DNA of 59,006 nt, taken from positions 1-59,006 of the forward strand of contig JAFQBH010000044.1 in NCBI GenBank assembly GCA_017399765.1, read 5' to 3'. The first letter of the stretch is position 1. Each line of letters opens with the position of its first letter. Below the pieces are notes generated by a model. It did not search any database. It was given only the letters and a program-made list of their open reading frames with translations, and was not told where the DNA came from. Position numbers and translations under genes: made by a program. The stretch is from Oscillospiraceae bacterium (GTDB taxonomy: Bacteria; Bacillota; Clostridia; Oscillospirales; Ruminococcaceae). Below are positions 1 to 59,006 of this stretch, in pieces.

Positions 1-581
1 ACTATTTTACCGTTGATATGGTCGAAGCCGCACACGGCCGCGCACCGGCTGTTGCAACCGGCGTAAAACGTTCCGACCCAAGCAAAATCGTATTTACATA
101 TCAGGGCGACGGTGACCTTGCTTCCATCGGTATGTGCGAAACCGTTCATTCCGCCGCAAGAGGCGAAAACATCACCATTATCTTCATCAACAACGCAATT
201 TACGGAATGACCGGCGGCCAGATGGCTCCCACTTCCCTTCCCGGACAGGTCACCCAGACTTCTCCTTACGGAAGAAACACCGAAACCCAGGGCTTCCCAA
301 TTCGCGTTTGCGAACTTCTCAGCGAACTTGACGGTCCGGCATATCTCGAACGCGTTACCGTAAACAACGTTAAAAACGTCCGCAACGCGAAAAAAGCCAT
401 CAAAAAAGCTTTCCAGAACCAGATCGACGGAAAAGGCTTTTCCCTTGTTGAAGTTCTTTCTTCCTGCCCTACAAACTGGGGCATGACTCCGCAAAAAGCT
501 CTTGAATGGATCGACGAAAAAATGATTCCTTATTATCCTCTCGGAGTATATCGTGACAAGGACGGTGAAAACAATGGCTGA
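1..581 (+). CDS. 2-oxoacid:ferredoxin oxidoreductase, beta (TPP-binding) subunit, 5'-truncated
   Basis: This is the C-terminal 192 residues of the thiamine-diphosphate subunit of a 2-oxoacid:ferredoxin oxidoreductase, which interconverts 2-oxoacids with acyl-CoA and CO2 using ferredoxin. The frame is open to the left edge, so the N-terminus lies outside the window; an internal ATG at 18 is not the real start. The TPP motif is visible: GDGD, then about 25 residues, then NN (FINNAIYGMTGGQMAPT). The HGRAPAVATG segment upstream is also typical of the family. The stop overlaps the gamma-subunit start by 8 bases, showing translational coupling. The subfamily looks like the 2-oxoglutarate or 2-ketoisovalerate type; the ilvE neighbour favours branched-chain substrates, but sequence alone does not decide this. 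Confidence 0.9.
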   Translation, partial: YFTVDMVEAAHGRAPAVATGVKRSDPSKIVFTYQGDGDLASIGMCETVHSAARGENITIIFINNAIYGMTGGQMAPTSLPGQVTQTSPYGRNTETQGFPIRVCELLSELDGPAYLERVTVNNVKNVRNAKKAIKKAFQNQIDGKGFSLVEVLSSCPTNWGMTPQKALEWIDEKMIPYYPLGVYRDKDGENNG

Positions 582-1116
582 TCATCAGATTATCATTGCC
601 GGTTTCGGCGGCCAGGGACTTCTTTTCTCCGGAAAAGTTCTTGCTTATGCAGGACTTGCCGAGGACAGACAGCTCAGCTGGCTTCCCTCCTATGGTCCCG
701 AAATGCGCGGCGGTACCGCTAACTGCACCGTAATCCTTTCCGATGAGCCTATCGGTTCCCCTATCGTTGACCACCCGAACGTCGTTATGGTAATGAACAA
801 CCCTTCTCTTGATAAATATGAGAACATGGTTGCTCCCGGCGGAAAACTTTTCGTTGATTCCGCACTTATCAGCAGAAAAGTTGACCGCGACGACATCGAC
901 ATTTATTATATCCCCGCAACCCAGCTTGCAAAGGATATGGGCGCACCCACCCTTGCAAACATGATCCTTCTCGGCGCAATCGTTAAGGAAACCGGCTGTG
1001 TTTCCGCAGAGCACCTTGAAGAAGGACTGCGCCATGCGGTTCCCGCAAGACACGCCGATCTTATTGACCTCAACCTTCAGGCTCTTGAAATCGGGAAAAA
1101 TTATACTCAGGCTTAA
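574..1116 (+). CDS. 2-oxoacid:ferredoxin oxidoreductase, gamma subunit
   Basis: This 180-residue protein is the gamma (catalytic-domain) subunit that partners the preceding TPP subunit. It opens with the characteristic GFGGQG loop ([16 protein letters not shown]) and carries the [13 protein letters not shown] segment usual in Kor/Vor gamma chains. A start at 553 is possible, but the ATG at 574 gives the normal family N-terminus (MADHQIII) and overlaps the upstream stop in an ATGGCTGA arrangement. Alpha and delta (ferredoxin-like) subunits are not in the window and probably lie to the left. ilvE follows after 21 bases in the same orientation, suggesting one transcript. Confidence 0.9.
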
Positions 1117-1137
1117 TTGAAAGAAGGCTTTTGAAAA

Positions 1138-2214
1138 ATGGAATTCACTTTTCCTGTAACATATACCGAAAATCCAAAAACCAAACCCGCCGATGAAAGC
1201 AAGCTCGGCTTCGGACGCACCTTCAGCGACCACATGTTCCTTATGAATTACACCGAAGGAAAAGGCTGGCACGACGGAAGAATCGTTCCCTATGCTCCTC
1301 TTGAACTTGACCCCAGCTGCATGGTTCTCCATTACGCTCAGGAAGTTTTTGAAGGAATGAAAGCATACCGCTGGGAAGATGGTTCCATCCATCTTTTCCG
1401 TCCTTATGAAAACGCAAAACGTATGCAGAATTCAAACGAGCGTCTTTGCATGCCCGCCGTTCCGGAAGAAACCTTTGTTGAAGCTATAAAGGAACTTGTT
1501 GCGGTCGATGCTGAATGGGTTCCCCATAATCCCGGAACTTCCCTTTATATCCGCCCGTTCATCTTTGCAACCGATGCACATCTCGGCGTTCATGCTTCCG
1601 AAACCTATCTTTTCTGCATAATCTGCAGCCCTTCCGGTTCCTATTATCCCAACGGAATGAGCCCTGTTGATATTTATGTTGAAAGCCGCGATGTCCGCGC
1701 TGTAAGAGGCGGTACCGGTTATACAAAATGCGGCGGAAACTATGCAGCTTCCCTTCGCGCAGGCGAAGCCGCCGCAAAGAAAGGCTATGTTCAGGTTCTC
1801 TGGCTCGACGGTGTTGAACGCAAATATGTTGAAGAAGTCGGCGCAATGAACGTAATGTTCAAAGTAGGCGGAAAAGTTATCACCCCTGAACTCAGCGGTT
1901 CGATCCTTCCTGGTGTTACCAGAAAGAGCTGCATCGACCTTATCAGAAGCTGGGGAATTGAAGTTGAGGAACGCCTTATTACAGCCGAAGAACTTTTTGA
2001 GGCCGCCGAAAACGGAACTCTTGAAGAAGCATGGGGCTGCGGCACTGCCGCTGTTATCTCCCCCATTGGTTCCATGGGTTGGGAAGATAAAAAAATCTCC
2101 ATCAACGAAGGAAAAATCGGACCCACCGCACAGAAACTTTATGATACTCTTTACGGTATTCAGAGCGGCGTTGTCGAAGATACCCTCGGCTGGACTTTCA
2201 AAGTCTGCGACTGA
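1138..2214 (+). CDS. ilvE: Branched-chain amino acid aminotransferase
   Basis: This is a 358-residue fold-type IV PLP aminotransferase that interconverts leucine, isoleucine and valine with their 2-oxoacids. The Schiff-base lysine is K197 in GYTKCGGNYAAS, followed by the family signature VLWLDGVERKYVEEVGAMN. Length matches eukaryotic-type BCATs, slightly longer than the E. coli type. It is the last gene of the oxidoreductase unit and is followed at once by a strong terminator. Its presence beside a 2-oxoacid:ferredoxin oxidoreductase points to branched-chain 2-oxoacids as shared intermediates (inference). Confidence 0.93.
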   Translation: MEFTFPVTYTENPKTKPADESKLGFGRTFSDHMFLMNYTEGKGWHDGRIVPYAPLELDPSCMVLHYAQEVFEGMKAYRWEDGSIHLFRPYENAKRMQNSNERLCMPAVPEETFVEAIKELVAVDAEWVPHNPGTSLYIRPFIFATDAHLGVHASETYLFCIICSPSGSYYPNGMSPVDIYVESRDVRAVRGGTGYTKCGGNYAASLRAGEAAAKKGYVQVLWLDGVERKYVEEVGAMNVMFKVGGKVITPELSGSILPGVTRKSCIDLIRSWGIEVEERLITAEELFEAAENGTLEEAWGCGTAAVISPIGSMGWEDKKISINEGKIGPTAQKLYDTLYGIQSGVVEDTLGWTFKVCD

Positions 2215-2231
2215 ATTGTATAAAAAATACG

Positions 2232-2262
2232 GAGCACCGAATAAATATTCGGTGCTCTTTTT
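2232..2262 (+). terminator. Intrinsic terminator after ilvE
   Basis: A 12-bp perfect inverted repeat (GAGCACCGAATA with its complement) is followed by a run of five T. It lies 17 bases after the ilvE stop and separates the oxidoreductase/ilvE unit from the next transcription unit. Confidence 0.85.
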
Positions 2263-2281
2263 ATATTATTATGTTATATTA

Positions 2282-2310
2282 TTGACAAATCTTTTAAAAA
2301 GTGGTTGAAT
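2282..2310 (+). promoter_or_regulatory. Predicted sigma-A promoter for the LeuA-like / fusion operon
   Basis: A consensus -35 TTGACA (2282-2287) is followed by a 17-bp spacer and TTGAAT (2305-2310), with TG one base before the -10 (extended -10). It lies between the ilvE terminator and the next start, so the downstream two-gene operon appears to be separately transcribed. Confidence 0.5.
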
Positions 2311-2383
2311 AAGAATATTAATTGTATTTTTTTGAATAATCTTTTTTTCATAAATTTATATTCCCCGAAAAGGAGATGTTAAG

Positions 2384-3799
2384 ATGAGGAACATCAGAAT
2401 CAGCGACGTTACCATGAAACAAAGCGGAAAAAGCGCAGGCTTTACTCTCAGCTTCAGAGAGAAAATTGAGCTTGCAAAACTGCTCGACCGTCTTGAGGTA
2501 TCCGTCATTGAGCTACACCCCATCGAAAATCTCAAGATAGACAGTCTTCTTATAAAATCCATCGCTTCCGCGGTCAAAAATTCCGTTGTTGCCGTTCCGG
2601 TATCTCTTGATGAGGACGGCGCTGAAAAGGTATGGAACGCCCTTAAAGAGGCAAAAAAGCCCCGTCTTCAGGTTTCCGTTCCCACAAGCCCGGTTCAGAT
2701 GGAATATCTTTCCCACAAAAAACCGGAAGCAATGCTTTCCGCAATAAAAAACACAGTTTCCGCCTGCAAGGCGCTTTGCGGTGACGTTGAATTTGTTGCC
2801 GGCGACGCAACCAGAAGCGACCTTTCCTTCCTTGAAGCGGCTGTTAAAACCGCAATCGAAGCCGGCGTTTCCACCGTTACTTTCTGCGATACCGCAGGTG
2901 TTATGCTTCCGGAGGAATTTACCGCATTCCTTGAAGAAATTTTTGCCGCCGTTCCGGAACTTAAGGATATTTCCGTCGGCGTTTCCTGCAGCGACGCTCT
3001 TTCCATGGCGGATTCCTGCGCGGTTTCCGCAGTAAGAAGCGGTGCTTCCGAAATCAAGGCAACCGCAGTTGCGACCGATAACGTCCGTCTTGGAAAAATT
3101 GCAAAGATAATTAACGCAAAAGGCAGCACTTTCGATGTTTCCGCTTCTGTAAGAATGGCGGAAATAAACCGCGTTCTTGCCCAGATCGACAGACTTTGCC
3201 ACACCGAAAAAAGCAAGAATTCGCCCTTTGATGACAGCGTTCGGGAAGAAGGCGAATGGGTGCTCACCGAGCACGACGATATTTCCGCTGTGCTCAAAGC
3301 GGCAGAAAGACTTGGATATGAACTTTCCGAAGAGGACGGAATCAAGGTTTTTGAAGCTTTCAAACAAATTGCCGTGCTCAAAAAGAAAGTCGGTTCAAAG
3401 GAACTCGATGCAATCGTTGCTTCTTCCGCTCTTCAGGTTCCGCCGACTTATAAGCTCGAAAGCTACGTTATCAACGCAAGCAACATTCTTACATCTTCCG
3501 CACATCTTCGCATAAGTAAAGGCGAACATCATCTTGAAGGTATCTGCATCGGCGACGGCCCTATTGATGCGGCTTTTCTTGCAATTGAGCAGATTATCGG
3601 GCTCCATTATGAACTTGATGATTTCCAGATCCAATCCGTTACCGAAGGCCGCGAGGCAATGGGCCAGACCGTTGTAAAACTTCTTTCCGGCGGAAAACTT
3701 TATTCCGGAAGAGGAACTTCCACCGATATTGTCGGCGCAAGCATTCTTGCTTATCTCAACGCCCTCAACAAAATCGTTTATGAGGAGGAAAACGTATGA
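2384..3799 (+). CDS. LeuA (2-isopropylmalate synthase) homologue with a degenerate active site
   Basis: This 471-residue protein has the layout of 2-isopropylmalate synthase: a HMGL-like TIM barrel (about 1-270), a linker helix domain (about 275-345, VLKAAERLGYELSEED) and the C-terminal LeuA allosteric domain (about 350-465). In the family, the first strand reads DTTLRDGEQ and supplies the catalytic Arg and a metal-binding Asp; here it reads DVTMKQSGK (residues 8-16), giving K12 and Q13. The HxHND metal site is replaced by S201-C-S-D-A. The GIHQDG motif is also absent. The strand carrying DT (CDTAGVMLP, from 168) and the regulatory domain are well kept. It is therefore probably not a condensing enzyme and may be a sensor or scaffold (inference). 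The ATG has a good RBS (AAGGAG) and the gene overlaps the next one by ATGA. Confidence 0.8.
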   Translation: MRNIRISDVTMKQSGKSAGFTLSFREKIELAKLLDRLEVSVIELHPIENLKIDSLLIKSIASAVKNSVVAVPVSLDEDGAEKVWNALKEAKKPRLQVSVPTSPVQMEYLSHKKPEAMLSAIKNTVSACKALCGDVEFVAGDATRSDLSFLEAAVKTAIEAGVSTVTFCDTAGVMLPEEFTAFLEEIFAAVPELKDISVGVSCSDALSMADSCAVSAVRSGASEIKATAVATDNVRLGKIAKIINAKGSTFDVSASVRMAEINRVLAQIDRLCHTEKSKNSPFDDSVREEGEWVLTEHDDISAVLKAAERLGYELSEEDGIKVFEAFKQIAVLKKKVGSKELDAIVASSALQVPPTYKLESYVINASNILTSSAHLRISKGEHHLEGICIGDGPIDAAFLAIEQIIGLHYELDDFQIQSVTEGREAMGQTVVKLLSGGKLYSGRGTSTDIVGASILAYLNALNKIVYEEENV

Positions 3800-6312
3800 A
3801 TCTTTCTTTCTCAACCCGCGGCTGGCAATCTCTCGGCTGGGACGAAATAATCGAAATTGCGGACGAAATGCGTTTTTCCGGAATTGAACTTTATAACATT
3901 CATAAGCGTTTTGATTTAATGGAAAAAGGTGCTCCGCTCCATAAATACAGCACCAGCGCCACCGCAAGATTTCTCCGTGAAAAGGGAATAAAAATCCCCT
4001 GCCTTGATACTTCCCTTGATATTTCTCTTGAAGCAAATTTCAATGACAGCATGATAAAAGGCACCATTGATACCGCCCATAACCTTAAAGTTCCCTATGT
4101 CTGCGTTGTTGCGCTCAATGATAATGAAGAAATTATCAGAACCCGCCTTGCGGATCTCATCGACTATGCGCAAACCGCTGACGTTACCCTTCTTATAAAA
4201 ACAAGCGGAATTTATTCCGATACCGCAAGGCTCCGTTCCCTTATGGACGAATTTGCTTCGGATTATCTTGGCGCTCTCTGGGATATGCATCATCCTTACC
4301 GCACAAACGGAGAATCCGCCGATAAAACCATACGCAACCTCGGCGCATATGTAAAACACGTTCATCTGCGCGATTCCGACGACGAAGAAACCTATAACCT
4401 CATCGGCGAAGGCAATCTTCCCATTGCGGAAATGATGCGTGCGCTTTCTTCCATTGACTATAACGGTTTTATATCCCTTGAATGGAAACCGGAATGGATG
4501 GAGGATCTTCAGGAATATGAAGTTATCTTCCCCCATTTTGTAAACTATATGAACCGTTTTGAAAGCCCGAGAGGGAAAAAACGCAGTCTTTATTACAACT
4601 TTGACCATTCCGGCCAGTTCATCTGGAAAAAAGATTCCCTTATCGATCTCACCTTCCCCCAGGTTCTCGATAAACTCTGTGAGGAATTTCCCGACCAATA
4701 TGCTTTCCGTTATACCACCCTTGATTACACAAGAACCTATTCCGAATTCCGCGATGACGTTGACCGTTTTGCAAGGGCGCTTGTTTCAATGGGAGTTAAA
4801 GCCGGAAGCAAGGTTGCAATCTGGGCAACAAACGTTCCCGCATGGTACATAACTTTTTGGGCTGCAACAAAAATCGGTGCCGTTCTTGTAACGGTCAACA
4901 CCGCTTATAAAATCCACGAGGCGGAATATCTTCTTTCCCAATCCGATACGCATACTCTCGTTATGATCGATTCCTGCCTGGATTCCAACTATGCACAGAT
5001 CATCAACGAACTTTGCCCGGAAATCAAGGGAACAAAAGCCGGAGCGCCCCTCCATTGCAAAAAGCTCCCCTTCCTTCGCAACGTAATAACCGTCGGCTTC
5101 AAAATGCCCGGCTGTCTTGAATTTGATGAAGCCATGGAAAGAGCAGATTCCGTTTCAGAAGAGGAAATTGCAAGAATGGCGGCGGCGGTTCGTCCCGATG
5201 ACGTTTGCAATATGCAATATACCTCCGGAACAACCGGTTTCCCGAAGGGCGTTATGCTCACCCATTATAACGTTGCAAACAACGGAAAATGCATCGGCGA
5301 CAGAATGGGTCTTTCCACTGCGGACCGCCTTATGGTCCAGGTTCCGATGTTCCATTGCTTCGGAATGGTACTCGCCATGACCGCGGCAATGACCCACGGT
5401 GCAACCCTTTGTCCGCTTCCCTATTTTTCCGCAAAAGCATCTCTCGCCTGCATAAACCAGGAACGCATAACCGCTTTCCACGGCGTTCCGACTATGTTTA
5501 TTGCTATGTTCAACCACCCGGATTATAAAACCACCGATTTTTCTTATATGAGAACCGGAATCATGGCCGGTGCGGGCTGTCCTCCGGAACTTATGAGAAG
5601 AGCCGCTCAGCCGGACGAAATGAATATGCGCGGAATAATCAGCGTTTACGGTCAGACAGAATCCTCCCCCGGAAGCACAACTTCTGCCTGGGAAGACCCA
5701 CTTGACCTTCGCTGTGATACCGTTGGATATAACCTTCCCCACGTTGAAACAAAAATCATCGACCCGGAAACCGGAGAGGAAGTTCCTTTTGGCGTTAACG
5801 GCGAATTCTGTTCCCGTGGTTATAACCTTATGAAAGGTTATTATAAAATGCCGGAGGCAACCGCCGGAACCATTGATGAGGAAGGCTGGCTCCATTCCGG
5901 CGACCTTGCCTGCAAAAACCCGGACGGAACTTATAACATCACCGGCCGCCTTAAGGATATGATAATCCGCGGCGGAGAAAACATTTATCCGAAAGAAATC
6001 GAGGAATTTATCTATACCCATGAAAAGGTAAAAGATGTTCAGGTAATCGGCGTTCCGGATAAAAAATACGGCGAAGAAATTATGGCACAGATTGTTCTTA
6101 AAGAACCCGGCAGCATGACTGTTGAGGAAATGGCGGATTATATCAAAGGACGCCTTGCCCGTCACAAAGTTCCGAGATATATCGAATTTGTTGAAGGCTT
6201 CCCCATGAATGCCGCAGGAAAAATTCTTAAATATAAAATGCGCGAAGAAGCCGCAAAACGTCTTGGACTTGAGCACGAAAGTTCCATTGACACCGGCAAA
6301 ATTCAGAAATAA
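3796..6312 (+). CDS. Fusion: sugar-phosphate isomerase/epimerase (TIM barrel) + AMP-forming acyl-CoA synthetase
   Basis: This 838-residue protein joins two enzymes. Residues 1 to about 255 are a xylose-isomerase-like TIM barrel with plausible metal ligands in LWDMHHPYR, VHLRDS and SLEWKPEW. Residues from about 265 to 838 are an acyl-adenylate/acyl-CoA synthetase with the A3 loop YTSGTTGFPKG (475-485), the A8 hinge GRLKDMIIRGGENIYPKEIE and the C-terminal adenylation lysine K809 (NAAGKILKYK). There is no stop or frame break across the linker (ESPRGKKR), so the fusion is real in this sequence. Both halves look catalytically intact. The acyl substrate is unknown; neighbours suggest a short branched-chain acid. 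It is translationally coupled (ATGA) to the LeuA-like gene. Confidence 0.88.
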   Translation: MNLSFSTRGWQSLGWDEIIEIADEMRFSGIELYNIHKRFDLMEKGAPLHKYSTSATARFLREKGIKIPCLDTSLDISLEANFNDSMIKGTIDTAHNLKVPYVCVVALNDNEEIIRTRLADLIDYAQTADVTLLIKTSGIYSDTARLRSLMDEFASDYLGALWDMHHPYRTNGESADKTIRNLGAYVKHVHLRDSDDEETYNLIGEGNLPIAEMMRALSSIDYNGFISLEWKPEWMEDLQEYEVIFPHFVNYMNRFESPRGKKRSLYYNFDHSGQFIWKKDSLIDLTFPQVLDKLCEEFPDQYAFRYTTLDYTRTYSEFRDDVDRFARALVSMGVKAGSKVAIWATNVPAWYITFWAATKIGAVLVTVNTAYKIHEAEYLLSQSDTHTLVMIDSCLDSNYAQIINELCPEIKGTKAGAPLHCKKLPFLRNVITVGFKMPGCLEFDEAMERADSVSEEEIARMAAAVRPDDVCNMQYTSGTTGFPKGVMLTHYNVANNGKCIGDRMGLSTADRLMVQVPMFHCFGMVLAMTAAMTHGATLCPLPYFSAKASLACINQERITAFHGVPTMFIAMFNHPDYKTTDFSYMRTGIMAGAGCPPELMRRAAQPDEMNMRGIISVYGQTESSPGSTTSAWEDPLDLRCDTVGYNLPHVETKIIDPETGEEVPFGVNGEFCSRGYNLMKGYYKMPEATAGTIDEEGWLHSGDLACKNPDGTYNITGRLKDMIIRGGENIYPKEIEEFIYTHEKVKDVQVIGVPDKKYGEEIMAQIVLKEPGSMTVEEMADYIKGRLARHKVPRYIEFVEGFPMNAAGKILKYKMREEAAKRLGLEHESSIDTGKIQK

Positions 6313-6315
6313 GCA

Positions 6316-6351
6316 TAAAAAAACTCCCCGAACATTATTCGGGGAGTTTTT
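6316..6351. terminator. Bidirectional intrinsic terminator
   Basis: A 10-bp perfect stem (ACTCCCCGAA, 6323-6332, with 6338-6347) and a 5-base loop are flanked by A and T tracts. It can end both the fusion gene (+) and the convergent gene at 6356 (-). Confidence 0.85.
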
Positions 6352-6355
6352 GTTT

Positions 6356-7081
6356 TTATGGAACATCTATAAAACTGAAAATCATTGAAGCTATAATTAT
6401 TATCGGCGTCAAGATCCAAAGGAGTTTTTGGGTGAAACGATAAAATTCGCTTGGCTCGCCGCCTTTTGTATCGAGCCAATGGTCCAGATTCCAGAAGAAA
6501 TCCGGACAAGCGATATCAACAATCATCACTGCGGCAAAAAGCACAATTCCAATCAGGAAAAGCGGATTTCCGCGGATTGCGGTTCTTTGCTGTGAAACGT
6601 CATAAAGCCAGTTATAGGAAGGAAAAAGTTCCTCTTCCGGAACTTCATCAGATCCGGAAACCGCAAACGTTATCGGATCTTCAAAAAATTCTCCGTCTTC
6701 CGTCAAAAGGCTGAAACCGGCGTGTGTACCTTTGAAAACAAGTTTGCCGTTTTCGTGAATCGTTACTTTTGGGTTATAACTTTCGGAATTGTCGGAAACT
6801 ATTTCATAGTTCCTCTCAAGGTCGTTCACATAAAACGACAGTTTGGTTTTGTTGCCTTCTTTTATTTTATAAAGAGCGTAATCAGCTTTATTTACCGCAT
6901 CGCGCCCGGAATAAACTTCGGTTTGGCCGAAAATTTTCTCGCTTTTTTTATAAAGAAAAATGTCGCCGTACCAATATCCCGGAAAGAAAAGCGCATAGAG
7001 ATATACCGCAAAAATTATAACTGCGGCTGTTATCCCGGCAATTATGCAGGCTTTTTTGTGCTTATAGAAAAAATCTGTCAT
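6356..7081 (-). CDS. Conserved membrane protein of unknown function (DUF6199-like C-terminus)
   Basis: This 241-residue protein has an N-terminal membrane helix (about 12-33), an extracytoplasmic region of about 130 residues, and two C-terminal helices (GNPLFLIGIVLFAAVMIVDIA and LLWILTPIIIIASMIF). The C-terminal part, with a P-(D/E)-FFW motif, a charged loop rich in GGEPSEFY and a final helix, resembles small proteins grouped as DUF6199; this is from memory of the family pattern. No enzymatic motif is visible. An RBS (AGGAGG) precedes the ATG. It converges on the fusion gene and shares its terminator. Confidence 0.65.
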   Translation of the reverse strand: MTDFFYKHKKACIIAGITAAVIIFAVYLYALFFPGYWYGDIFLYKKSEKIFGQTEVYSGRDAVNKADYALYKIKEGNKTKLSFYVNDLERNYEIVSDNSESYNPKVTIHENGKLVFKGTHAGFSLLTEDGEFFEDPITFAVSGSDEVPEEELFPSYNWLYDVSQQRTAIRGNPLFLIGIVLFAAVMIVDIACPDFFWNLDHWLDTKGGEPSEFYRFTQKLLWILTPIIIIASMIFSFIDVP

Positions 7082-7134
7082 ACGGATACCTCCTTATGAA
7101 AAATATTTTATTATATTGGGATATGTTTGTCAAC

Positions 7135-7164
7135 AAAAGGGCAGGAGCTTGCTCCCGCCCTTTT
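7135..7164 (-). terminator. Intrinsic terminator of the lipoprotein gene
   Basis: A 14-base arm (AAAAGGGCAGGAGC) pairs with 7151-7164 with one mismatch. It lies 10 bases past the stop of the gene at 7174. Confidence 0.7.
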
Positions 7165-7173
7165 GTTTTATTA

Positions 7174-8754
7174 TCAAGAAATTGCCTGGGAATCTATTGT
7201 ATAATCGCTCCAGGTTCCCATTGCCGGCCACACTGCCTTACAGCCCATGAACATATATGCTCCAAGCGGACTGCGCCATTTTGTTGCGTTAAATCTGAGC
7301 ACCGGAAGGGAATAAACTTCCGTTTCGTCTGCGTTCTGGTCGGAAGTTATGCTCAAAAGCACTCCGTTATCCCACTGATAAAGGTTATTTGAACCGCCGG
7401 CGGCAGTTAAATAGCCCTGTTCTTTAAGTTCGTCGAGTGTAAAGGTAAGTACCTGTACATTATATTTATTCTCAAAAATCCACGCCATTGCGGCAATTTC
7501 GGAATCCGTAAGGCTTCCCGGCGCAGAAACAAGGTCAAGGCTTACATATTCCGCGCCGCCGTTTAAACCGCTGTCAACTTCCCAAAGGTCATCGAGCACC
7601 TTTAGATAGAGTCCGCAAAGGTCGAAAAATCCGCCGCCGGGCTGATTTTTGCTTCCGATGCTGAACGCATGTATCTCCCCGACCTTTCCGAAACTTGCGG
7701 GATATGTTTCGAGGATTTCGCCGTTATGATAAACGTGGATCGTCATTCCGTCCATGAGCACGGAAGAATCGGAAGGTTCGCCATCGAGAAAAACCGGAAC
7801 ATTTTTTGCGTTAAGGGTCATAACGTCGCCGGAATTTTCTCCCGCAAGAACAAGCTTTCCGCTTTCGGCGCCATCAACGATTTTCATAATTTTCATGGAT
7901 TTGACCGGTTTTTCACCAATGGTGAATTCCGCAAAATATTCCTTCGAATCGGAATCCCCGGCTTCCCGCCAATCCATAACTCCTTTATAAATCCTGTAGG
8001 TTCCCGGTTCAAGGGTTCCATAAAGCCCTTCCCAGTTTGCCTGCATCTGAATTTCGCCGTCTTTTTTAATCATATATGCTTCGGAAGTCCAGGCAACGTC
8101 CCCTTCGACAATATAGGGAAGTTCGCCGTTTTCATTTTCAAGGCGATAATGGCTTCCGGTCATAAGTTCTCCGGTCGGGTTTCCGCCGGATTGTTTGAAA
8201 ATAAGGGTCGCTCCGGTTGGAGTTACACTGCTTACCGAAAGTGTCAATCCCCATTCGTCCGGAGAATTTATGCGGAAACCGTACCAGCAACTTCCGCCGC
8301 CTTCATATTTTACGTAAATTTCATAAACATACATCTTTCCGTCGGTGGGAACTTCAAAAACTCCGTTTTCGGATATTACTCTTTCGCCTTTTTCAAGAAC
8401 GCTGTAATCTTCGCTTTCAGAATATCCCGGCTCAACTTCCCAGCGTTTTAGTTCATAGGATTCCATTCTTTCGTCAAAAATCAGCTTTGCTGTTTTTTCC
8501 GTTCCTGCGGAAAAAGAGGCAATGTCTTCCCAGAAAAGCGGATGGTCAGAATCCGCTTCAACCAAGACATTTTTTCCGTTTTCAACGTATTCCCATGAAT
8601 ATGTTCCTTTTCCTGCGGTTATTGAAACGTCGCCATACTGAACTTTTACAGCCGGCGGAGAGGTTATTCCTTCAACAAATTCCGTTTTTCCGCCAATGGC
8701 GGCACAGGAACAAAGCATCAAAATCACAAGCAAAATTGAAACTATCTTTTTCAT
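7174..8754 (-). CDS. Lipoprotein with bacterial Ig-like domain
   Basis: This 526-residue protein starts with a lipoprotein signal peptide (MKKIVSILLVILMLCSC, lipobox cysteine at 17), so it should be anchored on the outer face of the membrane. A segment around 165-280 (LTLSVSSVTPTGATLIFKQSGG through GTLEPGTYRIYK) matches an Ig-like domain common in clostridial lipoproteins, which I recall as Big_14. The C-terminal half has no motif that I recognise. It has its own terminator and an AGGAGG-type RBS. No neighbour suggests a substrate. Confidence 0.7.
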   Translation of the reverse strand: MKKIVSILLVILMLCSCAAIGGKTEFVEGITSPPAVKVQYGDVSITAGKGTYSWEYVENGKNVLVEADSDHPLFWEDIASFSAGTEKTAKLIFDERMESYELKRWEVEPGYSESEDYSVLEKGERVISENGVFEVPTDGKMYVYEIYVKYEGGGSCWYGFRINSPDEWGLTLSVSSVTPTGATLIFKQSGGNPTGELMTGSHYRLENENGELPYIVEGDVAWTSEAYMIKKDGEIQMQANWEGLYGTLEPGTYRIYKGVMDWREAGDSDSKEYFAEFTIGEKPVKSMKIMKIVDGAESGKLVLAGENSGDVMTLNAKNVPVFLDGEPSDSSVLMDGMTIHVYHNGEILETYPASFGKVGEIHAFSIGSKNQPGGGFFDLCGLYLKVLDDLWEVDSGLNGGAEYVSLDLVSAPGSLTDSEIAAMAWIFENKYNVQVLTFTLDELKEQGYLTAAGGSNNLYQWDNGVLLSITSDQNADETEVYSLPVLRFNATKWRSPLGAYMFMGCKAVWPAMGTWSDYTIDSQAIS

Positions 8755-8799
8755 AAAACATCCGCCTCCTTTCGGCTTTCACTATAATAGTGCCAAAAA

Positions 8800-9159
8800 T
8801 TACCGATTTTCTTGCATTGTTTTATTCTTTTTTTGCATAGTAAGCAAAAAACTATCCTCAATAAGCGGGATTATTTCATCATCGGACATTGTTCCGTCGA
8901 GAATAACGCTTATCCAATGTTCCTTGTTCATATGATAAGCAGGCACAACCGCCGGAAAAACGTTTTTCCAAAAATCTCCGGTCATGGGTTCTGCCTTGAG
9001 GTTTATCCATATTTTTCCGAGATGCTCATAAATTGCGGCAAACATTTTGTTGTTGCTTCTGTGGCGCATTATGGTCCAGTTCGGGTCTTTGAAAGGATAA
9101 TCCTCGTATGCGTCCTCGAAGCGAAGGCATACTTCTATCGCTTCATCGCGGGTCATCAT
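8800..9159 (-). CDS. MmcQ/YjbR family protein
   Basis: This 119-residue protein matches the MmcQ/YjbR family: an N-terminal helix (TRDEAIEVCLRF), the DYPF..P.W segment, a CyaY-like sheet (KMFAAIYEHLGKIWINLKAEP) and the HWISVIL motif. Members are small double-wing DNA-binding-like proteins of unclear role. Its ATG overlaps the stop of the upstream nitroreductase (9156-9159), so the two are co-translated. Two consecutive ATG codons are available (9159 and 9156). Confidence 0.85.
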   Translation of the reverse strand: MMTRDEAIEVCLRFEDAYEDYPFKDPNWTIMRHRSNNKMFAAIYEHLGKIWINLKAEPMTGDFWKNVFPAVVPAYHMNKEHWISVILDGTMSDDEIIPLIEDSFLLTMQKKNKTMQENR

Positions 9160-9830
9160 TTTTCTTCACCCCAAACAAAATTTTCTTTTCCTGCGCCGAT
9201 TTCAAAATGATATTTAACAATTCCGAGGTCGATGTTCCTGCAAGGGCCTAATCCGGCTTTTGCGAAGACTTTGTTTTCGGAATAACCGAATGTGAATTTT
9301 TGCTGATTTATCGCCGTAGGGGCTTTAAGCGCCGCTTTTATGCCGTTTTTGAACCACTCGGGAGATTCATCATAGTTTTTTGAAACATCTTCCGTTTTTT
9401 TGGATTTATGTTCCTTTCCCTGGTTTTCGCCATAGCCTATGGAAATCACTATAACAAGTTCCTCACCGTTCTCGATTTTTATTGCGCCGGGGATTTTTCT
9501 GTAACTCATTTTTGCCCAGCAGGTGTTAAGACCCATTTGCTGCGCAAAAAGAACCAGTTTTTCGCCATAGTATCCGCAAAGTTCATCGAGCTTTTCGCTC
9601 TTTTTTCCGACCATTGCTATGTAATTTTTGACCCCTGAAAAATTACCGTATTTTGCGATAAGGCAATCGAAAGCCTTCGGTTCATCGGCAATAAGCTGGA
9701 TTTCAAGTCCGCTTTCGGAATTTATTTCTTCGATTTTTTCTATAAGGGCCTTTTTATGTTCCTCTGAAAGCGGAATCGGTTTATATTGTCTTACGGAATG
9801 GCGGGAATCGATTGCTTCAAAAATATCCAT
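9156..9830 (-). CDS. Nitroreductase family protein
   Basis: This 224-residue protein has the FMN-binding start typical of nitroreductases (DAIxxRxSVRxY-like: IDSRHSVRQYKP) and the C-terminal signature NIDLGIVKYHFEIG. The middle has the family LxAQxxGLxTCW pattern (LFAQQMGLNTCWAK). It is expected to be an FMN-dependent NAD(P)H oxidoreductase; the substrate is unknown. RBS AAAGG lies upstream of the ATG. It forms an overlapping pair with the YjbR gene. Confidence 0.88.
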   Translation of the reverse strand: MDIFEAIDSRHSVRQYKPIPLSEEHKKALIEKIEEINSESGLEIQLIADEPKAFDCLIAKYGNFSGVKNYIAMVGKKSEKLDELCGYYGEKLVLFAQQMGLNTCWAKMSYRKIPGAIKIENGEELVIVISIGYGENQGKEHKSKKTEDVSKNYDESPEWFKNGIKAALKAPTAINQQKFTFGYSENKVFAKAGLGPCRNIDLGIVKYHFEIGAGKENFVWGEEK

Positions 9831-9904
9831 TTTTTATTTTCCTTTCCGGATTTGTGATATAACCAGTATAACACAAACGGATGTCATTTTCCTTAAAAAT
9901 ATGT

Positions 9905-9932
9905 AAAGCTCCGCCAAAGACGGAGCTTTTTT
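9905..9932. terminator. Hairpin after the Mn catalase gene
   Basis: A 9-bp perfect stem (AAAGCTCCG, 9905-9913, with 9921-9929) abuts the stop of the catalase gene. The T run is best on the + strand; on the - strand the U tract is weak, so terminator efficiency for the catalase is uncertain. Confidence 0.5.
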
Positions 9933-10600
9933 CAGCTGAAAGAAGGAGGAGTTGATTCCACATTTGTGAAACGGCTGTTTTCCGGAGAAGGTTCCGAAAG
10001 GCTGAAATACATTTTAGCCGCCTTTGTTGTTCCGAAATCCCGGTTGGAACCGGTTTTCTGAACTTTGTTGAAGGCTTCCCGGAACATTGCGTTATGGGCT
10101 TCTTCCCTGTTGAGAAGAAAATCGATTGTTTCCCGAACCTTTTTATCATCGATCTGACGGTAAAGATATTCATAGGTCACTTTTGCACGCTGTTCCGAAG
10201 CAATGTTTGAAAGAAGATCGGCGCAAAGATCTCCGGTCACAGTTACATAATCGGCATTCCAGACGTGACCGGAAGAATTTATCAAACCAGGATTCAGCCC
10301 GAGAACAACATGGGTCTGGATTTCACCCGCGGGAACTTTCTGCGCGTCAACATCATGGCCGTTCAGAAGATTGATTGTCTGGGCAATCATTTCCATGTGG
10401 CCAAGTTCTTCCGCCGCAATATCCATAAAAAGATCTTTAATTTCCGGGTCTTTTATGCGGAAGCTCTGGGACATATACTGCATTGCGGCCTTGAGTTCGC
10501 CGTTTGCGCCGCCGAGCTGTTCCTGCAAAAGAGCGGCATACTGCGGATTCGGTCTTTCCACCGCAACCGGATGAAAAAGCATTTTTTCGTGTTTGAACAT
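9932..10600 (-). CDS. Manganese catalase family protein (CotJC-like)
   Basis: This 222-residue protein belongs to the dimanganese catalase/CotJC family, which dismutates H2O2; CotJC is a spore-coat protein in bacilli and clostridia. The four-helix metal site is present: GGANGELKAAMQYM, the AAEELGHMEMI pair of Glu with His, ASEQRAKVTYEYL, and REEAHNAMF with its His. A longer reading from a TTG at 10624 is possible, but the ATG at 10600 fits the family N-terminus (MFKHEKMLF...P) and follows a GAGGCG RBS. That RBS lies inside a terminator-like hairpin. cotJA and cotJB are not adjacent. Confidence 0.87.
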   Translation of the reverse strand: MFKHEKMLFHPVAVERPNPQYAALLQEQLGGANGELKAAMQYMSQSFRIKDPEIKDLFMDIAAEELGHMEMIAQTINLLNGHDVDAQKVPAGEIQTHVVLGLNPGLINSSGHVWNADYVTVTGDLCADLLSNIASEQRAKVTYEYLYRQIDDKKVRETIDFLLNREEAHNAMFREAFNKVQKTGSNRDFGTTKAAKMYFSLSEPSPENSRFTNVESTPPSFS

Positions 10601-10604
10601 ATTA

Positions 10605-10645
10605 AAAAATCGCCTCGCTTTCAAAAGAAAGTTTTGGCGATTTTT
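10605..10645 (-). terminator. Terminator-like hairpin between aldo/keto reductase and Mn catalase
   Basis: The outer stem AAAAATCGCC (10605-10614) pairs perfectly with 10636-10645, and an inner CTTTC/GAAAG stem closes the loop. On the - strand a T run follows and the catalase ATG comes 4 bases after the stem. It can terminate the aldo/keto reductase transcript and at the same time covers the catalase RBS. Confidence 0.6.
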
Positions 10646-10666
10646 GTTTTTGTTATTCAGAAAATT

Positions 10667-11515
10667 TTATTTTTCTGCTGCTTTTTTTGCAAAGAATTCA
10701 ACCGTTACCGGGTCGGTGTGGGAATAGAAAAGGCTGCGTTCCCTATCGAGTTTTTTGATTCTTTCCATATCGCTTTCGGTAAGGAAGAAATCGAAAACAT
10801 CAAGATTTTCTTTCATGAATTTCGGGTCGGGAGTTCCGGGAATTGCGGAAATTCCGCGCTGAATATGCCAGCGGAGAATTATCTGGGCAACGGATTTTTT
10901 ATATCTTCTTGCAATTTCGCGAAGTTCCGGAAGTTCAAGCATATTAACTCTTGCCTGGCCGAGCGGTGCCCAAGCCTGCATCTGTACTTCATATTTATCA
11001 TGCCATTCCTTGCTTTCTATTCTCTGGTCAAAAGGATGGAGTTCTACCTGGTTGACCGCGGGTTTTACTCTTGCGAAAGATGCCATATCCACCATTTTAT
11101 AGGCATAGAAATTCGAAATTCCTATTGCTTTGATTTTTCCTTCAAAATAAAGGTCTTCAAGAGCTTTATAGCTTCCGAAATAATCGCCGAAAGGCTGGTG
11201 AACAAGAACAAGGTCAATATAATCCGTTCCGAATTTTTCAATATCTTCCAAAACGGAAGCCTTTGTTTTTTCGTATCCGAAGTTTGCAATCTTTACTTTT
11301 GTTGTGAGGAAAATTTCCTCCCTCGGGACGCCGCTTTTTTTAATGGCAGAACCGATTTCCTTTTCATTTCCATAGGACTGCGCGGTATCGATAAGGCGGT
11401 AACCCGCATTAAGAGCATCGAGAACACAGCGTTCGGTTTCTTCTTTTTCAAGTTTGTTTACGCCGTAACCGATAATCGGCATTTTTATTCCGTTGTTAAG
11501 CGTTACATATTCCAT
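10667..11515 (-). CDS. Aldo/keto reductase
   Basis: This 282-residue protein is an NADPH-dependent aldo/keto reductase of the 2,5-diketogluconate-reductase type. The catalytic tetrad is visible: Asp and Tyr in LIDTAQSYGNE, Lys in LTTKVKI, His in LVLVHQPFGDY. The cofactor end is also typical (AIPGTPDPKFMKENLDVFDF). Length matches the family. RBS GGGGCGA precedes the ATG, and a possible promoter (TTGATT, 17 bp, TATTGT) lies upstream on the same strand. The substrate cannot be told from context. Confidence 0.92.
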   Translation of the reverse strand: MEYVTLNNGIKMPIIGYGVNKLEKEETERCVLDALNAGYRLIDTAQSYGNEKEIGSAIKKSGVPREEIFLTTKVKIANFGYEKTKASVLEDIEKFGTDYIDLVLVHQPFGDYFGSYKALEDLYFEGKIKAIGISNFYAYKMVDMASFARVKPAVNQVELHPFDQRIESKEWHDKYEVQMQAWAPLGQARVNMLELPELREIARRYKKSVAQIILRWHIQRGISAIPGTPDPKFMKENLDVFDFFLTESDMERIKKLDRERSLFYSHTDPVTVEFFAKKAAEK

Positions 11516-11617
11516 TAAAAAATCGCCCCTTTTCTGTATATATATTTTGTTTTTTTTACAATAACACGATTTTTTAATAAAATCAACGATTTTATTTTTA
11601 ACAGTGGATATAACAAA

Positions 11618-11650
11618 AAAAATCCCCGGAACAAAGTTCCGGGGATTTTT
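11618..11650 (-). terminator. Intrinsic terminator of the YibE/F gene
   Basis: A 15-bp perfect stem (AAAAATCCCCGGAAC with 11636-11650) has a 3-base loop and T tracts on both sides. It ends the gene at 11666 and insulates the aldo/keto reductase. Confidence 0.88.
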
Positions 11651-11665
11651 ACGTTCGGTTCAACA

Positions 11666-12829
11666 TCATTTTTTTGAAAGCGATTTTGCCGTTATAAAAG
11701 CGGTTATGGGAATTGAAAGGATAACGCCGATGCTGCTTGAAATTCCGCTTATAACCTCAATTGAAAGATAGGAAGAACTTAAAAGCTGGTGAGTGGAAAG
11801 ACCAATTGAATAAAGATAGAGAATAAGCACAAAGCTGCTTCCGAGGAAAGCAAGAATAAGGGTATTTGTCATTGTTCCAACCATATCACGGCCGATATTC
11901 ATTCCGGAACGGAAAAGTTCTTTTTGTCCAAGTTTCGGGTTCGCCGCGCTTACTTCAAAAAGTGAAGAAGAAATTCCCATGGTAACGTCCATAACAGCGC
12001 CAAGGGCGCTTATTATAATTCCTCCCACAAGAAGTCCGGAAAGTCCAATGGGTGTTCCGGTCTGGCGAAGCTGAAGAAGCGGTTCCACGTCCGGAACACG
12101 AAGCCCGTCTATCTTTGCAAGATTTTGTGAAAAAATTCCGAAAAACATCGCCAAAGCCGTTCCTGAAATTGTTCCGAGCATTGCGCAAACGGTTTTTTTC
12201 TGAACTCCCCCAAGAATCGCAAGGCTGACTACAGCTATGTATGCACAGACAGCGAACACTGTGGGCAAAGTGGGGGCGCCTTTCATAAGTGCCGGAAGAA
12301 GAACAAGGAAAAGCGACACAAGAGTTACAACAAGTCCCGCAAGGGATTTTGCTCCGGTTTTTCCTCCGACCGCAACCGTTGCTATTACAAAAAGTACCGT
12401 AACGATAGCAAGCGCTGCCGCTCGGTCAAATTCATAGACGGTCGCGGTATGGGCACCGTCGGAATAGGTGGAAATTATCAGAACGGCGCCGTCGCCTTCA
12501 TAAAGCGGAACACCGTAAAGCGGACCGACAAAATTCGAAACATGTAACGTTTCGCCTTTATATTGTCCTGAAAGAACTTCCGCCAGCAAAAGCTGTTCGC
12601 CGCGCCACCCGCCGTCGGAAGTTTCATCCTGTTCGGTGGAATCCATAACGACCTGTGTTATTTTTGCTTTTTCATATTCGGAATATTCCGAAGCGGAAAT
12701 ATCTTTTTCCTCTTTTGGTGAAGCAAAATAATATCCCGCAAGAAAAATTGCCGCACAAACCAAAAGAAGGATTATCGTGTTTTTATTTTCAGCAAGTAAA
12801 TTATTAAATGAAAAGTTTCTGATTTTCAT
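11666..12829 (-). CDS. YibE/F family membrane protein
   Basis: This 387-residue protein has an N-terminal membrane anchor (about 17-32), an extracytoplasmic beta-rich part of about 100 residues (KITQVVMDST ... LHVSNFVGPLYGVPLYEGD), then about seven membrane segments. The sequences VLFVIATVAVGGKTGAKSL, ALGAVMDVTMGISSSLFEV and GRDMVGTMTNTLILAF are hallmarks of the YibE/F family. The function is unsettled; a transport role is usually assumed. An RBS (AAAGGA) precedes the ATG. Confidence 0.9.
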   Translation of the reverse strand: MKIRNFSFNNLLAENKNTIILLLVCAAIFLAGYYFASPKEEKDISASEYSEYEKAKITQVVMDSTEQDETSDGGWRGEQLLLAEVLSGQYKGETLHVSNFVGPLYGVPLYEGDGAVLIISTYSDGAHTATVYEFDRAAALAIVTVLFVIATVAVGGKTGAKSLAGLVVTLVSLFLVLLPALMKGAPTLPTVFAVCAYIAVVSLAILGGVQKKTVCAMLGTISGTALAMFFGIFSQNLAKIDGLRVPDVEPLLQLRQTGTPIGLSGLLVGGIIISALGAVMDVTMGISSSLFEVSAANPKLGQKELFRSGMNIGRDMVGTMTNTLILAFLGSSFVLILYLYSIGLSTHQLLSSSYLSIEVISGISSSIGVILSIPITAFITAKSLSKK

Positions 12830-12960
12830 ATATAAAATCCTTTCGGAAAAATCTTTTACAGAAAAAGAATAACAAGTAAAAAAGCCTATGTCAAGCGCAA
12901 TAAATTTTTAGTTGAAAAATAGTGCAAAATGCCGAATATTAAAAGTAACAGAGATGTAAC

Positions 12961-13129
12961 TGGAAAAAACTTCATTATATATGGTAATATATAATTGCTG
13001 TTTTGCAGGAAATTCCGCAAAACTTGTGATAAGGGATATCATTTATTGTTTTTCCGGAGGAAATGCAACGAGTCCCTTTTCAACTTTTTGGAACTTTTTT
13101 GAAAAAAGTTTATGAAAGGAAGGGAAAAA
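12961..13129 (+). promoter_or_regulatory. Possible promoter and structured leader of the giant surface-protein gene
   Basis: The stretch 12830-13129 has no gene. An extended -10 (TGGTAATAT at 12982-12990) with a weak TGGAAA at 12961 may be the promoter. Downstream are three nested or tandem inverted repeats: TTTTGC/GCAAAA near 13001-13022, AAGGGA near 13032 with TCCCTT near 13075 enclosing a TTTCC/GGAAA hairpin, and AACTTTTTT/AAAAAAGTT near 13092-13110. The RBS is AAGGAAGGG just before the ATG at 13130. No known riboswitch consensus was recognised. Confidence 0.35.
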
Positions 13130-16100
13130 ATGAAAACAAGCAAAATAAGCAGACTTTTGTCTGCTATGCTGGCGATCCTTATGGTCGTTACCATGTTCCC
13201 CGTAACCGTTTTTGCGGCGGAAGATGCTACTGCCATGATCGTAAAAGACGTATCCGAACTTGCAGTTGGCGATAAAGTTGCCATTGTAGCGTCCGAATAT
13301 GATTTTGCACTCAGTACAAACCAAAAGACCAACAACAGAGTGGCTGCAGCCGTGACAAAATCCGGAGACTATGTTGTTCTCGGCAGCGACATTCAGATCC
13401 TTACAATCGAAGCAGGTGTTGTTGAAGGAACTTTTGCTTTCGGAACGGGAAGCGGATATCTTTATGCCGCAGGTACTTCCAAATCACAGAACGGAAGCAA
13501 AAACAACAACTACCTGAGAACGGAAGAAAAAATCACAGCCAATTCCTCCTGGAAAATCACAATTTCAAACGGAGTTGCTTCCGTTGTTGCCCAGGGAGAA
13601 AACGGTTGCAATGTTATGCAGTATAATTATAGCAGCACATTGTTTTCCGCATATTCTTCTGCTTCCCAGAACAAAATAGCAATTTACAAACTCGGGGATT
13701 ATTCCGTTGAACCGGAAGAACCCACAGAACCTGAAATTGTTGAAACCAACGTAGCTGATTTCATTGCAGCTGAAGAGGACAGTACAGTTTATGTACTCAC
13801 CGGTAAAATTACCGATGCCGCAGATGACAGCTGGCAGTTTACCATTGAAGACAAAACCGGAAGCGTTCTTGTTTACGGAAACAAAACCGACGTTGAAGTT
13901 AAAGCAGGAGATACCGTAAAAGTAACCGGAAAAAGAGGTTCTTATAAAGGCACCGCTCAGATGGTAAACATTGAGGCTATCGAGATAATTGAAAAAGCTC
14001 CCGAAGAATCAAAAACAGTCATTGAAGACGGCGATTACGTAATCTGGGCGCCTGCATATAACAAAGCGCTTTCCGCAGAATATCCCAACGGAAGTTTCTA
14101 CAATGCAGGCGTTGACGTAACCGAAACAAGCGGAAAACTTTCCGGTTACGGCGAAACCGAAATCTGGACTGTCACCAACAACGACGACGGAACCATCAGC
14201 ATTTCTTTCGGCGGACAAAAACTTGGTATGCAGGATTCTTATTCCAGCATGCCTCTTGGTTCCAAAAACGACCAATGGGTTCTTGAAGACGCAGGCAGCG
14301 GACTTTACTATGTAAAGAACACCGCTCGCGGAGCTTATATCGAATGGTACAATTCCAAGGATTATTGGAGTGGATATAACACAATCTCCTCTGGTTCCGA
14401 AGGAATGTTTGCTCTTAAATTCACCCCTGCGGAAGAAGAAAAAGAATACACCGTTCCCGACGGTGAATATGTAATTTGGGCGCCTGCATATAACAAAGCG
14501 CTTTCCGCAGAATATCCCAACGGAAGTTTCTACAATGCAGGTGTTGACGTAACCGAAACAAGCGGAAAACTTTCCGGTTACGGCGAAACCGAAATCTGGA
14601 CTGTCACCAACAACGATGACGGAACCATCAGCATTTCTTTCGGCGGACAGAAACTTGGTATGCAGGATTCTTATTCAAGCATGCCTCTTGGTTCCAAAAA
14701 CGACCAATGGGTTCTTGAAGACGCAGGCAGCGGACTTTATTATGTAAAGAACACCGCTCGCGGAGCCTATATCGAATGGTACAATTCCAAGGATTATTGG
14801 AGCGGATATAACACAATCTCCTCCGGTTCCGAAGGAATGTTTGCTCTTAAATTCACCCCTGCCGACGAAGAACCAGAAGTTCAGTATGCTGAAAAGCTTA
14901 CCGAACTTCCCGGAAAAGGCGACATTATCGTGATTTACAACTCCGGCAACGCAATGGCTTCCTATTCAAACGGCAAAAAAATAGCTGCCATTCCCGCGGA
15001 ACTTGTAGAAGATAAGCTTCCTCTTGCTGAAAAAATGGCAAACCTTGTTGTAGATATTGAAGGCAATAACTACATCTTTACCCTTGACGGAAAATATCTT
15101 ACTTCCGCTCTTACCGGTAACGGCATGAGCTTTGAAGAAGAACTTACCGATTGCGGCAAATGGACCTTTGCGGAAGGCCCCGATGGCACCTGGTATATCA
15201 AAAACGTTGGTGCAAACTATAACGGCAACTATAACCAGGCAATGGAATATTATTCCGGCTTTACCACTTATGGAATTAAAGAAACCGCAATCTATCAGAT
15301 GCAGCTTTTCCTTGTTGAAAGCGGCAGTGAAGTTCCAGACGGTGAATATGTAATCTGGGCGCCTGCATATAACAAAGCGCTTTCTTCCAACTACAGCGGA
15401 TATTATAACGCAGGCGTTGACGTAACCGAAACAAACGGAAAACTTTCCGGTTACGGCAAAACCGAAATCTGGACTGTCACCAATAACGATGACGGAACCA
15501 TCAGCATTGCTTTCGACGGAAAGAAACTTGCAATGGCAGATTCTTTTTCCAGCATGACTCTCGGCGAAAAGAACGATAAATGGGTTCTTGAAGAAACAGA
15601 CAGCGGACTTTACTATGTAAAGAACACCGCTCGCGGAGCTTACATCGAATGGTATGCAAGCAAAAACAACTGGAGTGGATATAATAAAATCGCCTCCGGT
15701 TCCGAAGGAATGTTTGCTCTTAAATTCACCCCTGCGGAAGAAGTTGAAGAAATCTCCGCTCTTCCCAAAGCCGGCGATGAAGTTGTTATTTATAACCTTA
15801 ATGCAAAAGGCGTTCTTGCAGAAGAAAACGATCAGCAGAGCATAGAAAACACCTCTGCGGAAATTGTTGACGGCAAAGCTGTTCCCGAAAACGGCGCAGT
15901 TGTTTTCACCGTTTCCAAAAACGGCGAGTATTTCCGTTTCTATAACGAATCTTATGGATATCTCTGTTCCAACGGCACCGGAAACAACGCTTTCTATTCC
16001 AAAGAAGCTTCCGAAGATGCAGACTGGACTCTTGAAAAACTCGGCGGCGGTTACAGAATGCTCAGCAGAACTGCAAAATATAACGGTACCGGAAAACAGT

Positions 16101-19100
16101 ATCTTGAATATTATGCAGACAGCTACAAAACATACAGCTTCTATGCTACAAATAAAGACGGTTCTCTTGCAGATACCACTATCTATGAATTCTATTTCTA
16201 TCCCGTAGCAGAAGGTACCAAACTTAGCGATGGAATCGTAAATATGCCCAAAGTTGATTTTGGCACTGTTTACGACGCAAACGTAGGTTCCGATTACACT
16301 TTCAGCTTTACTGTTGATGCGGTATTCGGCATTGAAGGTGAACTTGCTGTTACCGCAAACGACGAAACTCTTGCAGCCAACGAAGACGGCACCTATACCC
16401 TTCCCGCAGAAAAAGTAACCGGTGAAAAATTCACCATCACAGTAACCGGCAAAGATACCAAAGGCGTTGAAATCAGCGGTTCTGCAGAAGTTACAGTAAA
16501 AGATGAACCTTCCATAGGAACAATCACTCCTTCCGCAAACAGCCAGACCGGCGCAGAAAAACGCCCCGTTATTTCTGCTGAAATCATCAATGCCGGCGAA
16601 AACGCCGAAGTTACCATGACTGTAAACGGCAATGAAGTTGACGCTGTTTACGAAAACGGTAAAGTAACCTATACCCCTGCAGAAAATATGACAGACGGAC
16701 GCACTTCCGTTGTTGTTACCGTAAAACGTGCTGATGGAAAAGAAACCAGCAAATCCTGGAACTTCATTGTCGGCGAAGCACAGTATCAGCTTTATTTCGG
16801 TCAGCTTCACAGCCACACCACTTATTCCGACGGTTCCGGTTCCCTTGAAAGCGCTCTTGATTATGTTGCTTCCCTTCCGGAATCCGCAAACGTTGATTTT
16901 GTCGCATTCACCGATCACTCCAACTACTTTGATGCTTCCGGCGCAGCAAACCCCGAAGGTGCGCTCTATGATATGAGTCTTGCTACTGCAGCAAGCCAGA
17001 AAACCTGGAGCGAATATAAAAATGCCATTGCAGATTTCAACGCTGCACAAAGCGATGTAATTGCAATCGGCGGTTTTGAAATGACCTGGTCCGGCGGTCC
17101 CGGTCACATCAATACTTTCAATACCCCCGGTATTGTTTCCAGAAATAACTCCACCCTTAACAACAAAACTTCCGACGCAGGCATGAAAGCATATTATGCT
17201 CTTCTTTCCCAGCCGGAAGGTGCAGAATCCATCAGCCAGTTCAACCACCCCGGCTCCACTTTCGGTACTTTTACTGATTTTGCTTACTGGGATGCTCTTA
17301 TTGACACCCGTATTCAGATTGTTGAGGTTGGTAACGGCGAAGGCCAAATCGGCGCAGGCGGCTATTACCCCAGCTATGAATATTACACCATGGCTCTTGA
17401 TAAGGGCTGGCATGTTGCTCCTACAAACAACCAGGACAACCACAAAGGCAAATGGGGTAACGCAAACGAAGCCCGTGACGTAATCATCACCGATGATTTT
17501 ACCGAGAATGGCATTTATGACGCAATCCGCGCAATGAGAATGTACTCCACCGAAGATAAAAACCTTGAAATCAACTATACCGTAAATGGTCTTATGCTTG
17601 GTTCTTCCATTATCGAAGTTCCCGAAACTCTTGATTTCAACGTAACCGTTTATGATCCTGACAGAGCTGATTCCATCAGCAAAGTTGAACTTATCGTAAA
17701 CTCCGGCAAGGTTGCATACACCTGGGACGATCCTGCAGAACTTGCGGACGGCACTCTTGAAGCAACCCTTTCTCCCGATTACAGCTATTATTACGTCCGA
17801 GTAACCGAAGGCGACGGCGACCTTGCCGTAACTGCTCCTGTTTGGGTCGGTGAAAGCCTTAAACTCGGCATCTCTTCTGTAGTAAGCGGAACTTCCACCC
17901 CCGTTACCGGAGAAGAACTTACCATTACCACAACCCTTTTCAACAGCGAAAAAACCGATGCCAACGTAAAATCCGTTATTTATGAATATAAAGGCGGAGA
18001 AGTAATCCACACCGACAGCGTCGGCCATACCGTACCGGCTTCCGGAACTTCCGCAGTTGAATTCAACTACACCCCCTCTGAAGCAAAACTTACCGTCATT
18101 ACTGTAACCGCTGTTGTTGAACAGGACGGAAAAGATTACGTCTTTACTATGGATATTGAACTTGACGTTCAGGATTCCGAAAAACTTGTTTACATTGGTA
18201 TTGATGCTTCTCACTACAACGAGTATGTAGCAGGAAACTATAAGGACAGCATGGGCAACTTCAGCCAGCTTGCTTCCGGATATAATGTACGTACCGTTCA
18301 GCTTAACACTTCCGAAGATCTTATTGCAGCATGTTCCAATGACAAATATGTAGCTCTTATCCTTACAGCTCCTTCCAGAAGACTTGCGGCTGCACAAAGC
18401 GACCCCAGAACCTATTCCGAAGCAGAACTTGAGGCAATTGCTGCATTCAATGCAAACGGCGGCACAGTAATCATAGCCGGTTGGTCCGATAACTATGAAA
18501 ACTATGACGTAATCCAGAATAACGATGCAATCAAACACATGGCAGAAACCCAGAACGACATTCTTAAAGCTCTTGGTTCTTCCATCAGAATGGGCGATGA
18601 CGCAACTTATGATGATGTAAGAAGCGCAGCAGACGGAGTTGACAAATGGAGACTTTATTTCAACACTTACGGCAATTCCTTCCTTACTGAAGGTGTTGAA
18701 GTTGATCCTGAAAATCCTTATAACAGACTTTATACCGAAGTCTTCAGCCATTACGGCGGCGCAACCGTCTTTACCAAAGACGGAACTCTTCCCGAAACCG
18801 TAACCCCTGTTGTATTCGGTCACGCAAGCACCTATTCCGTTGACGTTGATAAAGACGGACTTGGCGGAAGCAACACCCCCAAATATAAATATGCAGAAGG
18901 CGATGACCGCCTTATGGTAATGGCTTCCGAACAGCTTCCCGGAAAAGGTCTTATAATCGTTTCCGGCGCGGCATTCATGTCCAACTTTGAAGTTCAGGCA
19001 ACCATTGAAGACAGCGGTTCTGAAAAGAACTATTCCAACTATAAGATCTGTGAAAACCTTCTTGAATACCTTAACCCCGTTGTTGTTGCAGACATTGCCG

Positions 19101-20320
19101 ACGTTCATGAACAGGAAGGTGAAGGTTATAAGTTCACCGTAGAAGGCATTGTAACTTCCAACGCTTCCGGTTATGACAAAGATACCGCATTCTTTGATTG
19201 CATTTATATTCAGGACGAAACAGCCGGTATCAACTGCTTCCCTGTCGCAGGAAACTTTAAAATCGGTGACAAGGTAAGAATTACCGGCACAACCAGTTCT
19301 TATCAGGGTGAAAGACAGCTTGCCGTAACTTCTATTGACGTAATCGGCGAAGGAGAAATTGAACCCACTGAAATTACCGCAGCACAGCTTAACAATGGCA
19401 GCGTTCTTGGAAAACTCGTTACCGTAAAGGGTACTGTTGAAAGCTTTGCATTTGAAAACGGTCTTGTTCAGACTATTATGGTAAAAGACGCAAAAGGCGA
19501 CCTTGCAAGAGTATTCATCGACGGTTACATTACAACCCAGAAAGACGTAGAAAACCTTAAAGTAGGCTGTGAAATTGAAGTAACCGGTCTTGCTTCTTAT
19601 GACAACACTTTCAACGCTCCCGAAGGTCCGTTCCCGAGAATCCGTATCCGCAACAGAAAAGACGTTGTCTGCAAAGTTGCATATACAGACGTTGAAGTTG
19701 TTATTCCCGGAGCAGATCCAGATGATAAGTACAGTGTAAGACTCGAAGAAAAAGTAGAAATTCCCGAAGATCTTCCGGAAGAATATAAAGAAAAATATTC
19801 CACCCCTGAAAAGATTGAAAAGGAACTTGAAAAAGCAATCTATGAAAAAAACCGCAAATTTAACAGCAAAAACTCCAACGTTGTATTTATGACACCTACT
19901 CTTAAGGTAAACACCGATAACGGTTTGGAAGATGTTAATCCCGATAATTACCCCGAAAATGGAGTATCTGTTTCCATTCCTTATCCTAAAAACACCGCTC
20001 GTTTCGGTTGGGATTTTGAAATTGTTTATCTTGACGATGACGGTGTAATCAGAACCCTTGATTACCGCAAGACCCGCGACGGACTTCTTGTTGAAATTGA
20101 TGGTAATTATCCTATTGCTGTTGCTTACAAGAAAAATATCTTTAGCGGCGGTTCCTCCGGTTCTTCTTCCGGTTCCGGCAACGGAATAACTATTATAACT
20201 CCCGAAAAAGGCGGCAGCGAATCCAACCCGAATACTGGTGCTTCTGCACCTTTCGGTTCCGCAATTGCAGCAATCATTGTCGTTTCTGCGGCAGCTCTTT
20301 CTTTCGGAAAAAGAAAATAA
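13130..20320 (+). CDS. Giant secreted, wall-anchored PHP-domain protein (CehA/McbA-like metallohydrolase)
   Basis: This 2396-residue protein has a Sec signal peptide (cleavage near VFA-AED, residue 27) and ends with a sorting signal: NPNTG (2366-2370), a hydrophobic segment and KRK. Domains in order: an N-terminal beta domain (about 35-195), an OB-fold-like domain (about 205-285), three copies of a ~135-residue repeat (300-435, 444-579, 737-870), two related beta domains between and after them, Ig-like domains (about 1040-1215), and a PHP phosphoesterase domain (about 1220-1490) with H1227-S-H1229 and D1262-H1263. Further Ig-like, DUF4350-like (about 1685-1980) and OB-fold pairs (about 1985-2185) follow. 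The PHP part predicts a metal-dependent phosphoester or ester hydrolase acting outside the cell. The start at 13130 gives the proper signal peptide and an RBS; an ATG at 13112 would add six residues. Confidence 0.85.
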   Translation: MKTSKISRLLSAMLAILMVVTMFPVTVFAAEDATAMIVKDVSELAVGDKVAIVASEYDFALSTNQKTNNRVAAAVTKSGDYVVLGSDIQILTIEAGVVEGTFAFGTGSGYLYAAGTSKSQNGSKNNNYLRTEEKITANSSWKITISNGVASVVAQGENGCNVMQYNYSSTLFSAYSSASQNKIAIYKLGDYSVEPEEPTEPEIVETNVADFIAAEEDSTVYVLTGKITDAADDSWQFTIEDKTGSVLVYGNKTDVEVKAGDTVKVTGKRGSYKGTAQMVNIEAIEIIEKAPEESKTVIEDGDYVIWAPAYNKALSAEYPNGSFYNAGVDVTETSGKLSGYGETEIWTVTNNDDGTISISFGGQKLGMQDSYSSMPLGSKNDQWVLEDAGSGLYYVKNTARGAYIEWYNSKDYWSGYNTISSGSEGMFALKFTPAEEEKEYTVPDGEYVIWAPAYNKALSAEYPNGSFYNAGVDVTETSGKLSGYGETEIWTVTNNDDGTISISFGGQKLGMQDSYSSMPLGSKNDQWVLEDAGSGLYYVKNTARGAYIEWYNSKDYWSGYNTISSGSEGMFALKFTPADEEPEVQYAEKLTELPGKGDIIVIYNSGNAMASYSNGKKIAAIPAELVEDKLPLAEKMANLVVDIEGNNYIFTLDGKYLTSALTGNGMSFEEELTDCGKWTFAEGPDGTWYIKNVGANYNGNYNQAMEYYSGFTTYGIKETAIYQMQLFLVESGSEVPDGEYVIWAPAYNKALSSNYSGYYNAGVDVTETNGKLSGYGKTEIWTVTNNDDGTISIAFDGKKLAMADSFSSMTLGEKNDKWVLEETDSGLYYVKNTARGAYIEWYASKNNWSGYNKIASGSEGMFALKFTPAEEVEEISALPKAGDEVVIYNLNAKGVLAEENDQQSIENTSAEIVDGKAVPENGAVVFTVSKNGEYFRFYNESYGYLCSNGTGNNAFYSKEASEDADWTLEKLGGGYRMLSRTAKYNGTGKQYLEYYADSYKTYSFYATNKDGSLADTTIYEFYFYPVAEGTKLSDGIVNMPKVDFGTVYDANVGSDYTFSFTVDAVFGIEGELAVTANDETLAANEDGTYTLPAEKVTGEKFTITVTGKDTKGVEISGSAEVTVKDEPSIGTITPSANSQTGAEKRPVISAEIINAGENAEVTMTVNGNEVDAVYENGKVTYTPAENMTDGRTSVVVTVKRADGKETSKSWNFIVGEAQYQLYFGQLHSHTTYSDGSGSLESALDYVASLPESANVDFVAFTDHSNYFDASGAANPEGALYDMSLATAASQKTWSEYKNAIADFNAAQSDVIAIGGFEMTWSGGPGHINTFNTPGIVSRNNSTLNNKTSDAGMKAYYALLSQPEGAESISQFNHPGSTFGTFTDFAYWDALIDTRIQIVEVGNGEGQIGAGGYYPSYEYYTMALDKGWHVAPTNNQDNHKGKWGNANEARDVIITDDFTENGIYDAIRAMRMYSTEDKNLEINYTVNGLMLGSSIIEVPETLDFNVTVYDPDRADSISKVELIVNSGKVAYTWDDPAELADGTLEATLSPDYSYYYVRVTEGDGDLAVTAPVWVGESLKLGISSVVSGTSTPVTGEELTITTTLFNSEKTDANVKSVIYEYKGGEVIHTDSVGHTVPASGTSAVEFNYTPSEAKLTVITVTAVVEQDGKDYVFTMDIELDVQDSEKLVYIGIDASHYNEYVAGNYKDSMGNFSQLASGYNVRTVQLNTSEDLIAACSNDKYVALILTAPSRRLAAAQSDPRTYSEAELEAIAAFNANGGTVIIAGWSDNYENYDVIQNNDAIKHMAETQNDILKALGSSIRMGDDATYDDVRSAADGVDKWRLYFNTYGNSFLTEGVEVDPENPYNRLYTEVFSHYGGATVFTKDGTLPETVTPVVFGHASTYSVDVDKDGLGGSNTPKYKYAEGDDRLMVMASEQLPGKGLIIVSGAAFMSNFEVQATIEDSGSEKNYSNYKICENLLEYLNPVVVADIADVHEQEGEGYKFTVEGIVTSNASGYDKDTAFFDCIYIQDETAGINCFPVAGNFKIGDKVRITGTTSSYQGERQLAVTSIDVIGEGEIEPTEITAAQLNNGSVLGKLVTVKGTVESFAFENGLVQTIMVKDAKGDLARVFIDGYITTQKDVENLKVGCEIEVTGLASYDNTFNAPEGPFPRIRIRNRKDVVCKVAYTDVEVVIPGADPDDKYSVRLEEKVEIPEDLPEEYKEKYSTPEKIEKELEKAIYEKNRKFNSKNSNVVFMTPTLKVNTDNGLEDVNPDNYPENGVSVSIPYPKNTARFGWDFEIVYLDDDGVIRTLDYRKTRDGLLVEIDGNYPIAVAYKKNIFSGGSSGSSSGSGNGITIITPEKGGSESNPNTGASAPFGSAIAAIIVVSAAALSFGKRK
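14027..14433 (+). repeat. Internal repeat copy 1 of the giant protein
   Basis: First of three copies of a ~135-residue unit (DYVIWAPAYNKALS ... MFALKFTPAEE). It is identical to copy 2 at the amino-acid level over about 134 residues. Confidence 0.9.
14459..14865 (+). repeat. Internal repeat copy 2 of the giant protein
   Basis: Offset from copy 1 by exactly 432 bases (144 codons). It differs from copy 1 at about nine bases, all apparently silent, apart from the repeat edges. Confidence 0.9.
15338..15738 (+). repeat. Internal repeat copy 3 of the giant protein (diverged)
   Basis: Offset from copy 2 by 879 bases. It is two residues shorter (SSNYSGYYNAG instead of SAEYPNGSFYNAG) and carries several amino-acid changes, so it is an older copy. 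Confidence 0.88.
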
Positions 20321-20330
20321 AAATATTTAA

Positions 20331-20373
20331 AACAAGTCCCAAAAGTCAAATGACTTTTGGGACTTGTTTTTTT
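20331..20373 (+). terminator. Intrinsic terminator of the giant gene
   Basis: An 18-bp perfect inverted repeat (20331-20348 with 20351-20368) followed by T7 lies 11 bases past the stop. Confidence 0.88.
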
Positions 20374-20375
20374 AT

Positions 20376-20412
20376 AACAAAAAAATCCCGGACACAAAGT
20401 GTCCGGGATTTT
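20376..20412 (-). terminator. Intrinsic terminator of tRNA-Ser
   Basis: A 14-bp perfect stem (20382-20395 with 20399-20412), AAA loop, and a T7 run on the - strand lies directly downstream of the tRNA. Confidence 0.85.
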
Positions 20413-20413
20413 G

Positions 20414-20505
20414 TGGCGGAGATGAAGAGATTCGAACTCTTGAGAGGCTTCTGACCCCTACACGATTTCCAGTCGTGCGCCCTCGACCATCTAGGCGACA
20501 TCTCC
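20414..20505 (-). tRNA. tRNA-Ser (GGA)
   Basis: The - strand folds as a 92-base class II tRNA with an encoded 3' CCA. The acceptor stem GGAGATG (5') pairs with CATCTCC (3'), and the discriminator is G. The anticodon arm is CACGA-CT-GGA-AA-TCGTG, with the anticodon at 20468-20470. A long variable arm (GGGGTCAGAAGCCTC region) supports serine. Confidence 0.95.
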
Positions 20506-20546
20506 AAATGCTCAAGAAAACTTGCTGTTTATCACAGCGCTTGATT

Positions 20547-20575
20547 ATTATACTAAAAACAAAAACAAAAATCAA
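20547..20575 (-). promoter_or_regulatory. Predicted sigma-A promoter for tRNA-Ser
   Basis: TTGATT (-35, 20570-20575) and TATAAT (-10, 20547-20552) on the - strand have a 17-bp spacer, about 40 bases upstream of the tRNA. Confidence 0.65.
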
Positions 20576-20673
20576 GTGTTTTTTCAAAATTTTTTATATT
20601 TTTTTAAAGATATTTGCGTATATCTTTATTTTATGATATTATAATTTTATATTTTTCAAAGGAGGCGTTTTTA

Positions 20674-22707
20674 ATGACAGAGATTCTTGCCCCGGTTGGC
20701 GGAAAAGAACAGCTTATTGCCGCAGTGCGTTCCGGAGCAGATGCGGTTTATCTCGGCGCAAAGAATTTTAACGCAAGGCGTAACGCTTCCAACTTTGAAG
20801 ATTTTGAACTTCCGGAAATCGTTTCATATTGCCATGAAAGAGGGGTCAAGGTCCACGTTGTTCTCAACACCCTTGTTATGGATTCTGAAATCCCCGCGCT
20901 TATCGAAGAAATCAAAAACGTTGCTTCCTCCGGAGCGGACGCGGTTATCGTTCAGGATCTTGCCGTTGCAAAACTTGTTCGGGAAATCTGTCCTTCAATT
21001 GAAATGCACGCTTCCACCCAGATGACCATTCACGATCTTTCCGGCGCTTTTGCCGCGGAAAGTCTTGGTTTTAAAAGAGCCGTTCTTTCAAGGGAACTTT
21101 CTCTTGACGAAATAAAATATATTGCCGAAAGGTCCGAAATAGAGCTTGAGGTTTTTGTTCACGGTGCTCTTTGTATGTGCATGTCCGGCTGCTGTTATCT
21201 TTCTTCCGTTCTCGGCGGAAGAAGCGGAAACCGCGGACTTTGCGCACAGCCCTGCCGCCTTGATTTTCGCTTCGGCGAAAAAGACCATGCTCTTTCTCTT
21301 AAAGATATGTCACATATCGAATATATCCGAGAGCTTTCCAGAGCCGGCGTATGCTCTTTTAAAATCGAAGGAAGAATGAAACGCCCGGAATATGTTGCGG
21401 CGGCTGTAACGGCTTGCAGAGCAGCTCTTGCGGGTCAAAAACCCGATATTGAATCTCTTCGGGCTGTTTTTTCACGCCAGGGTTTTACCGACGGCTATCT
21501 TACCGGAAAACGCACTCCGGATATGTTCGGATTCCGCAGCCATGAGGACGTTACCGCCGCGGATAAAGTTCTCAAAAGTCTTGCGAGCCTTTATAAGGAC
21601 GAAGCAGACCATATTCCGCTTAAGATGGGACTTTTTATATCCGAAACAAAGCCTTCCGTTCTGACTGTTTCCGATGGGGAAAACTGCGTTTCTGTAAGAG
21701 GCACCGTTTGTGAAAAAGCGCTTCGCTCCCCTACCGATGAAGCACTTGCAAGACGATATCTTTCAAAAACCGGCGGAACGCCTTTTTATCTTTCCGAGCT
21801 TGATTTTTCCGCGGAAGGCGAACCCATAATTGCCGCCGGAGAAATCAACGAAATGCGCCGCAAAGCTCTTTCAATGCTTTTGGAAATGCGCTCAAAAGTT
21901 TATCCCCACGACGTATTTGAATTCGATCTTCCGAAGCCGGAAAAACATATCGCGAAGAAAACCGCAGTAAGGATCCGCGCGGAAAAATTCGAACAGGTTC
22001 TTTTCGAAAACGAGGCGGAAGCTATTATCCTTCCGGTTTCGGAAATTGAAAAGCACCCGGAAGCGATAGAAAAATTCGGTGAAAAACTCTTTGCGGAGCT
22101 TCCGGCGCTTGTTTTCCCTCTCGACGAAGAAAAACTTAAATATCGGCTTATTGAACTTTATGAAAAAGGTCTTCGCCATGCGCTTTGCGAAAATATAGGT
22201 GCCCTTCGCCTTGCCGAAGATTGCCTTTTAACCGTTCACGGCGGACACGGCCTTAATATTCTCAACAGCGTCGCCCTTGAAGAATATGAAAAACTCGGTC
22301 TTTCCGACGCAACAGTTTCTTTCGAACTTTCCGCCGCAAAAATAAAACATCTCGGCGGAAAAATAAAACGCGGTATCCTTGGCTATGGCTATCTTCCCCT
22401 TATGCGGATGCGCGCCTGCCCCATTAAAAAAACTTCCGGCTGTAAAAACTGCCCCGGAAAAGGAAAGATAAAAGACCGCATGGGCAAGGAATTCACCTAT
22501 CTTTGTTTTGAAAAGAAATTCGGCACCCTTTATAACAGCGTTCCACTTTACGCTGCGGATAAGGATTTTTCCGGAATCGATTTTATGACGCTTTATTTCA
22601 CCACCGAAAGCCCTGAAAACTGCAAAAAGATTTATGAGATGTTTATCAGCAAAACTCCGGCGGATTTTGAAAAGACAAACGGACTTTATTTCAGGGAACT
22701 TTTATAA
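20674..22707 (+). CDS. U32 peptidase-family protein (RlhA/YdcP-like, with DUF3656)
   Basis: This 677-residue protein has the N-terminal U32 barrel (ILAPVGGKEQLIAAVRSGADAVYLG, HGALCMCMSGCCYLS...GNRGLCAQPCR) and a long C-terminal part like that of E. coli RlhA, whose length (~650) it matches. Despite the peptidase name, RlhA and TrhP relatives hydroxylate RNA bases using prephenate; here this is inference from family. Conserved Cys residues (CMSGCCYL, CAQPCR, GCKNCPGKG) could bind an Fe-S cluster. The ATG at 20674 follows a strong AAAGGAGGCG RBS; an upstream start at 20614 lies in the promoter-like AT-rich region. The next small gene follows after 12 bases. Confidence 0.87.
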   Translation: MTEILAPVGGKEQLIAAVRSGADAVYLGAKNFNARRNASNFEDFELPEIVSYCHERGVKVHVVLNTLVMDSEIPALIEEIKNVASSGADAVIVQDLAVAKLVREICPSIEMHASTQMTIHDLSGAFAAESLGFKRAVLSRELSLDEIKYIAERSEIELEVFVHGALCMCMSGCCYLSSVLGGRSGNRGLCAQPCRLDFRFGEKDHALSLKDMSHIEYIRELSRAGVCSFKIEGRMKRPEYVAAAVTACRAALAGQKPDIESLRAVFSRQGFTDGYLTGKRTPDMFGFRSHEDVTAADKVLKSLASLYKDEADHIPLKMGLFISETKPSVLTVSDGENCVSVRGTVCEKALRSPTDEALARRYLSKTGGTPFYLSELDFSAEGEPIIAAGEINEMRRKALSMLLEMRSKVYPHDVFEFDLPKPEKHIAKKTAVRIRAEKFEQVLFENEAEAIILPVSEIEKHPEAIEKFGEKLFAELPALVFPLDEEKLKYRLIELYEKGLRHALCENIGALRLAEDCLLTVHGGHGLNILNSVALEEYEKLGLSDATVSFELSAAKIKHLGGKIKRGILGYGYLPLMRMRACPIKKTSGCKNCPGKGKIKDRMGKEFTYLCFEKKFGTLYNSVPLYAADKDFSGIDFMTLYFTTESPENCKKIYEMFISKTPADFEKTNGLYFRELL

Positions 22708-22719
22708 AGGAGTTTTTTA

Positions 22720-23019
22720 ATGGAAGTTGTTTTTTTCATGAGCCTTTTTAATATAGGTTACGGAATTTTCGGTCTTTTCGGAAAAATGAATATCCCCGAA
22801 AAATTCAAAGGATACGAATGGACAAAAAATTATATGAAAGAGCTTGGAATTGCCGATATTCTTCTTGGCGTTCCGTGGCTTATCCTTTATTTTGCATTTA
22901 AGCAATATAACCCCGGCTACTGGGCGATTTTCCTTTTGATTATATTGCTGGCTCTTCCTTCTTTTTTTCTTGTTATCCACATAGAACGTAAATATAACAA
23001 ACTTTTGAAAAAAGATTAA
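22720..23019 (+). CDS. Small membrane protein of unknown function
   Basis: This 99-residue protein has an N-terminal amphipathic/hydrophobic segment (VVFFMSLFNIGYGIFGLFG) and two further membrane segments (LGIADILLGVPWLILYFAF and YWAIFLLIILLALPSFFLVI), ending with a basic tail. It has a good RBS (AAAGGAG) and is co-directional with the U32 gene at 12 bases, so probably co-transcribed. I do not recognise the family. Confidence 0.65.
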   Translation: MEVVFFMSLFNIGYGIFGLFGKMNIPEKFKGYEWTKNYMKELGIADILLGVPWLILYFAFKQYNPGYWAIFLLIILLALPSFFLVIHIERKYNKLLKKD

Positions 23020-23053
23020 AAAATCCCTTTTGCCTTTGGCAAAAGGGATTTTT
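23019..23053. terminator. Bidirectional intrinsic terminator
   Basis: A 16-bp perfect stem (23019-23034 with 23038-23053) with A/T tracts on each side serves the convergent genes on either side. Confidence 0.87.
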
Positions 23054-23058
23054 CTTTT

Positions 23059-24636
23059 TTACATAAGTTTTTCGAGCACCTTTTCTGCACATCGGATTCC
23101 GTCCGCGGCGGCGGACATTATTCCGCCGGCATATCCTGCGCCTTCGGCGCAGGGATAAAGTCCTTCTATCCCGATTGCTTCAAGCGTTTCGCCGTTGCGA
23201 ACTATACGCACCGGGGAACTTGTTCTTGTTTCCGGCCCGGTGAGCACCGCTTCCGGATCCGCAAAGCCATGGAGCTTTCTATCCAGCGCAACAAGTCCGG
23301 TTTTGAGCACCGAAGTGATTTCTTCCGGAAAAAGTTCCTCAAGTTTTTTATCTTCGACGCCCCTTGCATAGGTTGGTTCAACTTTTCCGAACCGGGAAAC
23401 TCCGCCGTTAAGGAACGCGCCTGCAGTTTGAGCAGGGGCTTTTTTCCCGCCGCCCATTTCAAAAGCTTTTCTTTCAATTTCATGCTGAAAAGCCATTGCC
23501 TTAAAAGGGTCACCGCCGAAATCTTCAGCGGAAACGGAACAAACCAAAGCGGAGTTTGCGTTTTTTCCGTCCCTTGCAAAACAGCTCATTCCATTTGTGA
23601 CAACCGCATCTTCCCTATCCGCGGAAGGAACAACATATCCGCCGGGGCACATACAGAAAGTATAGGCGCATCGGTCGCCCACATGGTATGAAAGCTGATA
23701 TTCCGCCGCCCAAAGGGCAGGATTTTCCGCAAAATCGCCATACTGGGCGCGGTTTATGTCCGACTGAAGATGCTCGATTCGAACACCGACAGAAAAAGGT
23801 TTTGCTTCCATGAGCACGCCTTTTTCCTTGAGCATCGCAAAAGTATCTCTTGCGGAATGTCCCGCCGCAATTATCACGTTTTCCGCAGGGAATTCCATTC
23901 CTTCTGCGGAAACGGAAACGATTTTTCCATTTTTAATGCCTATATCATCAACTTTTGTCAAAAAACGGATTTCGCCGCCGAGCGAAATAATCTCTTCACG
24001 GATATTTTTGACAACTTCTCTCAGCATATCGGTTCCGATATGGGGTTTTGCCTTGCTCAGTATTTCTTTCGGCGCACCGTGTTTTTCAAGTTCCTTCGTT
24101 ATAAAATCGCATCTTGGGTCGTTTATTCTTGTTGTGAGCTTTCCGTCGCTGAAAGTTCCTGCGCCGCCTTCACCGAATTGGACGTTTGCTCTTTCGTTGA
24201 GCACGCCGCCTTTCCAATAGTTTTCAACGGCGGAGGTTCTTTCCTCAACCCTCGCTCCTCTTTCAAAAACAATCGGGTTTGCGCCGGCTCTTGCAAGATA
24301 AAGTCCCGCAAACATTCCCGCCGGGCCGAAACCGATTATGACCGGTCTTATTTTCGGCGCATTTTTGAGCACCGGGATTTCCGCGGGTGCAATTTTTCTG
24401 AGCACAACATTTTTTGCTTTTGCTTTCGCGGCGATTTTTTCTTCGTTTTCACAGCTTACCGCAATGGAATAAACAAGAAAAACATTGTCTTTTTTTCTTG
24501 CATCAACAGAAATTTTCGAAACGGAAACGTCGGTTGCTTCCGAAGGTTTTATTTTGAGCACAGAAAAAGCTTTTTCAAAAGCTTTTTCTTTTGGTTCGCC
24601 CGGATTCAGTTTTATTTCGGAAACGATTATCGGCAT
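23059..24636 (-). CDS. NAD(P)/FAD-dependent oxidoreductase (COG2509-type dehydrogenase)
   Basis: This 525-residue protein has an N-terminal ferredoxin-like domain (about 1-90) followed by a Rossmann FAD site (VIIGFGPAGMFAGLYLARAGANPIVFERG, about 98-126). Its sequence NVQFGEGGAGTFSDGKLTTR and the C-terminal GLYPCAEGAGYAGGIMSAAADG are typical of the uncharacterised COG2509 FAD dehydrogenases common in Firmicutes. The physiological substrate is unknown. It lies downstream of cdaA-cdaR, with a weak terminator between. RBS AAGGAG precedes the ATG. Confidence 0.88.
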   Translation of the reverse strand: MPIIVSEIKLNPGEPKEKAFEKAFSVLKIKPSEATDVSVSKISVDARKKDNVFLVYSIAVSCENEEKIAAKAKAKNVVLRKIAPAEIPVLKNAPKIRPVIIGFGPAGMFAGLYLARAGANPIVFERGARVEERTSAVENYWKGGVLNERANVQFGEGGAGTFSDGKLTTRINDPRCDFITKELEKHGAPKEILSKAKPHIGTDMLREVVKNIREEIISLGGEIRFLTKVDDIGIKNGKIVSVSAEGMEFPAENVIIAAGHSARDTFAMLKEKGVLMEAKPFSVGVRIEHLQSDINRAQYGDFAENPALWAAEYQLSYHVGDRCAYTFCMCPGGYVVPSADREDAVVTNGMSCFARDGKNANSALVCSVSAEDFGGDPFKAMAFQHEIERKAFEMGGGKKAPAQTAGAFLNGGVSRFGKVEPTYARGVEDKKLEELFPEEITSVLKTGLVALDRKLHGFADPEAVLTGPETRTSSPVRIVRNGETLEAIGIEGLYPCAEGAGYAGGIMSAAADGIRCAEKVLEKLM

Positions 24637-24664
24637 TCTTGTTTCTCCTTATCTTTTAAAAATC

Positions 24665-24692
24665 AAAAAGGCCCGTTTTTCAGAGCCTTTTT
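24665..24692 (-). terminator. Weak terminator after cdaR
   Basis: An 8-bp stem (AAAAAGGC with GCCTTTTT) has a 12-base loop and a T-rich - strand flank. It may only partly separate cdaR from the FAD dehydrogenase. Confidence 0.5.
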
Positions 24693-24699
24693 AATTTAA

Positions 24700-25953
24700 T
24701 TACTGTTTTTTTACTGTTATTGTAATCGAATATGCCCCTGTTGCCCATGCATTTTCCCCACCGGGAAGGAAAACGTCGGCATGAATTCGATATTGTCCGG
24801 TTTGGCTTATTTCCCTTGTGCTCATATCCACCTGAACAACAATATCCTTTGCGGAAATTTCGTTTATAACTTCTTCCGGACCGATAAGATTTACAGCAAC
24901 TTTTGAAGTGTTCGGAGTAATTTTATATCCGGACGGAACATTAACGATGTTTATCTGCGTGACGTTGAAAGTACTTTCAGCATATCCTTCAAGATCAAAA
25001 GCAATATTTATGTTTTCTTCATAATTCTGCGCGGTAATTCCTTCCGGAAGTCTTACATCAAAGTTTTTAAAAGGATTTTCAAGCGTAATATCTCTTACGT
25101 CAACATAACCAAGGAAGATATCGCTGTATTTATCAATGTTGTAATCCTCGCCCTCAACAAGAATTTCCGTTGTGGAAAGGGTATATTTTATATTGGAAAT
25201 ATCAAAAAATTCGGGAATGTTGGTATAATCAAAGCTTACCGGAAGATTTGCGGTCTTGTGAACAGGAATAATTACCGTCGCCATATCAACATTTGTACTT
25301 ATTTCTTCACGGTTATATTCAACAGGTTCCCCGTTTTCATCAACAAGAACAATTTCGCCAACCGCGCCTATTGTTTCCATATAATCTCCGGAAAGAGTAA
25401 CTTCGACCAAAGCGCCTTTTATTTTTTCAAGGTCCTTTTCCGGTCCGGTTATAACAATTTCGGAAGGGCTTGTGTAAATTTCCTCCTGAATAAACTCATC
25501 GGGAATATTATAATCGCCGCCGATAGAATAATTAAGTTTTACGGTCTTATCAATATACTTATCAAATTTAACAACAAGCGTTGAAGGATAAATTCCAACT
25601 ATTTCAAAATCTTTTGAACTGTTGTTGGTCGCACGCAATTCAAGGTCATAAACACCTGCACCGGTTACACCTGAAAGCGAGGGGGAAATCGAAATGTCTT
25701 CGGCAGAAACGCCGCCTATTACAGAACGGGAACCGCTTATGGTAACGTTAACCGTGTTTTCCCCACCTTCTATGGCCGAAAGTCCAAGTTCACCCAAAAT
25801 TCCGGACTGTACGTTTACGTTTACGCCGACACCCTGGACAACAACTTCACCGATCGGACGAAGAACAAGGGATACTGTAAGCCAAAGAACAAAAGATACC
25901 GCAAGAGAAACAACAAAAAGAACACGTTTATCTTTAAAAAGTTTTCCGCTCAT
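24700..25953 (-). CDS. cdaR: YbbR-domain protein, CdaA regulator
   Basis: This 417-residue protein has one N-terminal membrane helix (VLFVVSLAVSFVLWLTVSLV) and a series of YbbR repeats outside the membrane (for example YPSTLVVKFDKYIDKTVKLN, SPSEIVITGPEKDLEKI, VPSGYKITPNTSKVAVNLIGPEE). In Firmicutes this protein binds and modulates the membrane diadenylate cyclase CdaA. Here it overlaps cdaA by ATGA, as expected for the cda operon. glmM, the usual third gene, is not next. Confidence 0.9.
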   Translation of the reverse strand: MSGKLFKDKRVLFVVSLAVSFVLWLTVSLVLRPIGEVVVQGVGVNVNVQSGILGELGLSAIEGGENTVNVTISGSRSVIGGVSAEDISISPSLSGVTGAGVYDLELRATNNSSKDFEIVGIYPSTLVVKFDKYIDKTVKLNYSIGGDYNIPDEFIQEEIYTSPSEIVITGPEKDLEKIKGALVEVTLSGDYMETIGAVGEIVLVDENGEPVEYNREEISTNVDMATVIIPVHKTANLPVSFDYTNIPEFFDISNIKYTLSTTEILVEGEDYNIDKYSDIFLGYVDVRDITLENPFKNFDVRLPEGITAQNYEENINIAFDLEGYAESTFNVTQINIVNVPSGYKITPNTSKVAVNLIGPEEVINEISAKDIVVQVDMSTREISQTGQYRIHADVFLPGGENAWATGAYSITITVKKQ

Positions 25954-26819
25954 TTTTCGTCACCGGCCCCCTTTCCGAAAATTTTTGCCACTTTGGGCTC
26001 GGTTTTTTCGGGGATCATATATTCTTCAAGTTTGCGTTTAAGAAAAACAGGGTCTATTTCACGCATAAGCTCTCCGTTTACCGCCATAGAAATTTTACCG
26101 GTTTCCTCCGAAACAACAACCGCAATGCCGTCGCTGTTTTCACTTATGCCAAGAGCTGCTCTGTGTCTTGTTCCAAGCATGTTGCTGATGTCATAGTTTT
26201 GGGAAAGCGGAAGGAAACAGCCCGCGGCATAAATTCTTCCGCCGCGGATTATGGTTGCCCCGTCATGAAGCGGAGCATTGTGGAAAAATATATTTCCGAT
26301 TATTTCCTTACTGGGTTCTGCGTTTACAATTGTTCCCGTGGAAATAATTTCACCAAGTTTTGTTTCACGTTCAAAAACGATAAGAGCGCCGACATCGTGT
26401 TTTGAAAGTTCGGTAACGCCGTCCACAACTTTTGCAATGCAGTTCTTCATAAGGGTTTCATCATCAACTTTTTCAGTAGTAAAGTTGAGAAAAGTAAGGT
26501 TTGAAATTCTGGATTTTCCCATACTTTCAAGAGCATGGCGAAGTTCCGGCTGAAAAACAACAACAATTGCAATTATACCGAAACTGAAAACCTGCTCAAG
26601 AAGATAAGAAGTGCTTTTAAGTTCTATTGTAGCAGAGATGATATACATTATGAGCAGGATAAAAATACCCTTTATAAGCTGTCCTGCCCTTGTGTTAGCA
26701 GCAAAAAGAAGAACTCTGTATAAAAGATATGCAATTATTACAATATCGACAAAATCCCAGATTCCGAACGTTCTGAGCACGTTCAGTATGCTGTCCCAAG
26801 AAAATGCAAGTTCTCCCAT
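25950..26819 (-). CDS. cdaA: Diadenylate cyclase CdaA
   Basis: This 289-residue enzyme makes the second messenger c-di-AMP from two ATP. Three N-terminal membrane helices (about 22-96) precede the DAC domain with the catalytic DGA motif (D186-G187-A188 in LHDGATIIRG) and RHR (218-220). Both motifs are intact. c-di-AMP controls potassium uptake in Firmicutes; trkA/trkH lie 28 kb away in this window, a thematic but not operonic link. Confidence 0.95.
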   Translation of the reverse strand: MGELAFSWDSILNVLRTFGIWDFVDIVIIAYLLYRVLLFAANTRAGQLIKGIFILLIMYIISATIELKSTSYLLEQVFSFGIIAIVVVFQPELRHALESMGKSRISNLTFLNFTTEKVDDETLMKNCIAKVVDGVTELSKHDVGALIVFERETKLGEIISTGTIVNAEPSKEIIGNIFFHNAPLHDGATIIRGGRIYAAGCFLPLSQNYDISNMLGTRHRAALGISENSDGIAVVVSEETGKISMAVNGELMREIDPVFLKRKLEEYMIPEKTEPKVAKIFGKGAGDEK

Positions 26820-26911
26820 AATTTTTTCCTCTTCTATATAAAGTTAATATTATTCTTAATATAATAATATCACAAGAGATAGCATTTTCAAGTATTATTT
26901 TGTTAACAATA

Positions 26912-28060
26912 TTAATATTTTTTTGAAAGACCGTGTATAATTCCGATAAGTTTTAAAACCTGTTCCGGAGTGTTCATATATCCTATGCTCAAACGGCAGG
27001 TACCGCGGTTTTCCGTTCCCATCTTTCTGTGCGCAAGTGCCGCACAGTGAAAGCCTCCCCTTGCGGCCACTCCCTTTTCCGAAAGCAGCGCAGAAGTTTC
27101 TTCTCCGCTTAAATCTCCGATCACAAACGAAATCACCGGTGAATGCGTGGCTTCTTCCGGAAAAGAAGTGAAAAGTTTTATTTCTTTCATTGAAAAAAGT
27201 TCTGAATAAAGCAGTTTTGCCATTTCCGCTTCTCTTTTCCCTATATTTTTTTCACCTTCTTCAGAAACTCTGCATATTCCGGCATAAAGTCCGCAAATTC
27301 CGGGAACGTTCAATGTTCCGCTTTCAAGCATTTCAGGAAGTCCTTCCGGCTGCTCCGGAAAAAGCGAATAAGTTCCCGTTCCTCCAAAAAGGTGGGGTTT
27401 CAGAAGTTCCGGTTTTCTTGCGGCAAGAATTCCGGTCCCCATGGGTCCGAGAAGACCTTTGTGACCCGGGGCGCACACAAAATCAACTCCTGTTTTTTCC
27501 ATATCCATTTTCATCGTTCCCGCGGTCTGTGCCATATCGACCAAAAAAAGAATTCCGTACTCCCGGCAGAGTTTTGCAAGTTCCGCTACCGGAAGCTTTA
27601 TTCCGAAAACGTTTGAAGAACCCGTTGCAACAATCATTTTAGTATCGTTTTTTATAAGTTTTCTAAAAGATTCCACAGTTTTTTCCGGTTCGTTTTCAAA
27701 AACTTCTGCAATGGAAAAATTGGTGATTCCGCGCTTTTCAAGTTCAAAAAGCGGTCTTAAAACAGAATTATGCTCAAGATCCGAAATTATGAAATGTCCG
27801 CCTTCCGCACCTATGCTCATGAGCACGATGTTCAAAGCTTCAGTACAGTTTTTAGTAAAAACAAGGTTTTCACATTCCGAAAGACCGAAAAGATCAGCGG
27901 CTTTTTTCCTGCAGTCAAAAACTTTTCTGGAAGTTTCAATTCCCATTTTGTGTCCGCTTCTTCCCGGATTTGCGCCAAAACTGTAAAAACTTTCCTCCAC
28001 GGCTTTTTTTACCGTCACAGGTTTCGGATAGGAAGTTGCGGCATTGTCAAAATACAGCAT
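26912..28060 (-). CDS. Class V aminotransferase, cysteine desulfurase family
   Basis: This 382-residue PLP enzyme resembles NifS/SufS-like proteins of the clostridial subgroup found beside DUF3343. The PLP lysine lies in CAPGHKGLLGPMGTG, and the N-terminus YFDNAATSYPKP is diagnostic. The C-terminal active-site segment (GVAARGGFHCAALAHR) carries the cysteine expected for a desulfurase or selenocysteine lyase. It follows the DUF3343 gene by only 4 bases. In other genomes this pair occurs with selD/yedF in selenium metabolism; no selenium genes are visible here. Confidence 0.87.
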   Translation of the reverse strand: MLYFDNAATSYPKPVTVKKAVEESFYSFGANPGRSGHKMGIETSRKVFDCRKKAADLFGLSECENLVFTKNCTEALNIVLMSIGAEGGHFIISDLEHNSVLRPLFELEKRGITNFSIAEVFENEPEKTVESFRKLIKNDTKMIVATGSSNVFGIKLPVAELAKLCREYGILFLVDMAQTAGTMKMDMEKTGVDFVCAPGHKGLLGPMGTGILAARKPELLKPHLFGGTGTYSLFPEQPEGLPEMLESGTLNVPGICGLYAGICRVSEEGEKNIGKREAEMAKLLYSELFSMKEIKLFTSFPEEATHSPVISFVIGDLSGEETSALLSEKGVAARGGFHCAALAHRKMGTENRGTCRLSIGYMNTPEQVLKLIGIIHGLSKKY

Positions 28061-28064
28061 TTTT

Positions 28065-28283
28065 TCACCGGCTTTCCCTGATTTCGTTTACCCTTATTCC
28101 GGCTCTGTTTAAGATAAGAGTTATTTTTTCTATCTCTCCGAAAACTTTTATCACATATCCACAACCGTAAGGGTTGATTTTTGTATCCCGGAAAACATTT
28201 GCTTTAAAACCGTTTTTTCTGAGTATATCCTCGCCTTTCATTGCGCTTGTTATCGAACTTAAAAGGAAAAAATATTCTTTCAT
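28065..28283 (-). CDS. DUF3343 protein
   Basis: This 72-residue protein (MKEYFFLLSSITSAMKGEDILR ... GCGYVIKVFG) fits the DUF3343 family, thought to act as a small sulfur or selenium carrier-like partner; this role is inferred from gene neighbourhoods. It is first in an operon with the class V aminotransferase. No Shine-Dalgarno sequence is visible before its ATG, and the transcript may have a very short leader. A 12-bp dyad flanks its promoter. Confidence 0.82.
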   Translation of the reverse strand: MKEYFFLLSSITSAMKGEDILRKNGFKANVFRDTKINPYGCGYVIKVFGEIEKITLILNRAGIRVNEIRESR

Positions 28284-28291
28284 AGTATAAT

Positions 28292-28337
28292 ACCGCCGTT
28301 CATCGGATAATTTTCTTTACATTATATGAACGGCGGT
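28292..28337 (-). promoter_or_regulatory. Operator-like inverted repeat over the DUF3343 promoter
   Basis: ACCGCCGTTCAT (28292-28303) is repeated in perfect inverted form at 28326-28337, centres 34 bp apart. The upstream half sits in the spacer of a predicted promoter, and the downstream half lies just after the expected transcription start, so it looks like a DNA operator rather than an RNA hairpin. Confidence 0.55.
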
Positions 28338-28349
28338 TATTATAGGCAA
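28321..28349 (-). promoter_or_regulatory. Predicted sigma-A promoter for DUF3343/aminotransferase
   Basis: On the - strand, TTGCCT (28344-28349), a 17-bp spacer and TATAAT (28321-28326) form a good promoter, located just downstream of the mltG terminator. Confidence 0.6.
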
Positions 28350-28350
28350 C

Positions 28351-28387
28351 AAAAAAATGCCCGATTGAAAAATCGGGCATTTTTTTT
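28351..28387 (-). terminator. Intrinsic terminator of mltG
   Basis: A stem of 16 bases (28351-28366) with a GAAA loop pairs with 28371-28387 and has T tracts on both strands. Confidence 0.87.
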
Positions 28388-28393
28388 AATTTT

Positions 28394-29791
28394 TTATTCA
28401 ACCGCATCGGCAACCGCAACGTTGTAATCATGTTCCGCCTGGGTGCTTCCGTAATAGAATTTTCCGTATTTATCCGTTACAAAGTAATAGTAATTTGTAT
28501 CCGCCGGATAAAGCGCGGCTTTGATAGCGTTCATACCCGGGTTGCAAATAGGTCCAACGGGAAGGCCCACCCTGTAGTTGGGATAGGTGTAATACGCGCT
28601 TAAATAGGAATCCGAAAGTGTTTCGTCTTCAACGTTGGGTTTGATTTCCTGTTCATAATAGAACCATGTTACGTCGGACTGGAGATAAGGAAGGCCGGAA
28701 CCGGGAGCAAGACGGTTATGGAAAGCGGAAGAAACTTTTTCCATATCCTCCATATAAGCCGCTTCGGACTGGATTACCGAAGCAAGGGTTACAAGTTCCT
28801 CAAGGCTTAAACCAAGCTCCTGCATTCTCAGATAATATTCGGAAGTGATTTTCTTGTTGAAGTTATCAATGAATTTTGCAATAACGCTTCTTGGCGTGGA
28901 ATTTGTATAGAATTCATAGGTATCCGGGAACAGATATCCTTCCCATTTATAATAGATAAATTCGCTTGTTCCCATCATGTTTTCGAATTCATATTCAAAG
29001 CTTTCGGTTTTTGCCGCTTCGATAAATTCATCATATCCGCAAACACCGTTTTCTTCAAGGCGTTTTGCAATTTCCGTAAGCTTCATTCCTTCATAGAAGT
29101 TTACCGTTACAACGTTTTTGGTAACTTCCTTGGTTTTAAGAAGCTGGAAGATCTGATCGTAACCAAGGTTTGAATTCAAAGTATAAGTTCCCGGAGCAAG
29201 GCGCTTATCCATTTCTTTGATTCTTGCATAAACTTCAAAAGTAAAAGGTTCGTCGATTACGCCTTTTTCTTCAAGAAGTTCCGAAATTTCGGAAAGACCA
29301 TAACCTTCCGGAATTGTGATTTCGATTTCTTTGCTTTCTTTGCTGAAACCGACAAGGTCATTTATGCTTGAAAGTGCAAAAGATGCAATAAAAACCGAAA
29401 CAGCAAGAACCGCCGAAACCCATACAATTGTCAAAAGCCAGTTATATGCCGTATTAAGACGTTTTTTCTTTCTTTTGACGGCGGAATCCGAAATTGTTTT
29501 TTTCTTTTCCGGCTGTTTCTTTTCGATTTCTGGTTTTACCTTAACAGTTTCACGAACCGGTTCCTTTTTTACAACAATCGGTTCCTCATCTTCTTCCGGG
29601 GGCGGAGGAGCAAAAAAGTCATCTTCAAACGCATTTTTTTCTTCCTTCACTTCGGATTTTTTCGAAGAAGTCGTTGCATCCTCGAAAAAAGAGGAAAACA
29701 CAAGGTCATCTTCTTCCTCGATTTTTTCGGGGACTTTTTTTTCATTTGGGTCAAGGTCTTTGAAGAAATCTTCAAATTCTTTATTGTTCAT
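28394..29791 (-). CDS. mltG: Endolytic transglycosylase MltG (YceG-like)
   Basis: This 465-residue protein has a long acidic/basic cytoplasmic N-terminus (1-~112, rich in E/K/P), one membrane helix (about 115-140), and the YceG domain with a LysM-like part (ITIPEGYGLSEISELLEEKGV). The catalytic Glu lies in ASVIQSEAAY and is followed by the conserved FHNRLAPGSGLPYLQSDVTW. It is expected to cut nascent glycan strands at the cell membrane and influence strand length. The cytoplasmic extension is much longer than in E. coli and may link it to division proteins (inference). Confidence 0.93.
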   Translation of the reverse strand: MNNKEFEDFFKDLDPNEKKVPEKIEEEDDLVFSSFFEDATTSSKKSEVKEEKNAFEDDFFAPPPPEEDEEPIVVKKEPVRETVKVKPEIEKKQPEKKKTISDSAVKRKKKRLNTAYNWLLTIVWVSAVLAVSVFIASFALSSINDLVGFSKESKEIEITIPEGYGLSEISELLEEKGVIDEPFTFEVYARIKEMDKRLAPGTYTLNSNLGYDQIFQLLKTKEVTKNVVTVNFYEGMKLTEIAKRLEENGVCGYDEFIEAAKTESFEYEFENMMGTSEFIYYKWEGYLFPDTYEFYTNSTPRSVIAKFIDNFNKKITSEYYLRMQELGLSLEELVTLASVIQSEAAYMEDMEKVSSAFHNRLAPGSGLPYLQSDVTWFYYEQEIKPNVEDETLSDSYLSAYYTYPNYRVGLPVGPICNPGMNAIKAALYPADTNYYYFVTDKYGKFYYGSTQAEHDYNVAVADAVE

Positions 29792-29825
29792 AAAAACCTC
29801 CGATCATTCCGCAGGTTTGACTGTA

Positions 29826-29853
29826 ACCAACGGCTGATTGTTTTCATATCATA
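29826..29853 (+). promoter_or_regulatory. Possible sporulation (sigma-K-like) promoter
   Basis: CATATCATA (29845-29853) matches the CATANNNTA -10 of sigma-E/sigma-K promoters, with an AC dinucleotide 17 bp upstream. The match is short and so only suggestive, but it sits in front of a small Cys-rich protein of a spore-coat-like type. Confidence 0.35.
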
Positions 29854-29912
29854 TAACATACCGGCTACCGAAAAGGGCGCCGATATAAATTTTTCTTACG
29901 AGGTGAAATTTC

Positions 29913-30047
29913 ATGTTCGGAAACAATAACTGCTGCTGGTGGATCATCATTCTTATCCTTCTCTTCTGCTGCTGCGGAAACAACGGTTACGGCAACAACA
30001 ACTGTGGCTGCGGATGCAACAATGACTGTGGCTGCGGCTGCGGCTGA
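29913..30047 (+). CDS. Small Cys/Asn/Gly-rich membrane protein (YjcZ-like)
   Basis: This is a 44-residue gene on the + strand between two - strand genes. The protein starts MFGNNNCCWW, has a hydrophobic core (IIILILLFCCC) and ends in repeated CGC/NN units; 13 of 44 residues are Cys. It resembles the YjcZ/sporulation small proteins of Firmicutes in plan. An AGGTG RBS lies 7 bases before the ATG. A possible sporulation promoter precedes it and a hairpin follows it, which together support a real gene despite its size. Confidence 0.75.
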   Translation: MFGNNNCCWWIIILILLFCCCGNNGYGNNNCGCGCNNDCGCGCG

Positions 30048-30070
30048 TAATTCCAATCCATAAGCCTTTT

Positions 30071-30096
30071 GCCCTGCGGCTGATTCGCAGGGCTTT
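30071..30096 (+). terminator. Hairpin after the small Cys-rich gene
   Basis: An 8-bp perfect stem (GCCCTGCG with CGCAGGGC, loop 7) is followed by TTT. It lies 23 bases past the stop of the small gene; the U tract is short. Confidence 0.6.
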
Positions 30097-30102
30097 CGGC
30101 GT

Positions 30103-30627
30103 TTATTCCGAAAATTCCTCGATGCCTTCAAGATTTCCGTTTATTGCAGAAACGAGAGCAAGCGCAAAATCTTTTGCGGAAGCGGGACCGTTTGCGGTAA
30201 TAAGCTTTCCGTCGATTTCAACTTTTTCGGCGGTATATTCGCCTTCGGGAACTTCAAAACCAGGGAAACAGGTGTACTTTTTACCGGAAAGAGCACCTGT
30301 TCCGGAAAGGACATATCCCGGAGAAGCGCAGATTGCACCGATGATGATATCATTATGAAGCGCAAATGTTATGGCATCATTAACGATTTTTGAACTTTTA
30401 AGATTTTTTGCGCCGGGCCAGCCCCCGGGAAAAACAAAAGCTTCCGCTTTTTTAAAATCAACGTTTTCCTCGGAAATTTCCGCAGTTACCGAAAGCCCAT
30501 GAGCGCTTTTTACCGCTGTTTTTCCAACGCCGACAGTAACAACGTCAATTCCCGCCCTTTTCATAAGGTCAAAGGGAACAACGGCTTCCATATCTTCAAA
30601 ACCGTTTGCAAGAAAAAGATATACCAT
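30103..30627 (-). CDS. DJ-1/PfpI family protein
   Basis: This 174-residue protein has the DJ-1 fold signature: MVYLFLANGFEDMEAV at the start with the conserved Glu, and the nucleophile elbow GAICASPGYVL with its Cys. Length is standard for YajL/DJ-1-type proteins, which have been assigned chaperone or glyoxalase activity. The ATG has an AAGGAG RBS and lies 10 bases after thyX, so it is co-transcribed with it. Confidence 0.9.
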   Translation of the reverse strand: MVYLFLANGFEDMEAVVPFDLMKRAGIDVVTVGVGKTAVKSAHGLSVTAEISEENVDFKKAEAFVFPGGWPGAKNLKSSKIVNDAITFALHNDIIIGAICASPGYVLSGTGALSGKKYTCFPGFEVPEGEYTAEKVEIDGKLITANGPASAKDFALALVSAINGNLEGIEEFSE

Positions 30628-30637
30628 TTTTCTCTCC

Positions 30638-31393
30638 TTATTTCACAATAAGTTCGGTTCTCGGTTTTCCGCAGGTCATTTTTCCCTCGGAACATCTTCC
30701 TTCGGAAACGCAGGAAGGACCCGCATGGGCAAAGAGAGAAGGAGCTTCTTCTCTGCAAAGGCGAAGCATTTCGTCCGCAACGGCGCGGATTTCCCACTGG
30801 GCGCGGTTGCAGCAGCGAAGACGGAAAAGATTATGAAGGCTGCGGACGTTCATTGTGACGATCATTTTTGTGTCGCAGGCATTGGGAAGAACAAAGCGTG
30901 CATCTTCGATTGCTTTTTTCTCCGCAAGTTTCATAGCTTCTTCTTCGGTTTTTCCTTCCGCCATAAATTCATCTGCAGCTTTTTTCTGAAGGATTTCGGT
31001 AAGTTTGTGATAACTTTCCGCACAGGTTTCCATAATTTTATTATATTCCTCAAGGGCTTCTTCATTCTCGCCGATTGCCGGAGGAACAATAAATTCAAAA
31101 TGTCCTTCTTTGTTGACATAACGCTGGCTCTGAACGCTGAAGGAAGCGATTCTGTGGCGGGTTATCTGGGCAAGAAAAGCGCGGGAAACTCCTTCGATGG
31201 TAAAAGTGAAAGTTACGTGTTCAAGGGGGCTTTCGTGGCCGAGGCGTTCCAGCATTGCAACATAGTTCGAAGCTTTTTCGTCGGTCATTCCGTCAAAAAG
31301 TTCATCTGCGCCGGAATTGCTGTAACAAAGTCTTGCGGCGGCGGCAATTGTTTTTTCGGGGTTTGGTGTATGGCAAAGAAGATTGACTTTCAT
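30638..31393 (-). CDS. thyX: Flavin-dependent thymidylate synthase
   Basis: This 251-residue enzyme makes dTMP from dUMP with FAD and methylene-tetrahydrofolate. The ThyX motif is present as R79-H-R with S84 onward (TRHRIASFSVQSQRYV). The flanking HESPLEHVTFTF is also family-typical. The start has an AGGAGG RBS. A consensus promoter precedes it, and DJ-1 follows in the same unit. Confidence 0.95.
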   Translation of the reverse strand: MKVNLLCHTPNPEKTIAAAARLCYSNSGADELFDGMTDEKASNYVAMLERLGHESPLEHVTFTFTIEGVSRAFLAQITRHRIASFSVQSQRYVNKEGHFEFIVPPAIGENEEALEEYNKIMETCAESYHKLTEILQKKAADEFMAEGKTEEEAMKLAEKKAIEDARFVLPNACDTKMIVTMNVRSLHNLFRLRCCNRAQWEIRAVADEMLRLCREEAPSLFAHAGPSCVSEGRCSEGKMTCGKPRTELIVK

Positions 31394-31424
31394 AACGGTG
31401 CCTCCTAAAAATTAGTTATATTTT

Positions 31425-31453
31425 ATTATATAACAAAACATGTTTTATATCAA
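31425..31453 (-). promoter_or_regulatory. Predicted sigma-A promoter for thyX
   Basis: On the - strand, TTGATA (31448-31453), a 17-bp spacer and TATAAT (31425-31430) lie about 30 bases before the thyX start. Confidence 0.65.
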
Positions 31454-31457
31454 GATA

Positions 31458-31485
31458 AAAAATGAGCCGCACCAAGGTGCGGCTC
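31458..31485 (-). terminator. Intrinsic terminator of the lipoprotein gene
   Basis: A 10-bp GC-rich stem (GAGCCGCACC with 31476-31485) with an A/T-rich flank lies 15 bases past the stop at 31500. T runs occur on both strands. Confidence 0.8.
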
Positions 31486-31499
31486 CGCTGTTTTTTTAA

Positions 31500-32237
31500 T
31501 TATTTTACAGTAATGGTGAAACCGAGAGTTTCAACATGCATTCCGTTTTCATCAAGGAACATTACGGAAATGGTGCTGTTTCCTTCGCCGACTGCATCAA
31601 GTCTGAAGGTTCCGTTTTCGCTAAGTGCTCTCTGTTCCGCGGAAACAACGCTTACGTTATCGTAAAGAAGAACAGCAGTAGCTGCTTCATCACCGACCGC
31701 AACAGGAATTTCAATGGTATCGCCAACGAGATAAGTTATGGGCATTTCGGAAATGTTGCCGTCATAACCATAGTTTCCGATGGTGAATTCCCATTCGCCT
31801 TCGAGGATATCGCCGACAAAACCGTCGATATCATCTACATAGAAGAATTTTTCGTCCATGGTTACGGAATAGGTTTCGCCCATTTCGAAAACTTCGCCTT
31901 CGGGAAGCATGATAATAAGCTGGGCATAGGGAGGATTTACTCCGCTGTTGAGGAAAATATGATCGCCGTCCATGCGTGCGTCATATTTAAGGATTTCTTT
32001 TCCGTCGGAAACTCTTTTTACGGAAATTTCGCCGGTTCCCATTTCAACGTTGGGGGTGTTCATAACAACCTGGAGTGCGGTAAGACCGGAAGCAAAGGTC
32101 TGACCCTCGTTGCTTACGGGATAGAACTTAACTTCAAATTCTTCCGGGGTTACATATTTCGGATCGGGTCTTGCGCAACCGGTTACGGAAAGCAAAACAA
32201 GCATAAGGCCGAGAATTACGGCAATAGTTTTTTTCAT
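31500..32237 (-). CDS. Lipoprotein of unknown function
   Basis: This 245-residue protein has a lipoprotein signal (MKKTIAVILGLMLVLLSVTGC, lipid-attached Cys at 21). The rest is beta-rich with no recognised motif; the C-terminal ~75 residues (IEIPVAVGDEAATAVLLYDNVSV... TLGFTITVK) look Ig-like. The start at 32237 gives the signal peptide and a GAAAGGA RBS; a longer open frame to 32354 runs through the promoter and is rejected. Monocistronic. Confidence 0.7.
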   Translation of the reverse strand: MKKTIAVILGLMLVLLSVTGCARPDPKYVTPEEFEVKFYPVSNEGQTFASGLTALQVVMNTPNVEMGTGEISVKRVSDGKEILKYDARMDGDHIFLNSGVNPPYAQLIIMLPEGEVFEMGETYSVTMDEKFFYVDDIDGFVGDILEGEWEFTIGNYGYDGNISEMPITYLVGDTIEIPVAVGDEAATAVLLYDNVSVVSAEQRALSENGTFRLDAVGEGNSTISVMFLDENGMHVETLGFTITVK

Positions 32238-32271
32238 ATTGATAAACATCCTTTCTGCATATCTAACGGCA

Positions 32272-32300
32272 ATTATAATATAAAATAAAAGAAATTGCAA
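32272..32300 (-). promoter_or_regulatory. Predicted sigma-A promoter for the lipoprotein
   Basis: On the - strand, TTGCAA (32295-32300), a 17-bp spacer and TATAAT (32272-32277) lie upstream of the start at 32237. Confidence 0.6.
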
Positions 32301-32422
32301 ACAATTTTTAAAATTATAAATAAAAATTGACCGTTTATTCATAAATTCCGGCAAAAACTTCGCCTTAGTTCACTTTACATATTTATAAGTATAATACTCA
32401 TAATTTTATAATTTGCATTTTC

Positions 32423-32451
32423 TTGACATATACGCCATTTTGGATTAGGAT
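32423..32451 (+). promoter_or_regulatory. Predicted sigma-A promoter for mnmM
   Basis: TTGACA (32423-32428), a 17-bp spacer and TAGGAT (32446-32451) place transcription start before the ATG at 32486, ruling out a start at 32423. Confidence 0.6.
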
Positions 32452-32485
32452 TATATGCAGAATTTTCTGTCTTGGAGGAATTTTT

Positions 32486-33067
32486 ATGTTCAGCGAATAC
32501 AGCGCTCTCGGAATAGTTCATAAGATTCTCAAAATGCATATAAAACCCGGTGATTTCTGCATAGACGCAACTTCCGGAAACGGACATGATTCCGTCTATC
32601 TTTGTGAACTTTGTGGGGAAAACGGGCGCGTTCTTGCAATGGATATCCAGCCGGAAGCAGTTGAATCAACAAAAGCAAATCTTTCCGAACACGGATTTTC
32701 AGATATCAGCGAAGTTATCTGCACAAGCCACAGCGATATTGATAAATTTGCAGAACCAAACAGCGCAGACTGCATTGTTTTCAACTTCGGCTGGCTTCCC
32801 GGAGGAAGCCACGACGTTTTTACAAGGGCGGAAACTTCCATTCCCGCAATTCAGAAATCTCTTGAAATTTTAAAACCCGGCGGCCTTCTTTCCCTTTGTG
32901 TTTATTACGGCCGCAACAACGGTTATTCCGAAAGGGACGCAATTCTTGAATTTGTAAAATCGCTTCCGGGTGCGCAATATAACGTTATGAAATGCGATTT
33001 TCTCAACAGACCGAACGACCCTCCATTCCCGATTTTTATTGTTAAAGATAAAGAATATTTCAAATAA
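32486..33067 (+). CDS. mnmM: MnmM-type tRNA methyltransferase (YtqB family)
   Basis: This 193-residue class I SAM-dependent methyltransferase matches YtqB/MnmM in length and motifs. Motif I is CIDATSGNGHDSVYL, and the family-specific VFNFGWLPGGSHDVFT and LSLCVYYGRNNGYSERDAI are present. MnmM completes mnm5s2U34 in the tRNA wobble position in Gram-positives lacking MnmC. The ATG at 32486 follows a TGGAGGA RBS. Monocistronic, with its own promoter and terminator. Confidence 0.88.
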   Translation: MFSEYSALGIVHKILKMHIKPGDFCIDATSGNGHDSVYLCELCGENGRVLAMDIQPEAVESTKANLSEHGFSDISEVICTSHSDIDKFAEPNSADCIVFNFGWLPGGSHDVFTRAETSIPAIQKSLEILKPGGLLSLCVYYGRNNGYSERDAILEFVKSLPGAQYNVMKCDFLNRPNDPPFPIFIVKDKEYFK

Positions 33068-33098
33068 AAAAATCCTCCGCGCTGCGGAGGATTTTTTT
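33066..33098. terminator. Bidirectional intrinsic terminator
   Basis: A 13-bp perfect stem (33068-33080 with 33084-33096) flanked by A and T tracts separates the convergent mnmM and DUF4870-like genes. Confidence 0.87.
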
Positions 33099-33110
33099 AT
33101 CTTTATGTAA

Positions 33111-33419
33111 TTATTTGATAATTTCGATTCCGCCTATGAAAGGAAGGGGTTTCATTTCGCCTTTGACCGCGTTGATGATTCCGAGAATCATAAGTACGAA
33201 AAGAGCAATGCTGATGATCCAGCTGATGATTCCGCCGATAACGGGAATGAATCCGAGGATAAAACCAACGATTGCCGCGGCGATGTTCGCGATAAGAAGA
33301 ACAAGTCCCTGGTTTGCGTGATAACGTGCGAATGCGTCATCTTTTGCGCAAAGAATTGTTACGATGCAGAGAATCCATACATAAGAGATTGCCGCAAGAA
33401 GTTTGTTTTTGTTTTCCAT
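33111..33419 (-). CDS. DUF4870/Tic20-like small membrane protein
   Basis: This 102-residue protein has three to four membrane segments (ISYVWILCIVTILC, VLLIANIAAAIVGFILGFIPVIG, WIISIALFVLMILGIINA) and the conserved FARYHANQGL that marks the DUF4870/Tic20-like family. Function is unknown in bacteria. It follows the SPFH gene by 33 bases and probably shares its transcript. Confidence 0.8.
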   Translation of the reverse strand: MENKNKLLAAISYVWILCIVTILCAKDDAFARYHANQGLVLLIANIAAAIVGFILGFIPVIGGIISWIISIALFVLMILGIINAVKGEMKPLPFIGGIEIIK

Positions 33420-33452
33420 AAAATAACCTCCTCAAAAAAGTGATTTCAATGA

Positions 33453-34865
33453 TTATTTAATATCTTCGTCACCGAAAGGGTCGCCGCATTCGGGGCAGAA
33501 TTTCGGCGGGTTTTTGGGGTCTTCCGGTTCCCATCCGCATTTGTCGCATTTATACTGGGGAACGCCGGCAGGTTTCTTTGCGCCACAGTTCGGGCAGAAT
33601 TTGCCTTTGTTTACCTGACCGCAGGAGCAGGTCCAGCCATCCTCTGCGGGTTTCGGTGCGCCGCATTCGGTACAGAATTTTCCGGTTGCGGTTGCGCCGC
33701 AGGAGCATTTCCAGCTGTTTGCGGGCTTAGGTTCAGGTTTTGCCGCGCCGCAGCCCATGCAGAATTTACCCTGGTTGCCGGTCTGGCCGCAGGAACAGGT
33801 CCAGCCTGCAGGTGCTGCCGGTGCAGGTGCAGGAGCGGGCTGCTGTGCTGCCTGCTGCTGACCCATCTGGTAAAGGTTTGCAGCGTTGACTCCGCCCATG
33901 TTCTGAGCCATGCCCATTCCCATGAATGCCATTGCGGGACCCGCGCCTTCATTTGCCGCTGCCGCCTGCATTGCCGCTGCCTGTGCTCCTACCATATGCG
34001 CTGCCGCTCTGGTCGGATCCATAAATGCCGCATTGCGCTGCATTTCCTTGATCATCTTTTCGTCTTCTTCGTCCGCTTTTACGGAAGATACGCCGAAGGA
34101 TACGATCTCGATTCCGCGAAGTCCACTCCATTTTTCCGAAAGAACTTCATTAAGAGCGTCTGCCATTTCCGTGGTGTGACCTGGAAGAGCGGAATATCTG
34201 ATTCCCATCGCGGAAATCTTTGCGAATGCCGGCTGGAGCGCTGTAAGAAGTTCACTCTTGAGCTGGCTGTCAAGTTCGCTTCTCTTATACTGATATGCTA
34301 CGTTTCCGCATACGTTGGTATAGAAAAGAATCGGGTCGGAAAGACGATAGCTGTATTCACCGAAGCAGCGGATAGCGATATCGATATCGATTCCCGCTCT
34401 TTCATCAACTACTCTGAACGGTACAGGGCTCGGAGTTCCGTATTTGTTTCCAACAAGTTCCTTGGTGTTGAAGTAATATACTCTCTGGTCCTTTGCGGTA
34501 TCTCCGCCGAAGGTAAAACGTTTTCCGATAGTCTTAAAAGAATCTACTATGCTTGTTCCCAGTTTTCCGCTGAAAATCGAAGGTTCGGTGGACATATCGT
34601 ATGTATATTCACCGGGTTCTGCGCAGATATCAACTACTTTCCCCTGTTCAACAATGCACATGCACTGGCCGTCCGCTACTGCGATTACGGAACCGTTGGA
34701 AATGATATTATCTTCGCCCTTGGTGTTGGAACTTCTTCCGCTTGTTCTTTTTTCACCTTTTGTTGCAAGTATGTCCGCAGGAATTGCCTCACAGTAAAAA
34801 TACTCTTTCCACTGATCTGCCAATACTCCGCCGACCGCGCCGCCGATTGCTTTTATAAGTCCCAT
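33453..34865 (-). CDS. SPFH-domain protein with four C-terminal zinc ribbons (YdjI-like)
   Basis: This 470-residue protein starts with an SPFH/'virion core protein-like' domain (about 1-290: GQCMCIVEQGKVVDICAEPGEYTYD, YYFNTKELVGNKYGTPSPVPFRV). It then has an Ala/Met/Gln-rich linker and four Cys-rich units: three of CSCG...GKFCxxCG type and a last CDKCGW...FCPECG rubredoxin-like knuckle. It has no membrane helix of its own. Related proteins in Bacillus (YdjI) work with phage-shock/stress systems; that role is inferred. The DUF4870-like membrane protein downstream may help anchor it. Confidence 0.85.
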   Translation of the reverse strand: MGLIKAIGGAVGGVLADQWKEYFYCEAIPADILATKGEKRTSGRSSNTKGEDNIISNGSVIAVADGQCMCIVEQGKVVDICAEPGEYTYDMSTEPSIFSGKLGTSIVDSFKTIGKRFTFGGDTAKDQRVYYFNTKELVGNKYGTPSPVPFRVVDERAGIDIDIAIRCFGEYSYRLSDPILFYTNVCGNVAYQYKRSELDSQLKSELLTALQPAFAKISAMGIRYSALPGHTTEMADALNEVLSEKWSGLRGIEIVSFGVSSVKADEEDEKMIKEMQRNAAFMDPTRAAAHMVGAQAAAMQAAAANEGAGPAMAFMGMGMAQNMGGVNAANLYQMGQQQAAQQPAPAPAPAAPAGWTCSCGQTGNQGKFCMGCGAAKPEPKPANSWKCSCGATATGKFCTECGAPKPAEDGWTCSCGQVNKGKFCPNCGAKKPAGVPQYKCDKCGWEPEDPKNPPKFCPECGDPFGDEDIK

Positions 34866-34944
34866 AATTCAGCACTCTCCTTTTTGTATAAGATTATATT
34901 TTAATTATAAGATTTTTTATGTTTTTTATCAATAGTTTTATAAA

Positions 34945-34983
34945 AAAACGGCAAAGCGTACAAAATACGCTTTGCCGTTTTTT
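34945..34983 (-). terminator. Intrinsic terminator of the ABC exporter operon
   Basis: A 16-bp perfect stem (34945-34960 with 34966-34981) with CAAAA loop and A/T tracts directly abuts the stop at 34982. Confidence 0.87.
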
Positions 34984-36805
34984 ATGAAAGTTCTATCATA
35001 TTTGTGTAAAGCTGATAATATTTGCCTTTTTGTTCAAGAAGGTCATCGTGGTCGCCGCGTTCAACAACTTTTCCCTGCTCAAGAACAAGAATTGCGTTTG
35101 AATTTCGTACTGTTGAAAGACGGTGAGCAATTATGAAAACCGTTCTTCCTTTCATAAGTCCGTCAAGACCTTTTTCAATAAGCTTTTCCGTTCTTGTATC
35201 GACGGAAGAGGTTGCTTCATCAAGGATCATAACCGGAGCTTCCGAAACAGCCGCCCTTGCGATTGCAAGAAGCTGGCGCTGTCCCTGGGAAAGGTTTGCG
35301 CCGTCGGAATGGAGCATTGTGTCATAACCTTGCGGAAGGTGGCTTATGAAATAGTGAGCGTTTGCGATTTTCGCGGCTTTGATGCAATCCTCATCCGTTG
35401 CATCAAGTCTTCCGTAACGAATGTTTTCCATAACGGTTCCGGTGAAAAGATGGGTATCCTGGAGAACTATTCCGAGAGAGCGGCGAAGATCATCTTTTCT
35501 GATATCCTTTACGTTTATTCCGTCATAGATTATTTCTCCGCCCTGGATATCATAAAAACGGTTGATAAGATTCGTAATGGTGGTTTTTCCGGCGCCGGTT
35601 GAACCGACGAAAGCGATTTTCTGGCCGGGTTTTGCGAAAAGCGAAAGGTCTTTCAGAACCGGTTTTCCTTCAACATAGGCAAAATCCACGTTGTTGAAGC
35701 GAACGTCACCGCGAAGGGGAACCCTTTTTCCGTCCGGAAGAACCCAGTTATAGTCGTTTTCAACTTTTTCAAGGGTAACTTTTCCTTCGTCAACTTCCGG
35801 TTTTTTATCAAGAACTTCGAAAATTCTTTCCGCACCCGCAAGGGCAAGCATTATGGAGTTGAACTGTTCGGAAATCTGGCTTACCCTGTCCGCAAAAGTT
35901 CTGATATATTGGAGAAACGCGATAAGAATTCCGCCGACCTGTTCTCCCGTAAGCCAGAGAACACCGATGGCGCATGTGAGTGCATAGAACATATGGGAAA
36001 GGTTGTTGAGAAGCGGACCGACAACGGAAGTTGCAAGGGTTGCGGTTGTGGAAGCCTTGCGGAGTTTTTCATTTATAGGCTCAAAGTTTTCCATAACCTC
36101 TTTTTCGTGAGTGAAAACTTTGATATCCCTTTGTCCGGAAATCATTTCTTCAATATATCCGTTTACGGAAGCGGCATATTTTTGCTGTTCGCGGTAGCTT
36201 TTGCTGCTGATTTTTGTGGTAACTCTAACAATAATGATTACTATCGCCGCAAGAACGACCATTATTGAGAAAAGCCGCATTGAAAGCGCAAGCATCATTC
36301 CTATGGTTCCTATGAGCGACATTATCGAAATCATAAGCTGGGTTATGCTGTGCTGCAAAAGTTCGTTGGTCGCCTCAATATCGTTTGTAAAATAACTCAT
36401 AAGGCTTCCGTGGGTGTTGTTATCAAAATACCTTATCGGAAGTTTTTGCATCTTTGCAAAAAGCTCGAAACGAAGTTCGCGCATTATAACGGTGCTGCAT
36501 TCCAGCATAAGACGGTTCAGAAGATAGTTCGTAACCGCGGAAAGAACATAGAGAAAAGCAAGACCCGCAAGAAGAGCGATATATTTTGCAAAAATTTCGT
36601 CCGGCGCAATTCCCGTTTCCTTAAGGATATTTACAAGAGGCTTCATGCAGTAGGAAGCGCCTATCGTTGCAACTGCATATACAAAAATCGAAGCAACCGC
36701 GGCAACAAGAATCGGGGTGCAGTGGCGGAAATATTTAAAAAGGCGGAAAAGCGTTTCCATCGGCGAAGAAGCGGCTTTATAGTTTCGGAGTTCAACTCTC
36801 GGCAT
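34982..36805 (-). CDS. ABC exporter, fused permease/ATPase (canonical site subunit)
   Basis: This 607-residue half-transporter has six membrane helices (about 30-310) and a C-terminal ATPase with Walker A (VGSTGAGKTTITNLI), a modified signature (LSQGQRQLLAIARA) and a canonical Walker B with catalytic Glu (VMILDEATSSVDTRTE). It overlaps the upstream partner by 14 bases. The pair fits heterodimeric multidrug/lipid exporters; the cargo is unknown. Confidence 0.93.
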   Translation of the reverse strand: MPRVELRNYKAASSPMETLFRLFKYFRHCTPILVAAVASIFVYAVATIGASYCMKPLVNILKETGIAPDEIFAKYIALLAGLAFLYVLSAVTNYLLNRLMLECSTVIMRELRFELFAKMQKLPIRYFDNNTHGSLMSYFTNDIEATNELLQHSITQLMISIMSLIGTIGMMLALSMRLFSIMVVLAAIVIIIVRVTTKISSKSYREQQKYAASVNGYIEEMISGQRDIKVFTHEKEVMENFEPINEKLRKASTTATLATSVVGPLLNNLSHMFYALTCAIGVLWLTGEQVGGILIAFLQYIRTFADRVSQISEQFNSIMLALAGAERIFEVLDKKPEVDEGKVTLEKVENDYNWVLPDGKRVPLRGDVRFNNVDFAYVEGKPVLKDLSLFAKPGQKIAFVGSTGAGKTTITNLINRFYDIQGGEIIYDGINVKDIRKDDLRRSLGIVLQDTHLFTGTVMENIRYGRLDATDEDCIKAAKIANAHYFISHLPQGYDTMLHSDGANLSQGQRQLLAIARAAVSEAPVMILDEATSSVDTRTEKLIEKGLDGLMKGRTVFIIAHRLSTVRNSNAILVLEQGKVVERGDHDDLLEQKGKYYQLYTNMIELS

Positions 36806-38609
36806 TCTGCTCTTCCTCCTCTCTCATCTGGCTTTCATAAACGTCGCGGTAAATTGCGCTTCGCTCCATAAGTTCGCTGTGGGTTCCGACGTCGGAAAGT
36901 TTTCCTTCATCAAGAACGGCAATTCTGTCGCAGGTCATAATGGAAGCGATTCGCTGGGCGATTATTATTTTTGTTGTTCCCGGAAGAGAATTATGAAGAG
37001 CCCGGCGGATATGTTCATCGGTAGTCATATCGCAGGCGCTTGTTGAGTCATCAAGAATAAGAATCTTCGGGCGTTTTATGACCGCTCGGGCAATTCTAAG
37101 GCGCTGGCGCTGTCCGCCGGAAAGGTTTGCGCCGTCCTGTTCAAGAACGGTTTCGTAACCGTCTTTAAAACGGTCGATAAATTCATCGGCGCAGGCGATA
37201 TAGCAGGCTTCCTTCATATCATCAATGGTAGCGTTCGGGTCGCCCCAGCGAAGGTTATCGGCAATTGTTCCGCTGAAAAGCGAACCGTTTTGGAGAACCA
37301 TTGAAACCCCGCTGCGAAGATTTTCGAGCTTATAATCCTTAACGTTGATTCCGCCGACTTTTACTGTTCCGGAAAGGGCATCGTAAAAACGCGGAATAAG
37401 ATTTACAAGGGTGGATTTTCCTTCGCCTGTTCCGCCGATTATTCCCATTGTTTCTCCGGATTTTATATGCAGGTTGATATGGGAAAGTTCAAGTTTATCC
37501 TCTTTTCCGTTATAGCTGAAGCAAACGTCCTCAAAATCAACGCTTCCTTCGGAAACTTTTGCGTCCGAATCCCCGTCGGTTATATCGATTTTTTCATCAA
37601 GAACTTCGTTGATTCTTATAAGAGATGCCTGGGCACGGGAAAGGGACATTACAAGCCAGGAAAGCATTGTAAGAGAGCTTACAGCCTGGGTGGTATAGGA
37701 AACCATACTTACGAGTTCGCCGGTAAGAAGTCCGGTGTTTTCGAAGATGATTTCTTTTCCGCCGAGGAAAAGGATTATAATTGTGCAGCCCCACATAATG
37801 AGCATCTGGATAGGGCCGGTCATTGTAAAAAGCCTTGCGGAAGAAAGTTGGGCATTTCTTAAATCCTCGGTCGTTTCGCGGAAGCGTTTTGATTCATAAT
37901 CTCCGCGGACATAGGCTTTTACAACTCTGCTGCTGACGAGGTTTTCCTGAACGGCTTTATTCATTGCGTCCATTTTACGGAGCATTTTTTTAAAGCGAGG
38001 CTGGCCGGTTTTTATGAGCACCGCAAGAATTCCAGCAAGAAGCGGAATGCAGAAAAGGAAAACCACCGCAAGATGAGGCGCAATTGTGAACGCCATTACT
38101 GTTGCCATAATAATCATAATCGGCGAGCGCATTAAGGTTCTTAAAACCTGGAGCATTGTCATTCTCATGGTGTTAACGTCCGTTGTTGCCCTTGTTATAA
38201 GGCTTGAAGTTGAAAAACGGTCCGTATTTGCGAAAGAAAAGTTCTGGATTTTTTCAAGAAGCGAAGAACGGAGGTTTTTTGCAAAACCCTGGCTTGCAAG
38301 GGCGGAAAATTTTGCCGCAAGAAGTCCGCACATCATTGAAACAATTGCAACGCAGACCATTCCTATTCCTACGGTTATTACAAAGCGGTTGCGGTTCGCA
38401 ACAAGTTCCGCCGGAAAAAGCCATTTGAGCATGAAATCTTCTTCACGATAAAGTCCGCCGTCAACGATTACGGACATGAGCATCGGAATGAGCACTTCGA
38501 GCATTACTTCCGCGCAGCCGAAAATCATCGTAAGCACAGTATATTTTTTATAGCCTTCAAAGTTTTTTTTAAGATGGCGGAAGATGCTTTTTTTCTGTTC
38601 CTTTTCCGT
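36792..38609 (-). CDS. ABC exporter, fused permease/ATPase (degenerate site subunit)
   Basis: This ~605-residue half-transporter has six membrane helices and an ATPase with Walker A GGTGEGKSTLVNLI, signature LSGGQRQRL and Walker B LILDDSTSACD, where Asp replaces the catalytic Glu; this is the usual asymmetry of heterodimeric exporters. The start is uncertain. The frame is open to a TTG at 38675, but that TTG is the -35 of a consensus promoter. After the transcription start, an AAGGAG RBS is followed by no ATG, GTG or TTG for over 60 bases; ACG at 38609 has the right spacing. The elbow helix (SIFRHLKKNFEGYKKY) should be included. Confidence 0.85.
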   Translation of the reverse strand, partial: TEKEQKKSIFRHLKKNFEGYKKYTVLTMIFGCAEVMLEVLIPMLMSVIVDGGLYREEDFMLKWLFPAELVANRNRFVITVGIGMVCVAIVSMMCGLLAAKFSALASQGFAKNLRSSLLEKIQNFSFANTDRFSTSSLITRATTDVNTMRMTMLQVLRTLMRSPIMIIMATVMAFTIAPHLAVVFLFCIPLLAGILAVLIKTGQPRFKKMLRKMDAMNKAVQENLVSSRVVKAYVRGDYESKRFRETTEDLRNAQLSSARLFTMTGPIQMLIMWGCTIIILFLGGKEIIFENTGLLTGELVSMVSYTTQAVSSLTMLSWLVMSLSRAQASLIRINEVLDEKIDITDGDSDAKVSEGSVDFEDVCFSYNGKEDKLELSHINLHIKSGETMGIIGGTGEGKSTLVNLIPRFYDALSGTVKVGGINVKDYKLENLRSGVSMVLQNGSLFSGTIADNLRWGDPNATIDDMKEACYIACADEFIDRFKDGYETVLEQDGANLSGGQRQRLRIARAVIKRPKILILDDSTSACDMTTDEHIRRALHNSLPGTTKIIIAQRIASIMTCDRIAVLDEGKLSDVGTHSELMERSAIYRDVYESQMREEEEQNAES

Positions 38610-38646
38610 TTTTATCCTCTCCTTTTTTGTTTCGTATCCAACAAAA

Positions 38647-38675
38647 ATTATACCAAAACCGAAGGATTTATTCAA
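38647..38675 (-). promoter_or_regulatory. Predicted sigma-A promoter of the ABC exporter operon
   Basis: On the - strand, TTGAAT (38670-38675), a 17-bp spacer ending in TGG, and TATAAT (38647-38652) form a near-perfect extended promoter inside the open frame of the first exporter gene. Confidence 0.7.
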
Positions 38676-38753
38676 TATTTACCATTTATAAATAAAAAGG
38701 GGTTCCGCTGCTTTCTTTTGGTGATTTTAATAGCGGCGGTTTCGTTTTTCAAC

Positions 38754-38789
38754 AAAAAATCCTTTCCGGAAAACCGGAAAGGATTTTTC
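38754..38789 (-). terminator. Intrinsic terminator of the sigma/anti-sigma operon
   Basis: A 15-bp perfect stem (38755-38769 with 38774-38788) with AAAA loop and A/T tracts lies just past the anti-sigma stop. Confidence 0.87.
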
Positions 38790-38797
38790 TGTTTTTT

Positions 38798-39646
38798 TCA
38801 TTCCGCGAAGGGGCAGTCATATTTTATATAGACGTTAAAGCCTTCGTGTTTTGTCTGCGTCTTTTCTTCCGCGGTATGGGTATGCCAGAAGGTTGATACA
38901 TAAATTATTTCTGGAATATCCGGATTTGCATAAACCTCGAATTCGCCTTCGTTGCTGACAAGTTTTCCTCTCGGAACGGTATCGTGACCGGAAAATTCGG
39001 TTGTTCCCATCAAAACAAAACCTTCCGGAGGTTCTCCTTCAATACGGACTCCGTATTTTGTTTCCATTTCATCAAGGTATTCCCAAGTTACGTCCGGGTT
39101 ATTGCCATAGGGTTTTGCGCTCCACATGGAAATATAGTAATCTCCGCTTACGCAAACAAGGTCTTTTCCTCTTAATCTTTCATCAACATAGCGTACATAG
39201 GCATCATGGGGTTCCGCCGGAACTATCGTTCCGTTTGAATCAACCTCTCCGTTGGTTCTGACTTCATGATATACCAAAACCCATTCGGACATATCCGGAT
39301 TTACATAATACGGACAATTTTCAAAACCGCCGACATCGGTTTCGCCCGCATAGACAAAACCTTCCGGAAGTTCTTTATAAACAGAATCCGCATACGGCGA
39401 AATAAAATATTTTATTCCGTTTTCGGTAAGATTAGGCGGGACTTCTCCCGGATCCGAGGTTTCCGGTTCCTGGGGAGGAGCATAAAATATTCCGGAAGCT
39501 GCAAAACCCGCGATAATACAGATACAGGCCGCCGCGGCAAGCCATTTTATCCATGGATTTTTCTTTCGCTTCGGTTTTTCTTCCGCTTCTTCAATAAACT
39601 CCGGCGCGATAAGTCCGATTTTTTCAAGAAATTCGTTCCCTCTCAT
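38798..39646 (-). CDS. Putative membrane anti-sigma factor
   Basis: This 282-residue protein has a cytoplasmic N-terminus of ~32 residues, one membrane helix (WIKWLAAAACICIIAGFAASGIFY) and a ~220-residue extracytoplasmic domain with two similar halves (PEGFVYAGETDVGGFENCPYYVNPDMSEWVLVY and PEGFVLMGTTEF...FEVYANPDIPEIIYV). Its ATG overlaps the stop of the ECF sigma gene, which is the standard arrangement for a cognate anti-sigma. No zinc-binding HxxxCxxC motif is visible. The function is inferred mainly from position and topology. Confidence 0.7.
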   Translation of the reverse strand: MRGNEFLEKIGLIAPEFIEEAEEKPKRKKNPWIKWLAAAACICIIAGFAASGIFYAPPQEPETSDPGEVPPNLTENGIKYFISPYADSVYKELPEGFVYAGETDVGGFENCPYYVNPDMSEWVLVYHEVRTNGEVDSNGTIVPAEPHDAYVRYVDERLRGKDLVCVSGDYYISMWSAKPYGNNPDVTWEYLDEMETKYGVRIEGEPPEGFVLMGTTEFSGHDTVPRGKLVSNEGEFEVYANPDIPEIIYVSTFWHTHTAEEKTQTKHEGFNVYIKYDCPFAE

Positions 39647-40212
39647 AAAACGTAACCCTCCTTTTCAAGGAATTCCCGGAGTTTTTTCCGGATTCGGAAA
39701 AGAACGGTTTTTACCTTGGATTCGGAAATCGAAAACTTTTCGGATATTTCCGAAACGGAATCCATATACCAATAGCGGCGGACAAAAATCTTTCTTTTTT
39801 CCGAACCAAGTTCCGCAAGAAATCTATTCATAATTTCCGCAAAAACCATATCGTCGATTCTGCAGTTCATATCGTCCGGCGAAGGTATACATTCTTCCAT
39901 TTCCGCGCTGAGTTCGCAGACAAAGGCGTTTCGCTTAAGGGCGGTTTTCTTCCGGCAGAAATTGAGCGAAATATTGCGGATTATCCGGGCAAGGAACGCA
40001 TAGAGATAGGTTTTCGGTTCGCTCGGCGGAATTATGTTCCAGGCTTCAAGATAAGTATCGTTTTCACATTCCTCCGCAGTTTCCATATCTCTTACTATTC
40101 CGTTAGAAACAGCGCGCAGACGTTTTCCGTATTTTTCGGAAGTTTTTTCGATTGCGGCTTCGTTACGTTCAAAATAAAGTTCAACGATTTTTTCGTCTTC
40201 CAAGGCTTTCAT
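39643..40212 (-). CDS. ECF-type RNA polymerase sigma factor
   Basis: This 189-residue protein has sigma region 2 (VELYFERNEAAIEKTSEKYGKRLRAVSNGIV, ECENDTYLEAWN) and region 4 with a helix-turn-helix (SVSEISEKFSISESKVKTVLFRIRKKLREFL). Length fits ECF sigma factors. It is co-translated with the membrane protein downstream (ATGA). It probably responds to an envelope signal sensed by that partner (inference). Confidence 0.9.
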   Translation of the reverse strand: MKALEDEKIVELYFERNEAAIEKTSEKYGKRLRAVSNGIVRDMETAEECENDTYLEAWNIIPPSEPKTYLYAFLARIIRNISLNFCRKKTALKRNAFVCELSAEMEECIPSPDDMNCRIDDMVFAEIMNRFLAELGSEKRKIFVRRYWYMDSVSEISEKFSISESKVKTVLFRIRKKLREFLEKEGYVL

Positions 40213-40285
40213 CTCCTTTCCGTTTTACTAAAAGGCCTTCAACCATATAAACGCATTTTTACAGCGGAAGGTTACACTTTTCTAT

Positions 40286-40315
40286 AAAAAAGGAACGGCG
40301 GGGCCGTTCCTTTTT
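40286..40315 (-). terminator. Intrinsic terminator of pepF
   Basis: A GGAACGGC stem (40292-40299 with 40303-40310), extended by A/T pairs, has a GGG loop. It lies 13 bases past the pepF stop. Confidence 0.85.
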
Positions 40316-40327
40316 CGTTTATTTAAA

Positions 40328-42130
40328 TTATTTATTGAGTTCTTCCATTTCTTCAACAAGTTCGCCGAAGAGCTTGAGGGCGGAGTTAACGGGTTCCGGG
40401 CTGCTCATATCTACGCCGGCAATTTTGAGAAGAGAAATGGGGTCTGCGCTTCCGCCGCTGGAAAGGAATTTTTTATATGCGGCAACGGCAGGTTCGCCTT
40501 CCGCAAGGATTTTGTTTGCAATTGCAACTGCGGCGGAAAAACCGGTTGCATACTGGAATACGTAATAGTTATAGAAGAAATGGGGAATTCTTGCCCATTC
40601 AAGAGCAATTCCGTCATCGGAAACCATATCGGGTCCGAAATAGAGTTTATTGAGTTCGTGATATTTTGCGGAAAGAGCATCTGCGGTAAGGGCTTCTCCC
40701 CTTTCGGACATTCTTCCGATTTCTCTTTCGAATTCAGCGAACATGGTCTGGCGATAAACGGTGCCTTTGAAGGAATCGAGGAAATGGTTGATGAGATATG
40801 CTCTTTCGGTCTTATCGGTGGTTTTTCCGAGAAGGTGACGCATAAGAAGAACTTCGTTGCAGGTGGAAGCAACTTCCGCAACAAAAATTACATAACCGGC
40901 GGTGTTGACCGGCTGATATTTGGTGCTGTGATAGCTGTGGAGAGCATGGCCCATTTCGTGAGCAAGGGTAAACATGCTGTCGAGGGTATCCTTATGGTTA
41001 AGGAGAACATAAGGATGGGGTTTTCCGGAACCGGTGGAATATGCTCCGCCGCGTTTTCCTTCGTTTTCATAAACGTCGATCCAGCGGTTTTCAAAGCCTT
41101 CTTTAAGAAGTGCGGTATAATCTTCGCCGAGAACCGCAAGAGCTTCGAGAACGGTTGCTTTTGCTTCGTCAATGCTGATTTTGGAAGCGGCGTCGGCTAC
41201 GATAGGAGTATAAACGTCATACATATGGAGTTCGTCAACTCCGAGCATTTTTTTGCGGAGAGCGACGTATTTATACATTTTATCAAGGTTGCTGTGAACT
41301 GCTTCGATAAGGTTATCGTAAACTTCTTCCGGAACTTCGGTATGGTCAAGAGCGGCTTCGCGGGTTGTGTTATATTTTCTTGCCTTTGCGAAGAAGTTGC
41401 GTTTTTTGAATTCGCCGTCAAGGGTCATTGCGATAGTGTTCTTAAAATCGCCGTAGCGGCCGTAGAATGCTTCAAAAGCGTTCTTTCTGAGAACGCGGTC
41501 GGAACTTTCCTCCAGCGGAACAAAAGAACCGTTGGTGAGGGCGTGTTCGTTGCCTTCGGAGTCAACAACGCTCGGGAATTTAAGGTCGGCGTTGCGGAGG
41601 ATTCCGCCGATTTTATCTGCGGAATCTGCCATTTCCTCTGCAGAAGCAAGAAGGGCTTCTTCCTCTTTGGAAAGGATATGGGCGGCTCTTCTGCGGATTT
41701 TATAGATGCTTCTGCGGTAAGTTTCGAGTTCGGGACATTCGGCATAGAAAGCATTGAGTTTTTCTTCCGGAATTGCCATGATTTCAGGAGTTGCATAAGC
41801 GGAAGCGGATTCTATCGCAACAATGGTTGCCATTGCTTTTCCGCGGAAATCCTGATATTTTGCGTTGCTCATATCCTGGTCGCCGCTGCAGCTTGCATAG
41901 GTATAGAGAGTTTCAAGGCGAACGGTAAGTTCGTCGTCTTTTTTGAAAAACTCCAAAAGATTTGCGGCGGATTCGCCGAGAGTTCCCTGGAGCTTTGCGA
42001 CTTCCGCCGGATAAACTTTAAGTGCTTCATATTCTTCAAGCCATGCTTCGTCACTTTCGAACATATCTTTAAGGTTCCAGGTATATTCTTCCGGAACTTC
42101 GCTTCTTTTAAGAATTCTGTCTTCTGCCAT
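40328..42130 (-). CDS. pepF: Oligoendopeptidase F
   Basis: This 600-residue M3B zinc metallopeptidase has the HExxH motif in LAHEMGHALHSYHS (around residue 390) with the downstream Glu in FVAEVASTCNEVLL. It is of full family length and is expected to be cytoplasmic, cleaving peptides of roughly 7-17 residues. Monocistronic with RBS GGAGG and its own terminator. Confidence 0.95.
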   Translation of the reverse strand: MAEDRILKRSEVPEEYTWNLKDMFESDEAWLEEYEALKVYPAEVAKLQGTLGESAANLLEFFKKDDELTVRLETLYTYASCSGDQDMSNAKYQDFRGKAMATIVAIESASAYATPEIMAIPEEKLNAFYAECPELETYRRSIYKIRRRAAHILSKEEEALLASAEEMADSADKIGGILRNADLKFPSVVDSEGNEHALTNGSFVPLEESSDRVLRKNAFEAFYGRYGDFKNTIAMTLDGEFKKRNFFAKARKYNTTREAALDHTEVPEEVYDNLIEAVHSNLDKMYKYVALRKKMLGVDELHMYDVYTPIVADAASKISIDEAKATVLEALAVLGEDYTALLKEGFENRWIDVYENEGKRGGAYSTGSGKPHPYVLLNHKDTLDSMFTLAHEMGHALHSYHSTKYQPVNTAGYVIFVAEVASTCNEVLLMRHLLGKTTDKTERAYLINHFLDSFKGTVYRQTMFAEFEREIGRMSERGEALTADALSAKYHELNKLYFGPDMVSDDGIALEWARIPHFFYNYYVFQYATGFSAAVAIANKILAEGEPAVAAYKKFLSSGGSADPISLLKIAGVDMSSPEPVNSALKLFGELVEEMEELNK

Positions 42131-42230
42131 AATTCAAAAAAACCTCCGTAAAAATCTTTTTTGTTTTTCCCTGCGGGAATTTTTCCCGCCAACAGGGACA
42201 TTATACTACATATCACGGAAAAAGGCAAAA

Positions 42231-42257
42231 GAAAAATCCCGCTCCGTTGGAGCGGGA
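42231..42257 (-). terminator. Intrinsic terminator of the DUF6273-like gene
   Basis: A 10-bp perfect stem (ATCCCGCTCC, 42235-42244, with 42248-42257) has a GTT loop and a T5 run on the - strand. Confidence 0.85.
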
Positions 42258-42264
42258 TAAAATA

Positions 42265-42834
42265 TTATTCGGCTAAAGAAAGGTCTATCCACATCGCAGG
42301 GCGGATTCCCCTTTCGCCAAAATCGGCGTAGCTTCCGATTTCATAAATATAACCCGCGTTGCTTACGACGGCAAAACGTTTTGAATCGATTCCGGAAGTT
42401 CTGAGCCACCAGATACAATTTCCTTCGCTGTCGGTTTTTGTTCCGTTTTGGACCGCAAAATCCGTCGCTTTGGCAATTCTTTCTTCATCGGAAGAGAAAA
42501 AACTTTCCGCTTCCTCAATGCTCAGAAGAAAAACACGGTCTTTTGTTTTGTTTCCGTCGGTTTTTCCGTAAATTTTGTTCTTCGGGTTTTCGATTTCCGA
42601 AAGAACAATCATCTCTTTTTCTTTTTCGGTAAAAACCTTATCGAAAAAAACTCCGTTAAGCCATTTTCGGATTTTTGAATCTTCCCAGCTTATGTTTCCG
42701 AATTTCGGATTTATCGGCATGGAATCTATGCAGTTTTTTGTAACTGCGAGGATTTTGTTTTCGCTTTTTTCGAGCACAATCCATTCGATTTCTTCATAAT
42801 AAAAACCGAATTTGAAGATTTCGCCTTTTTCCAA
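42265..42834 (-). CDS. DUF6273-like protein
   Basis: This 189-residue protein carries the pattern of DUF6273: IEWIVLEKSENKILAVTKN, WEDSKIRKWLNGVFF, DRVFLLSIEEAESFF, CIWWLRTSG, and a final RPAMWIDL. Such domains are common and uncharacterised in gut Firmicutes and look carbohydrate-lectin/FGE-like. The frame starts with TTG at 42834, about 11 bases after AGGAGG; an ATG nearer to the RBS is in another frame. No signal peptide is seen. Confidence 0.8.
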   Translation of the reverse strand: MEKGEIFKFGFYYEEIEWIVLEKSENKILAVTKNCIDSMPINPKFGNISWEDSKIRKWLNGVFFDKVFTEKEKEMIVLSEIENPKNKIYGKTDGNKTKDRVFLLSIEEAESFFSSDEERIAKATDFAVQNGTKTDSEGNCIWWLRTSGIDSKRFAVVSNAGYIYEIGSYADFGERGIRPAMWIDLSLAE

Positions 42835-42896
42835 AACTGCATTTCCCTCCTTTTCGGATTTATACGATAATTATATTGCAGAAAAGAACAAAACAC

Positions 42897-42930
42897 AACA
42901 AAAAAGCTCCCCTTCAGGGGGAGCTTTTTT
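42897..42930 (-). terminator. Intrinsic terminator of the amino-acid ABC operon
   Basis: A 12-bp stem (42901-42912 with 42918-42929) flanked by A and T tracts lies 9 bases past the ATPase stop. Confidence 0.87.
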
Positions 42931-42938
42931 ACATTCAA

Positions 42939-43736
42939 TTATTTTGCAAGCATCATACGGTCGTTGGAAAATTCTTTTCCGCTTACTTCTTCGAATTTCG
43001 CAAGAAGATCCGGAACCTTAAGGTTCTTTTTCTCTTCGCCGGAAATATCGAGGATAACGTGGCCATGGTCCATCATGATAAGGCGGTTGCCATATTTGAT
43101 GGCGTCGTTCATGTTATGAGTTACCATAAGGGTGGTAAGGTGGTTTTCGGTAACGACTTTGTTGGTCATTTCGAGAACGGTTTTTGCGGTTTTGGGGTCA
43201 AGGGCGGCGGTGTGTTCATCAAGAAGAAGAAGCTGGGGTTTCTTGATCGTTGCCATAAGAAGGGTCAGAGCCTGGCGCTGGCCGCCGGAAAGAAGTCCGA
43301 CTTTTGAATCGAGCCTGTCCTCAAGACCAAGGTCAAGAGTTTTGAGGAGTTCGACGAACTGTTCGCGTTCTTTGTTGCTGATTCCCCATTTGAAACTTCT
43401 GTTTTTTCCGCGGCGAAGAGCAAACGCAAGGTTTTCTTCGATCCACATATCTCCGGCCGTTCCGCGAAGGGGATCCTGGAAAACGCGGCCGATATATTTT
43501 GCGCGTTTATATTCCGGGTCTTTGGTAACATCATGACCGTCGATGGAAACATGGCCTTTGTCAAGTTCAAAAACGCCTGCGACAGCATTGAGCATGGTGG
43601 ATTTTCCCGCTCCGTTACCGCCGATTATGGTTACAAAATCGCCTTCATCAAGGTGGAGGTTAAGGTCGATAAGAGCTTCCTTCTGAACGGGGGTTCCTTT
43701 GTTGAAGGTTTTATAAACGTTTTTTATATCAAGCAT
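42939..43736 (-). CDS. ABC importer ATPase (predicted aromatic amino-acid system)
   Basis: This 265-residue ATPase has Walker A (GGNGAGKSTMLNAV), signature (LSGGQRQALTLLMA) and Walker B (LLLLDEHTAALDPKTAK). It directly abuts the permease gene with no gap. With the permease and lipoprotein it forms a complete importer. The upstream T-box suggests phenylalanine as substrate. Confidence 0.93.
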   Translation of the reverse strand: MLDIKNVYKTFNKGTPVQKEALIDLNLHLDEGDFVTIIGGNGAGKSTMLNAVAGVFELDKGHVSIDGHDVTKDPEYKRAKYIGRVFQDPLRGTAGDMWIEENLAFALRRGKNRSFKWGISNKEREQFVELLKTLDLGLEDRLDSKVGLLSGGQRQALTLLMATIKKPQLLLLDEHTAALDPKTAKTVLEMTNKVVTENHLTTLMVTHNMNDAIKYGNRLIMMDHGHVILDISGEEKKNLKVPDLLAKFEEVSGKEFSNDRMMLAK

Positions 43737-44666
43737 TTATTCCCCCTCCTTTCCGGAAACTTTCGCAAGAGCGGCATCTTTAAGACCCGGCGCAACAAGA
43801 GCGATTACGACGATTATTGCGGTAATGAGTTTCATATCGTCCGCAGTAATCTTTATAATGGTATCTGCGGTAAGGCTGATTCTGAGAACAAAGGCGATTA
43901 TGATTCTGTAAACGATTGAACCGATCACAACGCCAGCAAGGCGGTGGAAATAGGTCCTTTTGCTGAACAGGACTTCGCCTATCATAATGGCCGCAAGACC
44001 GATTACTATTGTACCTACACCCATGTTGATATCCGCATATCCCTGGTACTGCGCAAGAAGAGCACCGGACATTGCAACAAGTCCGTTGCCGACAATAAGT
44101 CCGAGAACGATATAGACCTTGGTATTTGCGCCCATTGCTCTTACCATATGAGGGTTGTTACCGGTGGCACGGAGTGCGCATCCAATTTCGGTTCCGAAGA
44201 AGCAATAAACTGCGATTATGAGAACAACCGCAAAAACAACGCCGACAAGAAGACCCGCCCATTTGGAAGGGATTCCGAGAGCTTTGATCTGGCTGAAAAG
44301 GGTAACTTCATTAAGAAGACCAAAGTTTGCTTTTCCCATGATTCTGAGGTTTATGGAATAAAGCGCGAACTGGGTCAAAATTCCGGCAAGAAGATCCGGA
44401 ATTTTGAATTTTGTATGGAGAAAACCGGTTACGGAACCGGCGGCCATTCCGCTTATTGTTGCGATAAGAATCGCAAGGATCGGAGAAACACCGGCGGCAA
44501 CGCAAACCGCGGAAACAGCCCCACCAAGGGTGAGGCTTCCGTCAACGGTAAGGTCCGCATAATTGAGTACTCGATATGTCAGATAAAGTCCAAGCGCCAT
44601 TATTGCCCAGATTACACCAAGGGTGGCGCCGCCCTGGATATCCCAGAGCCAGCTCATAATATTCAT
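43737..44666 (-). CDS. ABC importer permease
   Basis: This 309-residue protein has eight or nine membrane helices and fits the BPD_transp_2-type permeases that pair with PF04392 substrate-binding proteins (LTYRVLNYADLTVDGSLTLGGA and ALRATGNNPHMVRAMGANT are typical). In streptococci similar systems carry tryptophan. It is translationally adjacent to the ATPase. Confidence 0.92.
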   Translation of the reverse strand: MNIMSWLWDIQGGATLGVIWAIMALGLYLTYRVLNYADLTVDGSLTLGGAVSAVCVAAGVSPILAILIATISGMAAGSVTGFLHTKFKIPDLLAGILTQFALYSINLRIMGKANFGLLNEVTLFSQIKALGIPSKWAGLLVGVVFAVVLIIAVYCFFGTEIGCALRATGNNPHMVRAMGANTKVYIVLGLIVGNGLVAMSGALLAQYQGYADINMGVGTIVIGLAAIMIGEVLFSKRTYFHRLAGVVIGSIVYRIIIAFVLRISLTADTIIKITADDMKLITAIIVVIALVAPGLKDAALAKVSGKEGE

Positions 44667-44693
44667 TTAAACAATAACATCCTAATCTAATTA

Positions 44694-45668
44694 TTAATAT
44701 ACGGTTGCGGCGTTTTCAAGAACTTCCGCGGGAATTTCAACGCCAACGCTTTCCGCGAAGGTTTTGTTGACAACAAGAGCACATTCTTTCTGGGTTTCAA
44801 CAGCGATTTCAGAAGCGGATTCGCCGTTAAGAACGCGGACAGCCTGTGCAGCGGTCTGTTTTCCGAGTTCATAGTAATCGATTGCGGTGGTTGCAATTCC
44901 GCCTTCGGCGATCATTGCTTCAACAGCGCAGAAAACAGGGATCTGGTTTTCAACAGCAGTCTGGTTAACAGTTGCCATTGCGGAAGCGAATGCGTTATCG
45001 GAAGGAATATAAATTGCGTCAACGCTGCCTACTACGGAAGAAATAACCTGGGGAATATCGTTGGAGGAAGAGGAAGTCTGGATTATAACTTCCATTCCAA
45101 GAGCTTCTGCGGCAAGTTTTGCTTCGTCTGCCTGGATTGCGGAGTTGGGTTCGCTGGAAGTATAGAGAATTGCAATTTTCTGTGCATCGGGAAGAACGTC
45201 TTTGATAACTGCAATCTGGTCTGCAATAACGGGCATATCAAGGGTTCCGGTTACGTTTTTGCCGGGAGCTTCGTTGGATTCAACAAGTCCTGCGCCGACT
45301 GCATCGGTTACTGCGGTGAAGAAAACAGGAATATCGGTTTCCTGGAAAACGTTAACTGCGGACTGTGCTGCGGGAGTTGCGATTGCAAGAGCAAGATCGA
45401 TTCCGCTGTTTGCGAAGATATCGCAGATCTGCTGGCAGTTGCCGACTTCGCCGGAAGCGTTCTGGAAATCGATTTTGAGGTTTTCGCCTTCAACATAGCC
45501 TGCTTCGGCAAGGCCGTCTACAAATCCCTGATATGCTTCATCAAGAGAAGCGTGCTGCATAAACTGGATTACGCCGACGGTTACAACGCCGTCATCAGCG
45601 GTGTTTCCGCAGCCGGAAACTGCGAGCATCATTACAAGAGCCATAATAACTGCAAGAATTTTTTTCAT
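44694..45668 (-). CDS. ABC importer substrate-binding lipoprotein
   Basis: This 324-residue protein is a lipoprotein (signal ending LAVSGC, Cys 20) of the PF04392 type (VGVIQFMQHASLDEAYQGFVDGL, IALAIATPAAQSAVN-like, ILYTSSEPNS, PVFCAVEAMIAEGGIAT). The ATG at 45668 follows a GGAGGT RBS; a TTG at 45683 is part of that RBS region and is rejected. The gene is the first of the operon and lies directly behind a T-box leader. Confidence 0.93.
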   Translation of the reverse strand: MKKILAVIMALVMMLAVSGCGNTADDGVVTVGVIQFMQHASLDEAYQGFVDGLAEAGYVEGENLKIDFQNASGEVGNCQQICDIFANSGIDLALAIATPAAQSAVNVFQETDIPVFFTAVTDAVGAGLVESNEAPGKNVTGTLDMPVIADQIAVIKDVLPDAQKIAILYTSSEPNSAIQADEAKLAAEALGMEVIIQTSSSSNDIPQVISSVVGSVDAIYIPSDNAFASAMATVNQTAVENQIPVFCAVEAMIAEGGIATTAIDYYELGKQTAAQAVRVLNGESASEIAVETQKECALVVNKTFAESVGVEIPAEVLENAATVY

Positions 45669-45737
45669 TTTGGTTACCTCCAAAATTTAAAATTTGTTTA
45701 TTTAAAAACCTCTTTTGGGGCTAATTAAATACTGAAT

Positions 45738-45769
45738 AAAAAAAGTCCCTGCATAAAACATGCAGGGAC
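45738..45769 (-). terminator. T-box terminator hairpin
   Basis: A 10-bp perfect stem (GTCCCTGCAT, 45745-45754, with 45760-45769) and a run of seven T on the - strand form the terminator of the T-box expression platform. Confidence 0.9.
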
Positions 45770-45996
45770 GAATAAAACAAAATCCGCGATACCACTCTGC
45801 TTTCGTACCGGCCTCGCAACCGGAACCTTAATAGGCTTAAAAGTCTTAGCGATGTAACGGTCGCACCCGTTGTATCTACTGCAATTTTCAACACACTGCT
45901 CGCAGAATGAACTTCGGAACGGATATTACGCTTTTGCCTCGCACCAACCGGCAATTCTCTGAAGCTTTTCTCCGCCCTACTCTTTCTGCTCAAACG
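45738..45996 (-). promoter_or_regulatory. T-box riboswitch, predicted phenylalanine-specific
   Basis: On the - strand the leader has a Stem I base GCAGAA/TTCTGC, an AGTA/GAA loop-E specifier loop, the distal AGAGA...GGTTGGTG elements, the T-box AGAGTGGTATCGCGGA (45783-45798) and a terminator. The codon in the specifier position is TTC (45909-45911), followed by A; the acceptor-binding TGGT would pair with a discriminator A. Both fit tRNA-Phe. Uncharged tRNA would favour antitermination, switching on the transporter when phenylalanine is scarce. The 45669-46127 stretch holds only this leader and its promoter. Confidence 0.88.
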
Positions 45997-46026
45997 CATT
46001 TAGTTGGCTATGAAATTATGTATCTT

Positions 46027-46055
46027 ATGTTAACAACATTCGCTTAAAAAGTCAA
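46027..46055 (-). promoter_or_regulatory. Predicted sigma-A promoter of the T-box leader
   Basis: On the - strand, TTGACT (46050-46055), a 17-bp spacer and TAACAT (46027-46032) lie about 30 bases upstream of Stem I. Confidence 0.65.
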
Positions 46056-46127
46056 GCCCTTTTTTGGATTTTGCAAAAAATTTTTATAATTTGCATATAT
46101 TACTGCATAATTATTCAAAAACATTGT

Positions 46128-47357
46128 TTATCTTCTGCTTGAATTTTTCTTTTTATAATCCGTTTTTTTGCCCTGAGGTTTTTTATCAAAAGATTTTTTC
46201 ACAAAATCACGGTTTTCCTTCCGGGTAAGCAAAACGACTGTTTCGCAATGATCGGTGAACGGGAACATGTCCACCGGCTGGATTTTCTTCACTTCATAGC
46301 CATTTTTTGTTATAAATTCAAGGTCACGGGAAAGAGTTACCGGGTTGCAGGAAACATAGACAAGTCTTTTTGGTGAAAGGGTTTTTACCGCAGTAAGAAA
46401 TTCCTCGGTGCTTCCGGCTCTTGGCGGATCCATAAAAACAACATCCGCTTTTGCTTTTTCCGCCGCCATTTTTACCATAAAATCGCCCGCATCGCCTTTG
46501 AAAAATTCGATGTTTTCGATTTTGTTTTCCTTTGCGTTCATTCTTGCGTCGCGGACTGCGTTTCCGTTGAGTTCAACGCCGATAACGTTTTTTGCGTGCT
46601 TCGCCGCAACCATTCCTATGGTTCCGATTCCGCAGTAAGCGTCGATTACGCTTTCTTTTCCGGTAAGTCCGGCAAATTCTATTGCTTTGTTATAGAGCAC
46701 TTCGGTTTGTATCGGGTTTATCTGGTAGAAAGAACTTGGCGAAATTCTGAAGCGGCAGCCGCAAAGTTCATCGGTTATATAACCTTTTCCGAAGGAAACC
46801 TTTTCCCTTTCGCCAAGGACCATGCTGGTGCGTTTTTCGTTGATATTGATAACAACGGTGGAAATTTCCGGATGGAGTTTCCGAAGTTCCTTAACAAAGT
46901 TGTTTCCGGAAGGAAAAACATGGGTTCCGAGAACAAGAACGACCATTATTTCGCCGGTTTTTATTCCGCGGCGGACAAGAACATGGCGCAAAAGACCTTT
47001 TCCGGTGTCTTCGTTGAAAGGTTCCATCTTAAAACCTTTCAGAAGACCGCGGATGCTACGGATTATTTCCTGGCATTTTTCGTCCTCGATAAGGCATTTA
47101 TCCACCTGGACGATATAATGGGTTCCTTCCTGATAAGTTCCGCAGATTATATTGCCTTTTTTATCTTTTCCGAAAGCGGCGGTAACCTTGTTGCGATAAA
47201 AACAAGGATAGCGCATTCCGATTATTCTTTCAATTTTTCCGAATCTTCCGAGGAGTTCCTCCTCGTTTTTTTGTTTCATCTCAAGCTGTTCCGGATAAGG
47301 CACTCCGGTATAGCGGCAGCCGCCGCATTTTTTTGCAACAACGCAAACGCTTGGCAT
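46128..47357 (-). CDS. TrmA/RumA-family 23S rRNA m5U methyltransferase (RlmD/RlmCD-like)
   Basis: This 409-residue enzyme methylates uridine C5 in RNA using SAM. It has the SAM motif VIDAYCGIGTIGMVAAKHA, the DPPRAG motif and the catalytic Cys in LVYVSCNPVTLSRDL. N-terminal Cys residues (KKCGGCRY, plus KCLIED) suggest the usual Fe-S cluster. The N-terminal TRAM domain found in many relatives is missing, and the C-terminus is a Lys/Arg-rich tail. rRNA is the likely target; tRNA U54 is possible. Confidence 0.88.
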   Translation of the reverse strand: MPSVCVVAKKCGGCRYTGVPYPEQLEMKQKNEEELLGRFGKIERIIGMRYPCFYRNKVTAAFGKDKKGNIICGTYQEGTHYIVQVDKCLIEDEKCQEIIRSIRGLLKGFKMEPFNEDTGKGLLRHVLVRRGIKTGEIMVVLVLGTHVFPSGNNFVKELRKLHPEISTVVININEKRTSMVLGEREKVSFGKGYITDELCGCRFRISPSSFYQINPIQTEVLYNKAIEFAGLTGKESVIDAYCGIGTIGMVAAKHAKNVIGVELNGNAVRDARMNAKENKIENIEFFKGDAGDFMVKMAAEKAKADVVFMDPPRAGSTEEFLTAVKTLSPKRLVYVSCNPVTLSRDLEFITKNGYEVKKIQPVDMFPFTDHCETVVLLTRKENRDFVKKSFDKKPQGKKTDYKKKNSSRR

Positions 47358-47420
47358 AAAAGCACGTCCTTCTAATAAGATATTTCCGTGGAAAATTATA
47401 TCATAGAGCGGATTTTTTTA

Positions 47421-47452
47421 CAACAAAAAAGCGGCGGGCTTTTGCCCGCCGC
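47421..47452 (-). terminator. Intrinsic terminator of the CBS gene
   Basis: A 9-bp GC stem (GCGGCGGGC with 47444-47452), a TTTT loop and a T6 run on the - strand. Confidence 0.87.
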
Positions 47453-47461
47453 AAAGTTTTT

Positions 47462-47869
47462 TTATTTTTTATCAAGCTCTTTTGCAAGGCTTTCGATAAC
47501 GCCTTTTCGGGTGATGATTCCGCAAAAAGCGCCGCGACCATCAACAATCGGAACAAAGTTCTGGTTCGAAACCGCAACAATAACGTCTTCCTGCTCCGCG
47601 GCAATTAAAAGCGAAGGGCAGAAATCCTTTCTTATGATATCTTTTATGTAATAGGCTTCGTGATCTTTCATTTCCGCACTTTGAAGTTTCATAATGTGGC
47701 GGAGAAAATCCCCTTCGGTAACTGTTCCGGCATAGATTCCGTTTTCATCAAGAACCGGAACGGCGGTGTAGCCATAACGCATAAATTTTTCAAGGCCCTG
47801 ACGAACGGTGTTGTTTTCGGAAAGATATGCCGTTGAAATTTTTGGTATCATTATTTTCGCAATGTTCAT
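47462..47869 (-). CDS. CBS-domain pair protein
   Basis: This 135-residue protein consists of two CBS domains (about 5-60 and 73-130; YGYTAVPVLDENGIYAGTVTEGDFLR and FVPIVDGRGAFCGIITRKGVIE). Such stand-alone pairs sense adenine nucleotides and regulate partners. Its partner is not evident from the neighbourhood. It is monocistronic. Confidence 0.88.
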   Translation of the reverse strand: MNIAKIMIPKISTAYLSENNTVRQGLEKFMRYGYTAVPVLDENGIYAGTVTEGDFLRHIMKLQSAEMKDHEAYYIKDIIRKDFCPSLLIAAEQEDVIVAVSNQNFVPIVDGRGAFCGIITRKGVIESLAKELDKK

Positions 47870-48022
47870 AGGCTTCTCCTTATGGTTTCGGCTTCTTTTG
47901 TTTTTATATATTTATTATACTACATATCACAGATGTTTTGTTGAAAATTTTGGAAGAAAATTGTTAATTTAGTTTGAACTTTTTCCAAAATAAAAAGCAT
48001 TTTATATTTTAGCAAATTCTTC

Positions 48023-48051
48023 TTGACAAAGTTGTTTCTTTTCGATATAAT
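48023..48051 (+). promoter_or_regulatory. Consensus promoter of tRNA-Pro
   Basis: A perfect TTGACA (48023-48028), a 17-bp spacer and a perfect TATAAT (48046-48051) lie 11 bases before the tRNA. Confidence 0.8.
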
Positions 48052-48062
48052 AATAAAGCTAT

Positions 48063-48138
48063 CGAGGTGTAGCGCAGGTGGTAGCGCGCCAGTTTCGGGT
48101 ACTGGAAGCCGTGAGTTCGAGTCTCGCCACTTCGACCA
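48063..48138 (+). tRNA. tRNA-Pro (CGG)
   Basis: A 76-base tRNA with encoded CCA. The acceptor CGAGGTG pairs with CACTTCG, and the discriminator is A. The anticodon arm is CCAGT-TT-CGG-GT-ACTGG, with the anticodon at 48096-48098. The T arm contains GTTCGAGTC. Confidence 0.95.
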
Positions 48139-48143
48139 AAAAA

Positions 48144-48180
48144 GCACGATGGTTTTGTATCAAAACCATCGTGCTTTTTT
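48144..48180 (+). terminator. Intrinsic terminator of tRNA-Pro
   Basis: A 14-bp perfect stem (48144-48157 with 48161-48174) is followed by T6, immediately after the tRNA. Confidence 0.88.
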
Positions 48181-48189
48181 CTATATTGG

Positions 48190-48218
48190 TTGATATTTAC
48201 ACAGCAATTTGATACAAT
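48190..48218 (+). promoter_or_regulatory. Promoter of the VanZ-like gene
   Basis: TTGATA (48190-48195), a 17-bp spacer and TACAAT (48213-48218). The palindromic repeat begins 6 bases after the -10, at about the transcription start. Confidence 0.65.
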
Positions 48219-48224
48219 CTATTC

Positions 48225-48242
48225 GACAAACTTGAATTTGAC
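48225..48242 (+). repeat. Accessory-gene repeat, copy A
   Basis: GACAAACTTGAATTTGAC sits between promoter and RBS of the VanZ-like gene. It is a degenerate palindrome related to copies B (49037), C (58864) and D (48809). Confidence 0.7.
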
Positions 48243-48255
48243 AAGGAGAAAACAA

Positions 48256-48807
48256 ATGATTCAAATATCATACACATCAATGGTAGTGTTCATAAGTATC
48301 ATTTGGTGTTTGGTAAGAATGGTATGTGCAATTAAAACCAAAAGAGCAAATTGGACGAGAGAAATACAACTGCTTTTGGTATATGTCTGCATTATCGTTG
48401 TTGCTCGGTTTACCTTTTTCCCATTTTCAAAAGTAAACGGAGAAATACAACCGCTTGTTTATGAAAGTGCAAAAGTATATCCGTTTCGGATAAATTGGAT
48501 TCCGTTTGTTAACCTGTTTGATTATCCCGAAATGAGAGACATTCTGATAAATGTAATCGGAAATACGGCAATGTTTATCCCATTGGGAATTGTTTGGCCC
48601 AGTGTATACAAGGGGTTGGATACACACGGGAAAGTCATTTCCGCAGGTATTGGTGTTTCTTTATGCATTGAGATTTTACAGCTTCCCTTTTGTGACAGGG
48701 TATCCGATGTTGATGATTTATTATTAAATACGTTAGGTTTCATCATTGGGTATTTGCTGTATCTTCTTGCGAAGCAGGTAAGTAAAAGAGTGCGGAGAAT
48801 TAAGTAA
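48256..48807 (+). CDS. VanZ-like membrane protein
   Basis: This 183-residue protein has about five membrane helices and the VanZ pattern: R-x-T-x-FPF near the first helices (VARFTFFPFSK), NWIPFVNLF, NVIGNTAMFIPLGI and RVSDVDDLLLNTLGFIIGY. VanZ-like proteins confer low-level teicoplanin resistance in some contexts; most have no known role. The ATG at 48256 follows AAGGAG. Codon use differs from core genes (more TTA/TTG Leu, ATA Ile, AGA Arg), suggesting transfer. It lies directly behind tRNA-Pro. Confidence 0.88.
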   Translation: MIQISYTSMVVFISIIWCLVRMVCAIKTKRANWTREIQLLLVYVCIIVVARFTFFPFSKVNGEIQPLVYESAKVYPFRINWIPFVNLFDYPEMRDILINVIGNTAMFIPLGIVWPSVYKGLDTHGKVISAGIGVSLCIEILQLPFCDRVSDVDDLLLNTLGFIIGYLLYLLAKQVSKRVRRIK

Positions 48808-48808
48808 A

Positions 48809-48825
48809 TCCAATTTGACAAACTG
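48809..48825 (+). repeat. Accessory-gene repeat, copy D (inverted half)
   Basis: TCCAATTTGACAAACTG follows the VanZ stop by 1 base. It matches the - strand of copy C (TCCAATTTGTCGAACTG, 58858-58874) at 15 of 17 positions; copy C also follows a gene's stop. Confidence 0.55.
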
Positions 48826-48833
48826 TTTAGCGT

Positions 48834-48915
48834 AGTTTCAGTCCTAAAAGAGAGTTTCACTTCCCGCTTAATAGTTTCATTTTTTGAGTGAAACCAAATG
48901 AAACTTTTTGAAACC
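48834..48915 (+). repeat. Helically phased GTTTCA/TGAAAC array
   Basis: AGTTTCA occurs at 48834, 48853 and 48873 (19-20 bp apart), followed by inverted TGAAAC at 48889, 48899 and 48909 (10 bp apart). The spacings equal one or two helical turns, as in a multi-site protein-binding region. No gene is seen in 48808-49066. Confidence 0.55.
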
Positions 48916-48942
48916 GTAGCATTATTATCAAACTAATTCAAA

Positions 48943-48990
48943 AAAAGACCAATCATTTTGATACGAAAGTATCTGAATGGTCGGTCTTTT
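48943..48990 (+). terminator. Hairpin, probable terminator
   Basis: AAAAGACC (48943-48950) pairs with GGTCTTTT (48983-48990), and GATAC-GAAA-GTATC closes the loop, with a few internal mismatches. It could end the VanZ transcript or insulate the next gene. Confidence 0.6.
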
Positions 48991-49002
48991 CATTACAGAA
49001 TA

Positions 49003-49030
49003 TTGAATTCTCCCTTAACTATGTCATAAT
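49003..49030 (+). promoter_or_regulatory. Promoter of the nucleotidyltransferase gene
   Basis: TTGAAT (49003-49008), a 16-bp spacer and CATAAT (49025-49030). The repeat again begins exactly 6 bases after the -10. Confidence 0.55.
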
Positions 49031-49036
49031 CAGTTA

Positions 49037-49054
49037 GACAAACTTAAATTTGGC
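49037..49054 (+). repeat. Accessory-gene repeat, copy B
   Basis: GACAAACTTAAATTTGGC lies between promoter and RBS, in the same position relative to promoter and gene as copy A. Confidence 0.7.
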
Positions 49055-49066
49055 GAGGTAATTAAG

Positions 49067-49735
49067 ATGATCGATATTAGTATTTGGATGAAAACCTTCT
49101 TACAGACATTAAATGAGACATTTGAAAATCGTGTGTGGTTTGTCGGTTTGCAAGGCAGTTATGGCCGTGGTGAAGCAACAGAAACAAGCGACATTGATAT
49201 TGTTGTAATTCTGGATGAATTGTCTGCTATGGACGTTCAAGCTTATAAAGATATGTTGGATAACTTATCTCATAGAGAACTGATTTGTGGTTTCCTTTCA
49301 GGAAAAAAAGAAATTATGAATTGGGAGCCATCTGACCTGTTTCAGTTTTGCCATGACACCACGCCAATCAAGGGAAGCCTTGACGAGGTAATGGCAGTTA
49401 TTGATGAAAGTGCTGTTAACAAAGCAATCAAAATCGGTGCCTGTAATATATACCACGGATGTGTTCACAATATGCTCCATGAAAAAAGCGAAGATATTTT
49501 ACGAGATTTATATAAATCGGCTTCTTTTGTTGTGCAGGCAATTGCTTTTAAACAAACAGGAAACTATATCAGCCATCAAAAAGATTTGCTTACAGTTGTA
49601 TCTTCGGATGAACAGGTTATCGTTGCTACCTTTTTGAAATTAAAAACAGGTGGTACAGTTGATTTTAAGTTAATGTCCGAAACATTGTTTGTTTGGTCAA
49701 AGAAATGGATTGCAGAAAATAGAAAAACAAACTAA
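49067..49735 (+). CDS. Nucleotidyltransferase-domain protein
   Basis: This 222-residue protein has the Pol-beta-like nucleotidyltransferase motif (GSYGRGEATETSDIDIVV, residues 30-47, metal ligands D42 and D44) and a helical C-terminal part. It resembles aminoglycoside nucleotidyltransferases and the MNT antitoxin/AMPylation group; no HEPN partner is adjacent, so resistance-type activity is a guess. GAGG is the RBS. Codon use is AT-rich like the VanZ gene, unlike its neighbours. Confidence 0.82.
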   Translation: MIDISIWMKTFLQTLNETFENRVWFVGLQGSYGRGEATETSDIDIVVILDELSAMDVQAYKDMLDNLSHRELICGFLSGKKEIMNWEPSDLFQFCHDTTPIKGSLDEVMAVIDESAVNKAIKIGACNIYHGCVHNMLHEKSEDILRDLYKSASFVVQAIAFKQTGNYISHQKDLLTVVSSDEQVIVATFLKLKTGGTVDFKLMSETLFVWSKKWIAENRKTN

Positions 49736-49766
49736 AAAGTCCGGGGTTTTTACCCCGGACTTTTTT
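49734..49766. terminator. Intrinsic terminator (bidirectional)
   Basis: A 13-bp perfect stem (49734-49746 with 49753-49765) and T tract separate the nucleotidyltransferase from the convergent gene at 49772. Confidence 0.87.
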
Positions 49767-49771
49767 CTTTT

Positions 49772-50224
49772 TTAGCCATAAACAAAAGAGTTCATTGTTC
49801 CTTTTAAGGAATTGGAATGATTTACGGAAAGATGCTGTCCGTCCTTAAAATCCAGATCCACGCTTTCGATTCCACCGTTTTCAGTTTCCTTTATTTCAAT
49901 ATCCTGCACAAAGCTGTTGATAAGCTTTGAACCCGGGAAATAAACGTAACTGTATCTTTCCGAATCCGGTTCTTCGCGGAAAACTCCTCCGCGGATATTG
50001 CGGATAAAGAAATCTTTATCATATATATTTAAAAACAATGTTCCTTCTGAAAGATATGCCATAATTATGGAATATCCGGAATAGATAAAAAGAGGAGATT
50101 CTGAAGGCTGAGTATCGCCAAGGTTATAAATTTCCTTAACATACATTTTATCAAATTCCGAACGGTTCTGTTCAATAAAACTGAGAAATTCTTCCGCTGT
50201 ATCAAAACTTTTCTTAACGGTCAT
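49772..50224 (-). CDS. Hypothetical protein
   Basis: This 150-residue protein is probably cytoplasmic, with no signal peptide or membrane helix. It starts with a helix (KSFDTAEEFLSFIEQNRSEFDKMYV) and continues as alternating strands ending in the polar segment LSVNHSNSLKGTMNSFVYG. I do not recognise the family. It lies 25 bases downstream of the VOC gene, so the two may be co-transcribed. Confidence 0.65.
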   Translation of the reverse strand: MTVKKSFDTAEEFLSFIEQNRSEFDKMYVKEIYNLGDTQPSESPLFIYSGYSIIMAYLSEGTLFLNIYDKDFFIRNIRGGVFREEPDSERYSYVYFPGSKLINSFVQDIEIKETENGGIESVDLDFKDGQHLSVNHSNSLKGTMNSFVYG

Positions 50225-50249
50225 AAAACCACCAGCTCAAATAAAATTT

Positions 50250-50624
50250 TTATTCATGTATCTCAAGCGGAAGGCCGTCCGGATCTTTGAAAAAAGTTGC
50301 TTTTCCCCCGGTAAATTCATCGATCCTTACCGGTTCGCAGATTATTTCTTTTGCTTCAAGTTCCTTCACGGCAGAATCCACATCATCGACTTTAAATGCA
50401 ATATGACGAAGGCCGTAGCTTTCCGGAGAAAGCCTTTCCGGATGACCTTTCATAATAAAAAGCTCCAGTTCGGTATCTTCGTTTATTTTAAGATCGATTT
50501 TCCAATCGTCCCTTTCCGGACGGTAATTTTCGCGAATAACCGGGAAACCGAGTTTTTTTACATAAAAATCCATCGCCAAATCCTTATCCGAGCAGATTAT
50601 CGCGATATGGTGAATAAGGTTCAT
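50250..50624 (-). CDS. VOC-family protein (glyoxalase I-like)
   Basis: This 124-residue protein is a vicinal-oxygen-chelate domain with the expected metal ligands: His in LIHHIAII, Glu in ELELFIM, His in LRHIAFKV and Glu in PLEIHE. Related clostridial proteins are annotated as lactoylglutathione-lyase-like, but the substrate is uncertain. The ATG at 50624 has an AGGAG at 8-9 bases; the preceding TTG is less likely. Confidence 0.88.
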   Translation of the reverse strand: MNLIHHIAIICSDKDLAMDFYVKKLGFPVIRENYRPERDDWKIDLKINEDTELELFIMKGHPERLSPESYGLRHIAFKVDDVDSAVKELEAKEIICEPVRIDEFTGGKATFFKDPDGLPLEIHE

Positions 50625-50660
50625 CAAAACTCACTCCTTTTTATAATTTTATATTATCAT

Positions 50661-50688
50661 AAAAAAACGGCGGTATCAATCCCGCCGT
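50661..50688 (-). terminator. Intrinsic terminator of the AraC-type gene
   Basis: ACGGCGG (50667-50673) pairs with CCGCCGT (50682-50688), and a T7 run follows on the - strand. Confidence 0.8.
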
Positions 50689-50696
50689 CTTATATT

Positions 50697-51014
50697 TTAT
50701 GCATGCAGTTTTTGCGTTGGTCTTTTGCCGAATTTTCGTTCATAAGCTCTTGAAAAACCGCTCGAGGTTTCAAAACCGTATTTAAGCGCGACGTCAAGGG
50801 TCGGTTCGCCTTTTTCAATATCGTTTTCCGCAAGTTCAAGCCGTTTTTCCCGAACATAGCTCATAAGGCTTTTTCCGGTTTCTTCCTTAAAAACCCGGCA
50901 GAAATGGAAAACCGAATAGCCGGCGTTTGAAGCGATGGTTTCTGCCGTAAGTTCATCTGAAAGGTGGCTTTTTATAAATTCCTTTGTTTTTTCAATGCTT
51001 TCTCTGTAATCCAT
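50697..51014 (-). CDS. AraC-type transcriptional regulator, DNA-binding domain only
   Basis: This 105-residue protein is a stand-alone AraC/XylS DNA-binding domain with two helix-turn-helix units (LTAETIASNAGYSVFHFCRVFKEETG and PTLDVALKYGFETSSGFSRAYERKFG). No ligand-binding domain is present. The ATG at 51014 follows GAAAGG and gives the normal domain start; a longer frame up to 51206 would cross two terminator hairpins and is rejected. It lies downstream of an orphan cobalamin riboswitch. Confidence 0.87.
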   Translation of the reverse strand: MDYRESIEKTKEFIKSHLSDELTAETIASNAGYSVFHFCRVFKEETGKSLMSYVREKRLELAENDIEKGEPTLDVALKYGFETSSGFSRAYERKFGKRPTQKLHA

Positions 51015-51114
51015 ATCTGAACCTTCTTTCGAAGAAATTTTTCGGGAGGTCGGCGCAAAAGCAGGAGTGAGTGAATCTTTTACGCCGGCAAAATGGAGAT
51101 GACAGTTATTTATA

Positions 51115-51164
51115 TAAAAAAAGCAAAAACGGACTTTTCCGGATTCGAAAAAGTCCGTTTTTGC
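51115..51164 (-). terminator. Second terminator downstream of the cobalamin riboswitch
   Basis: GCAAAAACGGACTTTT (51123-51138) pairs with its complement at 51149-51164. A T7 run follows on the - strand (51115-51121). Confidence 0.8.
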
Positions 51165-51168
51165 TGAA

Positions 51169-51198
51169 AAAGGGCTGTCAGATATCTGACAGCCCTTT
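51169..51198 (-). terminator. First terminator downstream of the cobalamin riboswitch
   Basis: A perfect 30-bp palindrome (arms AAAGGGCTGTCA and TGACAGCCCTTT around GATATC) is followed on the - strand by TTC. It is probably the expression-platform terminator of the riboswitch. Confidence 0.75.
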
Positions 51199-51249
51199 GA
51201 TTGCATCTATGGATATTAAAAAACCGTGGACTCCCCTTAACCCGAGAAA

Positions 51250-51436
51250 AAACGATCTTACGGAAATTATCCTGACTTATGCTTCATCCTCCGAAGGCGC
51301 CTTCCCATTTTTATTAAACAGTGGCGTAATGCCTTCTTCGTCGGCAAATACAGTTGAGGTAACAGTAACGGATTCTCACCGTTTTCCCTTTCGCAAAATT
51401 TTGCGAAAGCCTTTTTAGGCAACCATAAGACCCACG
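51250..51436 (-). ncRNA. Cobalamin riboswitch aptamer
   Basis: On the - strand the conserved cobalamin core is present in order: a P1 arm (GGTCTTATGG), GGGAAAACGGTGAGAATCCG, TACTGTTACCTCAACTGTA, GCCACTG, GGGAAGGCG, GGATGAAGCATAAGTCAGGA, and the P1 return arm (CCGTAAGATC). The aptamer begins about 75 bases after the cobO stop and is followed by two terminators and the AraC-type gene. No cobalamin transport or synthesis gene lies downstream. The gene-free stretch 51015-51509 consists of this element and its terminators. Confidence 0.88.
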
Positions 51437-51509
51437 ATATTCACTTTTCAAACTGCAATTTTATTTTATCACTGCAGATTTTTCTTTGCAAGTCCGAACT
51501 TGCTGAAAA

Positions 51510-52013
51510 TCAGAGTTCCGGAACATGTTTCGGCATTTTTTCGCTTTCAACAATCGTTACCATATCGCAAAGCTTTTTGAGTTCTTCGGAAGCATAGCGG
51601 CCGGTGAAAACAAGTTCCGTTCCGGGAGTTTTAAGCGAAATAAGTTCTTCGATATCTTTTATTGTAACAAGGCCGAAATACATCGGAATCGTTATTTCAT
51701 CAAGGACAACAAGGCCGAAGTTTGCGCTTTTAAGCGCCTGTTTTGCTCTTTCAAGACCTTTTTTTGCGCAGTCCAGATCGGTTTTATCCGGTTCCCTTCC
51801 GGCAATACAGCCGGTTCCGCAGCCGAACTGGGCGGTAACAATTCCCGGAATTGCCTTACGGAGAGCAAAAATATCGCCTTTCGGGTCGTCTTTGATAAAC
51901 TGCCCGACGAAAACGCGTCTTCCTTCGCCGGCAACTCTTAACGCAAGGCCGAGAGCCATTGTTGTTTTGCCTTTTCCGTCGCCGGTATAAAGTCTTACAA
52001 TGCCTTTGTTCAA
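51510..52013 (-). CDS. cobO: Cob(I)yrinic acid a,c-diamide adenosyltransferase
   Basis: This 167-residue enzyme adenosylates corrinoids using ATP, in cobalamin synthesis or salvage. It has the P-loop (YTGDGKGKTTMALGLALR) and the family motif LVVLDEITIPMYFGL. It starts with TTG at 52013, supported by AAGGAGG nine bases upstream; no ATG fits. It lies downstream of an sseB-like gene, and its 3' side carries a cobalamin riboswitch on the same strand. Confidence 0.92.
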   Translation of the reverse strand: MNKGIVRLYTGDGKGKTTMALGLALRVAGEGRRVFVGQFIKDDPKGDIFALRKAIPGIVTAQFGCGTGCIAGREPDKTDLDCAKKGLERAKQALKSANFGLVVLDEITIPMYFGLVTIKDIEELISLKTPGTELVFTGRYASEELKKLCDMVTIVESEKMPKHVPEL

Positions 52014-52073
52014 AAAAACGCGCCTCCTTTACAGAATTTTACAAATTAAATATACACCTTCGGAAAGAAAATA

Positions 52074-52769
52074 TCAAGGCTTTTTATAAATCGGTTTTGC
52101 AAGTTTTTCGGCGGCTTTTAAAAGTTTAAAATCCGCCTTCGCGATTTCGATATTATCCCCTGGTTTCATACAGGTTTTAAGAGCTTCGGCAACTTTCGGG
52201 AAAAATTCCTCACGCTTTCCGTCAAAATCTATCACAAGAAAAAGTTTCGGGGCAAGGTCGGTTTCCCTTTGTGCCCAAAGGAGAAAAGCAGAATATACAT
52301 TTTCACAGCCGGAAAGATATTCCTTAAGCACTGCGGAAATTTTTTCCGGAACGAAAGGCGGTTTTATAAGCCTTAATCCGTTTTCATTTTTTTCGGTGGG
52401 TTTTCCGCCGTTGCGCTGGAAAACCATTGATTTACCGTGAGGGTTTATAACTATTCCGGCGATTTTTCCGTCGCTTTTTTTAACGATTTCATCAATTTTC
52501 GAAAAAGGCATAATAGCTGCTTTATCTTTTGGAAGAGGGCTTTTTTCAAAAGCGGAAAAACTCGAAAAAATCGGGATCATTTTTCCCTTTTCTTTTATAT
52601 CCAGAAGCGGAATGGTATTGACATTGTCACGGTACGGAACAAGAAAATTTGCTGTTTCAACTCTTCCGAAAAACTCCCGAAGGAATTCCGTATCCGGTTC
52701 TTCCGCCATTTTGTCGGAAGCATAATCCACGTCTATTCCGCTTTCAAATTTTGTGATATCTTCAGGCAA
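52074..52769 (-). CDS. SseB-like protein
   Basis: This ~231-residue protein has the N-terminal SseB fold (FLREFFGRVETANFLVPYRDN, MIPIFSSFSAFEK, IAGIVINPHGKSMVFQR) and an SseB C-terminal domain (ENVYSAFLLWAQRETDLAPKLFLVIDF). The biochemical role is unknown; in E. coli SseB affects serine sensitivity. The likely start is TTG at 52769, overlapping the RluA-type stop (TTGCCTGA) with AAGGA about 10 bases before; a start at 52802 is less likely. Confidence 0.8.
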   Translation of the reverse strand: MPEDITKFESGIDVDYASDKMAEEPDTEFLREFFGRVETANFLVPYRDNVNTIPLLDIKEKGKMIPIFSSFSAFEKSPLPKDKAAIMPFSKIDEIVKKSDGKIAGIVINPHGKSMVFQRNGGKPTEKNENGLRLIKPPFVPEKISAVLKEYLSGCENVYSAFLLWAQRETDLAPKLFLVIDFDGKREEFFPKVAEALKTCMKPGDNIEIAKADFKLLKAAEKLAKPIYKKP

Positions 52770-53649
52770 TGGTTTCACTTCCTTCAAAAATTTTTTCCGC
52801 AAGCTTTTTCATATCCCCCGGCAAGGGGCTTTCAAATTTGAGCATTTCTCCCGTTACCGGATGCTCAAATTCCATTTTGCTTCTGTGGAGTGCCTGGCGG
52901 GAAATATGCTCAAGGCTTCCGCCGTAAAGTTCATCGCCGCAGAGAGGGTGGCCAATATGGGCAAAATGCACCCTTATCTGGTGGGTCCTTCCGGTTTTCG
53001 GTTTAACGCGGACAACTGTGAGCACGCCGTTTGTTCCGACGGTTTCATATTCGGTAACGGAAGGCTGGCCGCTTTCGGCAATAAAGCTTTTATGAACGGC
53101 GGGGTCGCTGTCATCAATAGGGGCATCTATGATTCCGGAAGGCTCTTTGAGCACGCCTTCGATTATTGCGATATATTCCTTCTCTCCGCCGTTCTTTGTG
53201 AGCACCGCAGCGGAATGTGCGTGCTTTCCGATAACTATTATCCCGGAAGTATCCATATCAAGCCGCCCCACAACGTGGAATTTTGCATTTCCGTATTTTG
53301 CCGCGCAATAGTTTGCAACCGTATCCGTCTGGTGGTTTTTTGAAGGATGTACCGGCATATTAACGGGTTTATCGAAAACAACGATATCGTCGTCCTCATA
53401 GAGCATATCGATTTTCAAATTCGGATTCGGGGTAAAATAACTTTCCCCTTCCGGAATATAAGCTTTGAGCACCGAACCGGATTTTATTCTGTCAATGGTG
53501 CGAATCGGGACGCCATCGAGCAAAAGAGAATTTTCGGTATGGCGCATTTTTACGATAAGAGCATAGGAAAAATTGCAGCAATAGCGAAGATAGTGATAAG
53601 CCTGTTTTCCGTCGTGCTCATCGGTTATGTTGAAAACAAGTTCGCGCAT
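52762..53649 (-). CDS. RluA-family pseudouridine synthase
   Basis: This ~295-residue enzyme converts uridine to pseudouridine in structured RNA. The catalytic Asp is in the GRLDMDTSG motif (about residue 130), followed by RTHQIRVHFAHIGHPLCGDELYGG. An S4-like N-terminal part precedes it. The ATG at 53649 has a GGAG upstream; a TTG at 53670 is part of that RBS region. It is coupled to the sseB-like gene. Confidence 0.9.
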   Translation of the reverse strand: MRELVFNITDEHDGKQAYHYLRYCCNFSYALIVKMRHTENSLLLDGVPIRTIDRIKSGSVLKAYIPEGESYFTPNPNLKIDMLYEDDDIVVFDKPVNMPVHPSKNHQTDTVANYCAAKYGNAKFHVVGRLDMDTSGIIVIGKHAHSAAVLTKNGGEKEYIAIIEGVLKEPSGIIDAPIDDSDPAVHKSFIAESGQPSVTEYETVGTNGVLTVVRVKPKTGRTHQIRVHFAHIGHPLCGDELYGGSLEHISRQALHRSKMEFEHPVTGEMLKFESPLPGDMKKLAEKIFEGSETIA

Positions 53650-53671
53650 TTTTCCAAAAGCTCCTTTCAAA

Positions 53672-53697
53672 AATTACGGCGGGAGTAAACTCCCGCC
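53672..53697 (-). terminator. Intrinsic terminator of the trkA-trkH-mscL run
   Basis: GGCGGGAGT (53678-53686) pairs with ACTCCCGCC (53689-53697), and the - strand continues with an AT-rich T5 stretch. Confidence 0.8.
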
Positions 53698-53709
53698 CCA
53701 ATTTATTTT

Positions 53710-54177
53710 TTATTTTTTGAGGAGATCGCGGATTTCCATAAGAAGTTTTACTTCATCGGAAAGTTCCGGTTCTTTTTCTTCCTCAGCAGCAGCTTCCGCA
53801 GCTTTTGCGGCTTCTTCCTCGGCTTTTTTCTTTGCTTCCTCTTTTTCTTTTGCCGCATTGAAGGTTTTTACGATAAGGAAAACAACAAAAGCAATGAGGA
53901 TGAAATCAATTATGGTGGAGATAAAAGTTCCTATTGCCATTACAACCGCAGGGTCGGTTACTTCGCCGGCTTCGTTAACAACTTCCGGTGAAAGGACGAT
54001 GTTGAGCTCGGTAAGATCAACGTCACCGATGAGCCAGCCGATGAAAGGCATGAAAACATCGTTTACGAGGGATGTTGTGATTTTTCCGAAGGCGGTTGCG
54101 ATGATAACGCCGACTGCCATATCAAGGACGTTGCCCTTTGCGATAAAAGTTTTGAATTCTTCAATAAATTTTTTCAA
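53710..54177 (-). CDS. mscL: Large-conductance mechanosensitive channel
   Basis: This ~155-residue channel protein has the MscL N-terminus (MKKFIEEFKTFIAKGNVLDMAVGVIIATAFGKI), two membrane helices (to about residue 96) and a long Ala/Glu/Lys-rich cytoplasmic helix ending LMEIRDLLKK. It opens under membrane tension to release solutes. The best start is a TTG at 54177, ten bases after AAAGGA, which restores the conserved MKK start. It is the last gene of a trkA-trkH-mscL run. Confidence 0.95.
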   Translation of the reverse strand: MKKFIEEFKTFIAKGNVLDMAVGVIIATAFGKITTSLVNDVFMPFIGWLIGDVDLTELNIVLSPEVVNEAGEVTDPAVVMAIGTFISTIIDFILIAFVVFLIVKTFNAAKEKEEAKKKAEEEAAKAAEAAAEEEKEPELSDEVKLLMEIRDLLKK

Positions 54178-54204
54178 TGTTTTCAAATCCTTTCTGTTTA
54201 TGAA

Positions 54205-55650
54205 TCAATGTCTTCTCCAGGTCGAAGGCATAAAGAGTATCAGCATCGGGAAAATTTCAAGTCTTCCGGTAAGCATTAAAAGCGAAAGGAAGAGTTTTTC
54301 AATTCCGCTGAACATATTATAAACTCCGCCGTGGCCGACTTCGCCCAACGCAGGTCCGACGTTATTGAAGCATGAAAGAACCGCACTGAAAGAGGTTTCA
54401 TAATCGTGCCCCATCATCATTATTACAATACTTGCGACGGCAAGAATTGCAAAAAACGCACTTATATATACCATTATAAAACTTCTGGTTTCTTTGTCAA
54501 CAATTTTGCCTTCAAATTTAATGGTGGTAACTTCATGCGGGTGGGCAAGACGATGAGATTCCTTTCGGAGCATTTTGAACATCATTATAATTCGGCTTAT
54601 TTTAATACCGCCGGCGGTTGAACCGGCACAGGCACCTGTAAAAAGAATCACCAGAATTACCGAATGGCAAAGCATCGGCCAGTTCATAAATTCAACGCCT
54701 CCGAAACCGGTTGTGGAAATTATCGCACCTGTTTGGAAAAACGCCTTTCTTATTGCAACGCCGAAATCTCCGTAATATTCTGTCGCATTTATTCCCATTA
54801 TTACTGTGCTTACGGCAACTATTGCAAGGAAAACCCTAAGTTCTTCACTTTTAAAAACAATTTTGAAACGGCGGAGAAGCATAAGGTAATAGAGGTTGAA
54901 GTTCACTCCAAAAACAATCATAAAAAATCCGACAACCCATTCAACATAGGCGCTTTCATAAGCCGCAATTCCCGCATTGCGGACGCTGAAACCGCCCGTT
55001 CCTGCGGTTGACATTGCGGTTGTTACCGCATCGAAAACTCCAATTCCGCCGAAGAGCAGCAAAACCGCTTCGATTACAGTGAGCCCGGTATAGATTCCGT
55101 AAAGGATAAGGGCGTTCGAACTGGATTTCGGAGCGATTTTACCTACGGTAGGTCCCGGAACTTCCGCCCTCATAATATAAAGCGAATGTCCTTCGGAAAA
55201 CTGGGTCAACATAAGCAGGAACATGATTATTCCCATACCGCCTATCCAATGGGTAAAGGCGCGCCAGAAAAGGATTCCTTTCGGAAGGATTTCCACATCT
55301 TCGAGAATTGTTGCACCGGTTGTTGTGAAGCCGGAAACGGTTTCAAAAAACGCATCAATAAGCGAAGGGATTGAGCCGCTTAAATAAAACGGCATTGCTC
55401 CGAAAAACGAAACAAAAATCCAGCCCGCCGCAACGGCAATATAGCTTTCCCTTGCAAAAACAAGATCGTTTTTTGGCTTTTTAAGCCCGAAAAACGCCGC
55501 AACACAAAAAGTTGCCATAATGCTGTAAACAAAGGGCATTATTACATCAAATTCACCGTAGATTACCGAAACAATCAGCGGAAGGATCATAAAAACGGAT
55601 TCCGCCATTAAAATCATTCCGATGATGTAACGAATCATTTTATAGTTCAT
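54205..55650 (-). CDS. trkH: Trk-type potassium uptake protein TrkH
   Basis: This 481-residue membrane protein has four pore repeats, with selectivity-type sequences such as TVSGFTTTGAT, STAGTGGFSVRN, STTGFGGVEF and SCFNNVGPALGEVGHGG. Its start lies one base after the trkA stop. It forms the K+ channel-like pore gated by TrkA. c-di-AMP-producing CdaA is encoded elsewhere in the window and commonly regulates such systems. Confidence 0.95.
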   Translation of the reverse strand: MNYKMIRYIIGMILMAESVFMILPLIVSVIYGEFDVIMPFVYSIMATFCVAAFFGLKKPKNDLVFARESYIAVAAGWIFVSFFGAMPFYLSGSIPSLIDAFFETVSGFTTTGATILEDVEILPKGILFWRAFTHWIGGMGIIMFLLMLTQFSEGHSLYIMRAEVPGPTVGKIAPKSSSNALILYGIYTGLTVIEAVLLLFGGIGVFDAVTTAMSTAGTGGFSVRNAGIAAYESAYVEWVVGFFMIVFGVNFNLYYLMLLRRFKIVFKSEELRVFLAIVAVSTVIMGINATEYYGDFGVAIRKAFFQTGAIISTTGFGGVEFMNWPMLCHSVILVILFTGACAGSTAGGIKISRIIMMFKMLRKESHRLAHPHEVTTIKFEGKIVDKETRSFIMVYISAFFAILAVASIVIMMMGHDYETSFSAVLSCFNNVGPALGEVGHGGVYNMFSGIEKLFLSLLMLTGRLEIFPMLILFMPSTWRRH

Positions 55651-55651
55651 T

Positions 55652-57013
55652 TTATCTCATGATATCGTCGAGTTCATCAATGGTGTTTACGCCTTCGGTG
55701 ATTACAACGACGGAATCTCCTTTCTTGATACAATCAAAACCGCCGGGGATTATTGCGTGGCCTTTTCTTACAATTGCCGCAACAAGAACGTTTTGTTTTA
55801 CTGTAAGATCCTTCAGCGGAACGCCGATATAATCCGCATCGTCCCTTACGACAAATTCAAGAGCTTCGATACGGTTATCTACAATTCTTCTGAGGGATTC
55901 AACCTTATTCTTGCTGTAGGAGTTCTGAATAGCGCGAACATAGGAACTTATGCGCTCAGCTGTAATAAGTTTCGGGGAAACAACGCTTTCGATTCCGCTT
56001 GTTTCAATAACTTCCGGGAAGGAAAGATGATGAACTTTTGTTATTACTTTTTCAACGTCCTTTGCCTTTGCGTACATTCCGTAGATTATGTTCATTTCAT
56101 CAAGTCCGGTGAGCGCGACAAAGCCGTCGAAATCCATAATTCCTTCTTCGAGGAGAACGTCCTTTTCCGTTGCGTTTGCGCAAACGATTGAAGCTTTCGG
56201 AATAAGTTCGGAAAGTTCTTCACATCTCTTCTGGTTCTGTTCAACAATTTTTACGTCGATTCTCATATCGATAAGCTGGTTTGCAAGATAATAAGCTATC
56301 ATTGAACCGCCGACTATCATTACGCTTTTAACCGGACGTTTGAAGCTTCCTATTGCCTCGAAGAAATCATGGATATTCTTCGGGGAAGCGGTTATGTTGA
56401 TTTTATCGCCTTCGCGAAGGATAAAATCGCCTCGGGGAATTGTAATATTCTCTCCCCTTCTTACAGCGCAGATAAGAACTTTTATCTTATATTTTCCGTA
56501 GATATCTTTAAGCGCAAGGTCGCAGAGAGGACATTCTTTTCCTATTGTATATTCAACAAGTTCAACATGGCCGCGGCAGAAAAGTTCAACATCGTTTGCG
56601 GAAGGGAAACGAAGTATCCTCGAAATTTCGTTTGCTGCGGAAAGTTCCGGGTTTACTATCATCGAAAGTCCCAGTTCTTCCTTCATAAGCTCAAGCTGGG
56701 TTCGATATTCCGGGTTTCTTACCCTTGCAATGGTTTTGGAAGCGCCGATCTGTCTTGCTATGAAGCAGGAGAGAATGTTTACTTCGTCCGCGGAAGTTGC
56801 GGCAATTACAAGGTCGGATTCGGCAATTTCCGCTTCCTCAAGATATTCCTTTGATGCGCCGTTTCCGCAAAGGGTCATTATATCGATTCTGTTCTGAAGA
56901 TCCTCAAGGCGTTCTTCATTTGTATCCATAACAAGAACTTCGTGACCTTCCTTAACAAGTTCGCCCGCAAGGGTGCTTCCGACTTTTCCGGCACCGATAA
57001 TTACTATTTTCAT
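55652..57013 (-). CDS. trkA: Trk system regulatory subunit TrkA
   Basis: This 453-residue cytoplasmic protein has two RCK_N domains (MKIVIIGAGKVGSTLAGELV at 1 and KSVMIVGGSMIAYYLANQL near 228) each followed by a TrkA_C domain. It binds NAD(H) and nucleotides to gate TrkH. The second nucleotide loop (GGSMIA) is less canonical than the first (GAGKVG). It precedes trkH in the same operon. Confidence 0.95.
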   Translation of the reverse strand: MKIVIIGAGKVGSTLAGELVKEGHEVLVMDTNEERLEDLQNRIDIMTLCGNGASKEYLEEAEIAESDLVIAATSADEVNILSCFIARQIGASKTIARVRNPEYRTQLELMKEELGLSMIVNPELSAANEISRILRFPSANDVELFCRGHVELVEYTIGKECPLCDLALKDIYGKYKIKVLICAVRRGENITIPRGDFILREGDKINITASPKNIHDFFEAIGSFKRPVKSVMIVGGSMIAYYLANQLIDMRIDVKIVEQNQKRCEELSELIPKASIVCANATEKDVLLEEGIMDFDGFVALTGLDEMNIIYGMYAKAKDVEKVITKVHHLSFPEVIETSGIESVVSPKLITAERISSYVRAIQNSYSKNKVESLRRIVDNRIEALEFVVRDDADYIGVPLKDLTVKQNVLVAAIVRKGHAIIPGGFDCIKKGDSVVVITEGVNTIDELDDIMR

Positions 57014-57043
57014 TTGTTTTTCCTTTCGGATAAAATTTTTATA

Positions 57044-57604
57044 TTATTCGTTATCAATGATTTTCTTTACAACCGCCGGAACACCCGCAACAAGCGCATT
57101 TTCCGGAACGTCTTTTGTTACAACAGCACCGGAAGCAACAACCGCACCTTTTCCTATGGTAACTCCGGGGTTGATAAAAGCTCCGCCGCCGATCCAGACG
57201 TTATCGCCGATCGTTATCGGGAAAGAAAGTTCCTCGCAGGCTTCGTTGATGCGTTCGCTTGCTTTTATCGGGTGAGTTGCCGTACAAAGGGTAACGCAGG
57301 GACCTATCATTACGTTATCGCCGATTTTTACCTTTCCGGCATCATAAATCGTGCAGTTGAAATTGCAGTAAAAATTCTCGCCAACTTCGATATTATATCC
57401 GAGGTTGCATTTGAAACCGTTTTCGACTGTCACGTTTTTTCCGGTTTTTCCGAAAAAGCTTTTTATAAAAGCAACTCTTTTTTCCGGTTCCGAACACGGA
57501 ATATTGTTATATTCGGTGCATTTGTCTCTTGCGGCAAACATATCTCCTATAAAACCCATCGGACAATACATTATACCCGCATCGCATTTTTCTTTTTCTG
57601 TCAT
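57044..57604 (-). CDS. Sugar O-acetyltransferase (Maa/LacA-like)
   Basis: This 186-residue left-handed beta-helix acetyltransferase has the N-terminal Maa domain (ERVAFIKSFFG), hexapeptide repeats (GDNVMIGPCVTL, IGDNVWIGGGAFINPGVTIGKGAVVASGAV) and the catalytic His in CTATHPI. It transfers acetyl from acetyl-CoA to a sugar hydroxyl. It lies 30 bases upstream of trkA on the same strand, but a functional link is not evident. Confidence 0.92.
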   Translation of the reverse strand: MTEKEKCDAGIMYCPMGFIGDMFAARDKCTEYNNIPCSEPEKRVAFIKSFFGKTGKNVTVENGFKCNLGYNIEVGENFYCNFNCTIYDAGKVKIGDNVMIGPCVTLCTATHPIKASERINEACEELSFPITIGDNVWIGGGAFINPGVTIGKGAVVASGAVVTKDVPENALVAGVPAVVKKIIDNE

Positions 57605-57717
57605 ACGGCACCTCTTATATTTTATTAATATAGGATATGATACACCTTTTCATAATCAAAAACAAGCATATTTTGGAAAGGCTTTTTGTGCAAAATTACC
57701 CCTTATTTTGCCTTTGG

Positions 57718-57746
57718 TTGACAAAAGAGCGTTTTTTTATTATATT
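57718..57746 (+). promoter_or_regulatory. Promoter of the VanY-like gene
   Basis: TTGACA (57718-57723), a 17-bp spacer and TATATT (57741-57746) lie upstream of the start at 57804. Confidence 0.7.
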
Positions 57747-57803
57747 TGTATTTGTGGTAATTTGAATTTTAAAACCCCTTGAAAAGAAAAGGAGAAAATT
57801 GTA

Positions 57804-58658
57804 ATGTCTAACGGCACAAGAATTGACCCCGAAGAAAGAGAACCCCGCGCAATTAAAATAAGGCAGCCGAAACACACCGGAAGAAAAATCGTTTTTTCCG
57901 TTCTTGCTGTTTTATCCGCTGTTTTGGTTATCGGCGCCGGCGTTTTTGCATACATTAATTTCGGCGGTTATTTTGAATTTGATAAATTCGGAAAAACGGC
58001 CGAAGAATCTTCCTCCTCAGAAAGCGAACCGGAAATTCCGGAAGAAAACGAACCGGAACCGGTTATCTCTGAAGAAAGTGAGCCTGAACCCGTTATCCCG
58101 GAAGAACCGGCTGAACCCGAAGTTCCTGAAGAACCTGTTGAACCCGAAAAACCGGAAATTCCAAAAGACGAATGGTTCATGCTTCTTGTTAACAAAGAAA
58201 ATCCGCTTTCAGAAGATTTTTCCATCGAAGCGGTAACTATCGATGCCAAAGGACACACCGTTGACGCAAGAATTGCAGAAGACCTTTCCGCAATGATTTC
58301 CGCAGGCGAAGCTGAAGGACTTGATTTTGTTATCCAGACCGCTTTCCGCACCTACGCAAAACAAAAAGAGTTCTTTGAAGCCGGAACTACCGATGCTGCT
58401 CCCGGAACAAGCGAACACAACAGCGGACTTGCAATCGATATCGGCTGTGCAACCGGAAATTTTGTCGGCTCACCGGAAGAAGCATGGCTTCTTGAACACG
58501 CGCATGAATACGGATTTATTCTCCGCTACCCTGCCGAAAAAACCGACGTCACCGGTTTTTCTCATGAGCCCTGGCATTTCCGTTACGTTGGAAAAGAACA
58601 GGCCGCGCTTATAAAAGAATCCGGTCTTTGCCTTGAAGAATATCTTGCACAGGAATAA
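57804..58658 (+). CDS. VanY-type D,D-carboxypeptidase (M15B), membrane-anchored
   Basis: This 284-residue protein has one membrane helix (about 30-52), a long Glu/Pro linker with EEPxEP-type repeats (about 68-120), and a C-terminal D-alanyl-D-alanine carboxypeptidase domain. Zinc ligands and catalytic residues are visible in GTSEHNSGLAIDIG (His, Asp) and HEPWHFRYVG (Glu, His). It trims the terminal D-Ala from peptidoglycan stem peptides. No vancomycin resistance cluster surrounds it, so it is probably housekeeping. The ATG has an AAGGAG RBS. Confidence 0.92.
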   Translation: MSNGTRIDPEEREPRAIKIRQPKHTGRKIVFSVLAVLSAVLVIGAGVFAYINFGGYFEFDKFGKTAEESSSSESEPEIPEENEPEPVISEESEPEPVIPEEPAEPEVPEEPVEPEKPEIPKDEWFMLLVNKENPLSEDFSIEAVTIDAKGHTVDARIAEDLSAMISAGEAEGLDFVIQTAFRTYAKQKEFFEAGTTDAAPGTSEHNSGLAIDIGCATGNFVGSPEEAWLLEHAHEYGFILRYPAEKTDVTGFSHEPWHFRYVGKEQAALIKESGLCLEEYLAQE

Positions 58659-58708
58659 TTTTAATAATAAAAAAATACCCGCCTTACGGCAGGGTTCGTA
58701 AAACAGTT

Positions 58709-58747
58709 AAATCCGACCTATGCTCACGATCATAGGTCGGATTTTTT
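58709..58747 (+). terminator. Intrinsic terminator of the VanY-like gene
   Basis: A 14-bp perfect stem (58709-58722 with 58731-58744) followed by T6 lies 50 bases past the stop. Confidence 0.85.
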
Positions 58748-58766
58748 CAATATGCACCGGTTTCGG

Positions 58767-58839
58767 AAAGGCTCCCTTGTGTAAAGGGAGGCTTTGATGC
58801 GGTGCAAAACCGCAAATCGTATAACACACCGATAGGTGT
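58767..58839. other. Cluster of three small hairpins
   Basis: The hairpins are AAAGGCTCCCTT with AAGGGAGGCTTT (58767-58795, one mismatch), TGCGGT with ACCGCA (58798-58814), and ACACC with GGTGT (58826-58839). They lie between convergent genes and could be a terminator array for the - strand gene or an interspersed repeat. Confidence 0.4.
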
Positions 58840-58863
58840 ATAGAAGTGCGCCCTTATCAGTTC

Positions 58864-58881
58864 GACAAATTGGAATTTGTC
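58864..58881 (+). repeat. Accessory-gene repeat, copy C (best palindrome)
   Basis: GACAAATTGGAATTTGTC is an 8-bp perfect inverted repeat with GG at the centre. It lies 6 bases downstream (- strand) of the stop of the partial gene at 58888 and is preceded on + by CAGTTC, as copy B is preceded by CAGTTA. Confidence 0.75.
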
Positions 58882-58887
58882 AAATTT

Positions 58888-59006
58888 TCATTCTGATTGC
58901 TTCCATATTCTTGGCCACATAGTTCCGTTGCTATATAGAACAAAGAAATTGTGGAATTGAGTCTTGTTAAATTCACCGTTTGCAATGATGATTTCTTGAA
59001 CAACGC
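58888..59006 (-). CDS. C-terminal end of an unidentified protein (runs off the right edge)
   Basis: On the - strand a frame open to the window edge encodes 38 residues, VVQEIIIANGEFNKTQFHNF to the end RIWKQSE, followed by TGA. Its composition looks protein-like (NGEF, FFVLYSNGTMWPRIW). The family cannot be named from this fragment. It ends directly at repeat copy C. Confidence 0.5.
   Translation of the reverse strand, partial: VVQEIIIANGEFNKTQFHNFFVLYSNGTMWPRIWKQSE

Follow-up and report, generated by a model that had tools for sequence, protein, structure and literature searches.

A TIM barrel-ligase fusion gene proposed to activate isovalerate for leucine synthesis in an Oscillospiraceae bacterium

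The analysed window, a stretch of 59,006 nucleotides from an Oscillospiraceae bacterium, carries a gene in which a xylose-isomerase-like TIM barrel is joined to an AMP-forming acyl-CoA ligase. The favoured reading, given a probability of roughly three in four, is that the fusion activates isovalerate for leucine synthesis, with the gene upstream of it, a LeuA homologue without metal-binding residues (pseudo-LeuA), as a leucine sensor and the barrel as a binding or docking domain. Gene content, gene order, co-occurrence and leader specifiers are read from sequence, while the substrates, direction and products of the pathway are predictions. The following features were annotated:

18..581, + strand: 2-oxoacid:ferredoxin oxidoreductase TPP-binding subunit, cut by the contig start (PF02775)
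553..1116, + strand: 2-oxoacid:ferredoxin oxidoreductase gamma-type subunit (PF01558; best NCBIfam matches under their cut-offs)
1138..2214, + strand: branched-chain amino acid aminotransferase (NF009897, 500.3 bits, cut-off 307; TIGR01123, 412.1 bits, cut-off 250.05)
2231..2258, + strand: intrinsic-terminator-like hairpin 3' of the aminotransferase gene (consensus scan)
2384..3799, + strand: pseudo-LeuA, an HMGL-like domain without metal-binding residues plus a LeuA_dimer regulatory domain (profiles, alignments)
3796..6312, + strand: fusion gene, barrel plus AMP-forming acyl-CoA ligase, 838 aa, proposed isovalerate-CoA ligase (Pfam domains, relatives)
3796..4560, + strand: N-terminal xylose-isomerase-like TIM barrel, approximately residues 1-255, with an altered metal site (PF01261, conservation)
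4198..4200, + strand: codon of Lys135, which replaces the canonical metal-ligand Glu (80 of 80 rows; unfused cousin aligned to PDB chains)
4675..6243, + strand: AMP-forming acyl-CoA ligase half, residues 294-816, core motifs present (PF00501, PF13193, invariant columns)
6319..6351, both strands: terminator-like hairpin 3' of the fusion (consensus scan)

The fusion gene and its distribution

The fusion is a single uninterrupted frame of 838 codons with an ATG start, in which Pfam places PF01261 AP_endonuc_2 at residues 21-233 (72.2 bits, cut-off 31.1), PF00501 AMP-binding at residues 294-683 (301.8 bits) and PF13193 at residues 734-809 (59.8 bits). The same join was found in the best 80 loci of the genome collection; 79 of these are covered from residue 1, and the remaining one lies at a contig end and begins at residue 214. 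Of 392 genomes sampled from the class, 86 carry it, including that of the window itself and one that is covered from residue 65. The join is therefore not a sequencing accident, and this recurrence rules out an assembly artefact or frameshift. The in-frame fusion claimed by an earlier, sequence-only reading is thus borne out, with neither the stop or frameshift nor the lack of fusions elsewhere that it had named as grounds for rejection being found.

In cousins, including one genome of the same genus, separate barrel and ligase genes are close to one another, and an unfused barrel lies near an unfused ligase in loci L114, L119, L226, L232 and L233, in some cases with an amidohydrolase or kinase gene. 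This proximity supports the suggestion that the architecture is unusual and that its two halves are linked. Literature searches for a barrel-ligase architecture gave no match.

The ligase half was also correctly described as intact: PF00501 and PF13193 exceed their curated cut-offs, and the motifs YTSGTTGFPKG, YGQTE, SGD, GRLKDMIIRGGEN and NAAGK, which we take to be core motifs of AMP-forming ligases, can be read in the fusion and do not vary across 46 aligned rows. Among named families the nearest is a generic one (NF009233, 682.7 bits, under its cut-off of 832), and the proposed identity of the ligase is drawn from the leucine T-boxes of relatives, the oxidoreductase and aminotransferase genes and pseudo-LeuA.

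The barrel and its altered metal site

The barrel exceeds the PF01261 profile cut-off but does not have the complete metal site, the ligands of which are presumably the strand-4 Glu, an Asp, a His and the strand-8 Glu. Position 135 is Lys in all 80 rows covering the column (the window and 79 relatives), and the Glu found there in an unfused cousin aligns with a Glu of PDB 3tva and 3wqo. The other site residues are retained, namely Asp163 (77/80), His166 (79/80), His190 (80/80) and Glu229 (79/81). The fusion therefore resembles the PF01261 barrels 3wqo (MJ1311) and 3tva in its family match and in the usual-site Asp, His and Glu, but differs from them in the replacement of the strand-4 Glu by Lys and in being joined to a ligase. 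The description of the barrel as intact and metal-binding is wrong for this clade given the uniform Lys135, and nothing beyond the family name lies behind the label of sugar isomerase.

Across barrel rows without pseudo-LeuA, comprising fusions and unfused cousins, the E-D-H-H-E site is intact in 35 of 38, and 44 of the 47 rows from pseudo-LeuA loci have an altered site, reached in several different ways, with four genomes (G029, G183, G202 and G331) entering these row counts twice. This occurrence of site changes where the dead LeuA is present favours, for this clade, a binding or sensing role of the barrel over classical metal-dependent isomerisation. A decaying relic was rejected, as constraint equals that of the intact type: at ligase identities of 70-82%, barrel identity is 57.6% in this clade and 58.0% in the intact type, and columns at least 95% identical number 78 over 21 rows and 72 over 31 rows, respectively. 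A search of PDB sequences for a functional match to the barrel returned weak matches only. We infer that the barrel of this clade may serve as a ligand-binding or docking domain, and that its ancestor was probably a barrel with a metal site, which cousins encode separately, close to the ligase.

Pseudo-LeuA and neighbouring genes

Pseudo-LeuA overlaps the fusion by ATGA (3796-3799) and shares with LeuA (TIGR00973, PRK00915) the domain order of HMGL-like followed by LeuA_dimer, but is without the RD-motif Asp and the HxH motif. Its best match is PRK00915 at 294.2 bits against a cut-off of 532, and its regulatory domain matches PF08502 LeuA_dimer at 98.8 bits, above the cut-off of 24.9. The RD-motif Asp and both HxH His, taken here to be the catalytic and metal residues of LeuA, are missing in 24 of 24 pseudo-LeuA rows from the class and present in five of five true LeuA; in the set of the best 80 loci, none of 75 covering rows has the Asp and none of 78 has the His. 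By these residues pseudo-LeuA is not a 2-isopropylmalate synthase. Mean pairwise identity is 66% in the regulatory domain of pseudo-LeuA versus 47% in true LeuA, and 46% versus 68% in the catalytic domain, the true LeuA set being five sequences only, two of them from one genus. Motifs presumed to matter for leucine binding are retained in the alignment, and all of 30 rows share Asp141 and Arg144 of the HMGL-like domain. A single gain suffices for pseudo-LeuA on a ligase tree of 88 of 96 rows built by a quick method, to which the genome collection contributed 16 of its 80 loci, eight of them then dropped as near-copies, and in which the four genomes named above again enter twice. Given the loss of the residues of LeuA chemistry, the retention of the regulatory domain, the overlap with the fusion and the occurrence mostly in genomes without leuB and ilvC, pseudo-LeuA may be a leucine sensor.

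Oxidoreductase and aminotransferase genes are linked to the ligase in the window (18-2214), and the truncated TPP-binding subunit is complete in a congener (L123). The order oxidoreductase, aminotransferase, pseudo-LeuA, fusion is found in this genus and in L060, L088, L200 and L206, and is rearranged in L215 and L217. The hairpin at 2231..2258 suggests that pseudo-LeuA and the fusion form a separate two-gene unit, the consensus scan having called 27 such sites in 7.2 kb where 10 are expected. Around fusions without pseudo-LeuA, oxidoreductase, aminotransferase, HTH-cupin ligase and amidohydrolase genes were all absent nearby in 19 of 20 loci.

T-box leaders

T-boxes activate their genes when the cognate tRNA lacks its amino acid, and their usual targets are tRNA synthetases, transporters and classical pathway genes. 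The leaders found here span the whole Rfam model (RF00230), antiterminator included, but differ in their location before acid-CoA ligases. A stem-I covariance model, built on 22 chosen leaders that match by construction, gave a Leu specifier in all 102 distinct leaders that precede either the fusion or unfused relatives of its ligase, comprising 73/73 before pseudo-LeuA/fusion, 18/18 before fusions without pseudo-LeuA and 11/11 before unfused ligases. Leaders of the sister HTH-cupin ligases specified Ile (39/58) or Val (19/58). From these specifier counts, 12 of 178 matches were dropped because a specifier segment of the same 22 bases was in the count already. Rfam alignments agree wherever specifier codons are printed and, in this genome, place CUC before leuS and UAC before tyrS. 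An Rfam T-box over the gathering score precedes pseudo-LeuA in 10 of 13 loci picked before T-boxes there were known; a further 11 scanned loci were picked because the stem-I model had already found leaders in them.

The leucine T-box is kept in 59 of the 80 loci, the other 21 being without one or cut, and none was detected in 8 of 20 fusions without pseudo-LeuA. Membership of a leucine T-box regulon accordingly holds for the family but not for the window's own gene: a T-box search before the window's pseudo-LeuA/fusion found none, as was likewise the case in L034-L039, so the Leu assignment here rests on orthology. A leucine T-box tells which regulon the gene belongs to but not what the ligase acts on.

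Co-occurrence with branched-chain amino acid genes

VorB was found in 59 of 60 fusion genomes versus 9 of 20 fusion-less genomes, and in 30 of 31 relatives with the ligase or fusion versus 9 of 30 without. leuB exceeded its cut-off in 5 of 24 pseudo-LeuA genomes versus 32 of 36 fusion genomes without pseudo-LeuA. The VorB and leuB sample was 80 of the 392 class genomes, comprising every one of the 24 pseudo-LeuA genomes, the top-scoring 36 of the 63 with a full fusion but no pseudo-LeuA, and 20 fusion-less genomes picked by handle number. The same 5 of 24 pseudo-LeuA genomes carry ilvC, as against 42 of 63 fusion genomes without pseudo-LeuA (p = 2.1e-4) and 226 of 368 others (p = 1.4e-4), both uncorrected for phylogeny, which all of these co-occurrence statistics ignore. 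There was no association of ilvC with the fusion overall (46/86 versus 185/306, p = 0.27), and the association is visible only after splitting the fusions by pseudo-LeuA. Two congeners (G001 and G003) have neither the fusion nor ilvC, a pattern expected of auxotrophs.

Proposed pathway and alternatives

In the proposed pathway, the fusion ligase would convert isovalerate (3-methylbutyrate), ATP and CoA to isovaleryl-CoA, which the ferredoxin-dependent 2-oxoacid oxidoreductase encoded upstream would carboxylate to 4-methyl-2-oxopentanoate, and the aminotransferase would then yield leucine. The sister ligases fused to an HTH-cupin would by the same route lead from 2-methylbutyrate to isoleucine and from isobutyrate to valine. 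Pseudo-LeuA would sense leucine, and the barrel would bind a ligand or dock a partner. Several findings weigh against this reading, among them the missing T-box before the window's own genes, the overall lack of a fusion-ilvC association, the single gain that suffices for pseudo-LeuA, the neighbourhoods of fusions without pseudo-LeuA, and the two congeners with neither fusion nor ilvC. A fuller account is offered only tentatively, at somewhat below even odds: the dead LeuA may have been kept as a sensor after its pathway was lost, measuring leucine and throttling the fused isovalerate-CoA ligase through contact with the retooled barrel, such that an old allosteric control was moved onto the replacement route. 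Together with the HTH-cupin Ile and Val ligases, this would constitute a module of three ligases and three T-boxes through which gut bacteria make branched-chain amino acids from branched short-chain acids.

A bifunctional enzyme, in which the barrel isomerises, epimerises or dehydrates the substrate or product of the ligase, would account for the intact site in pseudo-LeuA-less fusions and unfused cousins, for the unfused barrels lying close to ligases in five loci and for a barrel as constrained in this clade as in the intact type. It is nevertheless unlikely, since the site is altered at nearly all pseudo-LeuA loci while leucine T-boxes persist in most of the 80 loci, and the conversion of isovalerate to leucine requires no isomerisation. 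Pseudo-LeuA could instead, though this is doubtful, be an enzyme that carries out a novel reaction without metal, or an inert protein on which the fusion is assembled; the invariance of Asp141 and Arg144 would fit this, but compared with true LeuA it has diverged more in the catalytic domain and less in the regulatory one.

The substrate assignment is itself predicted from sequence context, and the ligase could aid leucine supply through another acid or serve a leucine-responsive side pathway such as that of branched lipids. The generic nearest family and the pseudo-LeuA-less fusions without a detected T-box are compatible with such a role, which is however distinctly improbable given that oxidoreductase and aminotransferase genes lie alongside and that Ile and Val have ligases of their own in parallel. 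A catabolic direction, in which leucine is degraded to isovalerate with the ligase reversed, is highly improbable, as T-boxes switch on with uncharged tRNA, i.e. in leucine shortage, and leuB and ilvC are mostly missing from pseudo-LeuA genomes. In other anaerobes, VOR-type oxidoreductases do function in the fermentation of amino acids, but AMP-forming ligases typically favour acyl-CoA synthesis (both according to the available text of PMC13285125).

Relation to known systems

Isovalerate activation for leucine synthesis, as favoured here, would place new genes on an old route. Allison and co-workers are said to have described in 1962 and 1966 the carboxylation of isovalerate to leucine in rumen bacteria. 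The predicted series of acid, CoA ester, oxoacid and amino acid is the same, while the present proposal assigns to it genes, leaders for Leu, Ile and Val, a fused architecture and pseudo-LeuA. The route itself thus dates from the 1960s, and it is the assignment of ligase genes to it that is proposed as new; the CoA ligase genes of an isovalerate-type route were not named in the portions of the literature found by searching. IOR/VOR operons of anaerobes similarly place a 2-oxoacid:ferredoxin oxidoreductase beside an acid-activating enzyme, but with acyl kinases or ADP-forming ligases in fermentation and, in Bacteroides, an AMP-forming arylacetate ligase; the available text of that source describes no barrel fusion and contains neither 'TIM barrel' nor 'cupin' (PMC13285125).

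If the proposal is true, the ligase for each amino acid could be read from genomes via the T-box codon, growth-factor needs could be predicted from genomes, and pseudo-LeuA with the barrel would clearly exemplify how an allosteric domain can survive its own enzyme and be rewired to a different pathway. According to the available text of PMC7356843, which cites work of 1962, 1966 and 1971, rumen bacteria make leucine, isoleucine and valine from isovalerate, 2-methylbutyrate and isobutyrate, leucine being derived from isovalerate by carboxylation, and a title cited there names branched acids as growth factors for ruminococci. Many of the records for the best 80 fusion loci name ruminant hosts, namely deer, sheep, goat, cattle, buffalo and yak.

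Locus and distribution of the fusion

window 3796-6312, + strand: fusion gene, 838 residues, with a PF01261 barrel at residues 21-233 and a complete AMP-forming ligase at 294-809

In the source genome (88% complete, 1.83 Mb, 44 contigs, the window being contig C44), the fusion is preceded by two 2-oxoacid:ferredoxin oxidoreductase subunits (the contig start truncates the first), then a branched-chain aminotransferase scoring well above its cut-off, and a LeuA-like gene (pseudo-LeuA) that overlaps the fusion at ATGA. A consensus scan placed a hairpin and T run 3' of the aminotransferase and another hairpin 3' of the fusion, so the LeuA-like gene and the fusion are probably a separate transcription unit of their own. 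The three nearest named relatives were metagenome-assembled genomes of Oscillospiraceae, recovered from the colon of water deer, the rectum of sheep and the cecum of water buffalo.

A scan of the genome collection returned at least 591 tblastn-confirmed relatives, not necessarily all fusions, of which the best 80 (71-99% identity) were retained; 79 of these loci were covered from residue 1 and the remaining one begins at a contig end. The full-length fusion is present in 86 of 392 class genomes, the source genome counted. The ligase, a protein-kinase gene and the barrel are three separate genes, in that order, in a congener (G011) and in genome G031, and barrel and ligase genes are adjacent in loci L226, L232 and L233. 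In a quick-method ligase tree of 88 rows, midpoint-rooted for drawing only, the 16 rows without a fused barrel grouped together, split from the other 72 by a 100* branch, and L230, with a separate barrel, was placed among the fusions.

Three further observations concern gene neighbourhoods. A protein-kinase gene lies 3' of the unfused leucine-T-box ligase in L114, L118 and L119 (PF00069 plus PASTA in L119), the barrel gene coming next in L114 and L119. Fusions, and likewise unfused barrel and ligase genes, repeatedly have a PF04909-type amidohydrolase as a neighbour (L060, L088, L200, L202, L207, L217, L232, L233). Pseudo-LeuA/fusion pairs also occur in Bacteroidota-labelled records (L104, L106, L107, L109, L111), which may reflect transfer or mis-binned contigs, and no T-box was detected before these five pairs.

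Residue loss in the LeuA-like gene

In 79 of 80 loci the LeuA-like gene is the immediate 5' neighbour of the fusion (the remaining locus is cut), and its residues identify it as a predicted pseudoenzyme. Compared with five true LeuA above the TIGR00973 cut-off, two of them from one genus, the RDGEQ Asp and both HxH His, which we take to be metal- and substrate-binding residues in LeuA, are missing in all 24 class rows; across the 80-locus set, Asp occurs at the first position in 0 of 75 covering rows and His at either other position in 0 of 78. Mean pairwise identity of the LeuA_dimer regulatory domain is 66% in pseudo-LeuA versus 47% in true LeuA, whereas that of the catalytic domain is 46% versus 68% (true LeuA n=5 throughout), and selection is therefore taken to act on the apparent sensor part, LeuA_dimer.

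Leader specifiers

As read from leader specifiers in relatives, the amino acid of the fusion-family regulon is leucine; at the window's own pseudo-LeuA/fusion and in L034-L039 a leader was searched for and none was found. Of 13 loci searched blind, 10 (4/4 and 6/9) had an Rfam T-box match above the gathering score immediately 5' of pseudo-LeuA, the exceptions being L206, L215 and L221. Before fusions without pseudo-LeuA and before unfused ligases, Rfam confirmed leaders at all 11 loci examined, which had been preselected by matches to our own model. With this stem-I covariance model, built from 22 mixed-class leaders, the specifier column was read in 178 matches from 168 sources, and 12 repeats were removed.

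Leucine codons were read in all 73 pseudo-LeuA/fusion leaders (CUG 36, CUC 35, CUU 2), and CUC in 18/18 leaders of fusions without pseudo-LeuA and 11/11 of unfused ligases; the sister HTH-cupin ligases (n=58) carried Ile in 39 cases and Val in 19. Six leaders 5' of other genes specified Ile (2), Val, Asn, Ser and Thr (1 each), the Val case being a source-genome HTH-cupin leader interrupted by the locus end. The same codons appear in the Rfam alignments printed for L041, L060, L202, L209, L219 and two source-genome leaders, and source-genome controls gave CUC before leuS and UAC before tyrS, the leuS gene being cut by the fetched stretch and scoring 517.8 bits, under its cut-off of 548.4. Leaders are present in 59 of 80 loci and, among class loci, in 18/23 with pseudo-LeuA and 12/20 without; the unfused ligase of G011 has a Leu leader, and all three leader kinds occur within one locus in L040, L041, L078 and L202.

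The following HTH-cupin ligase genes lie in tandem:

G000:C17 (source genome), L122:2509-4791 and the gene upstream; L235, L237: tandem HTH-cupin-AMP-ligase genes, T-boxes Val GUA and Ile AUC

The two C17 genes (one verified by Pfam, its partner by start and ligase matches) adjoin VorB and a P-loop-like protein without a Pfam match. Their leaders, with specifiers GUA and AUC, score 79.9 and 82.6 bits, below the gathering score of 93 (E-values 1.1e-16 and 2.3e-17). This cluster is probably the continuation of the window's gene cluster over the contig break.

Linked genes and the proposed pathway

VorB (NF005507, named 3-methyl-2-oxobutanoate dehydrogenase subunit VorB) exceeded its cut-off in 23/24 pseudo-LeuA genomes, 36/36 other fusion genomes and 9/20 genomes without the fusion, and among 61 relatives including the source genome in 30/31 with ligase or fusion versus 9/30 without, phylogeny being ignored in both counts; the exception, G008, is 87% complete with its fusion interrupted by a contig end. 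For leuB the corresponding fractions were 5/24, 32/36 and 17/20, some leuB-related match occurring in 72 of the 80 genomes compared, and ilvC was found in the same 5/24 pseudo-LeuA genomes versus 226/368 others (phylogeny again ignored). The fusion considered alone showed no ilvC association among class genomes. Within the genus ilvC was found in 0/15 genomes, and fusion, pseudo-LeuA and VorB were likewise not found in congeners G001 and G003. Oxidoreductase subunits, aminotransferase, pseudo-LeuA and fusion are clustered in four families (L200, L206, L215, L217). A single gain of pseudo-LeuA suffices on the tree, the deepest step being weakly supported (51).

The leucine-controlled ligase, the linked oxidoreductase and aminotransferase and the absent classical genes together point to a route from isovalerate to leucine. 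The ligase would convert isovalerate, its putative substrate, to isovaleryl-CoA, and the linked oxidoreductase and aminotransferase would then yield 4-methyl-2-oxopentanoate and leucine. More tentatively, pseudo-LeuA may be a sensor and the barrel may have a binding role. According to PMC7356843, which cites Allison 1962 and 1966, isovalerate carboxylation is a possible leucine source; according to PMC13285125, AMP-forming ligases typically work in the direction of acyl-CoA synthesis, and in Bacteroides a ligase adjoining IOR uses arylacetates. No description of the barrel-ligase fusion, pseudo-LeuA or this route's ligases was recognised in the limited literature searched, which took in few subscription papers.

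Barrel metal site

Five barrel positions were compared (strand-4 Glu, Asp, two His and strand-8 Glu; EDHHE). EDHHE is present in 35 of 38 rows without pseudo-LeuA and changed in 44 of 47 rows with it, the three retaining rows being L205, L211 and L217. The site was altered by more than one route on the tree: Lys replaces Glu in the clade of the window, a clade of 19 rows carries combinations of the Asn/Gly/Arg/Ala type, and L206, L014 and L200 are isolated cases. In the window-clade barrel, identity reaches 95% or more in 78 columns, and where the ligases are equally divergent its conservation matches that of the intact type (57.6% versus 58.0%), which argues that the site is re-tooled rather than abandoned in this clade.

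At G090:C95 and G114:C23 (L205 and L211), pseudo-LeuA lies next to a fusion with an EDHHE barrel in genomes that retain leuB, ilvC and true LeuA, a possible intermediate stage.

Other features of the window

window 45897-46013, - strand: T-box leader scoring 93.7 bits in Rfam (gathering score 93), specifier not safely readable
window 13112-20320, + strand: 2402-aa protein, its start signal-like, with marginal Pfam matches only

The leader precedes genes for an ABC substrate-binding protein, permease and ATPase (window 42939-45683). By eye, a block of about 130 residues occurs twice in near-identical form in the 2402-aa protein, with a third, diverged copy.
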